A stretch of 64,000 nt of DNA. It comes from Colwellia psychrerythraea. GTDB taxonomy: Bacteria > Pseudomonadota > Gammaproteobacteria > Enterobacterales > Alteromonadaceae. The notes beneath the pieces are model-generated. The model was given only the letters and a program-made list of their open reading frames with translations, did not search any database and was not told the origin of the DNA. The position numbers and the translations under genes were made by a program. Below are positions 1 to 64,000 of this stretch, in pieces; within the stretch, counting starts at the first letter, position 1, and every line of letters begins with the position of its first letter. The stretch covers positions 62,001-126,000 of the forward strand of contig MAAF01000040.1 in NCBI GenBank assembly GCA_002163005.1, written 5' to 3'.

Positions 1-196
1 GTTCAACAATTTCAGATTCAATTTCTTTCGGTGATGCTGCACGCCAAGTCGTTTGTATGCCGATTTGAGGGCGCTCAATATCGGGAAATAACTGTACTGG
101 CAACTTAAATAAGCTGAGCAGGCCAACAAGTAAAGTTAGGGCAACAACAACAGCAACGGCTGCAGGACTTATTAAAGCGCTCTTGGTGAGTTTCAT
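1..196 (-). CDS. RND efflux transporter permease, N-terminal fragment
   Basis: The reverse strand encodes the first 65 or so residues of an AcrB-type inner-membrane pump, cut by the window edge. The ATG is at 196. The product starts with a short cytoplasmic segment, then one hydrophobic helix rich in Val, Ala and Leu, then the motif LPVQLFPDIERPQIGIQT, typical of the first periplasmic stretch of RND permeases. These pumps use the proton gradient to export drugs, solvents or metals with an adaptor and an outer-membrane channel. The partners lie outside the window, so the substrate cannot be judged. The family call is secure; the subfamily is open. Confidence 0.85.
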   Translation of the reverse strand, partial: MKLTKSALISPAAVAVVVALTLLVGLLSLFKLPVQLFPDIERPQIGIQTTWRAASPKEIESEIVE

Positions 197-345
197 TGCG
201 ATTCCAACGTTGGGTTACATTAATTAACAATCAAGATACAAGTCCTCAGTTATAAAGAAACTAAGGTTGCGATTAATCGAGATAAAAACACGACCAATGA
301 CCGATAAGAAATGCTTTGAAATTATCTGACATAATTAGACATATT

Positions 346-660
346 TATACCCGTTCTACTTGAAGATGCATGATTCAGCTGGAATTAGAAACGTCTTTAG
401 GTAAGGCATTGATTGAAGAGAATGGTTGTTCAGGAGAATATGCTCCTGCATTCTCTAATAAGCTGCATCCATGCCGCGTCCTTTTCGAAATCAATAACGC
501 AGCATAAAGCGTTTCTAAACCAGCCCCTTGGGGAAGGCTGAGCAAATCATACTCGGCGTTGCATTTCTTTTTAAGGGAATAACCCTTAATAAAAAAATGC
601 GCCTTGATTATGAGTCGCTCAGACTTCCTGATACGAGCATCTTCAAGTAGAACGGGTATA
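346..660. mobile_element. MITE with 24-bp perfect terminal inverted repeats
   Basis: The two ends are exact reverse complements over 24 bases, beginning TATACCCGTTCTACTTGAAG at 346-369 and ending at 637-660. The 315-bp interior has no usable reading frame. The ends sit at a TA dinucleotide, compatible with a TA target duplication as made by IS630/mariner-type transposases. Size, lack of coding and perfect termini fit a non-autonomous miniature element. Degenerate relatives of the ends occur at 35111, 36692 and 54771. It fills most of the 197-793 gap between the RND fragment and pldA. Confidence 0.85.
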
Positions 661-732
661 GGATGGATTTTAAATGAATAAACGGACGAAAGTTAGATTA
701 TTTGCAACACCTTTAGGGGGTACTTATCTCTA

Positions 733-759
733 TTGATTAATAACACAATAAGCTATAAT
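733..759 (+). promoter_or_regulatory. possible sigma-70 promoter of pldA
   Basis: TTGATT at 733-738 and a consensus TATAAT at 754-759 lie about 35 bases before the pldA start codon. The spacer is only 15 bases, shorter than the usual 17, so the -35 box is doubtful while the -10 box is good. Confidence 0.45.
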
Positions 760-793
760 CGACGCAAATTTTTAGTTCAAACTACCGGCTATC

Positions 794-1858
794 ATGAGAC
801 CAATATTTTCCATAGGGCGCTGCCTACTCTTATTGTCACTTTCGTTTAATACGCAAGCCTTTTCCGCTGAAGGTGATCGCAGCAAAGTTGAGCCTGAGTC
901 ACAGAAAACCCCCTTTGAAATATGTTTGTTTAAAGCGATTAAAAGTGCCGATAAAAATGCCACCCTTGCGAAAATAGAAACACAATGTGAACAGCAAATA
1001 GTTCGTAATATTCTCAAAGATGGCAGCGACCAAGACATTGAGTTAGGTGCCCTTTCTCATAGAATAATTAGAGAAAGAAGAACCGCAGCCGATCCCTATG
1101 TGCTTTCGCCTCATAAAATGAATTACATCTTACCTTTTTCCATTGTTGATAATATTAACCGTGAAGCCTATCAAGAATTTTCAACATGGGCTGATGATTT
1201 AAAAGATGTTGAAGCCAAGTTTCAAATAAGTCTTAAAATCCCTCTTCTGACCGGGCATTGGTTGAATGAAGGTGACCAATTGTTTTTTGGTTTCACCTTA
1301 CAGTCTTGGTGGCAAATCTACGCAGATGAAATTTCAAAACCTTTTAGAGAAACCAACTACCAGCCTGAGTTTTTCTATGTTACGCCACTGAATTTCCATC
1401 CGTGGGGAGGGAATTCAGCCTTAGTAACTGGCTTCGAGCATCAATCAAATGGCCGTTCACAGCAACTATCCAGAGGTTGGAATCGTGTCTATATTAATTA
1501 TCTGTATGAAAAACGTAACTTCGCCCTATCTTTTCGTCCATGGTATCGTATTCCTGAAGAAGAGAAGTCTTCTCCCTCTGATGGTCAAGGGGATGACAAT
1601 CCCGATATTTTAGATTACATGGGTCACTTTGAATTAGGTATGGTGTACAAACACAGTACCTATTTTGAACTTTCATTTAAGGGCCGTGAAAATTTCGCGA
1701 CGCACAATGGCTTTGTTGAAGTTGGCGCTACCTTTCCATTATGGGGGAAATTAAAAGGCTACGCCCAATTTAGTAGTGGTTATGGCGAGAGTTTAATTGA
1801 CTACAATGTTAATCAAAAGCGTTTTGGTATCGGTATAGCGCTAACGAATTTACTTTAA
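794..1858 (+). CDS. pldA: outer-membrane phospholipase A1
   Basis: This 354-residue protein is the outer-membrane phospholipase A (OMPLA), a calcium-dependent beta-barrel enzyme that hydrolyses phospholipids misplaced in the outer leaflet. A signal peptide ends near residue 24 (QAFSA). A family-specific N-terminal extension precedes the 12-stranded barrel. The catalytic block HQSNGRSQQLSRGWNR is present: His216, Ser218 and Asn230 have the spacing of the E. coli triad His142, Ser144, Asn156. The chain ends in a hydrophobic barrel strand (IALTNLL). The gene is transcribed alone and converges on the czc operon. The E. coli protein is 289 residues; most of the extra length lies before the barrel. 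Confidence 0.95.
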   Translation: MRPIFSIGRCLLLLSLSFNTQAFSAEGDRSKVEPESQKTPFEICLFKAIKSADKNATLAKIETQCEQQIVRNILKDGSDQDIELGALSHRIIRERRTAADPYVLSPHKMNYILPFSIVDNINREAYQEFSTWADDLKDVEAKFQISLKIPLLTGHWLNEGDQLFFGFTLQSWWQIYADEISKPFRETNYQPEFFYVTPLNFHPWGGNSALVTGFEHQSNGRSQQLSRGWNRVYINYLYEKRNFALSFRPWYRIPEEEKSSPSDGQGDDNPDILDYMGHFELGMVYKHSTYFELSFKGRENFATHNGFVEVGATFPLWGKLKGYAQFSSGYGESLIDYNVNQKRFGIGIALTNLL

Positions 1859-1908
1859 AATAAAAAACTTAAACTATGTTGTTACGACGGTGTTAGCTCT
1901 ATAAATAA

Positions 1909-1944
1909 AGCAGTAAACTGTTATTAAACAGTTACTGCTCTTTT
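1909..1944. terminator. bidirectional terminator between pldA and czcA
   Basis: AGCAGTAAACTGTT and AACAGTTACTGCT form a 13-bp stem with a one-base bulge and an ATTA loop. CTTTT follows on the plus strand and TTTATTTAT on the minus strand, so it can end both convergent units. Confidence 0.7.
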
Positions 1945-1962
1945 AATTAAGCCTGATTAAAG

Positions 1963-5082
<3,120 letters not shown>

Positions 5083-5090
5083 TTATCTCC

Positions 5091-6056
5091 TTAATGGGCG
5101 TGCGATGCGCCAGCTTTTCCTAAATCTGCTTTTAGCAGATAACTATTGCTGAGGGCATACTTGTCACCCACTCTTAGCCCTGAAATCACGTGAGTAACTT
5201 GGCCATCAGTTTCACCAAGTTGTAACTCACGTGTCTCATAGCCGCTTTTGTTTGTAACGAAAATGACGTTCTTACCTTCAACTTCTTGAAGGGCACGATT
5301 GTCGATAACTAAGCTGGCATCCATTTGACTAGTCACTATACTGCCGGCTAACATTTGCCCTGGTGTCCATAAGCCATTGCTATTTTCTAGTGGTACTATT
5401 GCCGTCATAAATGGTTGATTTTTATTGGCCATTAAATACATTATGTTGGATTGTGTTTTAGCAACCGTTGATGAAATGGTAACTTGCTGACCTTTTTTAA
5501 TCGCTTGTTGGCTTGGAAATATCTTGTATTCAACCCACAATTGGTCATAGTTTTCCAGCGTTAGCAACGGTTGTAAACTCGCTAACTCGCCAGGGTTCGC
5601 ATACCGTTCAGTTACTACACCTGAAATTGGCGCGGAAATGTTATAACGCTTTAAACTATCGCTCGATTCAACTTGCGCAATATTTTCTCCTGCTTTAACA
5701 ACATCGCCAACATTAACGCTTAATTTAGTGATCAAGCCAGGAAAACGAGCACTCACTTGACTAATTGCCTTTGGATTGATGACAGAGCGACCATACACGG
5801 TCGTCATTTTATTTATTTGACCAGCACCCGCGGTGGCATTGATTATCCCTGCTTTTAGGGCGTCACTTAGTGTGATTTCAATGTGTCCCTCTATTTCATT
5901 ATGCTTACCTTCATCACCATGAGATTTTTCTTCTCCATGGTGATCACTGTGCTGGTCTTCTTTACCGTGATCTTCGCCCGCGATTAGGTTATTACTAATT
6001 ACTGCACTGCTTAAAGTTGCTGCTATTAATAGTAAAGTTGTATATTTAATGGTCAT
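5091..6056 (-). CDS. czcB: CzcB-type RND periplasmic adaptor
   Basis: This 321-residue membrane-fusion protein links the CzcA pump to the CzcC channel. An N-terminal signal/anchor segment (residues 6-26) is followed by a His/Asp/Glu-rich stretch (about 27-58, many HG, HH and DH pairs) that can bind metal in the periplasm. Lipoyl-like halves (about 80-150), beta-barrel and membrane-proximal domains follow. At 321 residues it is shorter than many CzcB proteins of 380-520 residues, and the alpha-hairpin is almost absent: the lipoyl half GDVVKAGENIAQVES runs nearly straight into ISAPISGVV. It ends in a short His tail (SHAH). It lies between czcC and czcA. Confidence 0.88.
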   Translation of the reverse strand: MTIKYTTLLLIAATLSSAVISNNLIAGEDHGKEDQHSDHHGEEKSHGDEGKHNEIEGHIEITLSDALKAGIINATAGAGQINKMTTVYGRSVINPKAISQVSARFPGLITKLSVNVGDVVKAGENIAQVESSDSLKRYNISAPISGVVTERYANPGELASLQPLLTLENYDQLWVEYKIFPSQQAIKKGQQVTISSTVAKTQSNIMYLMANKNQPFMTAIVPLENSNGLWTPGQMLAGSIVTSQMDASLVIDNRALQEVEGKNVIFVTNKSGYETRELQLGETDGQVTHVISGLRVGDKYALSNSYLLKADLGKAGASHAH

Positions 6057-6066
6057 GTGAAATTCC

Positions 6067-7428
6067 TTAAAATTCGTTATTTATTGGTGACGTTAAATCG
6101 TATTGAGAGGCAGGAAGAGGTTCCGCAATTAGTTGCTCGATTTCCGTTCCATATCGTAAAGCAGCAGAGGCAGATTCAATCATGGCACGACGGGCAAAGA
6201 GTAATTCTTGTCTCGCAGTCAAATAATCTAAATAACTATAACGACCACGTTGGTAGGCGATTTGAGTTTCGTCTAATGCCTCGGTTAGGGTGGGAATAAT
6301 ACTTTCTTTAAGGTTTTTAGCGATAAAAATGGCTTGCTTCCTGTTGGCATAAGCTCGATATAGTTGATTATGTAAAGCCAACATAGTTACTTCTCTTTTT
6401 ACTATGATTTCATCACGTGCTGCTTGTGCTGAAAGAATCGCTCCAGTATTTCGTTTTGATGCAAATAGCGGCATGCTAAAACCTGCAGTAAGTGCGGTAT
6501 CGTTAACGTCTTGAATTTGCTTAATTCCAACCGACCATTTGATATCTGCACTGGACTCAGTACGCGCTAAACGAAGTTGAGCCTCCCTTAATCGTTCTTC
6601 AGTGGCATAAATTAAAATTTCAGGGTTTTGTTTAACTTTGGCAAGCAAAGTTGTCAATTCAATATCGGCTGAAAACTGGTATAAATCTCCCTCAACTTGA
6701 GTAAATGATGGCGTAGTTTCCTTCCACATCATGGCTAATGCGACTTTAGAATAATCAAATTGTTGTTGCTCAGATGAAGTCACCAATCTTGCGTTACCAA
6801 CAGCTGCAAGTGCTCGTTTAATTTCGGCTTCGGGCGCAACACCTGCTTTTGAACGTTTTTCAACTTCAGCTAAAGTATTTTCAGCCAGTAATGTCGCTTC
6901 TTGAGCTAACGATAACCGCTCTTGTGCTGCAAGAATATCTATATAACGGCGTGTCACTTCACTCAGTAAGTTCAAGGCCTCAATTTTACGCATTGCGGTA
7001 AGTTGTGAACTGCGACTTTTAACGACACCAATACGGGCTTCCCTTTTATCACCCATTTCTATAATCGAAGAGAGAGAGAGAGTAAATTCAGTACTATTAA
7101 GTACGCCTATATCGTCAGTGCCAGCAAAATTTTCCATTTCAAAGCCGACTTCATAGGATGGCCTCAAGCCCTGACTTTGTAACTGGCCTTCAAGCGCACT
7201 TTGGCGAAATTTGAACACTTTAAGGGAAGGGTTATCCTTAACTGTTCTTTTGATTGCAGAAGATAATGTTAAGGTGTTTTCTTGCAACAAATTCTTTTCA
7301 TTTATACTGTGCGCCATTGGACTAAAAGCCCATAAAACAAGAATAAATGATTGAAAATAGATTACCCATTTCGATGATAACCAAGACAATTTTGCACCTT
7401 TAGGAGGCACATTAGTAAAATAATGCAT
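6067..7428 (-). CDS. czcC: CzcC-type outer-membrane efflux protein (TolC family)
   Basis: This 453-residue protein is the outer-membrane exit duct of the CzcCBA complex. It shows the duplicated, Ala/Leu/Gln-rich coiled-coil pattern of TolC-family proteins, for example QARDEIIVKREVTMLALHNQ in the second half and an equivalent helix pair around 150-235. A hydrophobic segment at about 25-42 is the signal peptide. The annotated start gives about 20 extra residues before it; a later start is possible. It is 10 bases upstream of czcB and follows the Cys-rich protein gene. Confidence 0.88.
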   Translation of the reverse strand: MHYFTNVPPKGAKLSWLSSKWVIYFQSFILVLWAFSPMAHSINEKNLLQENTLTLSSAIKRTVKDNPSLKVFKFRQSALEGQLQSQGLRPSYEVGFEMENFAGTDDIGVLNSTEFTLSLSSIIEMGDKREARIGVVKSRSSQLTAMRKIEALNLLSEVTRRYIDILAAQERLSLAQEATLLAENTLAEVEKRSKAGVAPEAEIKRALAAVGNARLVTSSEQQQFDYSKVALAMMWKETTPSFTQVEGDLYQFSADIELTTLLAKVKQNPEILIYATEERLREAQLRLARTESSADIKWSVGIKQIQDVNDTALTAGFSMPLFASKRNTGAILSAQAARDEIIVKREVTMLALHNQLYRAYANRKQAIFIAKNLKESIIPTLTEALDETQIAYQRGRYSYLDYLTARQELLFARRAMIESASAALRYGTEIEQLIAEPLPASQYDLTSPINNEF

Positions 7429-7486
7429 AGGTATTTCCTATTTTTTGATAAATGTATTGATGATATTTTGTAAACCATCAAGGGAA

Positions 7487-7855
7487 TTAGTAAATGTATA
7501 TACCCAAGCTAGATTTTGGAGGGCGCAGGAAGGAATAGTAAGGTCTATTGAATTGTGTTGGTTCAATACCATCAACTAATAGTTCAGCCGTTTTTATGTC
7601 ATCTTTAACTGACACAAGAGTAAACATATTATTTGAGCAGCATGGACAACATTTAGCATTACAATCCAAGCATTCATCCTGATTGATTTCTTGCTCTAAC
7701 GCTGATTCATTTTCAGCAACGAGTTCGGCATCTATACTATTGAATTGAAGGTAGTACTCGGAAAGTCGTTCATTATTTTGACTGGACTCGCAACTATCTG
7801 CCATAGCAAAAGCAGATTGCAGAGTTATCAATACAATCATCACGTAGAAAAGCAT
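7487..7855 (-). CDS. secreted Cys-rich protein of the metal-efflux operon
   Basis: I do not recognise a named family. From the start chosen here the protein has 122 residues. A signal peptide (MLFYVMIVLITLQSAFA) is followed by an acidic stretch and then a Cys cluster, DECLDCNAKCCPCCSNN, with six Cys in 14 residues, a likely metal-binding patch. The longer ORF begins at 7909 and overlaps the CDF gene by four bases (ATGA), but ATG 7855 has a strong GGAGAG ribosome site nine bases upstream and starts directly at the signal peptide. Its position between a CDF gene and czcC resembles that of CzcI-type small periplasmic proteins; a role in metal sensing or trafficking is inferred. The final codons (TATATACCCAAGCTAG) resemble the end of the local MITE family. 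Confidence 0.7.
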   Translation of the reverse strand: MLFYVMIVLITLQSAFAMADSCESSQNNERLSEYYLQFNSIDAELVAENESALEQEINQDECLDCNAKCCPCCSNNMFTLVSVKDDIKTAELLVDGIEPTQFNRPYYSFLRPPKSSLGIYIY

Positions 7856-7905
7856 GTTGAAATCTCTCCAACCTTTATTCGGTTGGAAAATATTACGTAA
7901 TAGAA

Positions 7906-8532
7906 TCATGCAATACAGCTTTTATCTGCTGATTTACTTTCTGTAATTGAGACTTTCGCTTCACGGATAATTGCAATACTAGAATGGATGACGATAATTG
8001 CTATAACACTGCCAATGACCCAATCAGGCCAAGCAGTGTTTAATCGGCCTACTAAAAATGCTGAAATCAATATCCCTATATTGGCCAACATATCATTGCG
8101 CGAACAGATCCAACTGGCTTTAAGGTTTACATCACCTTGTCTAAATTGGTATAAAACGGCAAAACAAATCATATTAACAATTAAGGCCATGAAGCCAACC
8201 GAAAACATCAGATCAGACTGAGGCTCACTACCGAGCCAAATACGTCTAACAACATCTAATAACACAAGTAAACCAAGAGATAACTGTAAATACCCGTTTG
8301 CTAAAGCCGCACGACCTTTATACAACAAACTTTTCCCTACCGCATAGAGGCTAAGTGAATACACTGCAGCATCGGCAAGCATATCAAGAGAGTCTGCGAG
8401 CAAACCACTAGAGTTTGCTAACCAACCTGCAATAAATTCTATGATAAACATACTAAAGTTAAGGATTAGTACAACCCAGAGTAATTTTCTTTCGTTGGTA
8501 TTCTTTGCTTCTGCGGCACAACAACCTGACAT
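7906..8532 (-). CDS. cation diffusion facilitator (CDF) metal transporter
   Basis: This 208-residue protein is a cation-efflux family member that exchanges protons for a divalent metal across the inner membrane. It begins MSGCC, a Cys pair likely to bind metal, and has about six predicted membrane helices. The helix-2 signature SSGLLADSLDMLADA has the Asp residues of the CDF A-site; the helix-5 counterpart is CSRNDMLANIGI. The usual cytoplasmic C-terminal domain is missing, as in short CDFs that sit beside MerR regulators. It is the first gene of the operon, 40-odd bases after the MerR-type promoter, and overlaps the next ORF by four bases. Confidence 0.88.
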   Translation of the reverse strand: MSGCCAAEAKNTNERKLLWVVLILNFSMFIIEFIAGWLANSSGLLADSLDMLADAAVYSLSLYAVGKSLLYKGRAALANGYLQLSLGLLVLLDVVRRIWLGSEPQSDLMFSVGFMALIVNMICFAVLYQFRQGDVNLKASWICSRNDMLANIGILISAFLVGRLNTAWPDWVIGSVIAIIVIHSSIAIIREAKVSITESKSADKSCIA

Positions 8533-8573
8533 AATAAGCTCGTTTATTCTTGAATAAGGTCTTTAATTGGGCC

Positions 8574-8604
8574 ATGATAAACCTTACTGTTGGAGTAAGG
8601 TCAA
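8574..8604 (-). promoter_or_regulatory. MerR-type promoter/operator with 19-bp spacer
   Basis: On the minus strand the -35 TTGACC (8604-8599) and -10 TATCAT (8579-8574) are separated by exactly 19 bases, the overlong spacing that MerR activators correct by bending DNA. The spacer region holds a perfect 8+5+8 palindrome, ACCTTACT-n5-AGTAAGGT, at 8581-8601. It drives the CDF-czcCBA operon and lies nine bases before the merR-type start codon, so the regulator probably also controls itself. Confidence 0.9.
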
Positions 8605-8609
8605 GCGTT

Positions 8610-8996
8610 ATGAAAATAAATCAACTATCTAAATTAACCAATGTGCTCAGTAAAACCATTCGATATTATGAGGACGTTGGTTTACTGCCTAAAGCATCTC
8701 GCAATAGCAATGGTTATCGAGACTACAGTTCAAGCGATGTCGATAATTTAATTTTTATTCGTCGATGTCGAGAGCTACAAATCCCTCTTGAGAAAATAAA
8801 AGTATTGATACAAGTACAAACAGACACAACATCATCGTGCAGTGAAGTAGATCTGCTTATTGAGCAACAGCTGGAGAATGTTCGTAAAACGATAAATGAG
8901 TTATCATTATTAGAGAAAACGCTGCATACGTTAGCAAAATCTTGTTCAAATGATATTGTTGGGGAATGTGAAATTTTGAAAAATTTAAAACAGTAA
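8610..8996 (+). CDS. MerR-family Cd/Pb/Zn-responsive regulator
   Basis: This 128-residue regulator (start at ATG 8610, MKINQLSKLT) has the MerR winged helix-turn-helix (KTIRYYEDVGLLPKA), a dimerisation coiled coil and a C-terminal metal loop. The ORF track starts 20 codons earlier, inside the operator, so the later ATG is preferred. Cys77, Cys112 and Cys120 are present. Cys at position 77 marks divalent-metal sensors such as CadR, PbrR and ZntR; copper and silver sensors have Ser there. It is divergent from the CDF-czc operon and should activate it through the 19-bp-spacer promoter. The exact metal among Cd, Pb, Zn and Co cannot be fixed from sequence. Confidence 0.92.
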   Translation: MKINQLSKLTNVLSKTIRYYEDVGLLPKASRNSNGYRDYSSSDVDNLIFIRRCRELQIPLEKIKVLIQVQTDTTSSCSEVDLLIEQQLENVRKTINELSLLEKTLHTLAKSCSNDIVGECEILKNLKQ

Positions 8997-9181
8997 GTTT
9001 ACTAATAGTATTAAGAAAGACTCGCTTGAAGCATTTTATCAGTGAGATCAATGGTGGATTAGTAACCATGACTTATTTTGTTAGGTAACAAACTGGCCAC
9101 CATTACCGAATTAACTAAAAACAGGCAATAATAAAAGTTATCACCTATTTTTAGGATAAATAAATCAACCCGATTGGTATT

Positions 9182-10384
9182 TTACTCAGGTAAACCAAAG
9201 GTATCGACAACATAATCGAGATCTTTATCTCCTCGACCACTTAAATTAACGAGTACAGATTTTTCTGGGAATTTTTGCGCAAGCTTCATCGCATAAGCAA
9301 CCGCATGGGCACTTTCTAACGCAGGGATAATTCCCTCTAATCGGCTCAATTCATAAAATGCATCAATACACTCTTTATCCGTAATACTGTCGTAGGTAAC
9401 TTTATTTAAGTCCTTCAACATACTGTGCTCCGGACCTACGCCTGGGTAATCAAGACCACTGGCAATAGAATGTACCGGTGCTGGATCACCATTTTCACCT
9501 TGAAGGATATAACATTTAAAGCCATGGATAAGACCAGGCTTACCGAGAGTCATCGTGGCGGCATGCTCTCCCGTTTTAAAAGATTTTCCTGCCGGTTCAA
9601 TACCAAACAATTGAGTCTCATCATCTTCTAAAAAGGATGAGAAAATTCCCATCGCATTACTACCACCGCCAATACAAGCGACAACGCTGTCAGGTAACTC
9701 ACCTGTCATATCTAAAAATTGCTCCCTCGCTTCAATGCCAATAACACGTTGAAAGTCACGTACTATCATTGGAAAGGGATGTGGGCCAACAACTGAGCCT
9801 ATGCAATATATGGTTGAAATAGGGTCTTTAAGGTACGCTTCAAAAGCACTGTCTACCGCTTCTTTTAAAGTTTTCAAACCATGAGTTACTGGAATAACAG
9901 TTGCCCCTAGCACTTTCATGCGCAGTACATTAGGGTACTCTTTTTTAATATCAACTTCGCCCATATGAATTTCGCACTCTAGGCCAAAATAAGCCGCTGC
10001 GGTAGCTAGGGCAACGCCATGTTGTCCTGCGCCCGTTTCAGCAATTAGCTTCTTTTTACCTAAGTGTTTAGCAAGTAAGGCTTCGCCCATACAATGATTT
10101 AACTTATGAGCTCCAGTATGATTTAAATCTTCTCTTTTTAAATAAATTTGCCCGCCATATTTTTCTGATAAGCGTTGGCAATGATAAACAGGTGTAGGAC
10201 GACCTTGATAATATTTTCTAATATCACGAAGCTCTGAAATAAATTTATGAGACTTACTGATAGCAAAGTAAGCATCATTAATTTTCTTCATCTCTTCTTC
10301 TAAATTTGGGGGAATAAATGCACCACCATATTCATTAAAAAATCCGTCTTTGTTCGGGTACTTTTTAAAATAATTCTCTTTCAT
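9182..10384 (-). CDS. trpB: solitary tryptophan synthase beta chain-like protein
   Basis: This 400-residue fold-type II PLP enzyme condenses indole with serine to give tryptophan. The PLP Lys is Lys94 in HTGAHKLNH, Glu116 in AETGAGQHG matches the catalytic Glu109 of Salmonella TrpB, and GGGSNAMG binds the PLP phosphate. Two points differ from standard TrpB: the motif after the Lys is LNH rather than INN, and no trpA, trpC or other trp gene is nearby. It is probably a second, stand-alone TrpB copy that salvages indole or works on a related substrate. It converges on the MerR gene and has a 410-base gap upstream. The family call is firm; the in vivo role is inferred. Confidence 0.85.
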
Positions 10385-10711
10385 TTTATTCCTTTATGAT
10401 TATGGGAAGAGTAAAAATAATAACCAGCGACAAAAAATACCGCAAGGATAAATCTGCCTATTATCCCAATCTAAATCAAATAAACGGGAAAGATTTCATT
10501 AGGTGAAAAAAGCAGGATGAGCTCTTTGAATTTTAAAGTAATATTTACGCGGGTATTTTCGATGAAATATAGGTTGTCTCAACGATTACTCTTGCCACTC
10601 CCCCCTAAAAATTATCTTCATAAGATGTTGCAATTACAGTGTTTTAGCACAATTGTAGGTGCATTAAATTAGTGGCTCACAGTAAAGTCCAAAAAACAGC
10701 TATTTTTAATG

Positions 10712-10760
10712 TTAATTAAACAATTACCTTGTGTTGAATCAAAGTAATTGTTTTAATTAA
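10712..10760. promoter_or_regulatory. 16-bp inverted repeat before the DUF1538 operon
   Basis: TTAATTAAACAATTAC (10712-10727) and GTAATTGTTTTAATTAA (10744-10760) are inverted copies with a single bulged base, 39 bases before the first ATG of the DUF1538-PII operon. It may be an operator for a dimeric regulator or a leader hairpin. The rest of the 10385-10798 gap is AT-rich and I see no gene in it. Confidence 0.55.
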
Positions 10761-10798
10761 TTTTATAATATTAGGTAATCCCCATTAATTTATTATTT

Positions 10799-11536
10799 AT
10801 GAATCATCAGTTTATCGTTTTTCTAAAAGCATTATTAGGTAGTTGTAAAGACTTACTACCCATTATCCTCGTTATTGCATTTTTCCAATTTTCCGTACTG
10901 CAACAACCCATGCCTAATGTTGGCGATATATTAGTTGGCCTAGCATTAGTCGTCTTAGGTTTAACATTCTTTATTTACGGTTTAGAAATGGGCTTATTCC
11001 CCATTGGTGAATCAATGGCGCAAGCATTCGCTAAAAAAGGCAGCATTAGCTGGTTACTGACTTTTGCCTTTTGTTTAGGATTTGGCACGACTGTGGCTGA
11101 GCCCTCCTTAATCGCCGTTGCAAAAGAAGCAGCAATTGTTGCCGCATCAGGGGGAATTATTACTGATACGCTAGAATCACAACTTTCTTATGCCAATGGT
11201 TTACGTTTCACCGTTGCCTTTGCTGTTGGCTTGGCCATTGTTATTGGTGTGTTACGCATAATTCGTGGTTGGCCTATACAATATTTAATTTTAGGCGGCT
11301 ATGTTGTTGTGGTACTGATGACGTTAGTTGCACCTAGCTGGATTATTGGCATTGCATACGATTCTGGCGGCGTTACTACCTCAACGATTACCGTTCCTTT
11401 AGTAACAGCACTCGGTGTTGGTTTAGCCTCAGCAATAAAAGGTAGGAATCCTATGATTGACGGCTTTGGTTTGATTGCTTTTGCCTCATTAACACCGATG
11501 ATTTTTGTGATGATTTACGGCATGGTGATCAGTTAA
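10799..11536 (+). CDS. DUF1538 membrane protein A
   Basis: This 245-residue integral membrane protein with about seven helices belongs to the DUF1538 family of uncharacterised, probable transporters. The conserved [16 protein letters not shown] loop, a breaking segment inside the membrane, and [20 protein letters not shown] near the end are both present. The same two motifs recur in the next gene, so the pair forms two homologous halves. The genes overlap by one base (TAATG), which predicts coupled translation. The downstream PII-like and CBS proteins suggest control by nucleotides. Substrate unknown. Confidence 0.85.
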
Positions 11537-12372
11537 TGGATTTATTCTTTGAATTTTTGACCACCTTAAAAAATACCGTTATTGATGTATTACCTATTTT
11601 GTCGATAATTTTAGGCTTTCAGCTGCTGGTTATTCGCAAACCTATTCCACACATCAAACAAGTAGGCTTCGGTTTTATTTATGTACTTATTGGTTTAGCG
11701 CTGTTTTTGCTTGGTTTAGAAAAAGCCTTATTTCCGCTCGGAAAAATGATGGCAGAGCAGCTAACCGCACCAGAATTTATTCATGCGGGCGAGCAAGTAT
11801 TAACAAGCATTCATTGGACAGATTATAAGTGGGTTTATATTTTTGCCGCCGCCATTGGTTTTAGCACTACCATTGCAGAGCCCTCACTGATTGCCGTAGC
11901 CCTTAAAGCTGAAGAGGTCTCTGGTGGTGCTATTAATGCAAATAGTTTGAGAATTTCAGTCGCCATTGGCGTTGCTTTTGGTATTGCTCTGGGGAGTTAT
12001 CGCATCGTCGTTGGCCACCCTATTCATTATTATATAATTGCCGGTTATATTGTTGTGGTTATTCAAACTTTTTATTGTCCTAAACTTATAGTGCCATTGG
12101 CCTATGATTCAGGCGGAGTAACAACCTCAACCGTAACCGTTCCTTTGGTTGCTGCTTTGGGTTTAGGTTTAGCCAGTACTATTCCAGGACGAAGTCCATT
12201 AATTGACGGATTTGGTTTAATCGCTTTTGCGAGTTTATGTCCAATCATTGCGGTAATGACTTATGCGCAGCTCACTGAAGCCAGAACACACCGAACGAAT
12301 AAAAAGTTAGAAAAAAGAAAAAGAATTAAAGAAGAAAAACGTAATTTAAACAGAAATAACGAGACTCCTTAA
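11536..12372 (+). CDS. DUF1538 membrane protein B
   Basis: This 278-residue membrane protein is the second DUF1538 half. It shares with the first [18 protein letters not shown] and [20 protein letters not shown], plus [12 protein letters not shown]. It has a longer, strongly basic C-terminal tail (KKLEKRKRIKEEKR) that should lie in the cytoplasm and could contact the PII-like or CBS partner. In many bacteria the two halves are one polypeptide; here they are separate genes with a one-base overlap. Predicted role: half of a membrane channel or carrier. Substrate unknown. Confidence 0.85.
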   Translation: MDLFFEFLTTLKNTVIDVLPILSIILGFQLLVIRKPIPHIKQVGFGFIYVLIGLALFLLGLEKALFPLGKMMAEQLTAPEFIHAGEQVLTSIHWTDYKWVYIFAAAIGFSTTIAEPSLIAVALKAEEVSGGAINANSLRISVAIGVAFGIALGSYRIVVGHPIHYYIIAGYIVVVIQTFYCPKLIVPLAYDSGGVTTSTVTVPLVAALGLGLASTIPGRSPLIDGFGLIAFASLCPIIAVMTYAQLTEARTHRTNKKLEKRKRIKEEKRNLNRNNETP

Positions 12373-12407
12373 AAGGGCCTAAAAAGACAAATAAAACAGG
12401 TGATCAT

Positions 12408-12758
12408 ATGCAATTCAAATTAATTGTTGCCTTTGTTGACGACGCTGTCACAGACGACGTTATGAAAGGTGCAAGAATGGCAGGCGCTACTGGCGCGACC
12501 ATAATAAATAATGCCCGAGGTGAAGGTGTAAAACGCCAGCGCACTTTTTTTGGCATGCAACTTGAGACACAAAGAGATGTATTACTTTTTGTTGTTGAGC
12601 AGCACTTAGCAAGAAAAATTCTTGAGCGAATTAGTAATATTGCTGGTTTTGATGAAGATCCAGGTAAAGGTATCGCTATTCAATTAAATGTCGAAGATGC
12701 AGTAGGCGTAGCTCATCAGGTGGAGCGCTTAAAAGGTAAAATTGAGGAAGAGCTATGA
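12408..12758 (+). CDS. PII-like signalling protein
   Basis: This 116-residue protein has the ferredoxin-like beta-alpha-beta fold of PII proteins: an N-terminal strand (MQFKLIVAFVDD), a helix and a turn (GATGATIINNARGEG), and a C-terminal LNVEDAVGVAHQ stretch. The T-loop is short (KRQRTFFGMQLETQ) and lacks the usual YRGAEY uridylylation Tyr, so it is unlikely to be a GlnB/GlnK target of GlnD. Classic PII proteins sit on the AmtB ammonium channel; by analogy this one may gate the DUF1538 membrane pair. It starts 35 bases after that pair and overlaps the CBS gene by four bases. Confidence 0.8.
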   Translation: MQFKLIVAFVDDAVTDDVMKGARMAGATGATIINNARGEGVKRQRTFFGMQLETQRDVLLFVVEQHLARKILERISNIAGFDEDPGKGIAIQLNVEDAVGVAHQVERLKGKIEEEL

Positions 12759-13150
12759 GCCATAAGTTTGTACAAGTTAAAGACGTAATGACCACCAACA
12801 ACTATCAATTTGCTGATGGTATGATGACAGTTGCTGAAGGTATTAAATTAGCCAAAGAGCACAACATTAGCGCATTAATTATTAATAAACGTAACGAACA
12901 AGATGAATACGGTTTAGTGATGCTTGCTGATATTGCCAAAGAAGTACTGGCAAAAGATCGTTCTCCAGATCGCGTGAACTTATATGAAATAATGACAAAA
13001 CCATTGGTCAGTGTATTACCTGACATGGATGTAAGATATTGCGCACGATTATTTGAGCGCTTAAGTATTCACCTTGCACCTGTTATTGAAAATAAAAACA
13101 TTATTGGTATGGTTGATTATACCAATATGGTATTTAGCCAAGCGGAATAA
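12755..13150 (+). CDS. CBS-domain pair protein
   Basis: This 131-residue soluble protein consists of two CBS motifs, which usually bind adenine nucleotides. The first runs from about residue 8 (VKDVMTTNNYQFADG) to 65, the second from about 75 (LYEIMTKPLVSVLPDMD) to 128. There is no output domain. It overlaps the PII-like gene by ATGA, so the two are probably made together. In this operon it is a likely second energy-state sensor for the DUF1538 membrane pair. The function is inferred from context. Confidence 0.85.
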   Translation: MSHKFVQVKDVMTTNNYQFADGMMTVAEGIKLAKEHNISALIINKRNEQDEYGLVMLADIAKEVLAKDRSPDRVNLYEIMTKPLVSVLPDMDVRYCARLFERLSIHLAPVIENKNIIGMVDYTNMVFSQAE

Positions 13151-13215
13151 CGCGACCAAAAAGACCCGCTTTTTTAGCACTTACAATTTTCAGTCTACTG
13201 AATAATAGTGTTTGT

Positions 13216-13285
13216 TAAGATTGATAGTTTTCGCAGCATTGTTGCAGTAATAAAGTGACTCAACAATGCGACAACCTCAATCTTA
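13216..13285. repeat. 70-base two-step inverted repeat
   Basis: TAAGATTGA/TCAATCTTA (9 bp) form an outer stem and GCATTGTTG/CAACAATGC (9 bp) an inner stem, separated by 11-base and 7-base internal segments, with a 16-base loop. It lies after the CBS gene in the 13151-13617 gap. It has no T-run, so it is not a classical terminator; a structured RNA or a protein-binding site is possible. No gene is seen in the rest of the gap. Confidence 0.5.
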
Positions 13286-13617
13286 TAGGTCACAAAAACA
13301 ATAGTACTCTTCGCAATCAAATATCAAAATTTGACTGCTAATTTTGCCTGTTCATTTCAATTTTCATACTCTCTTTATAAACAGTCCCAATTAATATTTT
13401 ATCCCAAAGCCCCAAGCCGCCAAAAACGATCTTTTTTGCTATTTATACTCCCTTAATCACAACCACTTAGAGAGAAAATTGGCCATAAAAATTTAGTAGA
13501 TCTTGCTCTTTTGTTGGTTATTTATAGTTATACGGTTGATCAAGGTCAACATGACCATGGATAACTTAATTCATAATAATAAAGCTCAGTATTGTTGTAT
13601 CTAAGGGGAGAAATACT

Positions 13618-15660
13618 TTGGAATTTTCTGATGAGGATTTATTTGAACAAGGACCTGTTATTTTATTTACTTGGCAACTTACGCCGGGTTGGCCTGTGCT
13701 AAAAGTAACAAATAATGTTCTACAATTTGGCTACGAACCGGCGGAGTTTTTGTCAAAAAAGTTGTTCTATGCTGACATGGTCCATCCTGACGATTTAGAT
13801 CATATTATCAATGAAATGATGGTTTTCTTAGAGAATGATATCCTTTATTTTGAACAAGATTATCGAATCATTACCAAAAGTGGTGACGTTCGTTGGGTCT
13901 ATGAAAAAACAATATTAAAAACAGACGCTACAGGATTGCCAACTCTCGCTAAAGGTTATCTGCTTGATATAACCGAACGTAAACTGGCAGAGCAAGAGTT
14001 ACGCGAATCCTCAGAAAAATACTACCAATTATTTGATAAAAATAAGGCTATTGAGTTACTAATAGATCCTCATACGCAAAAAATCATCAAAGTAAATGCC
14101 GCGGCTGAAAAATTCTACGGCTATAACAATCAAGAATTTAGTAACTTATCCATCGGTGATATCAATGTGCTGCCTATTGATATTATAGAAGCGGAAATTG
14201 AGTTAGCGCTAAGCGAAAAACGAGATTATTTCAATTTTAAGCACCAGCTTAAAAATGGCGAAATAAGAGATGTTTGTGTCTATTCAGGGCCTTTACTAAT
14301 GGCTGGGCGCAGAGTACTTTATTCAATTATCCACGATATTACCGATCAACGTCAGGCAGAGAGAGCTCTTTTACAAAGCGAGCAAAAATTCCGCTCATTT
14401 ATCGAAACCACCTCAGAAGGATTTTTAATTCTTACGCCACAATTACAGATTAATTTTTCTAATACGGCTATCTGCCAACTAGCAGGTTATTCTTTATCTG
14501 AAATGAGGGGGAAATCTGTATTAGTCTTCGTCACCCCAGAATCACGTATTCAATTACGCCAACAGCTGAGTATGGCTCGTTCCCACTCACACCTAGCCGC
14601 CGAATTAACCTTAAAACACAAAAATGGTCATCACGTATTTATTCGATACAAGGCTACAGTAATGGCTGATGGTAGCGGTTTTTTTACTTATATCACTGAT
14701 ATTACTGAACGAAGACTAAAAGAAGTAGAGCTAAAAACATTAACCAGTGCAGTAAAGCATAGTGCCAGCTCAATTATTATCACTGATAAAAATGGCATTA
14801 TTGAATACGTTAATCCCCGCTTTTGTGTGGTTACTGGTTACAGCGAGCAAGAAGTAATTGGTAAGACACCAAGCTTAATCAGCACAAAAAACACACGAAA
14901 GGAACTTCATATCGAATTATGGAAAACAATTCTTGCAGGTGATGATTGGCACGGTGAAACCTACAACTGTACCAAAAGCGGTGAATTTTATTGGTCGATG
15001 ATGTCAATTTCACCGATTATGAATGAAGATGGAGAAATATGTCAGTTTGTTAGTGTTAGTCAGGATATCACTGAACATAAATCCAAACATTTAAAGATGG
15101 AAGAATTAGCCCTCAGAGATCCCTTAACAGGTTTAGCTAATCGCCGTTTGTTTGACGACCGCCTTAACCAAGCTATTCAAATAATCAACTATCAAAATAG
15201 AAATGGTATTGGGATTATTATGCTCGATCTTGATCATTTTAAAGCTATTAATGATACCTATGGCCATGACGTAGGTGATTTAATATTAAAAGAAGTCGCA
15301 CGGAAATTACTCTTGTCTACTCGCAAAGAGGATACCGTATCTCGTTTTGGTGGCGATGAGTTTATAATACTGTTACAGGAAGTCAGTATAATATCTGACG
15401 CTCAGCGGGTGGCGGAAAATATTCTTCAGTCATTATCAGAGCCTATTGATGTAGGTGAACATACTTTTTCAATCACGTGTAGTTTGGGGGTTTGTCTTGC
15501 ACCTCAAGATGGCTGTATTTCAACTCAACTATTAAAAGCCGCAGACCTTGCCTTATATCAGGCAAAAATAGCGGGCCGTAATAACATACAATTTTATAAC
15601 ACTGATATGCAGCAATTGAGCGAGAGCAAAAAACACTCAGAACAAATAACCTCTTCATAA
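13618..15660 (+). CDS. multi-PAS diguanylate cyclase
   Basis: This 680-residue soluble protein has four PAS domains (about 20-120, 140-245, 255-365 and 370-490) and a C-terminal GGDEF domain (about 505-665). The active site SRFGGDEF is intact, and the RxxD inhibitory site (RKED) sits just before it, so it should make c-di-GMP from GTP and respond to product feedback. There is no membrane segment, so the PAS domains sense something cytoplasmic; some may bind haem or flavin. The start is a TTG at 13618 with a good AAGGGGAG ribosome site eight bases upstream. It is transcribed alone. Confidence 0.9.
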   Translation: MEFSDEDLFEQGPVILFTWQLTPGWPVLKVTNNVLQFGYEPAEFLSKKLFYADMVHPDDLDHIINEMMVFLENDILYFEQDYRIITKSGDVRWVYEKTILKTDATGLPTLAKGYLLDITERKLAEQELRESSEKYYQLFDKNKAIELLIDPHTQKIIKVNAAAEKFYGYNNQEFSNLSIGDINVLPIDIIEAEIELALSEKRDYFNFKHQLKNGEIRDVCVYSGPLLMAGRRVLYSIIHDITDQRQAERALLQSEQKFRSFIETTSEGFLILTPQLQINFSNTAICQLAGYSLSEMRGKSVLVFVTPESRIQLRQQLSMARSHSHLAAELTLKHKNGHHVFIRYKATVMADGSGFFTYITDITERRLKEVELKTLTSAVKHSASSIIITDKNGIIEYVNPRFCVVTGYSEQEVIGKTPSLISTKNTRKELHIELWKTILAGDDWHGETYNCTKSGEFYWSMMSISPIMNEDGEICQFVSVSQDITEHKSKHLKMEELALRDPLTGLANRRLFDDRLNQAIQIINYQNRNGIGIIMLDLDHFKAINDTYGHDVGDLILKEVARKLLLSTRKEDTVSRFGGDEFIILLQEVSIISDAQRVAENILQSLSEPIDVGEHTFSITCSLGVCLAPQDGCISTQLLKAADLALYQAKIAGRNNIQFYNTDMQQLSESKKHSEQITSS

Positions 15661-15724
15661 CAATAGCATTATGTGTTCAATTTTTCACTTTACTATACCA
15701 AGGTTAAAGTTTACCTGGGCTATT

Positions 15725-16180
15725 TCAATCGACATAAAGGGAAAGCTTTAATCGAGGTATTTCTATTGCAGGACAGCGGTTTATAATCATAGTAATACCG
15801 CTTTCTAACGCTAATAATTCAGCTTTTACCTCAGTTACCCCGAGTTGTGTCCATATACAAAAAATATTAGCTTGTTTAGCCTCAACAACTATATTGTACA
15901 GATACTTAGACTGGCGAAACACGTCAAGCATATCGATAGGAATTGGTACGTCGCCTAAACAACCATAAACCTTTTGCCCCAATATTGTTGTTCCCGCAAG
16001 AAGTGGGTTGATAGGGAAAACTTGATAACCTTCATTCATTAAAAAAGCCATCACTTTATAACTATCGCGCTCTGGTTTTGAGCTAGCCCCGATTAAGGCA
16101 ATAGTTTTAACCTTTTTTAACGTGTCAATAACCTTACGATCTTCAAGATCATACCTATCATGAATAAGCTCAGTACTCAC
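15725..16180 (-). CDS. CoA-binding protein (YccU type)
   Basis: This small Rossmann-fold protein of the CoA_binding_2 family has 151 residues when started at GTG 16180. The nucleotide-binding loop IALIGASSKPERDSY and the paired YQVFPINP and YGCLGDVPIPIDMLDVF segments are typical. The tracked ORF begins at 16351, but its first 57 residues overlap the upstream enoyl-CoA hydratase gene in another frame; the GTG, one base after that gene's TAA and preceded by AAGGA, is the natural start. The coupling suggests acyl-CoA metabolism. E. coli YccU-type proteins have no settled function. Confidence 0.82.
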   Translation of the reverse strand: MSTELIHDRYDLEDRKVIDTLKKVKTIALIGASSKPERDSYKVMAFLMNEGYQVFPINPLLAGTTILGQKVYGCLGDVPIPIDMLDVFRQSKYLYNIVVEAKQANIFCIWTQLGVTEVKAELLALESGITMIINRCPAIEIPRLKLSLYVD

Positions 16181-16181
16181 A

Positions 16182-16994
16182 TTAAAGTCCTTGCCATTGT
16201 GGTGCTCTTTTATCAAAAAAGGCACTAACACCTTCTTCACATTCATCAGACAACATAGCATGTAACATAGCATGACTTGCTGAAATGTAGGCTTTTTCGA
16301 TAGGCTCTTCAATTTGATGATAGAAGGCAAGTTTGCCTGAGTGAATACCAACCGCTGATTTTTGCGCTATTTTATTGGCTAACTTTTCAGTTTCATTTTT
16401 TAAGTCTGCTATTTTAACTACCTTATTGACCAATCCGAAACGCATAGCGTCTTCTGCACTGAACATATCACCTGTTAATGCTATCTCCATCGCATGTTTA
16501 CGGTGCATGTTGCGGCCTATGCCTACCAGCGGAGTGGTACAGAATGTACCTATATTTACACCTGGTGCGCAAAATTTAGCTTGGTCTTGAGTAACAGCTA
16601 AATCACACATAGATACTAACTGACAGCCCGCCGCGCTTGCCGTGCCTTGTACACAAGCAATAATTGCTTTAGGAGATTTAATGAGTGACATCATCAGTTG
16701 TGTGCAGTCATCTAAAACAGCTTTGACTCGTTTAGCATTATCAGGTTCACAGTTTTCTTTTCTGCCTGACATTTCTTTTAAATCATGACCCGCTGAAAAA
16801 ACACCACCTTCGCCCGTTATAACAATGACCCGAATATCATCATTTTCACTCGCTTCGCTTATATGCGCATGTAAAGCCCTTAACATAGCTGAAGATAACG
16901 GGTTTCTTTCTTTAGGACGATTCATAGATAACCAAAGCACATGATTATTAGTATTTGTTAAAACATAAGGCTGATTTTCATTAGTTAGAGTCAT
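16182..16994 (-). CDS. enoyl-CoA hydratase/isomerase family protein
   Basis: This 270-residue crotonase-fold protein shows the first oxyanion-hole segment GVFSAGHDLKEMSG and the second, QGTASAAGCQLVSMCDLAV. At the usual catalytic positions after the second motif the residues are FCAPGVNIGTFCTTPL, as in the ECHDC3-like subgroup, where the two Glu of classical hydratases are not conserved. It may therefore be an isomerase, hydrolase or auxiliary protein rather than a true hydratase. It is followed one base later by the CoA-binding gene, forming a two-gene unit. Substrate unknown. Confidence 0.85.
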   Translation of the reverse strand: MTLTNENQPYVLTNTNNHVLWLSMNRPKERNPLSSAMLRALHAHISEASENDDIRVIVITGEGGVFSAGHDLKEMSGRKENCEPDNAKRVKAVLDDCTQLMMSLIKSPKAIIACVQGTASAAGCQLVSMCDLAVTQDQAKFCAPGVNIGTFCTTPLVGIGRNMHRKHAMEIALTGDMFSAEDAMRFGLVNKVVKIADLKNETEKLANKIAQKSAVGIHSGKLAFYHQIEEPIEKAYISASHAMLHAMLSDECEEGVSAFFDKRAPQWQGL

Positions 16995-17250
16995 GACATT
17001 CCTATTTATGATAATTATTCCATGTTGTTACTTAGCACTATATTTGAAGCTATATTTAAAACGAAGCGTGATTTGTATCACTTTAAAACACATTACCATA
17101 CATAACTTTCACTTTCATTGAATAGAGCAATCAGTCCAAATGAGTATTTATAATAACCTACATGGTCTCATTGAATTTCACGACAAAAGCTAATAGCTCA
17201 TCAAATTCTTTTACTGTTTCACGCAGGAAACCAATAATAAAGTAGTCAGG

Positions 17251-17742
17251 CTACCCGATAAAGTCTTCTAAAAACCATGCTGCAAACTCATGTCGTCCTT
17301 CTACACTTGCTTTACTATAGATTACAGAAGCTTGTTGTCTTACAGTCTTTTCTTTAGTATTCCTAACGCCACTTATTTCCTTAAAACTGAGCCCCTTCAG
17401 TAATAACATGGCAACTTCTTGCTCACTAGGCGTTAAGACCCATTGTTCAAACTGTGTATGGATAACATTGCTATATTCATGACGAGCACTTTTCATTTCT
17501 TGTGAAATATCTTTCAACTTATTATCTGAAAATGCTAACTCTTGTTTTAACTGAATAGTATTTAATGTGCGAGAACGAATATCCCTAATTAAAAACAATG
17601 CACCAAAACCTGAAACTATGACAATGAGACTTTCGGAAACAATATGCCAATTTGGCACGCCTAACGATATATCTGTGATCACATCAGAAAAATTTAATAA
17701 CATGATTATTATCAAAACCAACAGTATAACTTTATCCTTCAT
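17251..17742 (-). CDS. membrane-anchored LuxR-type HTH protein
   Basis: This 163-residue protein has two predicted membrane helices (about 5-22 and 35-55), a coiled coil (about 60-92), and a C-terminal LuxR-type helix-turn-helix: LTPSEQEVAMLLLKGLSFKE followed by a recognition helix (RNTKEKTVRQQASVIYSK). It is a one-component membrane regulator of an unusual small kind. It is divergent from the adaptor/RND/cytochrome b operon, with 160 bases between, which suggests it controls that operon. Its signal is unknown. Confidence 0.8.
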   Translation of the reverse strand: MKDKVILLVLIIIMLLNFSDVITDISLGVPNWHIVSESLIVIVSGFGALFLIRDIRSRTLNTIQLKQELAFSDNKLKDISQEMKSARHEYSNVIHTQFEQWVLTPSEQEVAMLLLKGLSFKEISGVRNTKEKTVRQQASVIYSKASVEGRHEFAAWFLEDFIG

Positions 17743-17902
17743 AAAACCTCTTTAAAATCAGACCATTGAGAAGTCAATGGACATATGTACCATACGTAAG
17801 AATAAGTATAATTTCATTAGGTTACGACCTATGTCCGATGACCTAGCATGTCAATTTAGTAATAATTACGCTACAAAATTTAATTACCACTGAACTTATT
17901 AT

Positions 17903-18979
17903 ATGCCGTTTTTACTGCTAAAAAAAACACCAAATGTTTTTACCAACAACTTTGTAATATTATATTTGTTTTTTATTGCGCTATGTCAAATACCATCAGT
18001 ATTCGCTTTTGAGAAAAAAGAAATTATTGAGCTATCTGTACTGGGTGATTTTGAAATTAAATTTTCAACAATAGAAAAAGAGACATTCAAAGTCGGTCAA
18101 AATTTAATTGGAGAAGTAACCTACAAGCCTGGGGAGAACTATTCTGTTGTACTTCCGTTTGATATTCAAAAAGTTACTTACCATATAAAAAATGGCAGCT
18201 ATGTAGAACTCAGTGAAACCATTGCTACTGTTGAAGGATATGATGTCCATCACTTTCTCGACGAGTTTGAGTCAGCTAAAATAATACTGGAAGCTTCAGA
18301 AAATCATTTTCAAACCAATAAAGCTTATTTTGAGAATAAAACGATAAAAAGCACCCAATGGATTGAAATTACCAAAAACTACTTCAAAGCTAAATTAAAT
18401 TTTGAACATTTCCAACATAAAATGTCTCTTTTACATATTGATAAAAATGAAAAAATCACGCTTATTAGCCCTCAAAATGGGATAGTAAAAATACCTAGTT
18501 TTCAGAATATAAAGTCAGAAGGAGATCTTGCTTTTGATGTTATAAGTACTAATTCGGTGAAAGTAAAGATCACTACACCTCTGTCCTACGCTGCCAACTT
18601 ATCCCATTTTTTTATGTCATCGTCTTGTGAGCTTGAAATTAACAGCTTTGAAAGTATTGTCGATAAGTATCACCAAACAGTATGGGCTTCCCCAAAGTCT
18701 GAACAGTGTAAATTAACACTTGGTCAATCGGTAAAGCTTACCCCCATGCTCAACTTTGTTGGTTATAAAGTCCCCAAAAAATCACTTTTTGAGCTCAATG
18801 ACAAAGACTATATTGCCATAAGATCTGAAGATAAAGTGTCACTAATTTCTATCATTATTGTTGGGGCAAACAATAATGAGTATTACGTTACCGCTAAAGA
18901 GGATATCAGTAATAAGAAAGCACTTGTTAGTTCCGTAAGTATCCTTCAGGGAAAATTACTTGAGTTAGGGGGTGAGTAA
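17903..18979 (+). CDS. RND periplasmic adaptor-like protein
   Basis: This 358-residue HlyD/CzcB-like protein has a signal/anchor segment (about 16-36), a first lipoyl half (VVLPFDIQKVTYHIKNGSYV), a short alpha-hairpin (about 120-175), a second lipoyl half (ITLISPQNGIVKIPSF) and beta-barrel domains. Sequence similarity to standard adaptors is low; the call also rests on its position immediately before an RND pump gene (0 bases). No outer-membrane factor gene is linked, so the system must borrow one. Confidence 0.75.
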   Translation: MPFLLLKKTPNVFTNNFVILYLFFIALCQIPSVFAFEKKEIIELSVLGDFEIKFSTIEKETFKVGQNLIGEVTYKPGENYSVVLPFDIQKVTYHIKNGSYVELSETIATVEGYDVHHFLDEFESAKIILEASENHFQTNKAYFENKTIKSTQWIEITKNYFKAKLNFEHFQHKMSLLHIDKNEKITLISPQNGIVKIPSFQNIKSEGDLAFDVISTNSVKVKITTPLSYAANLSHFFMSSSCELEINSFESIVDKYHQTVWASPKSEQCKLTLGQSVKLTPMLNFVGYKVPKKSLFELNDKDYIAIRSEDKVSLISIIIVGANNNEYYVTAKEDISNKKALVSSVSILQGKLLELGGE

Positions 18980-21900
18980 ATGCTGAACTTCCTTATTAAA
19001 TTTTCTCTCACTCAACGCTTGTTTGTCTGTATCTTTGTGGTAATTACCCTATTGGTCGGTGCTAAGTCTTGGTTAAATATACCTATAGATGCCTTTCCAG
19101 AGATATCACCTACACAAGTTAAAATTGTGCTTAAGTTACCTGGAATGAATGCCTTAGAGATTGAATCTCAAGTAACACGAGTGATTGAAACAGAATTACT
19201 CGGTATACCATCACAAGAAATGCTTCGGTCAACAACAAAGTATGCAATCACGGACATCACGATTGATTTTGAAGAGGGAACTGACATTTATTGGGCAAGA
19301 CAACAGGTAAATGAGCGCTTGGTAAACATTCTCCCTTCCCTACCTTCAAACATAAGTGGCGGTATGGCGCCAATGAGCACACCATTAAGTGAAGTGTTTA
19401 TGTTTACTGTAGAGAACCCTACTTTGTCACTCACACAAAGAAGAGAGCTATTAGATTGGCACATTCGCCCATTATTACGAACGGTTTCAGGTGTCGCGGA
19501 TGTAAATAGTTTAGGCGGCTTTGTTAAAGCTTATGAAATAACACCTGATATATTGCTAATGCAACAATACAACATTTCTTTTAACGAGTTAGAAACGGCT
19601 ATAACAGCCACAAACCAAAATGGGGGCGTTGGTCGTCTGGTAAAAGGTAATGATACCTTAATACTTAGAACGGAAGGTAAATTTGAAAACATTGATTCAT
19701 TAAAAAATGTAGTGATAAAAACAACTAAAAATAAGGTCATTAAATTACACAATATAGCGACGATATCGATAGGTAGTTTAACGCGTTATGGTGCTGTTTC
19801 TAAAAATGGTGAAGAAGCGGTCCAAGGTTTAATTATCGCGTTAAAAAACAGTAATACCGCTAAGGTAGTTGAGAATGTAAAAAGTAAGCTGAAAACTATA
19901 GAGGCATCTTTACCTACAGGGACAAAGATCAACGTTTTCTATGACAGATCTAACCTTATCAATACGGCAATTAATACCATCACCAATGCATTAAGCCAAG
20001 CCGTTATATTGGTCATCGTGTTACTTGCCATTTTTCTAGGTGATATTCGCTCATCATTAGTGGTTGCACTTTCTTTACCAATGTCAGCATTAATTACCTT
20101 TATACTGATGAAAGAATTTGATTTATCCGCTAATTTAATGAGTTTAGGCGGGCTAGTAATCGCTATAGGCATGTTAGTCGACTCTTCTGTAGTTATCGTT
20201 GAAAACATTGTAAATAGACTATCAAGTAATCAACATTTACCTCGGTTACATGTCATATATCGTGCTTGCAAAGAAGTCGCAACCCCCGTATTTTCTGGCA
20301 CAATTATTATCATTATAGTCTTCTCACCTTTACTCATGCTCTCTGGCTTAGAAGGTAAATTATTTACCCCTGTTGCCCTTACCATTGTTTTTGCTATGTT
20401 AAGCGCACTGCTTCTCTCCCTGACTATTATTCCAATATTAGCGTCCTTATTATTAAAAAATGAGCCTGTAAAACAACCAAAACTAGTCACTTTATTACAG
20501 TGTTTTTATTCAAGAACACTGCGTAAAACGATTGAAAAGCCTTTAGTAATAGTTGCGCTGTCAATAAGTACTTTCATCGTTAGTATTATACTTTTTCAAG
20601 GGTTAGGTAAAAGCTTTATGCCGGTACTTGATGAGGGCGACATCATCGTTCAGCTCGAAAAATCTCCTAGTATCTCTTTGGCTTCGTCTGTTGATATAGA
20701 TGAACAAATTGAGAAAGCGCTTTTAAAAAGTACGCCTGAAATAATTCAGATTGTCGCTCGCACAGGTTCAGATGAGCTCGGCCTAGACCCAATGGGGTTA
20801 AACGAGACCGATGTATTTATGGAATTAGCACCAAAGTCAATATGGCGCTTTGACACTAAAACCGAGCTTATTGAGGATATTCGCAACACACTTGCCAACT
20901 ATCCTGGCATGAATATAGGTTTCACTCAGCCAATTCAAATGCGCGTATCAGAAATGCTAACCGGTGGCACTGGAGATATTTCTATCAAAGTCTTTGGCAA
21001 TGACATTGCCAAACTAACCTCCCTTGCTGAAGAAATTTCAGCTTTGGCGAATAAAGTTCAAGGCGCTTCAGATGTGCAGATGGCCTTAATTGAAGGGGGG
21101 AAATACGTAAATATTAAACTTATTCCTGAAGTAGCAAGTCAGTTCGGTTTATCCACCCAAGCCTTAAGTCATTACTTGAAATATCAATTAGAAGGATTGA
21201 AAATTTCATCCTTACTTGATGGAAATCATGCTATTCCTATCGTATTCAATCGCGCAAAAAACACAGCATCAACTGCTGATGAAATATCGTCCATTCATGC
21301 ACTGAAACAAAAGCTAATTTTAATGCCTAGTAACGTTTTACTCCCCCTTGGACAAGTTGCCAATATCAGTATGAAAAATGGTCCACTATTAATTGAAAGG
21401 GAAAAAGGGAACCGATTTTCCTCGGTAAGTGCAAATGTTGTTAACAGAGACGTTGTGAGCTTTGTTGATGAATTAAACATGAAAATACAGAATGAAATAA
21501 CACTACCTAGTGGCTATACTTTAACCTTTGGCGGTGAGTTTGAAAGTCAGCAACGCGCGACAAAAAATTTATTATTATTAATTCCTATCGCGCTTATTTT
21601 GATCTTTATAATATTGTTCACCACCTTTAATTCCCTTTCTAAATCGAGCCTGATTATTGCCAATATCCCGTTTGCCTTAATGGGAGGCGTTATTGCGCTC
21701 TATGTGAGTAACGAATATTTATCCGTACCTGCTTCCGTTGGCTTTATTGCATTGCTCGGTGTTGCGGTACTAAACGGTATTGTGATGATAAGTTATTTTG
21801 AACAAACCAAACAGTTTGCCGAGAGTTTGCATAACCGGATTATTGACGGTGCAAAGCGCCGACTTAGACCTGTTTTAATGACAGCAACCACAGCAATGTT

Positions 21901-22054
21901 TGGTTTATTACCCTTAGTTTTTGCAACGGGTCCTGGCGCAGAAATTCAAAAACCATTAGCTATTGTTGTTATCGGCGGCTTAATAACATCAACCATCACC
22001 ACCCTATATCTATTACCACTGTTTTACTGCTGGCTGGAGAAACGAAATGCCTGA
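18980..22054 (+). CDS. heavy-metal-type RND pump, CusA-like helix-4 motif
   Basis: This 1024-residue HME-type RND permease has the same overall layout as the CzcA at 1963. Its helix-4 signature is AIGMLVDSSVVIVEN: Asp401 and Glu408 are present, but the first Asp of the CzcA motif is replaced by Ala395. This matches the AIG..VD pattern of the Cu/Ag pump CusA more than the DFG..VDGA pattern of divalent-metal pumps. The pump probably has a different substrate from the first operon. The stop overlaps the DUF3240 start by eight bases. Confidence 0.88.
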   Translation: MLNFLIKFSLTQRLFVCIFVVITLLVGAKSWLNIPIDAFPEISPTQVKIVLKLPGMNALEIESQVTRVIETELLGIPSQEMLRSTTKYAITDITIDFEEGTDIYWARQQVNERLVNILPSLPSNISGGMAPMSTPLSEVFMFTVENPTLSLTQRRELLDWHIRPLLRTVSGVADVNSLGGFVKAYEITPDILLMQQYNISFNELETAITATNQNGGVGRLVKGNDTLILRTEGKFENIDSLKNVVIKTTKNKVIKLHNIATISIGSLTRYGAVSKNGEEAVQGLIIALKNSNTAKVVENVKSKLKTIEASLPTGTKINVFYDRSNLINTAINTITNALSQAVILVIVLLAIFLGDIRSSLVVALSLPMSALITFILMKEFDLSANLMSLGGLVIAIGMLVDSSVVIVENIVNRLSSNQHLPRLHVIYRACKEVATPVFSGTIIIIIVFSPLLMLSGLEGKLFTPVALTIVFAMLSALLLSLTIIPILASLLLKNEPVKQPKLVTLLQCFYSRTLRKTIEKPLVIVALSISTFIVSIILFQGLGKSFMPVLDEGDIIVQLEKSPSISLASSVDIDEQIEKALLKSTPEIIQIVARTGSDELGLDPMGLNETDVFMELAPKSIWRFDTKTELIEDIRNTLANYPGMNIGFTQPIQMRVSEMLTGGTGDISIKVFGNDIAKLTSLAEEISALANKVQGASDVQMALIEGGKYVNIKLIPEVASQFGLSTQALSHYLKYQLEGLKISSLLDGNHAIPIVFNRAKNTASTADEISSIHALKQKLILMPSNVLLPLGQVANISMKNGPLLIEREKGNRFSSVSANVVNRDVVSFVDELNMKIQNEITLPSGYTLTFGGEFESQQRATKNLLLLIPIALILIFIILFTTFNSLSKSSLIIANIPFALMGGVIALYVSNEYLSVPASVGFIALLGVAVLNGIVMISYFEQTKQFAESLHNRIIDGAKRRLRPVLMTATTAMFGLLPLVFATGPGAEIQKPLAIVVIGGLITSTITTLYLLPLFYCWLEKRNA

Positions 22055-22349
22055 ACAAGTAATATTTACGTTAAATGTACCAACGGATTTAAAAGATGAT
22101 GTCGTTGATAAATTAATCACCTTTTCGAGCATTACCGGATTTAATTTAAAAACGATAAATGGCTACAGCAAAGAACATAGTCAATTTGATATCACTGAAC
22201 AAGTTGAAGGCTATAGAGCTTTTTATCAAATCGAGGTACTGATACCTTTAAAAGATATTAAACAACTTAAGGCAAATCTCAATCCTATTTGCCAACCTGC
22301 CAAGTTAAAGTATTGGCTTACACCCGTTATAGAAAATGCACACTTTTAA
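22047..22349 (+). CDS. DUF3240 family protein
   Basis: This 100-residue soluble protein has a ferredoxin-like beta-alpha-beta pattern and matches DUF3240, a family found next to CzcA/CusA-type pumps. The conserved VPTDLKDDVVDKL start and a C-terminal strand (LKYWLTPVI) are present. It overlaps the pump gene by eight bases. The function is unknown; the fold is like that of small regulators or metal chaperones, but I see no Cys and few His. The assignment is from size, pattern and context. Confidence 0.75.
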   Translation: MPEQVIFTLNVPTDLKDDVVDKLITFSSITGFNLKTINGYSKEHSQFDITEQVEGYRAFYQIEVLIPLKDIKQLKANLNPICQPAKLKYWLTPVIENAHF

Positions 22350-22377
22350 CCCTATAGAAAATAAAAGAGAGGTTGAT

Positions 22378-23097
22378 ATGAATATCAAAAGAGAACAGGT
22401 TTTCGTATGGAGTGGTAAAATTAGACTTTTTCATTGGATAAATGTTATCGCCATTTTATTACTCATTGTTATTGGTGTTGTCATATTGAATGGCAAACTT
22501 TTTGGCGTAAGCACTGACGGAAAAGTGCTATTAAAAACAATACACGTGATCGTTGGTTATGTTTTTGCTGCAAACTTAATTTTTCGTTTAATCATTGCTT
22601 TTATTGGTAAAACATATGAAAGATGGGGCAAAATGTTACCTTTTAACAAAGGTTTTACTGAGGAATTAATTGAGTTTACCCAACAAAAAAGACTAGCGTA
22701 CAAGGGGCATAACCCAGCAGGTAAACTAATGGTATTAGCTCTGTTATCATTAATGAGTGTTCAAATGATTTCAGGTCTTGTCATCGCTGGTACTGATATT
22801 TATTACCCTCCTTTTGGTAACTATTTCACCCAGAACATCGCTATTGATAAAGACAATTTAGCGGTGATAAAACCTTATTCAAAAGAAAATATCGATGAGG
22901 TCTCTTATCAAGCAATGAGAGATTTTCGAAAACCCTTTATTACCGCGCATGTGTATTCTTTTTACTGCCTTTTATTTCTTATTCCATTGCATATTATCGG
23001 GGTCCTTGTTGCTGAAAGGCGAGAACGAAGCGCTATTGTTTCTGCGATGTTCAATGGTTATAAATATCTCCCTAAAGATGAGACAGCTGACCACTAG
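22378..23097 (+). CDS. di-haem cytochrome b561-type membrane protein
   Basis: This 239-residue inner-membrane cytochrome b has four main helices. The tracked ORF starts at 22336, but ATG 22378 has an AGAGAGG ribosome site and begins at the true N-terminus (MNIKREQVFVWSGKIRLFHW). Conserved haem-ligand His residues are seen in RLFHWINV, IHVIVGY, TAHVYSFY and LHIIG. Such proteins carry electrons between the quinone pool and a periplasmic partner, as in Ni/Fe hydrogenase cytochrome b subunits. No partner enzyme is nearby. Its place at the end of a metal-pump operon is unusual. Confidence 0.85.
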   Translation: MNIKREQVFVWSGKIRLFHWINVIAILLLIVIGVVILNGKLFGVSTDGKVLLKTIHVIVGYVFAANLIFRLIIAFIGKTYERWGKMLPFNKGFTEELIEFTQQKRLAYKGHNPAGKLMVLALLSLMSVQMISGLVIAGTDIYYPPFGNYFTQNIAIDKDNLAVIKPYSKENIDEVSYQAMRDFRKPFITAHVYSFYCLLFLIPLHIIGVLVAERRERSAIVSAMFNGYKYLPKDETADH

Positions 23098-23225
23098 ACA
23101 TAGCAGGTAAATACTGGCAATGCTCACTACAAAAATCGAATAATCAAAGTAGTGGGCATATCAAACGAGTTGTTAGCTAATAAAGAAAAATGATTTTGTA
23201 CCTAATTAATATTAACCAATAAGAA

Positions 23226-24428
23226 TTATCCTTTAAACTGCCATTTATCAAATTGATCCGCTGGCATAGGTCTGGCGATATAATACCCTTGGGCTACATC
23301 ACATCCTTCTGCTAATAATAAATTCCATGTGTCTTTGTCTTCAATACCTTCAGCGACCACTTCCATATGAAGCTTATGCGCTAACATAATGCAGGTTTCT
23401 ACAATGGCTTTACTCTCCTTCTCTTGCTTCATATTCGTAACAAAAGACTGGTCTATTTTTAATTCGGTAAAAGGCATTTTGTGTAACTGTGATAGCGATG
23501 AATAACCCGTGCCAAAATCATCAATGGATAGTTGAAAGCCCTTTAACCTAAAACGGGTAAAGATATCTAATGAAGTCACTTCACTATCCATTAATGCACT
23601 TTCTGTTAGCTCTAACACAATCATAGAAGGGTCAATTTCATACTTTTTAACCAGCATTCTTAGCTGCTCAGGCAATTTCAAGCTGGTTATGTTTTGTGCA
23701 GATATATTAATAGATAATCGAGTCGCTCTATTCAGTTTTTGCCAATGTACGCTTTGTTTTATCGCTAAATGGATTACTTCTTCAGAAAGCTGTTCAATTA
23801 AACCAGTTTGCTCCGCAAGTGCTATAAATTTATCAGGAAAAATAAGGCCAAACTCAGGGTGTAACCAACGAACGAGTACTTCAGCGCCATGGAGACATTC
23901 GGTTTTCATATTAATTTGAGGTTGGTAATATAATATCAGCTGTTTGTTATCAATAGCATCACGTAAGTCTTGTTCCGTTGGAATGAAGTCAAACTTACCT
24001 TGACTTGCTTTATCATTATTGGAGCTAGCAAACTCTCTTTGCGTCTTCTTATTCAATAGTGATATTAATAAGCACGTGAAGACATCTATGTTAATTGGTT
24101 TGGTAAAAGTATTGATTACATTCAAGCCACAACTTAACGCTAATGTTTCAGCTGAGTGCAATACACCACTATCGTAACCACTGACTAAAATCAATCTTGC
24201 CGGAGATCTATGCTCTGCTAAGTGCCTAATGACTTCAATGCCATCCATTTCTGGCATCATCAGATCTAATAGTATAATGTCTTCTGCATTCAGGGTTAAC
24301 GCTAGAAATTCACGCGGATTTTTAAATATTTCTACATGCGTAAAAATAGGCTCAATGATAGTGTTAAGTAAGTTGCACGTTAAGGTATCATCATCAACAA
24401 TAAAAACTCTATTGATCATACATATCAC
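23226..24428 (-). CDS. response regulator with EAL phosphodiesterase domain
   Basis: This 400-residue protein has a receiver domain (about 5-125; phospho-acceptor Asp in LLDLMMPEMDG) and an EAL domain (about 155-395). The catalytic signatures are kept: EVLVRW in place of EALxRW, ELTESAL, IDDFGTGYSSL, LKIDQSFV and VVAEGIED. It should hydrolyse c-di-GMP when activated. The start may be ATG 24428 or 24419; both overlap the end of the upstream hybrid kinase gene, so that kinase is the likely phosphodonor. It is the last gene of the three-gene signalling unit. Confidence 0.9.
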   Translation of the reverse strand: MICMINRVFIVDDDTLTCNLLNTIIEPIFTHVEIFKNPREFLALTLNAEDIILLDLMMPEMDGIEVIRHLAEHRSPARLILVSGYDSGVLHSAETLALSCGLNVINTFTKPINIDVFTCLLISLLNKKTQREFASSNNDKASQGKFDFIPTEQDLRDAIDNKQLILYYQPQINMKTECLHGAEVLVRWLHPEFGLIFPDKFIALAEQTGLIEQLSEEVIHLAIKQSVHWQKLNRATRLSINISAQNITSLKLPEQLRMLVKKYEIDPSMIVLELTESALMDSEVTSLDIFTRFRLKGFQLSIDDFGTGYSSLSQLHKMPFTELKIDQSFVTNMKQEKESKAIVETCIMLAHKLHMEVVAEGIEDKDTWNLLLAEGCDVAQGYYIARPMPADQFDKWQFKG

Positions 24429-27400
24429 CCTCGATACTTCCTTTTAAATCATTTTCCATTTGCTCTTTATTTTTCATAATATACTTATGTAACGGTTTAT
24501 CCATTTCCACGATATGGTCAACGAACCATGCGCTCATTTCTGTACTTAACCACCTTAGAATTTCTTTGTCAGAACAAACAGCAAGCTTTTGGTTGAATTG
24601 TTTGGCAATCATCTGGTGAACCTCACTATGATTTTTAGCATAGGGATAATTAATTTTTTTCATCAGCAATTCTTCGCTAGCAAAATGATCTTGAGTATAT
24701 TGCACTAACTTGGTGATAACTTCTTGTGCCGATTGTTGAACATCCTCCTTTCCTAACAAATATTGACAGCGATTAAGTATTGTAAACATTAACTTATGAT
24801 CGTCATCGAGCTCTCCTCCTTCATCAATACTCATTTCATTCGCCCATAATAATCTTTTTACAGGTGAGTAATTCTCGCTTGGTTTAGTTCTGAGATTGCT
24901 ACCCTGATTGTTACACTGCTCATCATCAAGAAGTGTATTAGCATCCTGTTTATTTAAACAATCTCTGATCCGACGGAGTAATAACTTATTTTCATAAGGC
25001 TTTTCAATGATAGCTTCGTCTAACTTTATTTTGTGACCAACTTGATCACCTTGAAAACCGCTAGCCAATAATATTTTTAATGTAGGATACAGCTTTTGCG
25101 CTTTTTCAACCAAAAGATAACCGTTCATTTTGGGCATAATAATGTCTGAAAACATCAAGTCTATTGAGTTTTCTTTTAAAGCAGCTAACGCCTCTATACC
25201 ATTTGTCGCGGTTAAAACTCGATAACCTTTTGCGGCTAAAATTGTTTGAGCTAAAGTACGAAGTTGAGGTTCATCGTCGACAACAAGAATGGTTTCATTT
25301 CCTCGCAAACTCAGCTGTTCTTCTTTATTTTCTCTGTTATATTCTTCTATATACTCTTCTTTAGGGATGGGGAAATATAGTGAAAATCTAGTCCCTGTTC
25401 CTAGCTCTGAATAGACATTAATAGCACCCATAGAGGATTTAATGAAACCATAGACTTGTGCTAACCCTAGTCCTGAACCTTGCTCTCCTTTAGTTGAGAA
25501 AAATGGTTCGAAAATTTTATCTTGAATAGCTTTGCTCATGCCTACACCATTATCTTCAATTGATAATTGTACATATTTACCATGATGAATATGAAAACTA
25601 CTTGCTTGATCTATTGATAATTCCACCTCACGCGTTGATAACGTTAACACTCCCCCTTGAGGCATTGCATGCATAGCATTAATTGCCATATTTAATAAAG
25701 CATCTTCAAAAGAACTTCGATCAATATCAATCTTATGAATATTATCATCAAGATTTAACGTTAACTCTATCGACAGTAATGTTTTACACAGTACATCTTT
25801 ATTATTTTTGATTAGACGATTAATATCTGATTTTTGACTGCAGTCGGGTGTTTTACGAGAGAACGAAAGCAATTTATGGGTTAGTTGTGCTCCTCTGTTA
25901 CCCGCTTGATGAATTTGGTCAACAAAATTAAACAAGGCAGGTTGTTCTTTTAGCTGAGCTTTTAAAATATCGCTATAACCAATAATAACACCCAGCATAT
26001 TGTTATAATCATGGGCAATACCACCGGTAAGTTGCCCAAGTGCTTCCATCTTTTGTGTTCTATTTAACAGTTTTTCATGTTGTTTTGTTTTTGACAAGTC
26101 ATGACAAACTCCCACAAATCGTTTTCGTTCACCGTGGTTTTTAGGGAGCTCCGCGATAGTTAGATGTAAGGGAAATGTTTCATGATCTTTATTTTCCCCG
26201 ATAAGCTCCCGGCCTTTTCCTATTATTTGGGTTTCACCCGTTAATAAATAATTTTTAATGTAATCATCGTGTTGCGTAGCTAACTTTTCAGGCATCAATA
26301 AACTAACATTTTTACCAACTAATTCTTCGGTGGTATAGCCAAACATATGCTCTGTGGCCCTATTACAACTCTGTATCAAACCTAAATCATTAATAGTAAT
26401 AACGGCATCAAATATAGCGTCAAGTGTTTGAGATAACTCCTTTTGTTGTTTAGATATTTTGGCGAGATTAGCAATATGTTCGGTCACATCATGGCCAATC
26501 CCTATCACTCCACCAATAGCACCATTTTCATTTCTTAAGGGAAATTTTGAGGTTTCAAGCACTTTATTGCCATCAAGAGGTCGACGGCTGGGCGTAATAA
26601 CGCACTTCCCATTCAATACTTTCTGATCTTGCATTCTAAATTTGTTTATTTGCTCATCAGTATAATTAAATTGTTGATCTGTTTTTCCAATTAATGACTG
26701 TGATGACTGTTTTAAAGACTTGGCAAAAGCATTATTAGCTAAAATATATTGATATTCTGTATTCTTAGCAAAAATCAAATCAGGTGTTGAATTAATAACA
26801 TTTTGAATGATTGTATTCGATTGTTTTAATTTAAGTTCTACTTGTTTTTTCTCTGTAATATCAATAACAATGCCTTGATAAAAAGAAACTCTTCCATCCT
26901 CATCACGTTCAATAGTTGTTCTGTCATCAACCCAAAATACCCGTCCTGAAGGAGAGATAATACGATATTCATGAATAAACTGTTTTACCCCTTTTTCAGT
27001 GAAATGGGCAACTTCTTGCATCACTCGTGCTAAGTCTTGAGGATGTAACATATCGGTATATTTAATTTTCCCCGAGAGTAAATCACTTGCCTGAACCCCT
27101 AATAAGTCAACATTACTTGATACATGCTCTACTGAGCAATCTGGCTTCCAGCGAAAGGCAATGACTGGGCTATTTTCAATAACAAGCTTTGATTTCTCAA
27201 GGTTATCTCGATAATGCTTTAATTGAGTGATATCGCGTGCATTAACCATAACCCCATAAATATTGCCGTCGTTTTGGTAATAGGGCGATAGTTCAATTTC
27301 CATAAACAAGTGATGTTCCGCAGTAAGTTTCATCCACCTCTCTAGCTTAATAACATTGCCAGCTAAACAATGTTCACAATAACTTTTAATCTTTGATTCA

Positions 27401-28440
27401 AAATATGCTTTACCAAAAATGTCACTGAGATGTTTACCCACAACCTGTTCAATTGTTAAATCAAGCTTTTCTACATAGGCTTGGTTCACGGCTAAATAGA
27501 CAAAGTTATCATCAAGTAATGCTTGCAGGCCCGAAGATAAAGTCACCATTGATTTGTATCGATGTAGATTTTTATTACTTTCATCTTGAAAAATCATCAA
27601 TTTTTTAGTGACAAGCACAGCCATAAAACCACAGATGACAGAAAATATAATAAGAATAGAGGTAGATAAGAAAATTGAATTATTAACAGCGTTAACTGTA
27701 AACATAAAATGTTGAACTAGCCCTGTTATAAATACACTCAAAACCGTGAAAGGTGTAATAAATCGTATCAAAGCGGTGGAGGGTGATACGTGAGTAAATA
27801 TTTTCATTAAATAATTTTTATTATCATTTATTATCAGTATTCCAGACACACATAAAAAGCCTAAACTGGTGGATAAAGCCATTGGGATAATGTCTTGTGT
27901 ATTATAAAATAAAGGCGATTTATAGAGATAAGTAACAATAAATAATAATGAAGTTAATGATAGAAGCGTTGTGAACGCATGTTTGATTAGGTTGATAAAA
28001 TGACTAGATGTACTTTTTTTGTCTTGACTCAATAGTATCAGTAAAACACAACTGCTGAGAACAAAACAAAACCCTGTTACAGGAGACATTCTAGCAAGAG
28101 GGAGCCCTTTAAAATATCCATAACTTGGAACCAGGTAACTCTCAAAATTAAGTTCAACACCTGTTAAATGCTCAATAATTTCTAACAGTCCAAACAGAGC
28201 AACAATCAATAACGTTAGCCCGATAGATTTTTTATAACGATAAAATTCACTCGTATATTTAACCCAAACGAGTGAGACAAAAGTAGTCACTAAAAATGAA
28301 ACTGAGGTTGACGGTGCCATTGGAATAAAGCCATCGTCAATACTTAGAAAAAAGTCAAATATAGGTAAATATAAAATGCCACCTAGCAAAGCTAGGCTAA
28401 ATACACTTACAAACAGCATTATATTTAATTTGTGTTTCAC
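24409..28440 (-). CDS. hybrid histidine kinase with C-terminal hemerythrin domain
   Basis: This 1343-residue sensor has eight or so N-terminal membrane helices (about 1-285), several PAS domains (about 300-770), a His-kinase core with phospho-acceptor His near 809 (GGIAHDYNNMLG), an ATPase domain (EDNGVGMS, GSGLGLAQVYGF), a receiver domain (Asp near 1098, FSDIIMPKMNG) and a C-terminal hemerythrin domain (about 1197-1330). The last has the di-iron pattern: DDDHKLMF, HFASEELL, HSEVHQ and DHIVEMD. Hemerythrins bind O2 or NO, so the kinase probably gauges oxygen or redox state. Hemerythrin placed after the receiver is an unusual order. It overlaps the EAL regulator gene. Confidence 0.9.
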   Translation of the reverse strand: MKHKLNIMLFVSVFSLALLGGILYLPIFDFFLSIDDGFIPMAPSTSVSFLVTTFVSLVWVKYTSEFYRYKKSIGLTLLIVALFGLLEIIEHLTGVELNFESYLVPSYGYFKGLPLARMSPVTGFCFVLSSCVLLILLSQDKKSTSSHFINLIKHAFTTLLSLTSLLFIVTYLYKSPLFYNTQDIIPMALSTSLGFLCVSGILIINDNKNYLMKIFTHVSPSTALIRFITPFTVLSVFITGLVQHFMFTVNAVNNSIFLSTSILIIFSVICGFMAVLVTKKLMIFQDESNKNLHRYKSMVTLSSGLQALLDDNFVYLAVNQAYVEKLDLTIEQVVGKHLSDIFGKAYFESKIKSYCEHCLAGNVIKLERWMKLTAEHHLFMEIELSPYYQNDGNIYGVMVNARDITQLKHYRDNLEKSKLVIENSPVIAFRWKPDCSVEHVSSNVDLLGVQASDLLSGKIKYTDMLHPQDLARVMQEVAHFTEKGVKQFIHEYRIISPSGRVFWVDDRTTIERDEDGRVSFYQGIVIDITEKKQVELKLKQSNTIIQNVINSTPDLIFAKNTEYQYILANNAFAKSLKQSSQSLIGKTDQQFNYTDEQINKFRMQDQKVLNGKCVITPSRRPLDGNKVLETSKFPLRNENGAIGGVIGIGHDVTEHIANLAKISKQQKELSQTLDAIFDAVITINDLGLIQSCNRATEHMFGYTTEELVGKNVSLLMPEKLATQHDDYIKNYLLTGETQIIGKGRELIGENKDHETFPLHLTIAELPKNHGERKRFVGVCHDLSKTKQHEKLLNRTQKMEALGQLTGGIAHDYNNMLGVIIGYSDILKAQLKEQPALFNFVDQIHQAGNRGAQLTHKLLSFSRKTPDCSQKSDINRLIKNNKDVLCKTLLSIELTLNLDDNIHKIDIDRSSFEDALLNMAINAMHAMPQGGVLTLSTREVELSIDQASSFHIHHGKYVQLSIEDNGVGMSKAIQDKIFEPFFSTKGEQGSGLGLAQVYGFIKSSMGAINVYSELGTGTRFSLYFPIPKEEYIEEYNRENKEEQLSLRGNETILVVDDEPQLRTLAQTILAAKGYRVLTATNGIEALAALKENSIDLMFSDIIMPKMNGYLLVEKAQKLYPTLKILLASGFQGDQVGHKIKLDEAIIEKPYENKLLLRRIRDCLNKQDANTLLDDEQCNNQGSNLRTKPSENYSPVKRLLWANEMSIDEGGELDDDHKLMFTILNRCQYLLGKEDVQQSAQEVITKLVQYTQDHFASEELLMKKINYPYAKNHSEVHQMIAKQFNQKLAVCSDKEILRWLSTEMSAWFVDHIVEMDKPLHKYIMKNKEQMENDLKGSIEGDMYDQ

Positions 28441-28551
28441 TTGTATTCCTTTACTTTTTTATCAAAAAATTTAAGAGAGTTTTTAATTTATTCTCTACTA
28501 AATTTTACTACTCAAATGTTGCTGGAATAAAGGCTCTGCCCTTAAGTCCAA

Positions 28552-29124
28552 TCAATTTAAAGCCAGTTGTCTTAATAAAATAGGAACATCTATCGGTTTA
28601 TTTAAACAAGTTTCAGCGCCAATATTTTTCAGTTTATCAACATCACTTTGACTAACATTTCCAGAAATAGTAATCACTCTAATATGATTTTGCAGCGGAT
28701 TATCCTTTACAGCTTGGCATACTTGAAAGCCATCAAGACCTGGCATTTTAAGGTCTAACAACAGTATGTTTGGGTTGAAGTCGTGAAGCTTGTTCGCCGC
28801 ATCAAAACCATCTAAACTGATTTCAACTTCAACATTTTTAATTTCTATTTTAAGCAGCGTTTTTAGAAATTCAGCAAAATGAATATCATCATCAACAATC
28901 AAAACTTTAGGATTTTCACCGGTATTGGTATTTAGTTGAATGTTTTTTTTAGTGGCAAATTCTTTTATATCATCAAGTTTAAAGCGACGATGCCCCCCTG
29001 CAGTAACTCTTGCTTTTAAGCTCCCTCTTTCTGCCCACAAACGCACTGCAGCAGTAGAAACCATAAGTAATTCAGCTACCTCTTTAGGTGTTAAGTAGCT
29101 TTTTACTGATTTTTTCAATGACAT
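28552..29124 (-). CDS. MerR-type HTH fused to a receiver domain
   Basis: This 190-residue protein joins an N-terminal MerR/excisionase-type helix-turn-helix (about 8-62; LTPKEVAELLMVSTAAVRLW, TAGGHRRFKLDDI) to a C-terminal receiver (about 70-188; VLIVDDDIHFAEF, phospho-Asp in LLLDLKMPGLDG, Lys in LNKPID). Domain order is reversed relative to normal response regulators. It precedes the hybrid kinase gene by about 110 bases on the same strand, so it is the likely DNA-binding output of that kinase. Targets are unknown. Confidence 0.85.
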   Translation of the reverse strand: MSLKKSVKSYLTPKEVAELLMVSTAAVRLWAERGSLKARVTAGGHRRFKLDDIKEFATKKNIQLNTNTGENPKVLIVDDDIHFAEFLKTLLKIEIKNVEVEISLDGFDAANKLHDFNPNILLLDLKMPGLDGFQVCQAVKDNPLQNHIRVITISGNVSQSDVDKLKNIGAETCLNKPIDVPILLRQLALN

Positions 29125-29343
29125 TGAAATAACTTACTTGATAATTGATGAGTAATAATTATCCGCTAACATATAAGAAGACCTTAACCTTTTACATAAT
29201 TTTTATTCTTTATTTGGTAATGTTTGATCCACATCAAGCGAGTTTAATGTTTGTTGCGTTTTTTGCGAATTTCATTGTTTTTATGCTTCTATTCCGTAAA
29301 CTTTACGTTCATAAGTAACTTAAAAAATTCACAGAAGGCTCTA

Positions 29344-31332
29344 ATGAGACTTGTAGATATATCGTTTAATAAGAAAATTTTTATTTTATTGCTATTCCCT
29401 CTATTGGGATTTTTAGGCGTAGGAATAAATGCCATTGTCTCTTCCCTCTCGACCAACAATGAAATGGAAGAACTTGGCAAGTACACTGAGCTTTCTTCTG
29501 TGTATAGTGAACTCGTTCACGAGTTACAAAAGGAGAGAGGAATGACCGCAGGTTTCCTTAGCTCAAAAGGGGTGAAATTTGCCTATAAACTACCAAGCCA
29601 AAGACAGAAAACCTCCAATATAGCGGAAAAAAGAGTAAATTACTGGCAACAACATTCATTTGATAATAAACAAATTCAGCAATTAAATGACAATATTAAT
29701 CAACGCATAAGTATGCTTGCTCAAATTAGAAGTAATGTTGATGACTTATCAATTCCCGTATCGGATGCGCTAGCCTTCTATACCAAAACCAATGAATTAT
29801 TGTTAAGTGTTTCAACTATCATTGCTAAAATTTCTACTAATGCGGAAATAACAAAAGAAACAGTCGCTTATTATAATTTCCTGCAAGGTAAAGAAAGAGC
29901 GGGTATTGAAAGGGCTGTATTAACAGGCACCTTTGCTTCGGGTAAATTTAATCAGGGAATGTATCCAAAATTCATTCGATTTCTTGCGGAACAAAACACA
30001 TATTTTTATAGTTTTAATGCCTTCGCCAGTGATGAAAATAAAGGTTACTTCATTCAAAAGCAAAGTGAACCATCAATCACAGAAGTGACAAAACTAAGAA
30101 CAATAGCGATAGATAATGCTACTTCAGGAAAGTTTAATGTTGACGCCACTTATTGGTTCGAACAATCAACTAAAAGAATTGGCGTATTAAAAAATATTGA
30201 AGATAAGTTAAATCAATCGTTATTGATTCTAACTAAAGAAACCCAAGATAAAGCGTTCAACTCTTTAATATATTACGTAACATCTTCACTTGCTATTCTC
30301 TTGTTAGTTGCCATTATTAGTTTCTATATTATGAGAGAGCTACATAACCAAGTCACAGACCTTACTTCTGTTATGTCAAAAGTTAGTGATGGAAATGATT
30401 TAACTGCCAGAGCAAAATTTACCGGTAAGAGCGAGTTAGGCCAAATTTCTACAGCCTTAAATTTAACACTTGAGAAGTTTTCTGGTGCAATGAATGAAAT
30501 TTCTACCTCAAGTACAATGCTTGCCGCTGCGGCAGAGGAAACATCACAAACATGTGAACATAACTCACGTTCTTTGGTTGAACAACAAGATGAAATTACC
30601 CTTATTGCTGCTGCGATAGAAGAGTTGTCAGCAACAGTTAAGGAAGTTGCAGGTAATACTCAGTTAGCCGCTGATTCAGCAAAAGAAGCTGATGAACAAG
30701 CACAAGGTGGCGCGGATGTTGTACAAGAGTCTTACCACTCAATTGAACGCCTTGCTGAAGAAATAAATAATTTGGCGTTAAGAATAACAAGCCTTCACGA
30801 AAGTAGTAACAATATCACTAGTGTGGTTGATGTTATTAAATCAGTAGCCGAGCAAACTAACTTACTTGCCTTAAATGCTGCAATTGAAGCAGCAAGAGCC
30901 GGTGAACAAGGGCGTGGGTTTGCTGTTGTTGCTGATGAAGTGAGAACGTTAGCACAAAGAACTCAACAATCTACCAGTGAAATTGAAGGTTTTATTTCGG
31001 CCTTACAATCAGATGCTAACTCGGCTTATAGTGTTATAGAAAAGAGTCAAAAAATGGCACTAAATGCTGTAGAAAACTCTAAAAATGTTGAGCAAACGTT
31101 AGGTGCTATCACCCATTCCGTCAGTAATATTTTTGCAATGACCGAGCAAGTTGCCGTTGCCGTAGAAGAGCAAGCGATGGTTACTCAAGATGTCGCTAAA
31201 AATGTTGTAACTATTGAACATAAGTCAATGGAATCGGCAACAGGCTCAACTCAAATCACCACAACAGCAAAAGAACAAGCGATGTTAGCCGTAACGTTAC
31301 AAGATATATCAACGATATTCAAAATATCTTAA
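29344..31332 (+). CDS. methyl-accepting chemotaxis protein with NIT sensor domain
   Basis: This chemoreceptor has 662 residues from ATG 29344, which has an AGAAGG ribosome site; the tracked TTG start 93 bases earlier adds a poor N-terminus. The first membrane helix (about 10-30) is followed by a periplasmic NIT domain (about 45-290; ELVHELQKERGMTAGFLSS and QGKERAGIERAVL are typical), known in other proteins to sense nitrate or nitrite. A second helix (about 312-333), a HAMP domain and the cytoplasmic signalling domain follow, with the hairpin tip EQTNLLALNAAIEAARAGEQ. No CheW-binding C-terminal pentapeptide for CheR is seen. The gene is divergent from the HTH-receiver gene. Confidence 0.92.
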   Translation: MRLVDISFNKKIFILLLFPLLGFLGVGINAIVSSLSTNNEMEELGKYTELSSVYSELVHELQKERGMTAGFLSSKGVKFAYKLPSQRQKTSNIAEKRVNYWQQHSFDNKQIQQLNDNINQRISMLAQIRSNVDDLSIPVSDALAFYTKTNELLLSVSTIIAKISTNAEITKETVAYYNFLQGKERAGIERAVLTGTFASGKFNQGMYPKFIRFLAEQNTYFYSFNAFASDENKGYFIQKQSEPSITEVTKLRTIAIDNATSGKFNVDATYWFEQSTKRIGVLKNIEDKLNQSLLILTKETQDKAFNSLIYYVTSSLAILLLVAIISFYIMRELHNQVTDLTSVMSKVSDGNDLTARAKFTGKSELGQISTALNLTLEKFSGAMNEISTSSTMLAAAAEETSQTCEHNSRSLVEQQDEITLIAAAIEELSATVKEVAGNTQLAADSAKEADEQAQGGADVVQESYHSIERLAEEINNLALRITSLHESSNNITSVVDVIKSVAEQTNLLALNAAIEAARAGEQGRGFAVVADEVRTLAQRTQQSTSEIEGFISALQSDANSAYSVIEKSQKMALNAVENSKNVEQTLGAITHSVSNIFAMTEQVAVAVEEQAMVTQDVAKNVVTIEHKSMESATGSTQITTTAKEQAMLAVTLQDISTIFKIS

Positions 31333-31345
31333 TGTCTTGAGCTTT

Positions 31346-31405
31346 ATTGATATTTATTGATATTTATTGATATTTACTGATAGTTATTGATAGCTTTTGA
31401 TAACC
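31346..31405. repeat. six-copy 10-bp tandem repeat
   Basis: Three exact copies of ATTGATATTT are followed by three decaying ones (ACTGATAGTT, ATTGATAGCT, TTTGATAACC), beginning 14 bases after the chemoreceptor stop. The period of 10 bp is close to a helix turn, so the A/T steps fall on one face of the DNA. Confidence 0.85.
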
Positions 31406-31438
31406 ATCATATAAATAGAAAAGATATATGCTTGTTAT

Positions 31439-31466
31439 TTAAGGCTTGGCAATGATCAAGCCTTAA
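31439..31466 (+). terminator. possible terminator after the chemoreceptor gene
   Basis: TTAAGGCTTG and CAAGCCTTAA form a perfect 10-bp stem with an 8-base loop about 105 bases after the stop codon. There is no clear T-run, so termination would be weak. Confidence 0.4.
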
Positions 31467-31484
31467 GCATGTTAAATTGAAAAC

Positions 31485-31511
31485 CTTGTATGGATAATAC
31501 ATCCATACAAG
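31485..31511. repeat. perfect 11-bp hairpin
   Basis: CTTGTATGGAT and ATCCATACAAG are exact inverted copies around a 5-base AATAC loop. It lies immediately before the MscS relic and has no T-run. It may be the scar or end of an inserted element that removed the rest of the channel gene. Confidence 0.6.
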
Positions 31512-31740
31512 TGACTAGGGTGTCAAACCCTCTTGTTACCTTTGAAGACGTTGGTGATAACGCATTAATATTTGAAGTCAACTTTGGATAAAATCTAATG
31601 TTGAAGGAGGCTTAAGAGTAATGAGAAGTAACGTTCGTTTCAGGTTAGATGAGCTATTTGAAGAGCATCATATTGTTATTGCCTTCCCACAAAGAGATGT
31701 ACATCTTGATGGCTTAATAACTATCGTAAACAAAGGTTAG
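31511..31740 (+). pseudogene. decayed C-terminal remnant of an MscS-family channel
   Basis: Two overlapping frames together encode the end of a mechanosensitive channel. Frame one reads PLVTFEDVGDNALIFEVNF (to 31585) and then meets TAA. Frame two continues with WIKSNV and then VRFRLDELFEEHH and IAFPQRDVHLDG to TAG at 31740. FEDxGDxALxFE and FPQRDVHL are hallmarks of the MscS cytoplasmic domain. Reading AACTTTTGG instead of AACTTTGG would restore the frame, so a single T was probably lost. The membrane part is missing altogether. The ORF from ATG 31621 has an AAGGAGG ahead of it, so a 39-residue peptide could still be made. Confidence 0.75.
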
Positions 31741-31756
31741 CCAAGTTAATAATGTA

Positions 31757-33835
31757 TTATTTATAGCGAGCAGCAAAATCAAGTAGCTGCTTTGCTGGTA
31801 TAGGTTTACTAAAATAATACCCTTGTACCAAATCACAGCCTAATTGATTTAATAAAGTAAGTTGCTCCTTAGTTTCAACGCCTTCAGCAACGACCGTTAA
31901 CCCTAAACTATGTGCCATGGCTATGATGGTATTAACCAACTCACAATCGGCCTTGTTTCGCGGTATACCATTAATAAAGCTCTGATCTATTTTCAGTACA
32001 TCAAAAGCATATTGTCGTAAATAGCTCAAGGAAGAATACCCTGTACCAAAATCATCCATGGATAATTTTATCCCCAATTCACTAATTTTAACCAAGGTAT
32101 CATGAATATGTGATTGACCACTCATTAATACCCCTTCAGTAATTTCAAGCTCTAACTTTTCTGCACTCACATTTGTCTCACTAAGGGCATCTTTGATAAA
32201 GCTAAGTAACTCTGCATCTCTGAATTGGCAAGGAGACAAATTAACTGCCATGGTCAATTTTGGCTGATGATTTTTTTGCCAATCATTTAAAAAGCTTAGT
32301 GCTTGCTTAATAACAAAGCGCCCAATCGGGATAATTAGGCCCGTGTGCTCAGCAATAGGAATAAATTCATCTGGAGTTATATTACCTAAGGCTGAATTGT
32401 GCCAACGCAACAAAGCTTCCACGCCAGTAATATGTCGATTTTTAACGTCAAATTGAGGTTGGTAATATAATTCAAATTCATTGCGCTCCAAGGCCCCATG
32501 CATTTGCTCTTCAATTTCAAAACGGCGAAGCATCATGGTATTCATTTTTTTAGAAAAAAACGAATAGGTATTACGTCCTAAACCTTTTGCTTGATACATT
32601 GCGGTATCAGCATTTCGCAACAAATCAGAGGCACAACAACCATTTTCAGGGGAAATGGCAACACCAATACTCAACGTCAGTATTAATTCTCTACCATCTA
32701 TTAGAAAAGGAACTCGAAAACTTTTAAGTAAATTTTCAGTGATAACTAACGCATCATGATGTTCAGTGATACCTCGTAATAGCACAATAAATTCATCCCC
32801 CCCCAAACGGCCAACAGTATCTCCTTCTCGTAACACTTGCTTTAATCTATGAGCAGCTTGTATTAGTACTTTATCGCCTATTTCATGACCCAATGAATCA
32901 TTAATTTTCTTAAAATCATCTAAATCAAGAAAAAGCACTGCGGTTTTATCATTATTTCTTTCCGCTTCAGTAAGCATTTGTGATAAACGATCGAGTGCTA
33001 AGAAGCGATTAGGCAATGAGGTTAACGTATCAAAATAAGCCTGATGTCTTATTTTTTCGGCAGATTTATATTGTTCACTAACATCACGAATTATAAGTAC
33101 TATTTGATTATACTGTGGCAAGTAACTCATTCTTGCCTCAAAATGCACCAATCCATGAGGCATAATTAGCTCATATTCAAACGTTATCATCCCCTCTTGC
33201 TGTAATATTTCATCAATATGGGATTGATATTTACTGACGACCTCATGAGGTAATATATCCGTCATACGTTTACCAATAAACTGGTGTGGTGAAACGTAGA
33301 GGTTCTTTTGATCACCCGTATGATAATCAACAATAGTCCCATCTACCTCCATCAAGAAAAATAAATCAGGTATTGCATCAAAGATTGTCTCAAGCATATG
33401 TTCTTTAAATAGTACTTGTGATTGAGCATGTTTAACATCCGCTAAATTAACGTCAATACAATACATTTGTTTTTTATTATATTGATTAGTAAACAGAGCA
33501 TGACTTGAAAAGACATTTACATCATTACCATTTTTATGGCGTAAAGTAATTTCTGAAGCAGGGATTTCAATTCCTTTTTTGAGCCAATCACTGTGTGCAC
33601 CAATAACTATTTCACGCATAGGATTAGGGATGATTAAATCTTCTAGTTTTTGCCCTAATGCTTCTTTTTGGGTGTAACCATAAAGTAATTCACTACCTAG
33701 ATTCCAATACATAACCCGCCGCTGTTCATCATACCCCTGTACAGAAACAACATTTACTTCATCAAACAATTGGTGAAGTGAATCATTGAGAACATATTGA
33801 TGAGTCTGTGCATTTTCAACAGTGCTTGATTTCAT
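31757..33835 (-). CDS. PAS-GGDEF-EAL c-di-GMP turnover protein
   Basis: This 692-residue soluble protein has two PAS domains (about 15-130 and 140-255), a GGDEF domain (about 265-425; GRLGGDEF, with the REGD inhibitory site) and an EAL domain (about 440-690; GVEALLRW, LEITEGVL, MDDFGTGYSSL, LKIDQSFI, VVAEGVE). Both active sites look intact, so it could make or break c-di-GMP, with PAS input deciding the balance. It is transcribed alone; the upstream 33836-34322 gap holds one hairpin and no gene. Confidence 0.9.
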   Translation of the reverse strand: MKSSTVENAQTHQYVLNDSLHQLFDEVNVVSVQGYDEQRRVMYWNLGSELLYGYTQKEALGQKLEDLIIPNPMREIVIGAHSDWLKKGIEIPASEITLRHKNGNDVNVFSSHALFTNQYNKKQMYCIDVNLADVKHAQSQVLFKEHMLETIFDAIPDLFFLMEVDGTIVDYHTGDQKNLYVSPHQFIGKRMTDILPHEVVSKYQSHIDEILQQEGMITFEYELIMPHGLVHFEARMSYLPQYNQIVLIIRDVSEQYKSAEKIRHQAYFDTLTSLPNRFLALDRLSQMLTEAERNNDKTAVLFLDLDDFKKINDSLGHEIGDKVLIQAAHRLKQVLREGDTVGRLGGDEFIVLLRGITEHHDALVITENLLKSFRVPFLIDGRELILTLSIGVAISPENGCCASDLLRNADTAMYQAKGLGRNTYSFFSKKMNTMMLRRFEIEEQMHGALERNEFELYYQPQFDVKNRHITGVEALLRWHNSALGNITPDEFIPIAEHTGLIIPIGRFVIKQALSFLNDWQKNHQPKLTMAVNLSPCQFRDAELLSFIKDALSETNVSAEKLELEITEGVLMSGQSHIHDTLVKISELGIKLSMDDFGTGYSSLSYLRQYAFDVLKIDQSFINGIPRNKADCELVNTIIAMAHSLGLTVVAEGVETKEQLTLLNQLGCDLVQGYYFSKPIPAKQLLDFAARYK

Positions 33836-34215
33836 ATTAAGCTAAATCCAAGAATTCCTTTACTTTTATAATAGACTTACATAATCAATTTGGCACACAA
33901 AAGTTGATTAAACTTTGGCCTACTTCAAAATATTACAGCAAATATAATATGCAAATGTCACATTGTTATGAGTTATAACAATTCCAATATAATCAAATTC
34001 ATCAGATTTTAGCGAACAGTTGATCTAAATAATAACCAATAGCTAATGTCTTCAATGAGGCAATGCATTGATTAATTAAAATGGTTTTTGCAAAGAATAT
34101 AATCCTTCAAGCTAAGGCCTCTTTCATTTCTGTAAAAATGATTAAAGCTCTACTCAGTTACTGCTTGGGCGTGCAAAACTGGAAGGTAAATTGAATATTT
34201 AGGGGGTGAAATAGA

Positions 34216-34244
34216 AGGTGCTTTGTCGATTTAGCAAAGCACCT
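34216..34244. terminator. perfect 10-bp hairpin in the 33836-34322 gap
   Basis: AGGTGCTTTG and CAAAGCACCT pair exactly around a 9-base loop, 79 bases after the stop of the minus-strand ErbR-like gene. There is no T-run on either side, so this is a possible factor-dependent end or a stability structure. I see nothing else in the 490-base gap. Confidence 0.4.
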
Positions 34245-34322
34245 AAACTTAGATTTAAGGCTAGTACGTCCAAAAATTGAGAACCTTACGCCCTCAATTA
34301 TTCGAAAGAAAGTAAAATAAAA

Positions 34323-34982
34323 CTAACGTTTTAAATATTGATTAAAATCGAGATCGCTACATCCGAGCACTACTTTAACTCGATTAGATGCGCCTAGCTT
34401 CTTAAGAATGGATGAAACATGTGATTTAACTGTTGTTTCTGAAATATGTAAATTAAAGGCAATTTGTTTGTTGGCTTCACCTTTCGTTAAGTGTTGTAAC
34501 ACAATCAATTCTCGCCGAGTTAATAAGGAAATATTTTCAGGTAAGGCTTGAAACTCATTTCTAGTAACCGTTGAGTCACTTTGAGAACGCATGATATCCG
34601 ATGGTAAATATACATTGCCCTGAAAAATACTGTCTAGCGCATCACCAATAACATCTTTTGAAGATGATTTGGCGATAAAACCAACTGCGCCATAAGAGAG
34701 AGTTTGTAAAATTTTCTGTTTTTCTTGTTCTGCTGAAACAATAACAACAGGCGTTGTCGGGCATTGATTACGTAGATCTAGCAAACCGCTTAGGTTTGAC
34801 ATACCTGGCATATTCAAGTCTAACAGTATTAAGTCAATTTCATCATTATCTTTAACGAAAGCGAGCGTCGATTCGACATCCTCGGTTTCATAAGTGGTTG
34901 AACCGGGGTACTTTATGCCAATAATATTTACAATGGCATCTCTAAACAGCGGATGATCGTCTGCGACTAAAATTTTATACAT
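34323..34982 (-). CDS. erbR: ErbR/AgmR-type LuxR-family response regulator
   Basis: This 219-residue regulator has a receiver domain (MYKILVADDHPLFRDA; phospho-Asp in LILLDLNMPGM; VVIVSAEQEKQ; Lys in FIAKSS) and a LuxR DNA-binding domain (LTRRELIVLQHLTKGEANKQ, ISETTVKSHVSSILKKLGA). The receiver text closely follows ErbR (AgmR) of Pseudomonas, the activator of PQQ-ethanol oxidation genes. The start is set at Met16 of the tracked ORF, where the receiver begins; the ribosome site is weak. A palindromic-motif copy lies 87 bases upstream. With the ErcS'-like kinase at the right end it probably forms the control circuit of the alcohol island. Confidence 0.85.
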   Translation of the reverse strand: MYKILVADDHPLFRDAIVNIIGIKYPGSTTYETEDVESTLAFVKDNDEIDLILLDLNMPGMSNLSGLLDLRNQCPTTPVVIVSAEQEKQKILQTLSYGAVGFIAKSSSKDVIGDALDSIFQGNVYLPSDIMRSQSDSTVTRNEFQALPENISLLTRRELIVLQHLTKGEANKQIAFNLHISETTVKSHVSSILKKLGASNRVKVVLGCSDLDFNQYLKR

Positions 34983-35068
34983 AAGGCTAACTACCATGCG
35001 ATTAAATAAACTATTTAAACTTAACATGTTACAAGTATTTAGTTAACCCTACGTTAGTTGTAGGAAAC

Positions 35069-35084
35069 TCATCTTTTAGTGTAA
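35069..35084. promoter_or_regulatory. weak copy of the island operator before erbR
   Basis: TCATCTTTTAGTGTAA matches 9 of the 12 fixed positions of TCATnCTnnAGnATGA and resembles the second copy at 41651. It lies 87 bases before the regulator start and would allow autoregulation. Confidence 0.4.
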
Positions 35085-35110
35085 CACTTACTCAATATCA
35101 GCTGAATAAA

Positions 35111-35160
35111 CACCCAAGCTATTTAAAGACGCGTGTTGCTAATTCCAGCTGAAACTTGCT
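35111..35160. repeat. relic of the MITE family terminus
   Basis: CACCCAAGCTATTTAAAGAC followed by ATTCCAGCTGAA parallels the left end of the 346-660 element (ACCC...CTACTTGAAGATGC, then TTCAGCTGGAA). Only one end is visible, so it is a fragment. Confidence 0.5.
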
Positions 35161-35239
35161 TCGTCCTAGCGCTTGGTTATAAATTAATACTCACCACCCT
35201 CCCCCTTAAGCTAACGAGGAAGTAGTGATGAACTGCGCG

Positions 35240-36379
35240 TTAGAAGGTTACTACTGCGCCAATTGAGAAAACGTTATTCTCTTCTGCTACTGCATTCTGA
35301 TCATTATCATTTTCAGTCTTATTGTATTCAGCTACAACGGTTACACCAGGTAAAACTGTTCTGAAATAGGCAATATTGCTATTGCTATTTGTTGTCTCTG
35401 TAATTCCATTATCTGTTGTTGTTTCACCGTAAGATAAGACAAAACGGTTATCGCCTATTGTGTATGACGCTTGTGTTAGGTAACCATCAGATTCATTCGT
35501 TTCAGCCGAAACCATCGTATCTAAAGCGCCTATACCTTCAGCGCTATAACCAGAAGCAGTGAGTGATAATCCGCCAAATTTAACGTTAGCACCATAACCA
35601 ACACCTGATTGATCTTGGTCAACACCATTTAATTCACTTGTTTGTGTAACACCGCTAACCCAAGCTTTTAATGAACCATTATCAAAACTAGTGTTGTACA
35701 TTAATTCAGCTTCAAAACGAGGTAACTCTTCATCTGATTGACCATCAACTTTATTAGGATCCATAATACCAACCGCTAGTTTAAAACCAGCCATATCAGG
35801 CGATCTATACGTAATTTGTGCTTTTGGAAAAGCATAGGTGTAACCCGTATTAATGTTACCAAAAGACACAAAACCGGAATCAGCTAGACCCCCAGATGTT
35901 TGACCATAACCAGTTAATAGTTCATCGCCCATAATATTAGCACGGTTATATAAACCAAAATCTTTACCAAATAACACTTCACCAAAGTCACCACTTACCG
36001 TGGCATAAAATTGACGAATATCAATTGCTGTACCTGTGCCTGCATCATTAGGTGATGTATCACGAAACGCGTCTGTATCACTCAAAGTAACCCAAAAGGA
36101 AGAACGCGTAGCTATTTTTATATCATCTAATTGCTTAGATGCGTCAAAACCGATATAGCTTGGTAAGAAGCCCGTTTTCACACGTGATTGTTTGCTGTTT
36201 GTCACATCACCATTTGCATCAGTTGTGTCAGTATCGCTGTTAGAATAAAATATGTTAACTAGACCATCTGAACTGAACGTTACTCCATCATCATTATATA
36301 ATTCAATAGCTGCATTTGCGTTAAATGTTGCCATAGTCAAAGTTGCTGTAATTAAGCTTAATTTAAATAGTTTAGTCAT
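35240..36379 (-). CDS. outer-membrane porin (OmpC/OmpF-like)
   Basis: This 379-residue general porin has a signal peptide (MTKLFKLSLITATLTMATFNANA), a 16-strand-type barrel with alternating hydrophobic residues, the early FDASKQL segment, the GEVLFGKDFGLYNR region typical of Gram-negative porins, and a terminal aromatic strand ending FSIGAVVTF. It is rich in Asp and Glu, as in marine strains. It lies between the ErbR-like gene and the ABC/TonB operon. A weak motif copy (36496) precedes it, so it may serve the same regulon by admitting alcohols. Substrate selectivity cannot be read. Confidence 0.9.
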   Translation of the reverse strand: MTKLFKLSLITATLTMATFNANAAIELYNDDGVTFSSDGLVNIFYSNSDTDTTDANGDVTNSKQSRVKTGFLPSYIGFDASKQLDDIKIATRSSFWVTLSDTDAFRDTSPNDAGTGTAIDIRQFYATVSGDFGEVLFGKDFGLYNRANIMGDELLTGYGQTSGGLADSGFVSFGNINTGYTYAFPKAQITYRSPDMAGFKLAVGIMDPNKVDGQSDEELPRFEAELMYNTSFDNGSLKAWVSGVTQTSELNGVDQDQSGVGYGANVKFGGLSLTASGYSAEGIGALDTMVSAETNESDGYLTQASYTIGDNRFVLSYGETTTDNGITETTNSNSNIAYFRTVLPGVTVVAEYNKTENDNDQNAVAEENNVFSIGAVVTF

Positions 36380-36691
36380 TTCATGCTTCCTGTTTTATCG
36401 TTATTATTTAGTACAACCATAATAAAACCCTCGCAATAAAATTGAATGAGTCGATTTACCCAATTAGCTTGTTATTTAGTCGCATACAAAAGGCTTACTA
36501 CTTTAGTGGGAGCAAGGATGAGAAATGAATAATGGTTTCTACTATTAGGATTAAAGGGGCTAATCGGGGGAGACTATTGAGCACTTAGCGAGAGCTATAA
36601 GGCTAATAAGTAAAAAATCTGAAATACAAAACTGACTTTATTTAATTGAGTTGTAAGGATTTTTTAAATAAACAATAGTAAGCCCAAGTAA

Positions 36692-36720
36692 TATACCCAA
36701 GCTACTTGAAGATACGTGTT
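36692..36720. repeat. MITE terminal-repeat copy
   Basis: TATACCCAAGCTACTTGAAG matches the end of the 346-660 element at 20 of 24 positions over the full repeat. It lies 39 bases beyond the stop codon of the ABC ATPase gene in the 36380-36759 gap; no partner end is visible. The gap otherwise holds the porin promoter region. Confidence 0.6.
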
Positions 36721-36759
36721 ATTGCCTTAAGCAAATAAATGTACTAATTTCTCCCCAAA

Positions 36760-37548
36760 TTAATCAATGCGCCCAGCAAGTAAATGAGGGTACTTTAGCA
36801 AAAGTTGTGCTTGCCATTCTAATTCAGCCACACCCCATTCTTTACGGGGTCTGGGCAAATCAACAATGCTCTGATGAGCTATGGTGCTAGGAGAGTCACT
36901 CATAAAAATAATGCGATCAGCTAAATAAACAGCTTCTTGCAAATCATGGGTAACAAAAATAACGGTAGTGCCTCTTTGCGCACATAAATCAATTAACAGC
37001 TGTCGTAATCGAGCTGCCGTTGGCGCATCGAGGGAATTAAAAGGTTCATCTAATAACAACAGTTGTGGATTGATAGCAAAAGCGCGAGCAATACTTACCC
37101 GTCGTTGCATGCCACCAGACAGTTGACTAGGAAAATATTCCCCTTCATTTGCTAAACCAACTTGCGCTAACAAACCATCAACTTTATGAAACTGGTCCGG
37201 TTGTAATATCAGTTCAATATTCTCTCGAACCGTAAGCCATGGCATTAACCTTGGCTGTTGAAATATATAACCAAGTTGATGTAGTTCTTTATTGTTTGCA
37301 ATACCTTCTTGATAAGCACTTTGATTATAAGAAATGTGCTGTCCGGTACAACTTTCAAGGCCACTAATCATATTTAGCAAGGTGGATTTTCCGCAGCCAG
37401 ATGGGCCAATAATGGCAACAAACTCACCAGATTTCACTGTAAAGTCCAGTTGCGCTAAAACAGCCTGTTCACTATTAGCATAATATTTATTTTTGATAGC
37501 AACATTTAATTCAATCAAAGCGGGTTCCTCTGGCAACGAGTTTATCAA
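36760..37548 (-). CDS. NitT/TauT-type ABC importer ATPase
   Basis: This 262-residue ATPase of an inner-membrane importer has Walker A GPSGCGKST, signature LSGGMQRRVSIARAF, Walker B LLLLDEPFNSLD and the switch His in FVTHDLQEAV. It resembles SsuB/TauB/NrtD. ATG 37548 overlaps the permease gene by 38 bases; TTG 37518, after AGAGGA, would cut the overlap to eight bases and is a fair alternative. Last gene of the SBP-permease-ATPase operon downstream of two TonB receptor genes. Confidence 0.92.
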   Translation of the reverse strand: MINSLPEEPALIELNVAIKNKYYANSEQAVLAQLDFTVKSGEFVAIIGPSGCGKSTLLNMISGLESCTGQHISYNQSAYQEGIANNKELHQLGYIFQQPRLMPWLTVRENIELILQPDQFHKVDGLLAQVGLANEGEYFPSQLSGGMQRRVSIARAFAINPQLLLLDEPFNSLDAPTAARLRQLLIDLCAQRGTTVIFVTHDLQEAVYLADRIIFMSDSPSTIAHQSIVDLPRPRKEWGVAELEWQAQLLLKYPHLLAGRID

Positions 37549-38359
37549 AGGGTTTAAAAATCAGCGCTTCGATGAGTAAAATAATCACCACAAAAGCAAA
37601 GGTATAGGCAAGAATTCCGGCAATATCAAAAAATTGAAACAGCGTATTAAGTGCAAAACCTACCCCGTCACTTCGCCCTAACAATTCCACCACTAACACT
37701 ATTTTCCAAATCAACGATAAGCCAGAGCGGGCAGAAGCAATAATGAAGGGATATAGTTGCGGTAAAAACACAGCAAAGAAGGTTTTACTGGGTGAGAGTT
37801 TGTAAATTTTAGCCACGGCTAATAAGTCTTTATCTACCGTTCTTGCTCCTTCTCGGATCATCACCACTACCGTGGGAATTTTATTAATAACAACGGCTGC
37901 AATGGCCGCTGACTCAACTAAACCAAACCAGATATAACAAAGTAAAATAGTTACCAAGGCAGGAATATTAAGCATGATAATAAGCAGCGAGTCGGTCAGT
38001 TTATTAACCCAGGTATTAACACCCATCACTATCCCAATGATGCCGCCTAACAGCATCGCAATAACAAAGCTCAAGAGTACACGCCTAAGGGTGATCAAAA
38101 TATTAGTAACCATCTCTCCTTCATTGAAGTGAAACTGCACACTTTTGATCACCGCATACAGTGAAGGAAAATCTGGACTGGCAATTAACCATGCCATGCC
38201 CTGCCACAACACAGATATTGCGATAATAACGCCGAGTCTCACCAATAAAAATGAAAGTAGCTCTTTTGGAAATCTCATTGTGAAAGCGCCTTTATTTATC
38301 GATTTTTTTTCTGCACCGCCCTTTGATGCGGCAAAGTTTTTGAATAAAAAGAGTTTCAT
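37511..38359 (-). CDS. NitT/TauT-type ABC importer permease
   Basis: This 282-residue permease has six predicted helices and the coupling-helix motif around EGARTVDKDLLAVAKIYKLS...FFAVFLPQLYPFI, typical of BPD_transp_1 permeases of the SsuC/TauC group. A basic, Lys-rich N-terminus precedes the first helix. The start overlaps the binding-protein stop by ATGA, so translation is coupled. Works with the genes on each side. Substrate is not predictable from sequence. Confidence 0.92.
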   Translation of the reverse strand: MKLFLFKNFAASKGGAEKKSINKGAFTMRFPKELLSFLLVRLGVIIAISVLWQGMAWLIASPDFPSLYAVIKSVQFHFNEGEMVTNILITLRRVLLSFVIAMLLGGIIGIVMGVNTWVNKLTDSLLIIMLNIPALVTILLCYIWFGLVESAAIAAVVINKIPTVVVMIREGARTVDKDLLAVAKIYKLSPSKTFFAVFLPQLYPFIIASARSGLSLIWKIVLVVELLGRSDGVGFALNTLFQFFDIAGILAYTFAFVVIILLIEALIFKPFDKLVARGTRFD

Positions 38360-39354
38360 TGAATAGACTTGGCATTGTTGGCGTTTTCCAACGTATTTTT
38401 CTGCCAGAAAGTCCCGTCACTTAATGCGGTCGCTTTACCCACCAAAGCGCTGCCACCCTGCTCGGCTAATATCTCGAACACTCGCTGACTTGCCGCTATT
38501 TCTTTGCTACCAAATTCACGCAATAAACCTGCGCGGTAGTCTTGTTTCAATAGGGTAAACACTGCTGCATTTTCGGCTTTTATTAAGGGACGAATACGTT
38601 GCCATTCTTTATCAGACGAAAATAATAGCTGTTTGGCATCAAGTGACGCTTGCAAGAATCGTGTTATCGCTTTGGGATGTTCATTGGCCCATGTTTGCTC
38701 AAAGACCCAGCCTAACAAGGGTATTTTCCCTTCAATACCTAATTCAGTCAGCATTTGAGGAACGGTCACTATTGGCTTATAACCTGCCGCTTTTAATCTC
38801 GCACCATAGTGCCAAAAGTTAATTGCTGCATCTAAATCACCGCGCAGCATTAGTCGATTTAATAGCGGTGGCACGGCAAAGGTAGGTTCAGTTTCATTTT
38901 TTAAATCAAGTCCATATTTTTTTTGACTGTAGGCTTGCAATAACAACCAACTTTTATCAACAGATCCACCGGCAATACCAATTTTTTTTCCTTTAAGATC
39001 GGCTAAAGTTTCGATTGATGAACTAGGCGAAACATAAAGTCCTCCGGTCGCCATTGAGGTAGGAAACATGGTGTACATTCTATGATCAAAACGTTGACGG
39101 TTCACCCAGAGCCAATCGCTAAGAATAATATCAACCGCATGACTTTGTAATGCTACCGCAGAGGCATTTTTACTGGCTAATGGCGTTACCTTTAGCTCGA
39201 ATTGATATTTTTTATCTAACTGGTGATGTTTAATCACATCAATTTCCCAGTTAACCGTGCCGTACTTTAAAACACCAACACGTACTTCAGGTTCAGCAAC
39301 CACGTAAAAAGATAAGAAAAAACATAACATTATGCTAACAAACCACTTATTCAT
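38356..39354 (-). CDS. ABC importer periplasmic binding protein (SsuA/NMT1-like)
   Basis: This 332-residue protein has a signal peptide ending near AEPEV. The two-lobe binding domain shows VRVGVLKYGTVNWEIDVIKH, ADLKGKKIGIAGGSVDKSW and DAAINFWHYGARLKAAG, as in the NMT1/SsuA family. These proteins normally bind small sulfonates, nitrate or pyrimidine precursors. Here the gene sits directly behind two TonB receptor genes with alcohol-regulon operators, so the ligand may be something carried across the outer membrane by those receptors, such as a PQQ- or metal-related compound. That link is inferred. Confidence 0.85.
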   Translation of the reverse strand: MNKWFVSIMLCFFLSFYVVAEPEVRVGVLKYGTVNWEIDVIKHHQLDKKYQFELKVTPLASKNASAVALQSHAVDIILSDWLWVNRQRFDHRMYTMFPTSMATGGLYVSPSSSIETLADLKGKKIGIAGGSVDKSWLLLQAYSQKKYGLDLKNETEPTFAVPPLLNRLMLRGDLDAAINFWHYGARLKAAGYKPIVTVPQMLTELGIEGKIPLLGWVFEQTWANEHPKAITRFLQASLDAKQLLFSSDKEWQRIRPLIKAENAAVFTLLKQDYRAGLLREFGSKEIAASQRVFEILAEQGGSALVGKATALSDGTFWQKNTLENANNAKSIQ

Positions 39355-39415
39355 ACTTATTGCCTTTCTTACGTTTTATACCAATCAAACTAATTTATTG
39401 ATCACTTAGTGACAA

Positions 39416-41563
39416 TTAAAAGTTAACATTAACGCCAACATGCATGGCGCGCGGTTGGCCACCAAAGAAGCGGTATGAGCCAAAAGCATAATCAGCACGA
39501 CTCGCATATTTTTCATCTGTTAGGTTTTCAATGCGGGCAAACAAATTCACATGGTTATTTATGTTAATAGCACCGCGAAGTTGCCACAAATCATGTCCTT
39601 CATACTCATGTTCATTCGCTGGATCTAGGAAGTAATCTCCCATATGTAACCATTCTAGTTCAAGGCTAGTATTTGTTGTTGGCAACCAGCGTAATCGCGT
39701 ATTGGCAAGATGTTTTGGTGCTGTGTCAATCTCATTACCTTTGACAACACCACTGCTTGGACGATCAAATTCATATTCATGCTGGCCATAGCTGTAATTA
39801 ATAGCCAGATTTATGCTCTCGCTAAGATCATAGTTTAATCCTAGCTCAACTCCTTGGTGTGACGTTTTACCATCAGTTACATTTAAGCCCTTTGCATCAC
39901 GAAAGAAAACATTCTTTTTAGTCATAGTATAAATAACCGCTTCGTAATGAAATTTGTCACTTACACCACGAAAACCTAGCTCGGTACTATTAATTTCTTC
40001 TGAGTCAATTTCCCCTACCACTTGCTGTTTTTGCAAACGATATAAGTCTGTCGTTTGTGGCGCCCTAAATCCTTGTGACCATGCACCAAATAATGCGGTA
40101 TTGTTAGCCAATTGATAATTAAAACCAAGCTTGGTACTACTGTTGTTAAACTTATCATCACTGTCTCCCGGACGACGATATAAACAAGGTACAGCGTCAC
40201 CTGAGTTATTAATACAACTACTGTCATCTGCTTTAGTGGTGCCATCAGCAACTAAGTTATGGTAACGATACTCAGTGGCATCGAAGCGGAAACTGCCGGT
40301 GAATTTTAAAGTCTCATTCACCTGCCAGTCTCCTTGAATATAGGGCGCTATTGTTGATGCCTCAACTTCATAATCATAGTGTGTTCCTTGTTGTCGTGCC
40401 TTGCCAAAGCTAAAGGTGTCGGGTTTTTGTTGCGTTTGAGTTAGCTCTCCTTCAGTCCATTCAGCATCAATACCCATCACTAAAGCGATGCTAGCATCTA
40501 TTTGCCAATAATAGTTACTGGCTACCCCAACACTATAATGACTATTTTCTTCTATCGCTTTTGACGGTAAGTAGTGTTGGCGAAATTCCATTTGATTAAC
40601 CCGAAAGTACGGAGTAATACTGACATGAGTATCAGCACTTAATGCCCGTTGCCAATTCGTCGCAATACGCAATGATGACCATTTACGATAGGCATCATCA
40701 TCACAATTTTTTTCCATAGCATTACGATCTTGATATAAATTTTCGTCAGTATAATCAGAGCTATAACAATCACTACCCTTGTCACCAGAAGAAATAAAGC
40801 CAGCGGTTTCTTGGTCAAGTACAAAGCCTGAAATCAGTGTGCTAATTTTATCAGCGCCCTGCTCGTAATCATGTCTGCCATTGATTTTAAATGAGGTAAA
40901 ACCACTATCATCTCGATAACCACCATCTTCAATTGCTTGAAAATTACCACTGAGACCATGCTCGCCCATGTCACGACCTAGGGTGCCTTGAAGTTGATAA
41001 CTTTGATTGGGGCCAAGAAGCAATGATGCTTCCCCTTCATCACTTGGCGCTTTAGTTAAAACGTTAATCACACCATGTACGGCATTAGAGCCATAAGCAG
41101 CACTCGCTGGTCCTCTGATCACTTCTATTTCACTTGCTTGAGCAAGGTTTAGTTCTGACAAAGCATTATTATTAGCAAAACCTGCAGATCGGGTGGCAAT
41201 GCCATCTTCAAGAAATAAAAAAGCGCCCGCGGCTCCAGGCCCCGTTAACACAGGAGAGCGTAAAGAAGGCAGTGACTCCATTCCATTATTAGTTTGAATA
41301 TGAACACCGGTAGCACGATTAAGAATATCGCTCGGATGAACCGCGCTAACCCTATCGATATCTTCGGTTGAGATGCGATCGATATTTCCCGCTAAACTCA
41401 ATAAGTCAGACGCTAATCGACTGCCGGTAACAACAATAATTTCAGTGTTGGATGAATTGTTTTGCTTAATTTTTTTATTATCATCTGCAAGCGCTAGCCC
41501 AGTAAAGCTAGTTAGTGATAAAGCAAAATAAGGAAGAAAGGCAGAATAAGATTGCTGGTACAT
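39416..41563 (-). CDS. TonB-dependent receptor linked to the ABC importer
   Basis: This outer-membrane receptor has 715 residues from Met11 of the tracked ORF, where an AAGAG site and a clean signal peptide (MYQQSYSAFLPYFALSLTSF) begin. The plug domain follows (about 40-160: IIVVTGSRLASDLLS, DRVSAVHPSDILNRATGVHI, IEVIRGPASAAYGSNAVHGV) and then a 22-strand barrel with Cys-containing loops (DSSCINNSGDAVPC) and a terminal strand ending MHVGVNVNF. It is 60 bases upstream of the binding-protein gene. The operator copies at 41629 and 41651 lie just before it. The ligand is unknown; PQQ or a chelated metal fits the context. Confidence 0.9.
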   Translation of the reverse strand: MYQQSYSAFLPYFALSLTSFTGLALADDNKKIKQNNSSNTEIIVVTGSRLASDLLSLAGNIDRISTEDIDRVSAVHPSDILNRATGVHIQTNNGMESLPSLRSPVLTGPGAAGAFLFLEDGIATRSAGFANNNALSELNLAQASEIEVIRGPASAAYGSNAVHGVINVLTKAPSDEGEASLLLGPNQSYQLQGTLGRDMGEHGLSGNFQAIEDGGYRDDSGFTSFKINGRHDYEQGADKISTLISGFVLDQETAGFISSGDKGSDCYSSDYTDENLYQDRNAMEKNCDDDAYRKWSSLRIATNWQRALSADTHVSITPYFRVNQMEFRQHYLPSKAIEENSHYSVGVASNYYWQIDASIALVMGIDAEWTEGELTQTQQKPDTFSFGKARQQGTHYDYEVEASTIAPYIQGDWQVNETLKFTGSFRFDATEYRYHNLVADGTTKADDSSCINNSGDAVPCLYRRPGDSDDKFNNSSTKLGFNYQLANNTALFGAWSQGFRAPQTTDLYRLQKQQVVGEIDSEEINSTELGFRGVSDKFHYEAVIYTMTKKNVFFRDAKGLNVTDGKTSHQGVELGLNYDLSESINLAINYSYGQHEYEFDRPSSGVVKGNEIDTAPKHLANTRLRWLPTTNTSLELEWLHMGDYFLDPANEHEYEGHDLWQLRGAININNHVNLFARIENLTDEKYASRADYAFGSYRFFGGQPRAMHVGVNVNF

Positions 41564-41628
41564 CGATTTGCTCTTATATGAGACAAAATACATACCTTAA
41601 TCCTATTCTGACTACTGCAACAATGCTT

Positions 41629-41666
41629 TCCTCCTTTAGTATGACTAAGCTCATCTTTTAGTGAGA
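41629..41666. promoter_or_regulatory. two island-operator copies before the ABC-linked TonB gene
   Basis: TCCTCCTTTAGTATGA (41629-41644) matches 11 of 12 fixed positions of TCATnCTnnAGnATGA. TCATCTTTTAGTGAGA (41651-41666) matches 9 of 12. They stand 66 and 88 bases before the chosen start at 41563, in the short gap between the two receptor genes. Confidence 0.6.
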
Positions 41667-41700
41667 ATTGCCTTGGGTGGCCATTCCCAAACTAGCCAAT

Positions 41701-44040
41701 TTAGAATTGATAATTAACACTTACGCTGATAGCGCGTGGTCTTGAAGGACCGACAAAATATTCATCAAATTCCGTCTCAGGATATAGCTCACCTAACACT
41801 TCATCCGCTTCACCGTAGGTACCAAAAGTATCAAAATGGCGATCAAAAAGGTTATCCACTTTAGCAGACAATCGTAGTTGCTCATTGATTTGATAATTGA
41901 GATAAATATTGGTAACCGCATAAGCCGATATTTTTTTGTTTTCATTGGCTTCATCACCGCGATAATAAGATGAAGAGGCATATAAAAATTCTGTACCGAC
42001 ATTTATCTCATCATTAAATTGCCAATTAGCATGGAGCTTAAACTGATGTTTAGGTTGTCCGGGGATCTCGTCACCTGGGCTGACTTCTCTATTGGGTCCC
42101 AATGGGTTAACTGGGCTAAAAGAAACAAAGGGAGATTCAAACGTTGCTTTTAATAAATTATAGCTAGCACCAAAATCAACGTCACTCAGCTGCATCGAAA
42201 ATGCCAGCTCTACCCCTTGACGTTGCGTTTTATCAAGATTGATAAAGTAACCTTCGTTGGATTTATCACCCGCCTGTTGAAAGATAATATCTTGATAACT
42301 CAAGGTTGAAAATACCGTCGCCACTGCTGAAAAATTTGTAATATCGTAATGTAAAGATGCTTCCGTTGTTTTTGCAACCACCTGCTCAAGCGGAGGATCG
42401 GCAACAAAAGCATTGGGTAATTTGCAAGGGTCTTCTTCATCCGCACAACTCAATTCAGCAGGGCTTGGTGTGCGGGAAGACTCACTGTAACTTACTTTAA
42501 CCGCGTATTCTTGGTTCAGTTGGTAGTTAACAGAAATCGCAGGATTAAAACGATGAAAAATGTGTTCACCGTTAAGTGACCCTTTACCACTTTCTATTTG
42601 ATCTTTCATACTCACATCGGCGTAATTGTATCGACCTGCGAGATTAAGCGTAAAATTTCCGCCAAATGTCATAGCATTTAAAAAATAAAGGTAATGCTGT
42701 TGAGTTTTCACCTTTAAGCTTACACGGGAGTCGCTATCATATAAGCCAATGCCCGTGACTGAACGATCATCGTTGATAGTGTCATTATGCAGTATTGCAA
42801 ATTCGGTATTACTGGTGAAACTAATTTGAGCTTGATCTGCACCCAAGCCAAAAATAAATTCATTATCGAACGAATAAAGAGAGTCGGGAGCGTCAAAATG
42901 GCTTAATCGAACCCATTGCAGTGCTGCGCCATAACTTTCACTATCAGTGAAGCCGGTATTAAAGGTGCCATCAACCTCATCTGCATCAATATCGCTAAGC
43001 TGACTTAACCAGACATCCTCATCATAACCAACAAAATGAACTCGCTCTAAAGAGTCATCTTTACCCTCTTCACACAAGCTATAAAGCGTACCAGACTCAC
43101 ACTCTTCATAATCGCTGTCATCACCATTTATGCTATTAATTTCGTTTTGGCGATAATAAATATTTGCCTGCCATGACGTTTGCTTGTTGATAACATTATC
43201 AGACTTAATACTAAACTGTTGAAAACTGGTCTCAGTTTTATCAGGCTGTGTATAAATAGCATTTCTACCCGCTAATTCAGCAAGCTGTTCAGGTATAGCG
43301 CCATTACCAAGCATTTCGTTATTATTAGCGGAAAAAGTAAAGTCGATGGTACGAACGTCACTGGCATAAGAGAGGGTTGCAAGCATCTGCTGCAATTCAC
43401 TTTCAGAATGATCTCGCCAGCCATCTTCTTGATAATTATTAGCGACAAAATAATAGCCCCAATTCCCCTGATTACCGCCTGATTGCACAGTAAATTGCTG
43501 CTGCCCAAAGTTGCCAAAGCGAGCCTCAAGTTCATTTTGAGTGTAGCTAAAGCCATTCTTGGTCTGTAGTGCTAGCGCACCACCTAAGGTATTTTGACCA
43601 AATGCAGGGTTAGAGCCAGAATAAAGGGCTACTGTATCAAGTGCCGCAAGCGGAATAAGGTCCCAATTAACCGTATCACCAAACGGTTCATTAAATCGTA
43701 CTCCATTTAAATAAACAGAGATCCCCTGCGGCAACCCCAATAATGGTGAAGCAGTAAAACCTCTGTATTGCACATCAGGCTGAAACGGATTATTTTGCAC
43801 GTCATTTATGTGCAAACTTACTAGCTGATTCTTCATATGTTCAGCTAAAGAAATGGCTTGTGATTGAGATAGCGCTTGCGCATTGATAGTTTGAACACTA
43901 CCAAAAGCACTGTATTCACTTACAGAGTTAGTCGACAATGGTGTTTGGCCATAGATATTGATTTTTTCAACATCATCAATATTTTGCCCTAACACGGGTA
44001 AAGTAATAAACAAATAAATACAGGCTGAGACGCGCTTCAT
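41701..44040 (-). CDS. TonB-dependent receptor, LutH-like
   Basis: This receptor has 779 residues from the second ATG (44040), which has AAGGA six bases upstream. Signal peptide to about residue 19. The plug carries NNPFQPDVQYRGFTASPLLG, PQGISVYLNGVRFNEPFGDT and NPAFGQNTLGGALALQTKNG, a pattern I associate with the receptors next to XoxF/lanthanide genes (LutH type), including the VNWDLIPL segment. Acidic loops (DDSDYEECESG, DEDVWLSQLSDIDADEVDG) could bind multivalent cations. The barrel ends AISVSVNYQF. A perfect operator lies 142 bases upstream. Lanthanide-chelate uptake is a reasoned inference, not proven. Confidence 0.88.
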   Translation of the reverse strand: MKRVSACIYLFITLPVLGQNIDDVEKINIYGQTPLSTNSVSEYSAFGSVQTINAQALSQSQAISLAEHMKNQLVSLHINDVQNNPFQPDVQYRGFTASPLLGLPQGISVYLNGVRFNEPFGDTVNWDLIPLAALDTVALYSGSNPAFGQNTLGGALALQTKNGFSYTQNELEARFGNFGQQQFTVQSGGNQGNWGYYFVANNYQEDGWRDHSESELQQMLATLSYASDVRTIDFTFSANNNEMLGNGAIPEQLAELAGRNAIYTQPDKTETSFQQFSIKSDNVINKQTSWQANIYYRQNEINSINGDDSDYEECESGTLYSLCEEGKDDSLERVHFVGYDEDVWLSQLSDIDADEVDGTFNTGFTDSESYGAALQWVRLSHFDAPDSLYSFDNEFIFGLGADQAQISFTSNTEFAILHNDTINDDRSVTGIGLYDSDSRVSLKVKTQQHYLYFLNAMTFGGNFTLNLAGRYNYADVSMKDQIESGKGSLNGEHIFHRFNPAISVNYQLNQEYAVKVSYSESSRTPSPAELSCADEEDPCKLPNAFVADPPLEQVVAKTTEASLHYDITNFSAVATVFSTLSYQDIIFQQAGDKSNEGYFINLDKTQRQGVELAFSMQLSDVDFGASYNLLKATFESPFVSFSPVNPLGPNREVSPGDEIPGQPKHQFKLHANWQFNDEINVGTEFLYASSSYYRGDEANENKKISAYAVTNIYLNYQINEQLRLSAKVDNLFDRHFDTFGTYGEADEVLGELYPETEFDEYFVGPSRPRAISVSVNYQF

Positions 44041-44181
44041 AAACATTCCTTAGATATTAATTAACGATGATGATGGTGCACTCTTTATTAAAAATCAATC
44101 AGAGAAAAGTCAGTTACAAGGTAAAGAACATATAATAAAGCCATATATTACAATTAGATAAAAAAATACATTTAATCGTTA

Positions 44182-44197
44182 TCATGCTAAAGTATGA
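44182..44197. promoter_or_regulatory. perfect island operator before the LutH-like gene
   Basis: TCATGCTAAAGTATGA fits all 12 fixed positions of TCATnCTnnAGnATGA. It lies in the 841-base gap 44041-44882, which otherwise holds no gene I can support. The gap also has a run of nine G at 44313-44321. Confidence 0.7.
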
Positions 44198-44882
44198 TAA
44201 ATTTACTCCCCAATGTTCATGTTTTTTTACCTATGCAATATCTGTTTAAGCTATTTCAATTCAGACATAGATGGAACATCATAAATGATGGGACTTCTTA
44301 ACTCTATTTTTAGGGGGGGGGATAGATAAGAGATATTTTGGAGTCGCTGCACCAAAGCGTGTAAAAAGCACAAAAAACAGTCACAACTGATTAGAAAATT
44401 TTGCCTGCATCTTGTCAATAATTTTACAGTTTAATCTCCCTTAAGTTTAAATGCCTTCTTTTGAACGATACATACCAACCCCCTTTCAACTTTTGATATT
44501 GATATTGATAAATATATAACCGTCGACCGGCTATAAATCGCCAATTGAAATCAAGGCTAATAACAACTAAAAAGTTAGCTGGATATTAAATTCTAGAGTG
44601 AGTTTTGTGTCAAGTTATGTATTCCTTTATATATCGTTACAAATAAATCCAAATTCAGAATGTAAATCACTCGTTTTCTCGATAACTGAGTACTAGGCTT
44701 ATTTGTGTGTATCAAAAAATCACGCTATTTACAGGTAGTATAAAAGTAGCCTAAGCAAGTTATCTGAGTGTAATTGGGGGCATATTGCCTTTCTAATTAA
44801 CCATTGAAAATCTTCAGTACGCGTATTTACTTAGTCGTTGCTCAGTTTTATGTTGATAGCATAACCAAATAGGAGATATGGC

Positions 44883-45431
44883 ATGAGACGCGAGTACTTT
44901 CTAGCAGAATCTTTGGAGGATGTAGATACGGCGGCATCCATATTACATGATCAATTACATATCAATGAAAATAATATTCATGTGATCAGTAATGATAGAA
45001 AAGGTATTAAACAACATAACTTGCATGAGGGAAGCATAATAGAAAAATCGGATCTAGTGCGCGGTGTAGAGCACGGCGCATTGTTGGGGATAGCAATGGG
45101 GATAACCGGTTGCGCTATTCTGGTTGTTAATATGCCTTTTTGGGATGTGGTTGAACTGACCAAACAAGCGGTGATAGCACTCACCTTATTTGGTTCATTG
45201 ATGATAGGTTGTATTATTGGCGCATTCGTAGGCTTACTCCATGTTAATTATAAGATTTACCGATTCAATGAAGATTTAACAAAGGGTAAGTATTTAATGT
45301 TGGTGGATTCAAATGAGCTTGGAATAATCAAGCAGGCATTAGAAAAACAGCCAATCATCGACAAAGGGGAAGGCAGTAGCTTGGTTTTTCCCTTTGATGA
45401 ATACGAGCACCAACGGAGATTAGCTGCTTAA
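44883..45431 (+). CDS. small two-helix membrane protein of unknown function
   Basis: I do not recognise a named family with certainty. The 182-residue product has an N-terminal soluble segment with a ferredoxin-like look (REYFLAESLEDVDTAASILH), then two membrane helices (about 61-82 and 95-118) rich in Gly (GALLGIAMGITGCAILV, GSLMIGCIIGAFVGLLHV), then a second soluble segment ending in a charged tail. The layout resembles proteins with a repeated small alpha/beta unit on either side of a glycine-zipper hairpin, as in DUF1269-like membrane proteins. The start has GGAGAT upstream. It stands alone between the two halves of the alcohol island. Confidence 0.65.
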   Translation: MRREYFLAESLEDVDTAASILHDQLHINENNIHVISNDRKGIKQHNLHEGSIIEKSDLVRGVEHGALLGIAMGITGCAILVVNMPFWDVVELTKQAVIALTLFGSLMIGCIIGAFVGLLHVNYKIYRFNEDLTKGKYLMLVDSNELGIIKQALEKQPIIDKGEGSSLVFPFDEYEHQRRLAA

Positions 45432-45808
45432 GCATCATTGTTGTTAGATGCCCAAGATAATTATTATTGATAAGGATTATACCCGTTACCAATCGAGCGC
45501 TTCTTCGGTGGGGCTAAAACGATTTCTGTTGCGTTATTCATTTGAACAATGGATCAACCATTGTCTAAAAAAATGTCTCAACTAAATCGTTTGGTCTTGA
45601 TGGGTAAAATTCTTTATTGATACTAATTTACGTTGCTTTACTGTGCTTTTCACTATTTGATGTGTCATCTTAAATGGCTAAACATTCACCAAAGAAGTTG
45701 AGCAGATGTTGCTCGTATACTTCACGTAACATCTCACAATATAACCACCGAAATAGGCGTAATAACACACGCACAGGCAAGAAAGCCCCTGATTTTCACC
45801 ACACCTAG

Positions 45809-45844
45809 TTATCACCATCAAGTGATAAAGTGTCAGCTTTTTTT
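45809..45844 (+). terminator. orphan intrinsic terminator
   Basis: TTATCAC and GTGATAA pair around CATCAA, then CAGCTTTTTTT follows. It is about 380 bases after the preceding stop codon in the 45432-46046 gap. Either the preceding mRNA has a very long tail or a small RNA ends here. The same gap contains TATACCCGTTACC at 45478, resembling the start of the MITE, with a 9-bp inverted pair AAACGATTT/AAATCGTTT downstream. Confidence 0.55.
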
Positions 45845-46046
45845 ACAAAGCGTTCATACATGCATTCTGTTCATTATTTAACCGCATAATAAATAGAGTA
45901 AAAAAATAACAGGTATATAATTTGCTTGCCTACAGCTTATGCCATAAGGATTAAAAGTAGTTTATGGCTAAGTATACTTTTTAACAATAACGTAAGGATA
46001 ATCTCTTTTGAATTTATATATTGGGATTGTTAATAAGGAATCAAAT

Positions 46047-46784
46047 ATGCGAACACTTACAAAATTTACTAGTACGTTGTTTCTTGCACTTGCTAGCTTT
46101 TCCTATACAGCTCAAGCATCATTGATTTTTGAGTTAGATACAAACTTTAGTAATGCAACTACACCATTAGGAAATGCGCCATGGTTGCGAGCAACTTTTG
46201 AAACTCAAAATGCCACCACGGTTAGGTTAACAATGGACAGTTTACTGCAAGACTCGAGTGAATTTGTTGATGGTGGTCAGGGGTGGTTTTTTAATCTCAA
46301 CCCTATTTTTGACGCTGCTAACCTGGGCTTCAATCAGGTTAGTTTTTCCGGTATCTCAGCAGCTGGAGCTGGAGGTGTAGTAATTAATACGGGAATTGAT
46401 TTTACCAATGCTGACGGCGGTGGCCTCTATGATATTCAGTTTGATCTAGTTGGTGCACCACCAGCAGATCGATTCGGTATGGGTTCCCAATTAGTGTACG
46501 ATATAACACTAGCTGGTGGTTTAACCGAGTTAGACTTTGATTTTTCCAGTAGCCCACAAGGTGGTAATGGTATTTGGAAGTCCGCTGCCCATGTTCAAGG
46601 TATTACGGATGCTAACGGCCGACCTGAGTTGAGTTCTTATATAGGAGCTGATAGTGGAATAATTTGTAATGATCCTGATGGCTGTGATGGTGGTGGTCCT
46701 CCGACAGAGGTTCCTGAACCCAGTGTGTTGTTTCTACTTGGTAGCGCTTTACTTGCCTTAAGCTTACGTAAAAAAACGTATTAA
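46047..46784 (+). CDS. PEP-CTERM sorted surface protein
   Basis: This 245-residue secreted protein starts at ATG 46047 (AAGGAA upstream); the tracked start 13 codons earlier lacks support. A signal peptide (residues 1-24, ends AQA) is followed by an Asn/Gly/Asp-rich beta-type domain with no Cys apart from a late pair (IICNDPDGCDGG). The C-terminus has the exosortase signal: VPEPS, a hydrophobic helix (VLFLLGSALLALSL) and a basic tail (RKKTY). Such proteins are processed by an exosortase and tied to exopolysaccharide. No exosortase is in the window. The adjacent convergent gene encodes a c-di-GMP-controlled subtilase, which also fits a biofilm theme. Confidence 0.88.
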   Translation: MRTLTKFTSTLFLALASFSYTAQASLIFELDTNFSNATTPLGNAPWLRATFETQNATTVRLTMDSLLQDSSEFVDGGQGWFFNLNPIFDAANLGFNQVSFSGISAAGAGGVVINTGIDFTNADGGGLYDIQFDLVGAPPADRFGMGSQLVYDITLAGGLTELDFDFSSSPQGGNGIWKSAAHVQGITDANGRPELSSYIGADSGIICNDPDGCDGGGPPTEVPEPSVLFLLGSALLALSLRKKTY

Positions 46785-46809
46785 CAATAATTGAAATAAT
46801 GACCAATAA

Positions 46810-46835
46810 AAAGACACTGCCATGGCAGTGTCTTT
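46810..46835. terminator. bidirectional terminator, perfect 26-bp palindrome
   Basis: AAAGACACTGCC followed by ATGGCAGTGTCTTT is an exact palindrome between the convergent PEP-CTERM and subtilase genes. A-runs and T-runs on the two arms let it act on both strands. Confidence 0.8.
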
Positions 46836-46878
46836 ACATGTTAAGCGTATTAATAAAGTTATATTTTGTTCAATAGCT

Positions 46879-48699
46879 TTATTTACGGCCTTTTTTACGT
46901 GCCTGTACATTGACTTGAATGCTGGTCTGGTTTTGGTTGCCCGCAGCATCAAATGCCTTTGTTACAATGGTATGGTATCCGTTAGCCACTTTGCGGGTAT
47001 TCCAACTATAAGACAGTGTTGATTCAGTCGTTTGCGTTTTTAACTGGCCGTCAATATACAATTCAATTTTAGTCACCGCAGTGTTGTCTGTTGCACTCAC
47101 TTTAATCGCTTGATTACCGCTTATGCTACTGCCATTAACGAGATTAGTAATACTCACACTCGGTGCTATGGTGTCTGCAACATCAGCGATATTGTCTATT
47201 GTCAGCCAATAAGTTGAAGAGTTACCTTGATTACCTGTTGCATCATACGCTTGAGCGGTGAAAGCTACGCTACCATCAGCAATATTATTACTGTTAAAGT
47301 TAGCGCTATAAGGCGCGACAGTATCAGTACCAATTAATACACCATTGGCATATAGGCTAACAGAGCTCACAGCCATATTGTCTTGTGCATTGGCAGTGAT
47401 ATTAAAGGAGCCTGTTTGAACACTATTTTCTGTTGGAGATGTTATTGCAACTGTTGGTGCTTGCTGATCGATAGTAGGTGTATTTACTACCATCGCAACC
47501 GCAGCCGCGGCATCAACTCTGCCATGACCATAATAGCTATTAAATACACCGCCATTTTTGGACTTATCTGCGCTAGCCTCTAAAATATTTTCAAGTTCAT
47601 CATTACTAAGATTTAGGTTAGCTGATTTTATTAGTGCTAATGTTGCTGCCGTTGCTGGGCTGGCAAAAGAAGTACCACTTACAGCACTATATCCACCACT
47701 TTTGGTCGTGGTCCAAATCCCTGACCCCGGTGCCGATACATCCACACAATTACCGTAATCTGACCAGCTGGTCTTATTATCTGCACTGTCTGTGGCTGAT
47801 ACTGTGATAATACTAGGATTATCTGTACAGTTTAAGTCTGCACCACCGTTACCTGCTGAAGCCACAACCAAGCCACCTTTATTACGCATGTATTGTGCCG
47901 CGTTGGTTACGCTGGAGCTGGTAGTTACACTGTAACTAATATTGGCAATGTCGGCGCCGTTATCTGCCGCCCAAGTTAGACCGTTGGCAACGTCACTCCA
48001 GTAAGCATAGCCATTACTTTGGTTGGTAATTCGAATCGGCATAATTGATGCATGCCAAGCGATAGAGGTTACGCCGTTATTATTATCACTTATTGCCGCT
48101 ACAACACCCGCAACCTTCGTGCCGTGACCATAGATGTCACTCGTTTCGTTGTTGCGACTAACACTGTTCCAACCAGCAACCATATTGGCTGATAAATCGG
48201 TATGGTTGCTGTTAACACCAGTATCTAGAATAGCAACCACTATGCCATTACCCTTTGCTGTTTCCCAAGCAGTAGGTAATTGCATTTTATTAAGGTGCCA
48301 AGCATTGTTGTAATATGTGTCGTTGGCTATAATTTCGCTTGGTTTAACGAGTAAATCGACCTCAGCAAATTCAATGTTTGGATTATTAGATAACGCTTTG
48401 ACAATTGCTTGTTCTGCATTTGCCGGTACATTGATGATGTGGGTGCGTAATTGATTAAGCTTACCTTTTGAGCTGGCTTTGTGCTTGCCTAGGATCTTTT
48501 GGAAGTTCTGCTCTGATAAGCCTGGTTGTGGTTGTACTAAAATTTGACCTTTTGCAAAAGCCGCAGAATGTTCAGGAGGATTCGCTATAGCAAAATTGCT
48601 GAAAGTTAATGGTAATAATAATGTGCCTAGTGCAAAACTTTTGCTTTGGCGTTTTATTAGTGAGCTGATTTCGATTTGATTGTTACTAACGTACTTCAT
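46879..48699 (-). CDS. secreted subtilisin-like serine protease (S8)
   Basis: This 606-residue protease starts at ATG 48699 (GTGGAG upstream). Signal peptide to about residue 39, then an I9-type propeptide/inhibitor (about 50-118) and an S8 catalytic domain (about 128-410). The triad is Asp159 (AILDTGVNSNH), His192 (YGHGTKVAGVVAA) and Ser344 (SGTSFASPA), with the oxyanion Asn in SAGNGG. Two C-terminal Ig-like domains (about 425-510 and 520-600; VSSVSLYANGVLIGT, VTKIELYIDGQLKTQ) may bind surface polymers. The chain ends in a basic tail (ARKKGRK). The long leader holds a c-di-GMP-I riboswitch. Confidence 0.93.
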   Translation of the reverse strand: MKYVSNNQIEISSLIKRQSKSFALGTLLLPLTFSNFAIANPPEHSAAFAKGQILVQPQPGLSEQNFQKILGKHKASSKGKLNQLRTHIINVPANAEQAIVKALSNNPNIEFAEVDLLVKPSEIIANDTYYNNAWHLNKMQLPTAWETAKGNGIVVAILDTGVNSNHTDLSANMVAGWNSVSRNNETSDIYGHGTKVAGVVAAISDNNNGVTSIAWHASIMPIRITNQSNGYAYWSDVANGLTWAADNGADIANISYSVTTSSSVTNAAQYMRNKGGLVVASAGNGGADLNCTDNPSIITVSATDSADNKTSWSDYGNCVDVSAPGSGIWTTTKSGGYSAVSGTSFASPATAATLALIKSANLNLSNDELENILEASADKSKNGGVFNSYYGHGRVDAAAAVAMVVNTPTIDQQAPTVAITSPTENSVQTGSFNITANAQDNMAVSSVSLYANGVLIGTDTVAPYSANFNSNNIADGSVAFTAQAYDATGNQGNSSTYWLTIDNIADVADTIAPSVSITNLVNGSSISGNQAIKVSATDNTAVTKIELYIDGQLKTQTTESTLSYSWNTRKVANGYHTIVTKAFDAAGNQNQTSIQVNVQARKKGRK

Positions 48700-48787
48700 T
48701 TTGTGACTCCACAATGTGTGAAGTCTACAGAAAACCTATTACTTCTTAGTGCCTGTCATTGCACATTATTATTGGCACAATAATGCT

Positions 48788-48872
48788 GGTAGTTGGCAGT
48801 TCCGCTGTCGTAGAATTATTCCCGTAGACCGGTGACTTTGCGCCACTTTCTTTCGAAAGTTTTGCTCTTTTC
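48788..48872 (-). promoter_or_regulatory. cyclic-di-GMP-I (GEMM) riboswitch
   Basis: Read on the minus strand, the leader has GAGCAAAAC, then ACTTTC-GAAA-GAAAGT (perfect 6-bp stem with GAAA tetraloop), then GGCGCAAAGTCACCGGTCTA, then ACAGCGGAACTGCC. This follows the Vibrio Vc2 aptamer piece by piece: GGGCAAACC, a stem with GAAA loop, GACGCAAAGCCUCCGGCCUA and GUAGCGGGGUUACC. The tetraloop and the CGCAAAG ligand-binding core are kept. Between aptamer and start codon, ATTATTGTGCCAATAAT and a GTGCC/GGCAC pair offer alternative folds for an expression platform. The rest of the 48700-49139 gap is leader and AT-rich promoter DNA. Confidence 0.87.
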
Positions 48873-49139
48873 AAGTACAGCTATTTAGCAATTTATATTA
48901 TAAATTGCTAAATATTTGGTCAGATTAAACTCAAGGTTAATTTGACCTTATTGTGCTGTTCGCCGCAATTCTAGTACATTCTTAAGAGGATAGCCAAACA
49001 TAATCGATCAAAAAACAGACTATATTCACCTTGTAATTATAAGTTATTCATTAACATGAAAATAAATTTAAAAAAAAATTTTCGTGTTTAAATGCGCTAA
49101 CAAAACCTATTTATTACTGATTTCCTACTCATTTAATGA

Positions 49140-49922
49140 CTATTTACGCCCATGTAGGGGTTTAAAACTCATCAGAGCAAAAAACGATGCAATGCTTGTT
49201 GCGATTAACACTGTCGTCAGAGCAAGGATGTTCATTTGTCCGTAAAGCGCAAACCGTAATAACTCAACACAAGCGGTAAAAGGATTGAACTGACAAAGCC
49301 AATATAACCACAAACTCGCCTCTTGCATTTTCCACAACGGATATAAGGCACTGGAGAGAAAGAACATGGGGAAAATAACAAAGTTCATCACACCAGCAAA
49401 GTTTTCCAATTGCTTGATTAGATTAGACAACATCAGCCCTAACGCGCCGAGAAAAAAGGCAATTAAAAAAATTGCTGGTATTGAGCTAACATAACCCATA
49501 AGCGGAATATCAACGTCAACTAGCTGCGCAAAGAGTAAAAAAATTACGACTTGTAAAAGTGACAGCAACGCACTGGCAATCAACTTACAACATAATAAAA
49601 AAGGTCGAGGTAGCGGACTCATCAATAAAACTTTCATGCTACCCATTTCACGATCGTAAACCATAGAAAGCGAACTTTGCATGCCATTAAATAAAATGAT
49701 CATGCAGCAAAGTCCTGGGGTAATATATTGCTGATAAGTAATATAGGTGCCGTAAGGCTCCATAATAGAAACACCCAGCGCCGCTCTAAAACCCGCAGCG
49801 AAAACAACCAACCAAAGTAGCGGTCTAACTAACGCACTTAATAAACGCGATCGTTGTTGGAAAAAACGTAAAACTTCACGCTTAACAATGCCATTAAAAC
49901 AATAAAGATAACGATTGTTCAT
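49140..49922 (-). CDS. pedC: PQQ-associated ABC-2 permease (PedC type)
   Basis: This 260-residue ABC-2 family permease has six helices and the segments GIVKREVLRFFQQRSRLLSA near the start and MSPLPRPFLLCCKL in the middle loop. It belongs to the permease group linked to quinoprotein alcohol dehydrogenase loci (PedC in Pseudomonas, LutF-like in methylotrophs). It overlaps the ATPase gene by one base. In P. putida the pedA1A2BC set is tied to growth with scarce lanthanides, so a role in lanthanide handling is plausible here. ABC-2 permeases are usually exporters, so direction of transport is uncertain. Confidence 0.85.
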   Translation of the reverse strand: MNNRYLYCFNGIVKREVLRFFQQRSRLLSALVRPLLWLVVFAAGFRAALGVSIMEPYGTYITYQQYITPGLCCMIILFNGMQSSLSMVYDREMGSMKVLLMSPLPRPFLLCCKLIASALLSLLQVVIFLLFAQLVDVDIPLMGYVSSIPAIFLIAFFLGALGLMLSNLIKQLENFAGVMNFVIFPMFFLSSALYPLWKMQEASLWLYWLCQFNPFTACVELLRFALYGQMNILALTTVLIATSIASFFALMSFKPLHGRK

Positions 49923-50650
49923 CAGCTGATCTCCACGTTAGCCGTTAACGTGCGATAAAGCTGGTATACGTCGGCGACATTATGCTCTTTACATAATTCA
50001 CCACTGATGCCCTGTGCTTGAATTTTCCCTTCATCGATAATAATTAATTGATCGTCTGCTGCTATTTCATCGATTAAATGTGTTGCCCATAACACACAAA
50101 TGCCTAATTGTTGGCTAAGCGAGCCAACGTATTCGGTGATCATTTTTCTGCTATCAATATCTAAACCAACCGTTGCCTCATCGAGTAACAATACTTTGGG
50201 TTGATGAATTAACGCTCGGGCAATTTCGACCCGGCGGCGATGCCCACCATTTAATGATCTTACTTTATCATTGAGTCGCTGCGTCAACTGAAGTTGAGAC
50301 AAAATATCGCTGATATTTTCTAGTGCTTGTGATGATGAAATACCATGTAGCGCCGCATAATAAGTTAAGTTTTGCTTAACGGACAAATCTAAATCTAGCG
50401 TGCTTTGCTGAAAGACCACGCCCATCGACTGCATGATTTTCGATCTCTCATGATTTAAGTCATAACCATTGATCTTAATATCCCCTGATGCCGCCTGATA
50501 AAGACCCGTTAGCATTGAGAATAAGGTGCTTTTTCCTGCACCATTAGGACCCAGTAACACATTAAAACCGCTTTTAATGCTTAGGCTTAAACCATCAATT
50601 GCCGCCTTTTTACCATAATGAAAAGTGAGTTCGTTGGTAATAATACTCAT
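49922..50650 (-). CDS. PQQ-associated ABC transporter ATPase (PedB type)
   Basis: This 242-residue ATPase starts at ATG 50650, overlapping the beta-propeller stop by ATGA; the tracked start is nine codons earlier. Walker A is GPNGAGKST and Walker B KVLLLDEATVGLD. The signature is LNGGHRRRVEIARAL in place of LSGGQ, a variation typical of the PQQ-linked ATPase family. It pairs with the downstream ABC-2 permease. Confidence 0.88.
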   Translation of the reverse strand: MSIITNELTFHYGKKAAIDGLSLSIKSGFNVLLGPNGAGKSTLFSMLTGLYQAASGDIKINGYDLNHERSKIMQSMGVVFQQSTLDLDLSVKQNLTYYAALHGISSSQALENISDILSQLQLTQRLNDKVRSLNGGHRRRVEIARALIHQPKVLLLDEATVGLDIDSRKMITEYVGSLSQQLGICVLWATHLIDEIAADDQLIIIDEGKIQAQGISGELCKEHNVADVYQLYRTLTANVEIS

Positions 50651-51651
50651 GGCACATTTCGTATCACTACGCCCCACGGATAACGTCCTACTTTAATTGA
50701 TTTTGTTACTTTCATGCGTTTAACATCAATCACTGACACATCACCACTAATACCATTAGTCGTTAATAGCTGACTTTGATCATGATTAAAAGCAAGCTGC
50801 CACACTCTACGCCCAACTAATAAATATTTCTCAACCGTCATTTTTTGACGATCAATAACGGCCACATGATTTGCGGGGCCTAATGCCACGAACGCATATC
50901 GTCCATCCTGTGTTAATTCGATGCCAACAGGTTGAACACGGTCATGATGAATACCTCGTATATCAAAGGTAAATTCCTTAATAATTTTTTGCGTGGCAAC
51001 ATCAAGTATCACCACAGTGCCGCCAATTTCAGAGCTGACCCATAAATATTTATTATCGTCGGTAAATTTAGCTGACCTAGGTCGTGCACTCACTAAAGTA
51101 TTAGCAAAGTTTTCATGGGTTTTGGTGTCAATCCAATGCACCATATTGGTCGTTTCCGAGGTTACCACGACAATTTTTCCATCGGGACTTACCGCTAGTC
51201 CTTCAGGTTCAACCCCTACATCTATCTGCGCGATAACAGTAGCAGAGTCAATATCAATCACCGTAAGCAAGGCATCATCTTCATTAGAGGTATAAATAAT
51301 TTTGCCATTGGGATGTAATGCAATAGTTTCAGGATCTTCACCAGAAGGTAGCTCGCCGATGATCTGCTCTGTTTCTACATCAAGTATTTGAATCCTATCT
51401 GACTCGCTCGCACAAATATAAGCAAGCGACTGTTCCTTATTGAGAATAATGCCTCGAGGTCGTTCACCTATCGAGATTGTTTTTATAACTTTATTGAGGC
51501 TTAAATCGATAACCGAAATATTGTCATCTTTTTCATTGGTGACATACGCAAATTCAGTGGCATAACCAGCGGTAGCGTTAAACAAAACGGCTACTACCGA
51601 TAATCTAAAAAATTTTCTAACCTTTTCTCTAAAATAAAGTGTCTTTTTCAT
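50647..51651 (-). CDS. PQQ-associated YVTN beta-propeller protein
   Basis: This 334-residue periplasmic protein has a signal peptide (to about residue 31) and about seven YVTN-type blades, each with repeats such as AYVTNEKDDNISVIDLSLNK, AYICASESDRIQILDVE and IYTSNEDDALLTVIDID. It is the beta-propeller protein of PQQ-dependent catabolism loci (PedA2-like position). Acidic DDN and EDD turns could bind cations. It overlaps the ATPase gene by four bases and follows the binding-protein gene by 109 bases. Confidence 0.87.
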   Translation of the reverse strand: MKKTLYFREKVRKFFRLSVVAVLFNATAGYATEFAYVTNEKDDNISVIDLSLNKVIKTISIGERPRGIILNKEQSLAYICASESDRIQILDVETEQIIGELPSGEDPETIALHPNGKIIYTSNEDDALLTVIDIDSATVIAQIDVGVEPEGLAVSPDGKIVVVTSETTNMVHWIDTKTHENFANTLVSARPRSAKFTDDNKYLWVSSEIGGTVVILDVATQKIIKEFTFDIRGIHHDRVQPVGIELTQDGRYAFVALGPANHVAVIDRQKMTVEKYLLVGRRVWQLAFNHDQSQLLTTNGISGDVSVIDVKRMKVTKSIKVGRYPWGVVIRNVP

Positions 51652-51760
51652 AAGTTACCTTTAGCCCAATATCCATTAAGAGCGTCCATTAAAAGTTTGC
51701 GTTGAAAGTAAATATTGAGCTTTTATGTTGAGCGTTTACCTTAAACATTTACCGTGTTTT

Positions 51761-52987
51761 TTACCGTGATAATTCGCATTGAGATTCTTGCGCATCAAAA
51801 CCAAGCGTATCAAGTTCAGTTATTGGATGAAGCATGCCAGGCTGTGGTGACTGCGATACCAAAGCGTGGGGATGCACCAAAGCCAGCGGCATTCTTAACT
51901 GTCGGCTCCAAGCACGAAAACTAAGCTTACGCCCCTTGTACGCTGCCAATTCAAAATCCACCGAGTTAATATATTCGATGAGCTTGTTACTAGAGTTTGA
52001 ATGAAGTTTATGCACCGATTGCGCAACACTGCGCACGGCAAGATAACCAGCAAAGTCTATTTCATTCATTTTTCTATCAGCCATTTCCATAAAACGATTT
52101 TGCAGTTGAGTAGCGCCCCACTGTTCTATCGCACTATGCCATGCCAAAGCTTCCAAACCAGCCGAGCCTATAACAGGCCGAGGTAAATAAGTATTAAAGG
52201 GTAAAAATTCAGCAAAAGCTTTCGACTTGTCAGCAACATAAACAACATCATAATCTTTTACGGTTTGAGTAAACAAAGGAATTTCTTGTTGTGCACTACG
52301 CCTAAGATCGGTATTAAAATCCCACTGTTTTTCATCGATAATTTTCAAACCAAAACGTTTCGCCGCCCGTTTAAACGATTTGGCTAGCTGAAGATCTTCG
52401 GCTTTACTACCCTGTATTAATAATACTTTATTCATCCGACGATAAAGCAACCACTGAGCAAGGGCATCAGATTTCATGGCATCACTGGGTATGGTATGAA
52501 ATACAGAAGCTAAACACTGGGCATTGCGTAATTCATCAGCAGATTCACTGACATTAAACAATAACACCGGCTTGTTTTTGGCCCAACGATCTACTTGCAC
52601 CAGTTGTGTTAATGGCGCTTGAAGAATAAAAATGCGTCGGCCCTGTTGATATTCTTCTTCTAGATATTCTAAAAACTGCGCTGTTTTCGTCGCAACAAAA
52701 TAGTTTAATGTAAAGTGTTGCTGTAAAAATTTCCCAGTAGTATTAGAGTCATTGATCGCAAGCTTAGCCCCCATATAGCCACTGTCTTCTGGCTTTTTAA
52801 AAAGAGTAGATACGCCGGGAGCTTGTTGCGGCGCCAACTTCACATAACTGATATCAAGGGTGATTGGACTTGATATTGCCTCAGTACTTGAAATTGCATT
52901 AGTACAATAAAAACAAAAGAGCCATACACCGCTAGCTACACTTTTCACTAGATACTTCTTAAACCTTACTCTTGTCACGATAAACAT
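51761..52987 (-). CDS. PQQ-associated periplasmic ABC binding protein
   Basis: This 408-residue protein has a signal peptide and a two-lobe fold related to branched-chain amino-acid binding proteins, but of the PQQ-linked subfamily (ITLDISYVKLAPQQAPG near the start, GAKLAINDSNTTGKFL, NKVLLIQGSKAEDLQLAKSF, VVYVADKSKAFAEF). It begins the pedA1A2BC-like operon. The divergent cytochrome c gene shares its upstream region, where a perfect operator lies 165 bases from this start. The ligand may be a metal or metal complex; inferred from the P. putida and Methylobacterium counterparts. Confidence 0.85.
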   Translation of the reverse strand: MFIVTRVRFKKYLVKSVASGVWLFCFYCTNAISSTEAISSPITLDISYVKLAPQQAPGVSTLFKKPEDSGYMGAKLAINDSNTTGKFLQQHFTLNYFVATKTAQFLEYLEEEYQQGRRIFILQAPLTQLVQVDRWAKNKPVLLFNVSESADELRNAQCLASVFHTIPSDAMKSDALAQWLLYRRMNKVLLIQGSKAEDLQLAKSFKRAAKRFGLKIIDEKQWDFNTDLRRSAQQEIPLFTQTVKDYDVVYVADKSKAFAEFLPFNTYLPRPVIGSAGLEALAWHSAIEQWGATQLQNRFMEMADRKMNEIDFAGYLAVRSVAQSVHKLHSNSSNKLIEYINSVDFELAAYKGRKLSFRAWSRQLRMPLALVHPHALVSQSPQPGMLHPITELDTLGFDAQESQCELSR

Positions 52988-53151
52988 GGCGACCCCAAAA
53001 TAATAAAACTATTAAACTGATGGACTTGGTATTATGTATAAGCATATAGAAAGATCTCATAAAGTTAAAAAGCCAAGCATTCCACCAGAACACCATAATG
53101 AATTGATATATAACAAAATAAAATTAATTATGCAGTTTTCCACCCCTAAAT

Positions 53152-53167
53152 TCATACTAAAGGATGA
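53152..53167. promoter_or_regulatory. perfect island operator in the divergent promoter
   Basis: TCATACTAAAGGATGA fits all 12 fixed positions. It lies 107 bases before the cytochrome c550 start and 165 bases before the divergent binding-protein start, so it can serve both operons. Confidence 0.7.
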
Positions 53168-53273
53168 GGCTTAACCGCGCTAAAGTACAATTCTTGAAGC
53201 TCACTAACCTCGTTAAGATGGTCCTATTAGAATTAAACACCACAATTTTTTACGTGAAAGAAGGTACACAGCG

Positions 53274-53714
53274 ATGATAAAACTTAACTTAGGCCGCAGC
53301 CATTTAATTGCATTCATATCAATATGTTCATTTGGCGTAGCGGCTCACGGCCCTGTGACACCACAAGCAATAAACACCTCAACATTGCCGACTTTAGGCG
53401 AAGAATGGGAAGACACTAACCCTTACCGCACAAAAGACGGTGAAGTAATGACAGAAATTTTACGCGTTGGTGCCTCAGCCTATAACCAAAATTGCGCTCG
53501 CTGTCATGGTTTAGGCGGAATATCTGGCGGTATTGCTCCTGATTTACGTCAATTACCAGCAGATTTTGATGGCGATGAGTGGTTTATTTATCGTGTACAA
53601 AATGGCGCGGTACGTAATGGTGCTGTTTACATGCCGAAAATGACCGAACATTTAAACCAAGAAGCACTTTGGTCTATTCGTACTTGGTTAGAGTCAGTCA
53701 GTGATGAAGAATAA
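53274..53714 (+). CDS. pedF: cytochrome c550, PedF type
   Basis: This 146-residue periplasmic mono-haem cytochrome has a signal peptide ending at VAAHG and a mature start (HGPVTPQAINTSTLPTLGEE) very close to PedF. The haem motif is CARCHGLGG (about 69-77) and the axial Met is in YMPKMTEHL. It accepts electrons from the PQQ alcohol dehydrogenase. It overlaps the MoxJ-like gene by 11 bases, giving the order cytochrome, binding protein, dehydrogenase, as in xoxGJF-type clusters with the dehydrogenase last. Confidence 0.92.
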   Translation: MIKLNLGRSHLIAFISICSFGVAAHGPVTPQAINTSTLPTLGEEWEDTNPYRTKDGEVMTEILRVGASAYNQNCARCHGLGGISGGIAPDLRQLPADFDGDEWFIYRVQNGAVRNGAVYMPKMTEHLNQEALWSIRTWLESVSDEE

Positions 53715-54591
53715 ATTTTATTATCTATTTTTGTGGTTAAGTTGTTGTAGCCTATTTTGCTCAACAACTTTTGCGCGATCTTATGATGATATTATTGAAA
53801 GCAATGAGATCACCGTTGCCGTTTATAGCGATTTCATCCCCTTTTCATACAGAGAAAACGGGCAAGCAAAAGGCATTGATATTGAGGTCGCAAAACATAT
53901 TGCCAAACAGTTAGGCGTGACACTTCGTTTCAGGTGGGTAACCGCTGATGAAAATGTTGAGGATGACTTGCGCAATAATTTATGGAAAGGACACTTCCTT
54001 AAACGCAGTGTTGCAGACTTAATGCTTAGAGTTCCCTACGATAAAGAATATTCTGAGCTGCGTGACGATATTGGTGAACGGGTACATGAACAGGTACACA
54101 TGTTCGCTCCCTACCATACTGAGTCATGGAAAATCGTTTTCAATACTAAAAAAATTGACGATGTTAGCACCATGGCAGTCTTTCAATATCATGACATTGG
54201 TGTCGAAGTAGACTCCATTCCACAATTTTACCTGCTATCTGTCTTCAATGGTCGAATGCGCAACAAAACCAAACAGTTCCCTTCGTTAGCCTTAGCTATT
54301 TCAGCAATGTCTGAACAGAAGATTGATGCCGTCATGGGACTTCGCAGTCAGGTGAGTCATTACCAACATCAACTTAACTCCCCTACTTACCAATTAGCAA
54401 CGAATGCCTTTCCGATGTTAGGAAAACAACAATGGGATATTGGCATGGCGGTAAAAAGTGACTATCGCCAATTAGGTTATGCCATTGCTGATATTGTCGA
54501 GGCTATGATAAACCAAGGACAAATGAAGAAAATATTTAAACAGTACAGCGCTGTTTACCAAATTCCAAACCTGTATTCAGTCAGTGAATAA
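53704..54591 (+). CDS. MoxJ/XoxJ-like periplasmic binding protein
   Basis: This protein has 295 residues from ATG 53704 (GTG 53701 is possible). The signal peptide is followed by a family-3 solute-binding fold: SNEITVAVYSDFIPFSYREN, GQAKGIDIEVAKHIAKQLGV and DIGMAVKSDYRQLGYAIADI. It matches the MoxJ/XoxJ group that accompanies quinoprotein dehydrogenases and is thought to help their maturation, possibly by interacting with the apo-enzyme, rather than to import a solute. It overlaps the cytochrome gene and precedes the dehydrogenase by 276 bases with its own operator. Confidence 0.87.
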   Translation: MKNKFYYLFLWLSCCSLFCSTTFARSYDDIIESNEITVAVYSDFIPFSYRENGQAKGIDIEVAKHIAKQLGVTLRFRWVTADENVEDDLRNNLWKGHFLKRSVADLMLRVPYDKEYSELRDDIGERVHEQVHMFAPYHTESWKIVFNTKKIDDVSTMAVFQYHDIGVEVDSIPQFYLLSVFNGRMRNKTKQFPSLALAISAMSEQKIDAVMGLRSQVSHYQHQLNSPTYQLATNAFPMLGKQQWDIGMAVKSDYRQLGYAIADIVEAMINQGQMKKIFKQYSAVYQIPNLYSVSE

Positions 54592-54632
54592 TAATATTGA
54601 GTAAGCAATCGCGTTAAATATCATCCTTTTCG

Positions 54633-54648
54633 TCATACTAAATGATGA
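54633..54648. promoter_or_regulatory. island operator before the alcohol dehydrogenase gene
   Basis: TCATACTAAATGATGA matches 11 of 12 fixed positions of TCATnCTnnAGnATGA, 220 bases before the dehydrogenase start. Confidence 0.65.
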
Positions 54649-54770
54649 AAAAAACGCTACCGCCGAGTAATAGAGAAGTAAATAGAGACGTTTTAATATC
54701 GTTATAGCCTGCTTAATTGTTTTACTGATGTCGCGAGACGACATGTAAATTCATTGACGTTATGCAGGAA

Positions 54771-54820
54771 GGTATAGCCAAACTACGTGAATATTCGTGT
54801 TTCAGGTAGCTTGGGTAAAT
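54771..54820. repeat. short palindromic relic of the MITE ends
   Basis: TAGCCAAACTACGTGAA and TTCAGGTAGCTTGGGTA are imperfect inverted copies (12 of 16) on either side of a short spacer; each resembles the ACCCAAGCTACTTGAA end seen at 36692. It lies in the leader of the dehydrogenase gene. Confidence 0.5.
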
Positions 54821-54867
54821 AGAGAAGAATATCTTTAACCAAATTTACAACCCAAGAGGAAATAACA

Positions 54868-56631
54868 ATGATAACAACATGTAAAACAAAGGTATTGTCA
54901 TTATCGATGGCAATTTCTTTAGCGTTAACCGGCATAGCAAATGCTGATGTAACCGATAAAGATATTGCCAATGACCAAATGACAACTGATGATGTTGTGT
55001 CCTATGGACTTGGTCTAAGAGGACAACGTTACAGCCCTCTTGATAAAATAAATATCGACACAGTTAAAGAAATGCGTCCAGTCTGGTCGTTCTCATTAGG
55101 TGGGGAAAAACAGCGTGGTCAAGAATCTCAGCCTATGGTCAAAGATGGCGTCATGTATATTACTGGCTCATACTCTCGAGTGTATGCTATAGACGTGCAT
55201 ACAGGTGACGAACTTTGGCAATATGATGCAAGATTACCTGATGGTATTATGCCTTGTTGTGATGTTATCAACCGTGGTGCAGCACTATACGGCGACCTAG
55301 TTATTTTTGCTACGCTTGATGCAAAACTAGTCGCGCTTAATAAAGACACAGGCAAAGTAGTTTGGAAAAAGAAAGTAGAAGATTATAAAGCCGGTTATTC
55401 AATTACAGCTGCTCCTATTATTGTTAAAGGTAAAGTCATCACAGGTGTTGCCGGTGGTGAATTTGGTGTAGTAGGTAAAGTAAGAGCTTATGATGCTACC
55501 AATGGCAAACTAGTTTGGGAACGCCCAACGGTTGAAGGCCACATGGGCTACATCTGGAAAAATGGCAAAAAAGTTGATAATGGTATTTCTGGTGGCAAAC
55601 CAGGAGAAACATGGCCAGCAGAACTTTGGAAGTCAGGTGGAGCTGCGCCTTGGTTAGGCGGTACTTATGATGCCGATGTTGATTTATTATTCTTTGGTAC
55701 CGGTAACCCTGCACCATGGAACTCTCATTTACGTCCAGGTGATAACCTTTTCTCCTCATCACGTTTAGCTATTGATCCTGATACAGGTAAAATTGTTTGG
55801 CATTTCCAAACCACGCCACACGACGGTTGGGATTTTGATGGTGTTAACGAACTAGTTTCTTTCGATTACAAACAAAATGGTAAAACCGTCAAAGCTGCGG
55901 CAACGGCTGACAGAAACGGTTTCTTCTATGTACTTAATCGTGAAAATGGTGATTTCATTCGAGGTTTCCCATTTGTTGATAAACAAACATGGGCTTCAGG
56001 ACTTGATAAGAACGGTCGCCCTATTTATATCGATAGTAATAGACCATCGGACCCAAGCAAGTCAAAAGATGGCAATAAAGGTAGCACAGTCATTGCAGCC
56101 CCTGCTTTCTTAGGTGGTAAAAACTGGATGCCAATGGCATACAGTCAAGATACTGAATTGTTCTATGTACCATCAAACGAATGGGAAATGGATATCTGGA
56201 ACGAACCTACCGCTTATAAAAAAGGTGCGGCTTATCTAGGTGCTGGCTTTACCATTAAAGCGATTAATAAAGACTATATTGGTGTATTAAAAGCAATCGA
56301 CCCTAAAACAGGTAAAGTTGTTTGGCGCTATAATAACTATGCTCCATTATGGGGTGGTGTATTGGCCACTGCAGGTAACCTAGTATTTACCGGGAACCCT
56401 GAAGGATACTTATTAGGTCTTGACGCTAAGACGGGTGAAGTTAAATATAAATTCAATACCGGCTCAGGCATTGTTGGTTCACCGATTACCTGGGAAATGG
56501 ATGGCGAACAATACCTTTCAGTTTTATCTGGTTGGGGTGGTGCTGTACCTTTATGGGGCGGTGATGTTGCCAAGCGTATCAAGCACTTAAACCAAGGTGG
56601 TAGTGTGTGGACGTTTAAACTACCTAAGTAA
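54868..56631 (+). CDS. PQQ-dependent alcohol dehydrogenase, lanthanide-type active site
   Basis: This 587-residue periplasmic quinoprotein oxidises primary alcohols and passes electrons to cytochrome c550. Signal peptide ends near residue 26 (ANA). The eight-bladed propeller shows repeated AxDxxTGxxxW tags ([24 protein letters not shown]). Active-site features: the vicinal Cys130-Cys131 disulfide (MPCCD), metal ligands Glu198 (GGEFG) and Asn280 (GTGNPAPW), catalytic Asp322 and a second Asp324 in [11 protein letters not shown]. Asp at the +2 position is found in lanthanide enzymes (XoxF Asp301, PedH Asp325), whereas calcium enzymes have Ala or Ser. So PedH/XoxF-like metal use is predicted. There is no cytochrome domain fused. 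A strong terminator follows. Confidence 0.93.
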
Positions 56632-56648
56632 TTTAAACAATCTCATTT

Positions 56649-56681
56649 AAAGGCTTTTGAATTTATTCAAAAGCCTTTTTT
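56649..56681 (+). terminator. intrinsic terminator of the alcohol dehydrogenase gene
   Basis: AAAGGCTTTTGAA and TTCAAAAGCCTTT form a perfect 13-bp stem with a TTTA loop, followed by a run of T, 18 bases after the stop codon. Confidence 0.92.
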
Positions 56682-56741
56682 GGTTAAAAGCAACCTACTT
56701 TCAATCACTTATAATTAATCTTTTCTAGAGCTTTAATCAAC

Positions 56742-56757
56742 TCATTCTAAAGTATGA
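56742..56757. promoter_or_regulatory. perfect island operator before the aldehyde dehydrogenase gene
   Basis: TCATTCTAAAGTATGA fits all 12 fixed positions and stands 164 bases before the start codon, after the dehydrogenase terminator. Confidence 0.7.
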
Positions 56758-56920
56758 TGTTTTCTATGCAAAGGGAGAATAGTTTACTTCCCGTACTGCT
56801 ACTAATATGGATACATGAAAGAACGCTTTGGTAATTATCAATTTGATAAGTATCAAAGTAAACATAAACAGGGCCACGGAAAAGAGTTTTACTCTGGCTG
56901 GTCTAGATACGAGGTGATAT

Positions 56921-58441
56921 ATGATCTATGCAAACCCAGGCAGTGAAGGTTCTGTCGTTTCTTTTAAACCTAAATATGAAAACTTTATCGGCGGTAAGTG
57001 GGTTGCTCCAGTAAAAGGAAATTACTTTACTAACACCACCCCAGTAACTGGCGAAGCAATTTGTGAAATACCACGTTCAAGCGCTGAAGATATTGAGTTA
57101 GCTCTTGATGCTGCTCATGCTGCAAAAACAGCATGGGGAAAAACCTCAGTACAAGATCGCTCAAACATCTTATTAAAAATTGCTGACCGTATTGAAGCAA
57201 ACCTTGAGTTAATAGCAGTAGCTGAAACTTGGGATAATGGTAAACCAGTACGTGAAACACTCAATGCTGACATCCCGTTAACGGTTGATCATTTCCGCTA
57301 TTATGCTGGCTGTATCCGTGCTCAAGAAGGTACTCTTTCACAAATAGATGACGATACTGTTGCTTATCACTTCCATGAGCCTATCGGTGTTGTTGGTCAA
57401 ATAATTCCGTGGAACTTTCCTATGCTGATGGCTGCATGGAAATTAGCACCAGCACTTGCTGCGGGTAACTGTATTATCCTTAAACCAGCTGAGCAAACAC
57501 CGGCAAGTATTCTTGTATTTATGGAGTTGATTGCTGACTTATTACCTGATGGCGTATTAAACATTGTTAATGGTTACGGTAAAGAAGCCGGTGAAGCATT
57601 AGCGACTAGTACACGTATTGGCAAAATAGCCTTTACCGGTTCAACACCTGTTGGCCAACATATATTGAAATGTGCTGCTGAAAATTTAATCCCTTCTACG
57701 GTAGAGCTTGGTGGTAAATCACCAAACATTTTCTTTAGTGATATCACTCAATTTGAAGATGACTACCTTGATAAATGTGCTGAAGGTTTTGCTTTAGGTT
57801 TCTTTAACCAAGGTGAAGTATGTACATGTCCTTCTCGTGCACTAGTACAAGAAGATATTTTTGATGTGTTCATGGAAAAAGTACTTGAGAAAACCAGAAA
57901 TATCGTCCGTGGTAACCCACTTGATGTTAATACCATGGTTGGTGCACAAGCGTCTAAAGAACAATATGATAAAATCCAAGGTTACCTACAAATAGGTAGA
58001 GATGAAGGTGCAACGGTACTTTCTGGTGGTAGCGCTGAAAGTTTAGACGGCCCACTAGGAACGGGTTACTACATCCAACCAACGATTTTAAAAGGTAAAA
58101 ACTCAATGCGAGTTTTCCAAGAAGAAATTTTTGGACCTGTTATTTCTGTTACTACTTTTAAAGATGCTGAAGAAGCCTTACAAATTGCTAACGATACTGC
58201 TTTTGGTTTAGGTGCGGGTGTTTGGACACGTGATGCTAACCTTGCTCATCGTATGGGCCGTGGTATTGAATCTGGACGAGTGTGGACTAACTGTTACCAT
58301 TTATATCCTGCTCATGCTGCATTTGGTGGTTATAAGAAATCAGGTATTGGTCGTGAAACACACAAAATGATGCTTGATCATTATCAGCAAACTAAGAATT
58401 TATTAGTAAGCTATAGCACAAGTCCGTTAGGTTTCTTTTAA
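56921..58441 (+). CDS. exaC: NAD-dependent aldehyde dehydrogenase, ExaC/AldB type
   Basis: This 506-residue cytosolic enzyme oxidises the aldehyde made by the periplasmic dehydrogenase to the acid. Catalytic Cys301 ([10 protein letters not shown]), general base Glu262 (VELGGKSPN), and Asn164 (IIPWNFP) are in place. The N-terminus ([19 protein letters not shown]) and the C-terminal [15 protein letters not shown] are diagnostic of the ExaC/AldB acetaldehyde dehydrogenase group. Transcribed alone between two terminators, with a perfect operator upstream. Confidence 0.94.
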
Positions 58442-58476
58442 GACTATCTTTACATTTTAGTGCTTAAACCCTAGTT

Positions 58477-58518
58477 AATGAGTGTTCGTTTGTTAAATAA
58501 GCGACACTCATTTTTTTT
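58477..58518 (+). terminator. intrinsic terminator of exaC
   Basis: AATGAGTGT and ACACTCATT pair (with a short CG extension) around a loop, followed by eight T. Confidence 0.85.
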
Positions 58519-58568
58519 AATAAAGCTAAACCATCGAATAAGCTTTTCCTTAGTTGTAACTAAAGCTT

Positions 58569-60746
58569 ATGACGATTTATTTGGGTGTTAACATGCCTTC
58601 TACACAATTAAAAAATCTCAAAATATGGCTTATCCTTAGCCTACTTTTAATGTTAACAACCTCCTTTTATTCTGTTGCTTTTAATACAACGACTCATGCC
58701 AATGTCACCGCAATTTCAGACGAAATAGCACAACTTTTTCCTAGTGCAACACGTGTAGGCCCTATCGATAAAAAAATTGCCGTAACCCCTGTTTATCAAC
58801 TGAATGAACTATTGGGATATGTTTTTGAATCTGATGATTTTGTCAATTTCATTGGTTTTTCTGGACAAACAATTAACCTGTTAATAGGTATTGATACCCA
58901 AGGCGTTTTTACCGGTTTAAAAATACTCAATCATAATGAACCGATTTTTTTGCACGGCTTAGGCGAACAGCCTATGTTTAAATTTATTAAACAATATCAA
59001 GGGCATTCAATTAAAGAGCGATTTATTGTTAACGCTCGCTCTAAATCGTCTGTTGATGCTACCTATATTGACGGCGTCACGCGCGCAACAATATCAGTAC
59101 TGGTAATCAACGACACCATTACAGCTTCAGCACTTAAAGTCGCACGTGAAAGACTCTCCGGCTTTGTTGCGCCATCACAAACCAGCATCAATCCTGACTA
59201 TTATCAAACACTCAATTTTGAAGAACTTATAAACAAAAATTTCATTAAACATTGGCAGCTTACCCGTGAGCAAGCAATCGCGTTGACCAAAACATCACCG
59301 ACAAATTTAGTGGATGAAATTAACCAAGTTACTGAAGAGGGAGATGAGTTTATCGACTTGTATTTTGCCTTCGTCAATATCCCTATCATTGGTAAAAATT
59401 TATTAGGTGAACAAGAATACCAGCGTTTGCTCGATAGTTTAAAACCCGGCGAACACGCGTTAATGATGTTTAGTGACGGTAAATATCATTTTGTTAGTGA
59501 AGACTTTACCCCACAAACAGTGCCTAATCGTTTAAGTGCACAGCAAGCGACTTTGCCTGTTGATATTCGTGATATCGACTTTTACAGCTTTTACGATCCT
59601 TCGTTTTCGCTCACCGTCCCCGACTTTAATGAAATTAAGGTTTTTAGAATAAAGTCTCAGTCGGGTTTTGAATTAAATAAAGAATTTTCTTTATCGTTAA
59701 TGCTGAGTTACAACAAGTCGTTCTTATCGAAGCAACAACACAGTTTTACTATCAATAACACCTTACCAGACAGTTTATTTATTCATAAAGAACCCGAAAT
59801 TAACCCTGAAGAAAATCGACCTTTGTGGCTAAAAATTTGGATAAGCCGTAGCACGGATATCATTATACTTGGCATTTACCTTATCTTTTTAGTTTGGCTA
59901 TTTATCAAACAAGAAACACTCGCCAAAAATGCTAGAACCACCCACAAAATACGCTTCGCCTCATTAACCTTTGTCATTATTTTTATAGGCTTTTATGCGC
60001 AAGGCCAATTATCAGTGGTCAATATTTACACCTTGTTCTTATCACTCTGGCAGGGTTTTAATATTGATGTATTCCTGCTTGATCCAATCATTTTTATTTT
60101 GTGGATCTTTGTCTTTATTAGTCTTTTTCTTTGGGGTAGAGGTTTGTTCTGTGGTTGGTTATGTCCTTTTGGCGCATTACAAGAATTTGCCGCGTTAGTG
60201 GCAAGTAAACTCAAAATAAAACAAATTAAAATAAAACCTCAACACCATAAGGCTGCGCAAAAAATAAAATATATCGTGCTAATTTTACTGGTTGGTAGTT
60301 CATTTTATTCACTTACCCTTGCAGAGCAGTTGGCTGAAATTGAACCCTTTAAAACCAGTATCACGCTCAATTTCGTTCGTTATTGGCCGTTTGTCTTGTA
60401 TGTAGTATTACTGCTTGCTCTTAGCTTAAAGATTCACAAAGTTTACTGTCGTTATTTGTGCCCGTTAGGTGCAGGACTTGCGGTTATTGGCCGATACCCT
60501 CTTTTCAAATGGCTAACACGCCGTCAAGAGTGTGGTACACCCTGTCAACTTTGTCGTAATAAAAAGTGTGGTATTGATGCCATCAATAAAGACGGTTCTA
60601 TTGACTATGGTGAGTGTATTCAATGCTTGGAATGCTTAGTTACCATCAAAGACCCAAAAGAGTGTGTCGTAGATAAGTATTCGAAAAAAAGAAAAGCAGT
60701 GGTCGTGGTAACACCGAACACTGATTTTATCAATAACCTCAGTTGA
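58569..60746 (+). CDS. NosR/NirI-like FMN-binding polyferredoxin membrane protein
   Basis: This 725-residue protein has a first membrane helix (about 15-35), a periplasmic FMN-binding domain (about 70-200; the covalent flavin site is in DGVTRATIS), further periplasmic sequence to about 420, about five membrane helices, two CxxxCP motifs (CGWLCPFG, CRYLCPLG) in cytoplasmic loops, and a C-terminal pair of 4Fe-4S sites (CGTPCQLCRNKKCG, CIQCLECLV). It is a NosR/NirI-like electron-transfer or regulatory protein. No nos or nir genes are present, so here it probably feeds or senses electrons for the alcohol system. ATG 58569 lacks a clear ribosome site; ATG 58593 is an alternative. Confidence 0.85.
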   Translation: MTIYLGVNMPSTQLKNLKIWLILSLLLMLTTSFYSVAFNTTTHANVTAISDEIAQLFPSATRVGPIDKKIAVTPVYQLNELLGYVFESDDFVNFIGFSGQTINLLIGIDTQGVFTGLKILNHNEPIFLHGLGEQPMFKFIKQYQGHSIKERFIVNARSKSSVDATYIDGVTRATISVLVINDTITASALKVARERLSGFVAPSQTSINPDYYQTLNFEELINKNFIKHWQLTREQAIALTKTSPTNLVDEINQVTEEGDEFIDLYFAFVNIPIIGKNLLGEQEYQRLLDSLKPGEHALMMFSDGKYHFVSEDFTPQTVPNRLSAQQATLPVDIRDIDFYSFYDPSFSLTVPDFNEIKVFRIKSQSGFELNKEFSLSLMLSYNKSFLSKQQHSFTINNTLPDSLFIHKEPEINPEENRPLWLKIWISRSTDIIILGIYLIFLVWLFIKQETLAKNARTTHKIRFASLTFVIIFIGFYAQGQLSVVNIYTLFLSLWQGFNIDVFLLDPIIFILWIFVFISLFLWGRGLFCGWLCPFGALQEFAALVASKLKIKQIKIKPQHHKAAQKIKYIVLILLVGSSFYSLTLAEQLAEIEPFKTSITLNFVRYWPFVLYVVLLLALSLKIHKVYCRYLCPLGAGLAVIGRYPLFKWLTRRQECGTPCQLCRNKKCGIDAINKDGSIDYGECIQCLECLVTIKDPKECVVDKYSKKRKAVVVVTPNTDFINNLS

Positions 60747-60969
60747 AGTCGATAAATGCTACTCGATAAAATTAAAGCTGCTACGAGCCTAACTAACGAT
60801 ATAAGTTGCCTAGAAATTAACACCTTAGAAGCAAAGTTAGCACATGCAAATTAGGGTAAATATGGTTACTCTATGTTTAACAAATTTTTCTTGTTCTAAG
60901 CTCGCTAATATAGCTATGAGTAGGGAATAAATTTAATCAAATTAGTATTAGGCTACCAAAGGGAATTAT

Positions 60970-62118
60970 ATGAGTACAATTAAAACAATTACCGCGGTCA
61001 GTAATGCGACTGATCCCTTCCTTGCAAGCCAAGAATTGTACCAACAACTTAATCAAGACAACATCTGCTTTGTGCTGTTTTATTGCTCCTCAACTTATGC
61101 GCTCGAAACACTTGCAAAAACGATGGAAGATACCTTCAAAGAAACTAAAATTGTTGGTTGTACTACGGCGGGAGAAGTAACACAGCAAGGTTACGAACAA
61201 CACTCTATTGTTGCCATAGGCTTTTCTAGTGACTACTTTGCCATCAGTGCTAAACTTATCGAGTCGATGGAAAAGTTCGATACTATCAATGCACAATCAA
61301 CAATCAATGAGTTAGTAGAAGATTGTCAGTCAAAAGATTTAACCGCAATTAAAAACAACAGTTTTTTACTCACCTTACTCGATGGCCTTTCCTCAAACGA
61401 AGAACAATTCCTAGTCACGTTAAACTCAGCAACTCGAGGCATCCCCCATTTTGGCGGCTCTGCTGGAGACGATATTAACTTAGCGAAAACGCATGTGTAT
61501 TATCAAGGTAATTTTTATCAAAATGCCGCTATTGTGATTATGGTAAACACCCTTTTATCTTTCGAGGTTTTTAACTGTCATCATATAGCACTGCCGACAG
61601 AAAAATTAGTGGTAACGGCGGCAGATGCTGATAGTAGAACGGTCTATGAATTGAATGCTGAGCCTGCTGCGCTTGAGTATGCAAAGTTATTAAATATGGA
61701 TTTAAAGGATTTAAGTCCTGAAGTTTTTTCCCTCAATCCGTTGGCAGTAAAAGTCGGTGGCCAATATTATATTCGTTCAATACAAAAAGTGAATGAAGCT
61801 GATTTAAGTCTAACATTCTACTGCGCGGTAGATGTTGGCATTGTGCTCACTGCGGTAGAAATGGGTGACATCTTTGATCCAGTAATTCAAAAATTAGATG
61901 AAATTTCACACCGTTACGGCAAACCTGAGCTAGTACTCGCTTGTGATTGCTTTTTAAGACGCTTAGAAATCGAACAAAAAGGCTTAGAGAATGAAGTACG
62001 AAAATTAAACAATAAGTACAACATTGCTGGATTTAATACCTATGGTGAACACATTAATGGCACGCATTTAAATCAAACCTTTACCGGTGTTTACATTGCT
62101 GGAGGCATTAATGAGTAA
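60970..62118 (+). CDS. FIST-domain sensory protein
   Basis: This 382-residue soluble protein has a FIST_N domain (about 25-225; TKIVGCTTAGEVTQQGYEQH, LLTLLDGLSSNEEQF, GGSAGDDINL) and a FIST_C domain (about 230-365; ending FNTYGEHINGTHLNQTFTGV). FIST domains are thought to sense small ligands. The gene overlaps the sensor-kinase gene by eight bases, the same pairing as next to ercS' in the Pseudomonas aeruginosa exa locus, so it probably supplies the input to that kinase. Confidence 0.9.
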   Translation: MSTIKTITAVSNATDPFLASQELYQQLNQDNICFVLFYCSSTYALETLAKTMEDTFKETKIVGCTTAGEVTQQGYEQHSIVAIGFSSDYFAISAKLIESMEKFDTINAQSTINELVEDCQSKDLTAIKNNSFLLTLLDGLSSNEEQFLVTLNSATRGIPHFGGSAGDDINLAKTHVYYQGNFYQNAAIVIMVNTLLSFEVFNCHHIALPTEKLVVTAADADSRTVYELNAEPAALEYAKLLNMDLKDLSPEVFSLNPLAVKVGGQYYIRSIQKVNEADLSLTFYCAVDVGIVLTAVEMGDIFDPVIQKLDEISHRYGKPELVLACDCFLRRLEIEQKGLENEVRKLNNKYNIAGFNTYGEHINGTHLNQTFTGVYIAGGINE

Positions 62119-64000
62119 CCAAACATTAGAAGAAGAGCTGGCTCAGTTAAAGATTAAAAATATCAAGTTAAAAAAAATTAACAATGCCTTAATGCAACGT
62201 GTAGAAGACAGCGGTGAAAATCAATATGCGCCTTATACCGCCTTTGAACATTCGGTACACTTAGCTGAACAAGTTAGAGAAAAAACGCAAACATTAAATG
62301 AAACACTGGCAAAACTTGAGCGCAGTAATCACGCATTAAAACAAGCAAATGCTAAAGCTAATCTGTTCAAACAACGTTTTATTGATGCAATAGAAAGTAT
62401 TTCAGAAGCCTTTGTTTTACTCGACAGCAAAGGTCGAATTATTTTACAAAACAGCAATTTCGCCAACTTTTGGCTCGACTCTGGTTTACCCATTACAGAA
62501 GGTGTCAATCTCAAAGACTTAAAAGATTTAGCCAAAACCCGCGGTATTATTCAACGAGCATCTCCAGGTGATGCGTTTGCCAGCCCCGTATATCAATTAT
62601 CAGATGGTCGATGGTTTCAATTAAACGAACACCAAACCAGCGAAGGTGGTTGGGTAATGCTCTATACCGACATTACCGCGGTAAAAACGGCAGAAAGTGC
62701 CCGTTATGAACGAGGCATGGCGCAAAAGTCGCTGTTACTACAAAACTTGATTGATAACATTTCTCAAGGTGTAGTGTTGATTAGCAGTCATAACAAAATC
62801 GAAGTATGGAATACGCGTTTTGCCCAGATCAGTCAATTATCCCCTCACCTGTTACGGGGCACGCCCACCACTGATAATATGCAACATTTAACGGAACTCG
62901 ATTTAGCACAAAAATCAAGTACCAATAACTATTCTTACACCCAAACATTGATTAACGGAACCGTATTAGAAATAAAAAGTCACCGACTTAAAAATGGAAA
63001 AACAATTAAAACCTATAGCGATATTACCGAACGTCATCGCTACGCAGAATCATTAAGAAAAAGTGAAAGTTGGTTACGATTAATCACAGATAACGTACCC
63101 GCAATGATCGCTTATGTTGGTAAGGATCTAAAGTATCAGTTTACCAATCAAGTGTACGTTGACTGGTACGGTTGGCCTCAGGGTGGCCTTAATGGCTTAG
63201 AGTTAGAACAAAGTCGTGTCCATTCAAATTTTACTAAAATAAGACGTTATGTTGACCGCGCGTTGAAAGGTGAAAGTGTTAGTTTTACCATTGATGAAAA
63301 AAACAAATTTGGTGAATCGAGCTATTTATTAAAATCTTATGTGCCTAATCGCGATGTTAACGGCGATGTACTTGGATTTTTCGTACTCATTCGTGATATT
63401 ACCGAACGAAGAAAGAATGCCCTAGCTCTGCAAAAAGCCCATGACCAGCTGGAAGTTAGGGTACAAGAGCGAACCTTTCAATTACAAAGTTTAAATGACA
63501 AGCTGCAAGTGGAAGTAGAAGATCGCCGTCAAGCGCAATCTAATCTAGTCAAAGCAAAAAGCGAAGCAGAGTTTGCTAACATTTCAAAAACAAAATTTCT
63601 TGCCGCCGTGAGTCATGATTTATTACAACCATTAAATGCAGCACAATTGTTTACCAGCTCATTAATGGAGCGCCCTTTAGCAGATAACACTAAAAATCAG
63701 CTTAACTCGGTCGCTAATTCATTAGACGATTTAGAGAATTTAATATCTACACTGGTTGATATTTCAAAACTTGATGCTGGCGTGGTCAAAGCCGATAAAA
63801 GCTCGTTTAAATTGTCAGAATTACTCAACAACCTAGTGAGTGAGTACCAACAAATCAGTGGTCAATTTCAAGTGGAATTACACTATGTCAGTAGCGATGT
63901 TGTGGTAAATAGCGACAGTGTACTACTTGCCCGCATATTGCGTAATTTCCTATCCAACGCCTTTAGATATACTAATAACGGCAAAGTGTTACTTGGCTGT
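62111..64000 (+). CDS. PAS sensor histidine kinase, ErcS'/NahK-like (3' end outside window)
   Basis: This frame opens at ATG 62111 (MSNQTLEEELAQLKIKNIKL) and stays open to the window end, so it is absent from the ORF track. It has an N-terminal coiled coil (to about 85), PAS domains (about 95-200, 210-310, 315-440), a second coiled coil and the phospho-acceptor region AVSHDLLQPLNAAQLF (about 500-515), then the start of the ATPase domain (LLARILRNFLSNAFRYTNNG). The SHDLLQPL H-box is typical of NahK and ErcS' kinases; the missing end should hold the rest of the ATPase and probably a receiver. With the FIST protein and the ErbR-like regulator it completes an exa-type circuit. Confidence 0.9.
   Translation, partial: MSNQTLEEELAQLKIKNIKLKKINNALMQRVEDSGENQYAPYTAFEHSVHLAEQVREKTQTLNETLAKLERSNHALKQANAKANLFKQRFIDAIESISEAFVLLDSKGRIILQNSNFANFWLDSGLPITEGVNLKDLKDLAKTRGIIQRASPGDAFASPVYQLSDGRWFQLNEHQTSEGGWVMLYTDITAVKTAESARYERGMAQKSLLLQNLIDNISQGVVLISSHNKIEVWNTRFAQISQLSPHLLRGTPTTDNMQHLTELDLAQKSSTNNYSYTQTLINGTVLEIKSHRLKNGKTIKTYSDITERHRYAESLRKSESWLRLITDNVPAMIAYVGKDLKYQFTNQVYVDWYGWPQGGLNGLELEQSRVHSNFTKIRRYVDRALKGESVSFTIDEKNKFGESSYLLKSYVPNRDVNGDVLGFFVLIRDITERRKNALALQKAHDQLEVRVQERTFQLQSLNDKLQVEVEDRRQAQSNLVKAKSEAEFANISKTKFLAAVSHDLLQPLNAAQLFTSSLMERPLADNTKNQLNSVANSLDDLENLISTLVDISKLDAGVVKADKSSFKLSELLNNLVSEYQQISGQFQVELHYVSSDVVVNSDSVLLARILRNFLSNAFRYTNNGKVLLGC

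Follow-up and report, generated by a model that had tools for sequence, protein, structure and literature searches.

A c-di-GMP-I (GEMM-I) riboswitch preceding the gene of a secreted subtilase in Colwellia psychrerythraea and its predicted action as a translational OFF switch

The DNA analysed here, in the following called the window, is a stretch of 64,000 nucleotides from Colwellia psychrerythraea. Its minus strand encodes a secreted S8 subtilase of 606 amino acids (46879–48699) with a signal peptide, a prodomain, a Peptidase_S8 domain and two Big_7 domains. Pfam assigned the Peptidase_S8 domain (153 bits), both Big_7 domains and a fervidolysin-like prodomain, and the motifs DTGVNSNHTD, GHGTKVAG and GTSFASP of the S8 family are present in the protein. 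Thermitase (1thm) is the nearest solved structure. A Sec signal peptide was also read from the sequence; a first-pass annotation had likewise called the protein a secreted subtilase. The TTG at 48714, taken as start by the ORF finder, is not conserved in the orthologue of Candidatus Colwellia aromaticivorans (G001); distances refer to the ATG at 48699. Convergent to the protease gene lies a gene for a PEP-CTERM surface protein (46044–46784, plus strand; PF07589 over its cut-off), and the operon upstream (49140–52987), a PQQ-dependent alcohol dehydrogenase-associated ABC system, is unrelated to the switch described below.

A search of the whole window with Rfam cmscan revealed a match to the c-di-GMP-I riboswitch (RF01051) at 48876–48792 on the minus strand, which spans the full model (1–87) and scored 72.8 bits (E 2.4e-12) against a gathering cut-off of 35 bits; no second match in the window exceeded any gathering score. 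The aptamer contains the GAAA-capped stem CTTTC-GAAA-GAAAG and GCGCAAAG, and it ends 92 nt before the ATG of the protease gene on the same strand. The annotation had proposed a GEMM-I core with a GAAA-capped stem and a CGCAAAG segment about 90 bases before the protease start and had named a covariance search as one check; the search confirmed the element and all of these features, with the coordinates (48788–48872) shifted by 4 nt. That a GEMM-I riboswitch sits in the leader of the secreted subtilase gene is, as judged from the sequence, strongly supported. A search of one literature collection found no paper on this Colwellia switch.

Next to the score, conservation of the leader argues for a functional element. 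Among 39 Colwellia genomes, own included, five encode an orthologous protease with at least 83% identity, and in four of these (own, G010, G012 and G001) the aptamer was observed in the 5' leader on the same strand, with 73–74 bits in the three other species. There, aptamer and leader are kept despite differing flanking genes; identity to the window amounts to 92–99% for the aptamer, 90–100% for the platform and 80–93% for the DNA upstream of the aptamer. Comparison of aptamer and protease positions revealed that, among the S8 proteases of the genus, only these four orthologues adjoin a GEMM-I element. The fifth, of Colwellia sp. 12G3, has no aptamer; it has an unrelated leader and N-terminus and a replaced signal peptide, and this species appears either to have lost the riboswitch or never to have had one. 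This orthologue, together with a base that deviates from the consensus in the binding pocket (A20, see below), could be taken as signs that the aptamer has decayed or lost its function, but the score of 72.8 bits and a sequence that is almost unchanged in four species amid diverging flanking DNA make this very improbable. The N-terminus of the 12G3 protease (L037, 5776–7728) resembles a membrane anchor, and transposase-like fragments lie between its gene and the PEP-CTERM gene.

Other GEMM-I elements of the genus are found in different surroundings. Most Colwellia genomes have a G20 GEMM-I element followed by about 90–110 nt of strongly conserved non-coding RNA (own genome: L002 1400–1603, C18:91645–91727, minus strand; homologues e.g. 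L046–L049, L051–L054, L056–L071, L073 and L074). This RNA has an invariant TTTGCG complementary to the aptamer CGCAAA and several compensatory pairs, no close ORF follows on the same strand, and in most cases a convergent gene for a DUF885-like peptidase comes next. The arrangement suggests a c-di-GMP RNA that acts on its own or as an antisense RNA; for Colwellia sp. PAMC 21821 one antisense riboswitch target is listed (PMC9943018). In Candidatus Colwellia aromaticivorans, a further G20 GEMM-I element (L148, C15:92439, plus strand) precedes the gene of a secreted zinc-metallopeptidase-like protein with the motif HELGHNLALGH.

RNA folding of the leader gave two alternative pairings, both present in all four species. 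The first is a hairpin, GACTTCACA-CAT-TGTGGAGTC (48705–48725, minus strand), which sequesters the Shine-Dalgarno (SD) sequence GGAG (48710–48707). In the second, an anti-aptamer strand, TTTTCTGTAGAC (48723–48734, minus strand), which shares 3 nt with the 5' arm of the SD hairpin, pairs with a strand of the aptamer core, GTCTACGGGAA (48819–48829, minus strand). Compared with shuffles that preserved dinucleotides, both pairings were modestly better than chance: shuffling the tail 1000 times gave 7 sequences as stable as the SD hairpin (p about 0.007), and 47 of 2000 shuffles were as stable as the anti-aptamer helix (p about 0.02). All pairs of the SD hairpin are kept in the four species, one only as G-U, and the sole substitution in both helices, a C-to-U exchange in G012, maintains G-U pairing in both. 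Since the pairings hardly vary among the species, covariation lends the platform no support. The coding strand of the leader has no terminator-like site and, therefore, transcriptional control was rejected.

When the aptamer pairs were enforced in the RNA of the window, the SD sequence was fully paired and its opening cost about 8.5 kcal/mol. With the anti-aptamer helix enforced, accessibility of three of the four SD bases increased from about 0.04 to 0.74–0.92; in G001, the SD was released only partly. The anti-aptamer fold lies above the ground state by 2 kcal/mol in the own and the G010 leader, by 4 kcal/mol in G012 and by 7 kcal/mol in G001. Folding along the growing transcript gave the anti-aptamer fold as minimum at 48715, after which the completed SD hairpin wins, and in the predicted ground state of the full leader the SD is closed even without ligand. 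A switch would therefore need co-transcriptional kinetics or competition by the ribosome.

From these folds a translational OFF switch is predicted with moderate confidence. With ligand bound, the aptamer would be locked, and the hairpin 48725–48705 would form and bury the GGAG ribosome site. Without ligand, TTTTCTGTAGAC would pair with the aptamer core strand GTCTACGGGAA, break the base of the SD hairpin and free the ribosome site. The same aptamer could in principle be an ON switch, in which the ligand favours translation of the protease via a fold not captured here; the predicted ligand-free ground state already hides the SD, and GEMM-I switches of both signs are known (PMC9262584). We consider this rather unlikely, since the SD is fully paired in the aptamer-enforced fold, at the cost of opening given above, and no pairing was found through which a bound aptamer would free it. 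What we infer for the ligand and the sign of control is, on balance, a GEMM-I translational OFF switch for c-di-GMP upstream of a Sec-exported, thermitase-like subtilase, a reading that we hold to be fairly probable.

The DNA 5' of the aptamer contains two inverted repeats on the minus strand. IR2 (48882–48914), with a TATAAT element in its middle, lies directly 5' of the aptamer, and four of its pairs are changed on both sides in the four species; IR1 (GGTCA...TGACC, 48918–48947) has two such pairs. Together, 6 of 25 pairs are changed on both sides, which is above all 500 shuffles and slid controls; the nine pairs of the SD hairpin, counted alongside, have no double-sided change. In G001, IR2 has three G-U pairs and no A-C, a hint that it is the RNA strand that folds, in a transcript from a promoter-like site at 48997–48968 (TTGGCT-18-TAGAAT, minus strand), which is a consensus match only, not above chance, and is retained with changes in the four species. 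Given its TATAAT, it is also possible that IR2 acts as an operator. A regulon defined by IR1 was rejected, as nothing closely matching the pattern occurs elsewhere in the genome.

To which dinucleotide the aptamer responds depends in part on one base of the pocket. In the cmscan alignment, model position 11 (48866, minus strand), which the consensus alignment and the Vc2 sequence place at position 20 of Vc2, is an A where the Rfam consensus has G. This numbering agrees with the equivalence of Cd1 G11 and Vc2 G20 (PMC9262584). The aptamer of the window thus does not have the G20 of GEMM-Ia, a base that defines this subclass and not the RF01051 family, and has the A20 of GEMM-Ib instead; the annotation was right on the GEMM-I family but had missed this base. 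The leaders of G010 and G012 also carry A20, whereas that of G001 carries G20. The other three GEMM-I elements of the own genome have G20, and 73 Colwellia GEMM-I elements comprise 62 with G, 8 with A and 3 with other or unreadable bases at this position.

A20 in three of the four leaders, and the finding that A20G converts Geobacter GEMM-Ib from cGAMP to c-di-GMP selectivity (PMC6456294), raised the question of whether 3',3'-cGAMP, or both dinucleotides, could be the natural ligand. Against this stand the G20 of the G001 orthologue and the description of position 20 as a tuner of selectivity and not a hard filter (PMC9262584). Furthermore, no cGAMP synthase recognisable by a Hypr GGDEF serine or as CD-NTase was found: the Hypr serine (PleD D344 position) is absent from every readable GGDEF domain of the genome (52 GGDEF matches, two of them fragments that miss the residue, in an assembly 94% complete), and a search of five Colwellia genomes for SMODS nucleotidyltransferases was negative. 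A cGAMP ligand is, therefore, improbable. Since some 50 GGDEF domains are present and no known cGAMP synthase was found, c-di-GMP is the likelier ligand, perhaps with altered affinity. A bolder version, that the A20 aptamer senses 3',3'-cGAMP alone or with c-di-GMP, made by an unrecognised synthase, and that the G20/A20 change re-wired the protease, has a slightly smaller chance still of being correct. If it were true, a one-base change in an orthologous leader would have placed the protease under a different second messenger. The naturally occurring A20/G20 orthologues offer a ready-made case for testing how the specificity of GEMM-I evolves.

For c-di-GMP itself, the enzymes in the window say little. 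The annotation had counted at least four c-di-GMP enzymes, but only three genes were found, for a GGDEF (13618–15660), an EAL (23226–24428) and a GGDEF-EAL protein (31757–33835), together two domains of each kind. Three genes are uninformative against about 50 GGDEF and 26 EAL domains genome-wide, and a local enzyme cluster was dismissed as support.

The adjacent PEP-CTERM surface protein that the annotation had pointed out is real, but its gene is convergent and not co-transcribed with the protease gene. The tail-to-tail pair is conserved in five Colwellia species and in two genomes of genus g52 of the same family, and the exosortase (PF09721) is encoded in all five Colwellia genomes, as expected of a PEP-CTERM/exosortase system. 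In genus g52, two of three genomes pair homologous subtilases (43–58% identity) with a convergent PEP-CTERM gene, all without riboswitch; therefore, the pair may be older than the switch. The conserved pairing supports, at the level of gene order, a coupling of the protease to the surface protein. Both genes lie in a module of about 3.6 kb (45498–49130), and at both of these points homology between species breaks off, for the module as for its flanks; the module occupies different chromosomal places in related species, and the genes further out differ. Despite these sharp boundaries, a mobile element was rejected, as no transposase or integrase is encoded inside and a rough comparison gave no convincing terminal repeat. 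Between species, the PEP-CTERM gene (46044–46784; L035, L036, L037 and L039) keeps leader, signal peptide and sorting tail, and its middle is often almost wholly different, as if passenger domains were swapped.

As to substrate and biological role, we infer that with falling c-di-GMP the protease would be made and could trim surface or matrix proteins, with the neighbouring PEP-CTERM protein as best candidate partner. A c-di-GMP-governed switch between attachment and breakdown, as suggested before, is plausible in view of the predicted OFF sign and the conserved pair, although the four-enzyme count on which it had drawn fails.

This kind of switch is already known, and the Colwellia case is a new example with an unusual pocket base. 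Like GEMM-Ia riboswitches such as Vc2 of Vibrio cholerae, it belongs to RF01051, has the GAAA tetraloop stem and the GCAAAG junction and precedes a secreted or surface gene; unlike these, three of the four orthologues have A20 instead of G20. A20 is shared with the cGAMP riboswitches (GEMM-Ib) of Geobacter, but in the Colwellia host no Hypr GGDEF was found and the orthologue of a sister species has G20. An independent case comes from another genus of the family, g31 (L176), in which about 85 nt separate a GEMM-I element (88 bits) from the gene of a secreted S8 protease downstream; that protease is only about 40% identical and has PKD instead of Big_7 domains, the element has G20 and no PEP-CTERM neighbour was seen. 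The closest parallel in logic is PPEP-1 (zmpI, CD2830) of Clostridioides difficile, which a class I switch represses when c-di-GMP is high; the adhesins that serve as its substrates are raised by class II switches (PMC6366702, PMC11477304). In both systems, a GEMM-I element precedes the gene of a secreted protease, c-di-GMP lowers its expression (in Colwellia by prediction) and there is a tie to surface proteins. PPEP-1, however, is a zinc metalloprotease of a Firmicute and the Colwellia enzyme an S8 subtilase, the mechanism predicted for Colwellia is SD sequestration, and its PEP-CTERM partner has no riboswitch. If the predicted sign is correct, the logic of "protease off at high c-di-GMP" known from PPEP-1 would extend to a marine Gram-negative bacterium and a different protease family, and riboswitch control of a protease would now be tied to exosortase-sorted surface proteins.

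Follow-up and report, generated by a model that had tools for sequence, protein, structure and literature searches.

The main finding of this study is that the open reading frame at positions 54868-56631 (+) of the window, the 64,000-nucleotide stretch of the Colwellia psychrerythraea genome analysed here, very probably encodes a type 2b (PedH/ExaF) PQQ-dependent alcohol/aldehyde dehydrogenase of the periplasm that is orthologous to PedH and is predicted from its sequence to use an early lanthanide. The reading frame is intact, starts with ATG and specifies 587 amino acids with no internal stop. Its product matches TIGR03075, the NCBIfam model of the PQQ methanol/ethanol dehydrogenase domain, at 795 bits against a cut-off of 480, and is 98% identical to the protein of Colwellia demingiae, the nearest named relative. 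In the translation W321 begins the WDFD motif (codons 321-324, TGG GAT TTT GAT, at 55828-55839 (+)), just as the original prediction had read it, with Asp322 followed by Asp324. These two residues, together with Glu198 and Asn280 (precursor numbering), are the putative metal ligands, and an adjacent cysteine pair, Cys130-Cys131, is also present.

The original prediction considered the second aspartate to be diagnostic of lanthanide enzymes and proposed an alignment with characterised homologues. Our structure alignment gives the expected result, since position 324 is Asp in PedH (6zcv/6zcw) and XoxF (6dam, 6oc5), Ser in the Ca-dependent ExaA (1flg) and Ala in the MxaF-type methanol dehydrogenases (2ad6, 1g72, 4tqo, 5xm3), and is Thr in the quinohaemoprotein alcohol dehydrogenase (1kv9). 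Among 133 full-length homologues, from loci gathered partly by the pattern PHDGWDFD, which contains the motif itself, E198, N280 and D322 are invariant (133/133), while position 324 is D in 97, S in 32 and T in 4, exactly by subfamily: all PedH-type enzymes examined carry Asp, all ExaA-type enzymes Ser and the quinohaemoprotein type Thr. The ExaA-type paralogues with Ser are about 54% identical and often lie within the same loci as the PedH-type enzymes. A motif-free tblastn search of 399 genomes of the phylum likewise finds Asp in all PedH-type matches that were read out, these being the hits of roughly 60% identity and above. The pattern at position 324 is not due to chance. Across the superfamily as a whole the residue is only incompletely diagnostic, since membrane glucose dehydrogenases also carry D-x-D and are predicted to use lanthanides only facultatively (PMC11996626). 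At two loci, L108 (G019:C34) and L109 (G027:C40), a different PQQ-dependent alcohol dehydrogenase of about 36-39% identity has WDWDE at the metal site and is accompanied by a paralogue of the TonB receptor and by partial matches to pedA1; these enzymes possibly form another lanthanide clade.

The relationship to PedH rests on more than the motif. The window enzyme is 73% identical to PedH and 57% identical to the Ca-dependent ExaA, and a search of the sequences of solved structures places PedH on top (E-value 5e-298), with ExaA at 9e-203 and XoxF at 4e-106. A Foldseek search with an AlphaFold model also ranks PedH (6zcw) first. This model, built from a 17-sequence alignment with a mean pLDDT of 73.9, served for fold matching only; its pLDDT falls below 50 at residues 197-200 and 319-322, that is, at the metal site, so it is no test of coordination geometry. 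In a tree of 142 sequences the window enzyme belongs to a wider PedH-type clade (n=42, all Asp, support 1.0), and the ExaA-type enzymes form a clade of their own (n=10, all Ser, support 1.0); the narrower grouping of the window enzyme with PedH itself is poorly supported (0.39). PedH of Pseudomonas putida KT2440 (PP_2679) shares with the window enzyme the cysteine pair and the four metal ligands, in the identical string Glu/Asn/Asp/Asp. ExaA/PedE, a Ca-dependent ethanol dehydrogenase, has the fold, the PQQ site and the Glu/Asn/Asp ligands in common with it, but the last ligand is Ser. The lanthanide methanol dehydrogenase XoxF (4mae, 6dam, 6oc5) has the second Asp in the equivalent place, although it is only about 35% identical, acts on methanol and falls in a different clade. 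ExaF of Methylorubrum extorquens AM1, a lanthanide-dependent ethanol dehydrogenase, is also a type 2b enzyme in the classification of PMC11996626; its likeness to the window enzyme rests on this subfamily assignment, and its host, unlike Colwellia, is a methylotroph.

The genes around the dehydrogenase reproduce the ped/exa layout of pseudomonads (PMC12997753). All four genes of the PedA1A2BC lanthanide ABC importer adjoin it on the opposite strand, each above the cut-off of its NCBIfam model: pedC, the permease (49140-49922 (-); TIGR03861, 486 bits, cut-off 241); pedB, the ATPase (49922-50677 (-); TIGR03864, 356 bits, cut-off 302); pedA2, a PQQ-associated beta-propeller protein (50647-51651 (-); TIGR03866, 522 bits, cut-off 287); and pedA1, the substrate-binding protein (51761-52987 (-); TIGR03863, 506 bits, cut-off 414). 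They are followed by pedF, encoding cytochrome c550, the expected electron acceptor (53274-53714 (+); TIGR04494, 187 bits, above cut-off), and by a pedG-like gene for a periplasmic solute-binding protein (53701-54591 (+); SBP_bac_3), which adjoins pedH in 55 of 60 full loci. In Marinobacterium (L055, L061, L064) a TauA-like pair lies between pedG and pedH. Beyond the dehydrogenase are exaC/pedI, an acetaldehyde dehydrogenase gene for the next pathway step (56921-58441 (+); NF050026, 953 bits, cut-off 900); a gene for a NosR-like, polyferredoxin-type membrane protein with an FMN-binding domain (58569-60746 (+); FMN_bind, Fer4_5), found near pedH, after exaC, in 15 of the 60 full loci; nosP, encoding an NO-sensing FIST protein that is also a member of Pseudomonas ped/exa clusters (60970-62118 (+); NF041558, 565 bits, cut-off 450); and a hybrid histidine kinase gene of the nahK/ercS'/pedS1 type, which runs past the window end (62087-64000 (+); NF041832, 534 bits, cut-off 400, scored on locus L136). 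The PedH locus of P. putida has as common neighbours pedA1A2BC, pedF, pedG, the aldehyde dehydrogenase, NosP and the hybrid kinase.

In P. putida, PedA1A2BC is genetically needed for PedH-dependent growth at low (nanomolar) lanthanum, and without it about 100-fold more lanthanum is required (PMC6839425). A homologous ABC importer is found in the Lut system of M. extorquens (lutAEF, lutH) (PMC6839425). The original prediction explained the dedicated uptake genes by the scarcity of lanthanides in seawater. Scarcity is not the whole reason, because P. putida, a soil bacterium, has the same ABC importer; the feature that sets the Colwellia lineage apart from it is the linked TonB receptor discussed below.

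PedH orthology, the complete set of four ligands and the adjacent importer support the original prediction of lanthanide use and make it firmer than a single Asp could, so that we strongly infer lanthanide dependence of the window enzyme and regard it as well supported. Calcium does not support activity of PedH, whereas La, Ce, Pr, Nd and Sm do, and Gd and Tb give very low activity (PMC5487730). The four metals originally listed, La, Ce, Pr and Nd, are hence all used by PedH, but the list was too narrow in leaving out Sm. In the mechanism we propose, an early lanthanide (La to Sm) would be held by Glu198, Asn280, Asp322 and Asp324 together with PQQ, the metal acting as Lewis acid and Asp322 as catalytic base. 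The alcohol substrate would yield an aldehyde that passes to ExaC/PedI, and the electrons would be delivered to cytochrome c550 PedF. The Ln3+ would be imported via PedA1A2BC, the linked TonB receptor probably serving as its route across the outer membrane beforehand.

Two calcium-based readings of the enzyme have to be weighed against this. It could be facultative, possessing Asp324 and yet showing good activity with Ca2+, so that lanthanides are used only when available. Such a Ca-capable enzyme would be useful to a cell in which it is the sole PQQ-dependent alcohol dehydrogenase found in the genome, and Ca2+ is abundant in seawater, at about 10 mM; the D-x-D motif of the glucose dehydrogenases mentioned above, predicted to be facultative, points the same way (PMC11996626). 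However, PedH, 73% identical and with the same ligands, has no Ca activity (PMC5487730), a dedicated importer is kept beside the enzyme gene, and two relatives that do have a Ca route (G011, G015) keep a separate ExaA-type Ser enzyme for it. We therefore consider facultative use improbable. It is hardly credible that the window encodes an ordinary Ca-dependent ExaA-type ethanol dehydrogenase with an incidental second Asp. Such enzymes belong to a common superfamily in which the Glu/Asn/Asp triad is conserved, but the window enzyme lies inside the PedH clade and outside the ExaA clade with full support, and Ser occupies the position in all ExaA-type sequences.

The original prediction that this is the only alcohol dehydrogenase of the island holds, and can be extended, in that no other PQQ-dependent alcohol dehydrogenase, including a Ca-dependent PedE/ExaA partner, was found in the whole genome (94% complete assembly). 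P. putida, in contrast, has PedE as a partner of PedH. With no second such enzyme in the genome, a PedE/PedH switch like that of P. putida cannot work here in the same form. The genome also contains NAD-dependent ADH-family genes elsewhere, of the Fe-ADH and zinc types, and because of these, growth on ethanol alone would be a confounded test of the enzyme. PQQ synthesis genes are present twice, as complete pqqBCDE sets on contigs C87 (L137) and C116 (L138); the set on C87 has as neighbours a tryptophanase-like gene and the gene of a TonB receptor that shares 65% identity with that of the window. In 10 of 14 PedH-bearing Colwellia genomes sampled, no Ser- or Thr-type PQQ-dependent alcohol dehydrogenase occurs among the matches. 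In one genome (G009, locus L141, C1:903000-920000), frameshifts or stops interrupt pedH, which is split, as well as exaC and the TonB receptors, and pqqC was not found there. The entire system may have been lost, or the sequence may contain long-read indel errors; because the latter would look identical, we did not count this apparent decay as evidence.

Another finding concerns the TonB-dependent receptor at 41701-44046 (-), which we propose as a candidate LutH-type lanthanide receptor on the basis of its co-occurrence with PedH and its neighbourhood. In the window it lies 5 kb from pedC, and in several relatives (L139, L140, L145) it directly follows pedC. A subtilase with Ig-like domains (46879-48714 (-)) and a PEP-CTERM protein (46008-46784 (+)) separate the two in the window; this separation is not seen in several relatives, in which receptor and pedC are close neighbours. 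A second TonB receptor with an NMT1/TauA-type ABC transporter stands beside the first (36760-41593 (-)), and in several Colwellia (L140, L142) the ped island includes these genes. Across 39 genomes of the genus, the full-strength receptor is found in the same 15 as pedA1, and across 150 genomes of the family the 13 that carry the receptor are exactly the 13 that carry PedH. At the level of the phylum (399 genomes), 38 genomes have receptor homologues, all of them among the 96 with a PQQ-dependent alcohol dehydrogenase. When genomes were typed by their top PQQ-dependent alcohol dehydrogenase matches only, the receptor was found in 36 of the 68 that have a D-x-D enzyme and in 0 of the 24 that have the Thr type only (p = 9e-7, a value that ignores shared ancestry). 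In one distant genome (L233), receptor homologues of about 30% identity share one 20-kb stretch with pedABC-type genes and a D-x-D enzyme with the XoxF motif, as would be expected for a receptor of the LutH type. Most of the Pseudomonas, Vibrio and Marinobacterium genomes tested that carry PedH lack the receptor, which agrees with the published finding that close homologues of the known lanthanide TonB receptors are missing from P. putida (PMC6839425).

The linked transport genes, including this receptor, could instead serve the uptake of PQQ or iron, in which case the original idea of dedicated lanthanide uptake would fail even with a lanthanide-using enzyme. The receptor weakly resembles PqqU, a paralogue of it stands beside pqqBCDE in the same genome, and in one Colwellia genome (G003) no pqqC was found although both PedH and the receptor are encoded there. 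However, the score against PqqU is 111 bits, far under the cut-off of 1200, and we rejected that identity; the genome makes its own PQQ with two pqqBCDE sets, for which reason a PQQ scavenging role was set aside. The restriction of the receptor to genomes with D-x-D enzymes in the comparison with Thr-only genomes, and the genetic need for PedA1A2BC at low lanthanum (PMC6839425), also argue against such a role. We consider PQQ or iron uptake unlikely, albeit a reading of some weight, and retain lanthanide transport as the preferred function.

It has been documented from metagenomes that lanthanide enzymes are used in the sea, where PQQ dehydrogenases of the lanthanide type, among them those of type 2b, are known to be common and strongly transcribed (PMC11996626). 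For this reason the enzyme itself adds one instance to what is known. Our literature search found no paper treating lanthanide enzymes of Colwellia. The enzyme points to an apparently cultivable cold-marine lineage, many Colwellia records being strain genomes, with a lone lanthanide enzyme and no calcium back-up. Whether many marine Colwellia depend wholly on seawater lanthanides for PQQ-based alcohol oxidation, with the outer-membrane step performed by the receptor at 41701-44046, is in our judgement evenly balanced. The most useful addition of this study is a named candidate for the outer-membrane receptor, which is open to a gene-deletion test. If the proposal is true, this receptor would perform in Colwellia the outer-membrane step that has been left unresolved in pseudomonads.

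Follow-up and report, generated by a model that had tools for sequence, protein, structure and literature searches.

A candidate PQQ alcohol dehydrogenase-linked member of the NosR superfamily in Colwellia psychrerythraea

NosR was first proposed as acting in nosZ expression. PceC/CprC and NirI, whose partners are a reductive dehalogenase or a nitrite reductase, have an FMN_bind plus polyferredoxin membrane layout, and by this description they can be likened to the protein reported here. A general association between FMN/NapH-like proteins and PQQ-dependent alcohol dehydrogenases (PQQ-ADHs) was published in 2021 (PMC8238504). For such proteins in the exaA clusters of 172 genomes, Meheust et al. 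proposed that they carry electrons away from the ADH, a task for which other microbes have a cytochrome c. Another related system is the ped cluster of Pseudomonas putida, whose gene table lists a SoxYZ-like protein (PP_2677), a SoxH-like protein (PP_2678) and a rhodanese (PP_2666), and does not list a NosR-like protein; for lanthanide ADHs that have adjacent cysteines, this Sox relay has been linked to their maturation or to control of their redox state (PMC12997753).

We analyzed a stretch of 64,000 nucleotides from Colwellia psychrerythraea (GCA_002163005.1, contig MAAF01000040.1, positions 62,001 to 126,000), hereafter the window, in which one ORF encodes a full-length NosR-like protein (table 1). 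Its first ATG is the longest option for the start, and an in-frame Met at codon 9 is an alternative. Pfam places FMN_bind at residues 98–183 together with two Fer4_5 stretches, and the NCBIfam NosR model (NF046105) covers residues 42–700. The 12 Cys residues of the protein are located in the motifs CGWLCP and CRYLCP and in the C-terminal ferredoxin; each of them is common to NosR and is kept in at least 99% of 112 aligned relatives. With its FMN_bind domain, a Fer4_5 membrane polyferredoxin, two CxxxCP motifs and a C-terminal ferredoxin, the protein falls into the NosR/NirI/NapH-like superfamily. A sequence-only reading of this DNA had described a NosR-like protein with FMN and 4Fe-4S sites encoded after an aldehyde dehydrogenase gene, and the domain matches and the 12 Cys residues agree with it.

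An AlphaFold2 model of the protein (mean pLDDT 78) starts with an N-terminal signal helix, includes one domain that matches RnfG (7zc6_G, E 4e-6) and has a block of membrane helices around residues 419–640. Searches for relatives in the PDB, both by sequence and by fold, found RnfG chains only, which match the FMN domain only. The protein has Cys residues for four FeS sites and a periplasmic FMN-type domain, in which Thr174 would carry the FMN. This architecture supports electron transfer between membrane and periplasm.

Table 1. The NosR-like protein, its motifs and the neighboring genes (coordinates of the window).
Feature	Position	Strand	Basis and remarks
NosR-like flavo-iron-sulfur membrane protein (PQQ-linked lineage)	58569..60746	+	725 aa; Pfam, NCBIfam, tree, alignment
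DGVTRAT codons, ApbE-type flavinylation motif with Arg for Gly	59070..59090	+	Sequence, alignment counts
First CxxxCP motif (C528, C532)	60150..60164	+	Alignment
Second CxxxCP motif (C627, C631)	60447..60461	+	Alignment
C-terminal 8-Cys ferredoxin-like segment	60531..60665	+	Two [4Fe-4S] expected; cluster type inferred from NosR
ABC permease, PedC-like	49140..49922	-	TIGR03861, 486 bits, over cut-off
ABC ATPase, PedB-like	49922..50677	-	TIGR03864, 356 bits, over cut-off
Beta-propeller, PedA2-like	50647..51651	-	TIGR03866, 522 bits, over cut-off
PQQ_ABC_bind, PedA1-like (lanthanide transporter)	51761..52987	-	TIGR03863, 506 bits, over cut-off
PedF cytochrome c550	53274..53714	+	TIGR04494, 187 bits, over cut-off
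PedG/MoxJ-like periplasmic binding protein	53701..54591	+	PF00497; weak TIGR03871
PQQ-dependent alcohol dehydrogenase, PedH/ExaF-like; WDFD (lanthanide-type) signature, vicinal CC	54868..56631	+	TIGR03075, 795 bits
ExaC-type aldehyde dehydrogenase	56921..58441	+	NF050026, 953 bits, over cut-off
NosP-type FIST sensor	60970..62118	+	NF041558, 565 bits, over cut-off
NahK/ErcS'-like hybrid histidine kinase	62087..64000	+	Continues beyond window end; start codon unsettled; full gene L007:5088-7676; NF041832, 534 bits, over cut-off

The gene sits between exaC and nosP inside a PQQ-ADH island of the ped/exa type, and 127 bp separate it from the aldehyde dehydrogenase gene, which precedes it on the same strand. 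PedF, the PedG/MoxJ-like protein, the PQQ-ADH, ExaC, the NosR-like protein, NosP and NahK are all encoded on one strand; the four PedA1A2BC-type genes, whose role is taken from the literature (PMC12997753), are divergent. The WDFD signature of the ADH contains an Asp two residues past the catalytic Asp, WD[FY]D is present in 60 of 62 homologs, and the CC pair was found in all 62 ADHs examined. By analogy with XoxF/PedH, the window ADH is probably lanthanide dependent. On the minus strand, the window also contains genes for a LuxR regulator, a porin-like protein, an SsuBCA-like ABC transporter and a TonB receptor (34323–44046), which match those located directly after NahK in relatives (loci L044–L051); thus, the 34–64 kb region looks like one rearranged alcohol/lanthanide island. 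Alteromonadaceae, Vibrionaceae and Pseudomonas all have cases of NosP-NahK encoded beside a PQQ alcohol cluster, and this NO-sensor pair seems to be tied to alcohol oxidation rather than denitrification.

No nos genes were found beside the NosR-like gene in its cluster. The sequence-only reading had noted a lack of N2O or nitrite reductase genes, which holds at the locus; for the genome it is wrong, since contig C75 carries a complete nosRZDFYL cluster (nosR, nosZ, nosD, nosF, nosY and nosL). The NosR of this cluster scores 1057 bits with NF046105, an equivalog model whose cut-off is 1000 bits, and is 38% identical to the window protein. As the nos cluster carries its own NosR, the window gene encodes a second, different protein. 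Nos genes lacking a NosR of their own had been named in that reading as evidence against it, and nosZ on this contig has an adjacent NosR. It could be argued that the window protein is nevertheless a second NosR for the N2O reductase, placed beside alcohol genes by chance, because the genome has nosZ and the two proteins share 38% of their residues. We consider this highly improbable: nosZ is already served by an adjacent NosR, each of the 18 further carriers in the sampled family genomes shows the PQQ-type copy alone, and the tree, the motif and the lack of nos genes near any of 72 lineage loci reject both a second NosR and a chance neighbor.

With NF046105, the window protein (636 bits) is below the cut-off; six others of its lineage score 520–657 bits and three nos-linked proteins 1057–1233 bits. 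A tree built from 112 sequences is parted into two sides by one branch (length 0.60, SH-aLRT 100). The nos side holds 37 nos-linked and 3 unplaced rows with no PQQ-linked row, and the PQQ side holds all 46 PQQ- or ExaC-linked rows and 26 unplaced rows with no nos-linked row. Position five of the flavinylation motif is Gly in 38 of 40 sequences on the nos side (Ser in the other 2), and in none of the 72 on the PQQ side, which have Lys (59), Arg (7), Met (4) or Ser (2). The motif recognized by ApbE is D-x-x-[S/T]-G-A-[S/T], in which a Gly-to-Ala change halves flavinylation of one model protein (PMC12052999). The DGVTRAT of the window protein does not match this motif, keeping every position except the Gly. 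An apbE gene was found in 12 Lys-form loci, mostly directly downstream of the NosR-like gene, a sign that flavinylation of the protein may be retained. Three ApbE flavin transferases are encoded in the window genome (contigs C70, C23 and C110), none of them in the window. Met occupies the altered position (DGISMAT) at loci L204 and L299 and in further alphaproteobacterial members. As judged by model scores, tree and motif, the window protein belongs to a distinct lineage, and we read it as a dedicated PQQ-ADH-linked member of the NosR superfamily.

To investigate the distribution of this lineage, we used a family sample of 199 genomes and a class sample of 369 genomes. In the family, matches to the window protein form two groups, one of 47–71% identity (19 genomes, including the window's own) and one of 35–39%. 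All 18 fetched loci of the first group adjoin ExaC and/or PQQ-ADH and/or NosP-NahK, and both fetched loci of the second lie in nos clusters. A PQQ-ADH homolog of 77% identity or more is encoded in each of the 19 genomes of the first group and in no other genome of the sample (Fisher P = 6e-27, uncorrected for kinship); in one draft the match is a fragment of 82% identity. Three family genomes that have only distant PQQ-ADHs (41–42%) lack a NosR-like protein of this lineage. In the class sample, where types were assigned by similarity to the two sides of the tree and by motif, the PQQ-linked type was detected in six genomes, all of which have a lanthanide-type ADH (at least 61% identity). This ADH is present in 13 of the 369 genomes, and its association with the PQQ-linked type is significant (P = 5e-10); nos-type NosR in the same sample has no significant association with it (3/36, P = 0.12). 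Thus, presence of the protein predicts that of the ADH, and the converse does not hold. The co-occurrence with XoxF/PedH genes, proposed in the sequence-only reading as a check, was therefore borne out by all carriers in both samples (19/19 and 6/6).

A scan of GTDB genomes detected the lineage in, among others, Colwellia, Paraglaciecola, Shewanella, Alteromonas, Grimontia, Vibrio, Enterovibrio, Marinobacter, Halomonas, Zhongshania, Stutzerimonas, Janthinobacterium, Massilia, Polaromonas, Methylopila and Methylobacterium. The recurrent position of the gene is beside PQQ-ADH/ExaC or pqqBCE: at least one gene of the PQQ-ADH system is present in 54 of 72 loci, pqqB/C/E in 15 and apbE in 12. The module is also present on plasmids of Methylorubrum extorquens and Variovorax boronicumulans, with apbE directly downstream. 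Among 27 carriers with no PQQ-ADH near the locus, an ADH of 62–81% identity is encoded elsewhere in 22, two have one of only 55–56%, and the search found no match in three drafts. Ten nos-bearing genomes have an ADH of 72–81% identity, and eight of them possess a second, PQQ-type NosR, the two exceptions being Pseudomonas.

In some Marinobacter and Stutzerimonas-like genomes (loci L097, L099, L103, L105 and L169), the NosR-like gene lies among unrelated genes, with the ADH elsewhere, as if it had been separated from the cluster yet retained. No shared function of the neighbors was found in these loci lacking PQQ genes. In Marinobacter salarius R9SW1 (L103, genome G569; C1:3600271-3601996), the search hits the lanthanide-type ADH in three overlapping stretches, one of which contains an internal TGA, which looks like a frameshift; the NosR-like gene is intact.

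The neighbors of the gene bear on two readings of its function. The protein might supply redox power for lanthanide or PQQ acquisition, as a periplasmic reductase for a metallophore or another ligand taken up via the linked TonB receptors and ABC transporters. A PedA1A2BC-like transporter adjoins the gene, and TonB receptors are near it in beta- and alphaproteobacterial loci as well as in the window's own island. However, an adjacent receptor is missing from many loci, and lanthanide(III) ions, cerium(IV) apart, need no reduction for uptake; we regard this reading as unlikely. It is also conceivable, if slightly more doubtful still, that the protein is a redox-sensing regulator coupled to NosP-NahK signaling or to transcription of the ADH genes, since most family loci have the genes for the NosR-like protein, NosP and NahK next to one another and NCBIfam calls its NosR model a transcriptional regulator. 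On the other hand, NosP-NahK is not adjacent in many other lineages, all electron-transfer sites are kept, and the ped cluster of P. putida has NosP-NahK with no NosR-like protein in its gene table (PMC12997753).

The distribution of PedF is relevant to the model of Meheust et al. (2021), under which the NosR-like protein would take electrons from the PQQ-ADH to the respiratory chain, in parallel to or instead of cytochrome c550. This model fits the 9 of 36 ADH-holding loci with no PedF in the fetched stretch, but some of these stretches are truncated loci (e.g., L048), and both the window cluster and the other 27 loci include a gene for PedF, which argues against replacement of cytochrome c550 as the general case and means that a catalytic electron sink already exists. 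Moreover, PedE/PedH activity in P. putida requires PedF (PMC12997753). Such a conduit seems rather unlikely to us.

We favor over the conduit a supporting reductive role in maturation or repair of the PQQ-ADH system, fed from the quinol pool, which in our judgment has about an even chance of being correct. Electrons would be supplied by the quinol pool, or by a donor in the cytoplasm that reduces the C-terminal ferredoxin, and the FeS clusters would pass them to the periplasmic FMN, as proposed for NosR. There, the electrons may maintain part of the ADH system in the redox state that it needs to function. This maturation or repair step could act, for example, on the vicinal disulfide, on PQQ itself or on the chain that loads the metal, and catalytic electrons would exit via PedF. 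The NosR-like protein would thus do the job of the thiol-based SoxYZ/SoxH/rhodanese relay of Pseudomonas and methylotrophs. Counting for this role are genetic linkage to the lanthanide-type PQQ-ADH, PedF, a PedABC-type transporter, ExaC and PQQ biosynthesis, the co-occurrence with the ADH in both samples, the separate lineage with its own motif and no nos genes, the electron sink already provided by PedF, the complementary distribution with the SoxYZ-like relay (see below) and the CC pair of the ADHs examined, given the published tie of the Sox relay to ADHs of this kind. Against it count the motif without the Gly of the ApbE motif, the carriers that have both modules (13 of 56), the small number of independent pairs (see below), and, among the 27 carriers with no ADH near the locus, the three drafts that gave no ADH match and the two with only one of 55–56%.

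Profile searches were carried out with a SoxYZ model in 77 genomes and with a CXXCW rhodanese model in 58. By these searches, the window genome has neither a SoxYZ-like nor a CXXCW rhodanese gene, and none of the family carriers tested reaches either cut-off. Among 65 tabulated genomes, a biased set in that most were found via the NosR-like protein and in that, for a few, the fetched stretch yielded no ADH, 43 have the NosR-like protein only, 13 both modules, 9 SoxYZ only and none neither. The SoxYZ-like relay is therefore present in all nine tabulated ADH genomes without the NosR-like protein and is not found in 43 of 56 carriers. A class subset of 13 genomes, drawn regardless of either module, showed the NosR-like protein only in four, both in two and SoxYZ only in seven (P = 0.021). 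The distribution of the CXXCW rhodanese largely tracks that of SoxYZ. Strict mutual exclusion is rejected by the carriers of both modules. Independent pairs on the ADH tree never run against the pattern; there are only four starred pairs, which is too few. The complementary distribution of the NosR-like protein and the SoxYZ relay is suggestive. It gives a more specific form to the proposal of the sequence-only reading that the protein may connect electrons of the quinone pool to the periplasm, for maturation or regulation of the quinoprotein system. A tentative hypothesis, which we hold as possible rather than probable, is that the flavo-FeS NosR-like wire and the SoxYZ/SoxH/rhodanese thiol relay are non-homologous alternatives for one unrecognized need of lanthanide-dependent PQQ-ADHs, and that flavinylation in the NosR-like lineage takes place at an altered site where Lys or Arg stands for Gly.

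In the openly accessible articles searched, we found no published precedent for a separate lineage with the replaced Gly, its near-perfect tie to the lanthanide-type ADH, its coexistence with PedF or its complementarity with the Sox relay, and nothing on point was found on NosR with XoxF or with lanthanide. Under the database label NosR/NirI, the lineage would be misread as denitrification genes; here it marks rare-earth alcohol oxidation. The two modules that seem to divide genomes make the function of accessory genes of lanthanide ADHs testable by deletions and swaps, and the changed flavinylation motif offers a direct test of ApbE specificity.

Compared with known systems, the window protein is like NosR of nosRZDFYL clusters in its periplasmic FMN_bind domain, membrane helices with two CxxxCP motifs and 8-Cys C-terminal ferredoxin, but it differs in its score below the NF046105 cut-off, its separate lineage, the replaced Gly, and linkage to PQQ-ADH with no nos genes in 72 loci. 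In the exaA clusters of Meheust et al. (2021; PMC8238504), as here, a membrane protein that combines FMN_bind with PF12801 is encoded together with a PQQ-ADH, often along with apbE; the window locus also holds PedF, and the specific tie to the lanthanide-type ADH, the altered motif and the complementarity with SoxYZ do not feature in the part of that article covered here. The P. putida ped cluster (PMC12997753) shares with the window PedF, PedG, PedA1A2BC, PQQ-ADH, ExaC/PedI, NosP, NahK/PedS1, a LuxR regulator and a porin, whereas its SoxYZ-like and rhodanese genes are not found in the window genome and the window has a NosR-like gene in addition.
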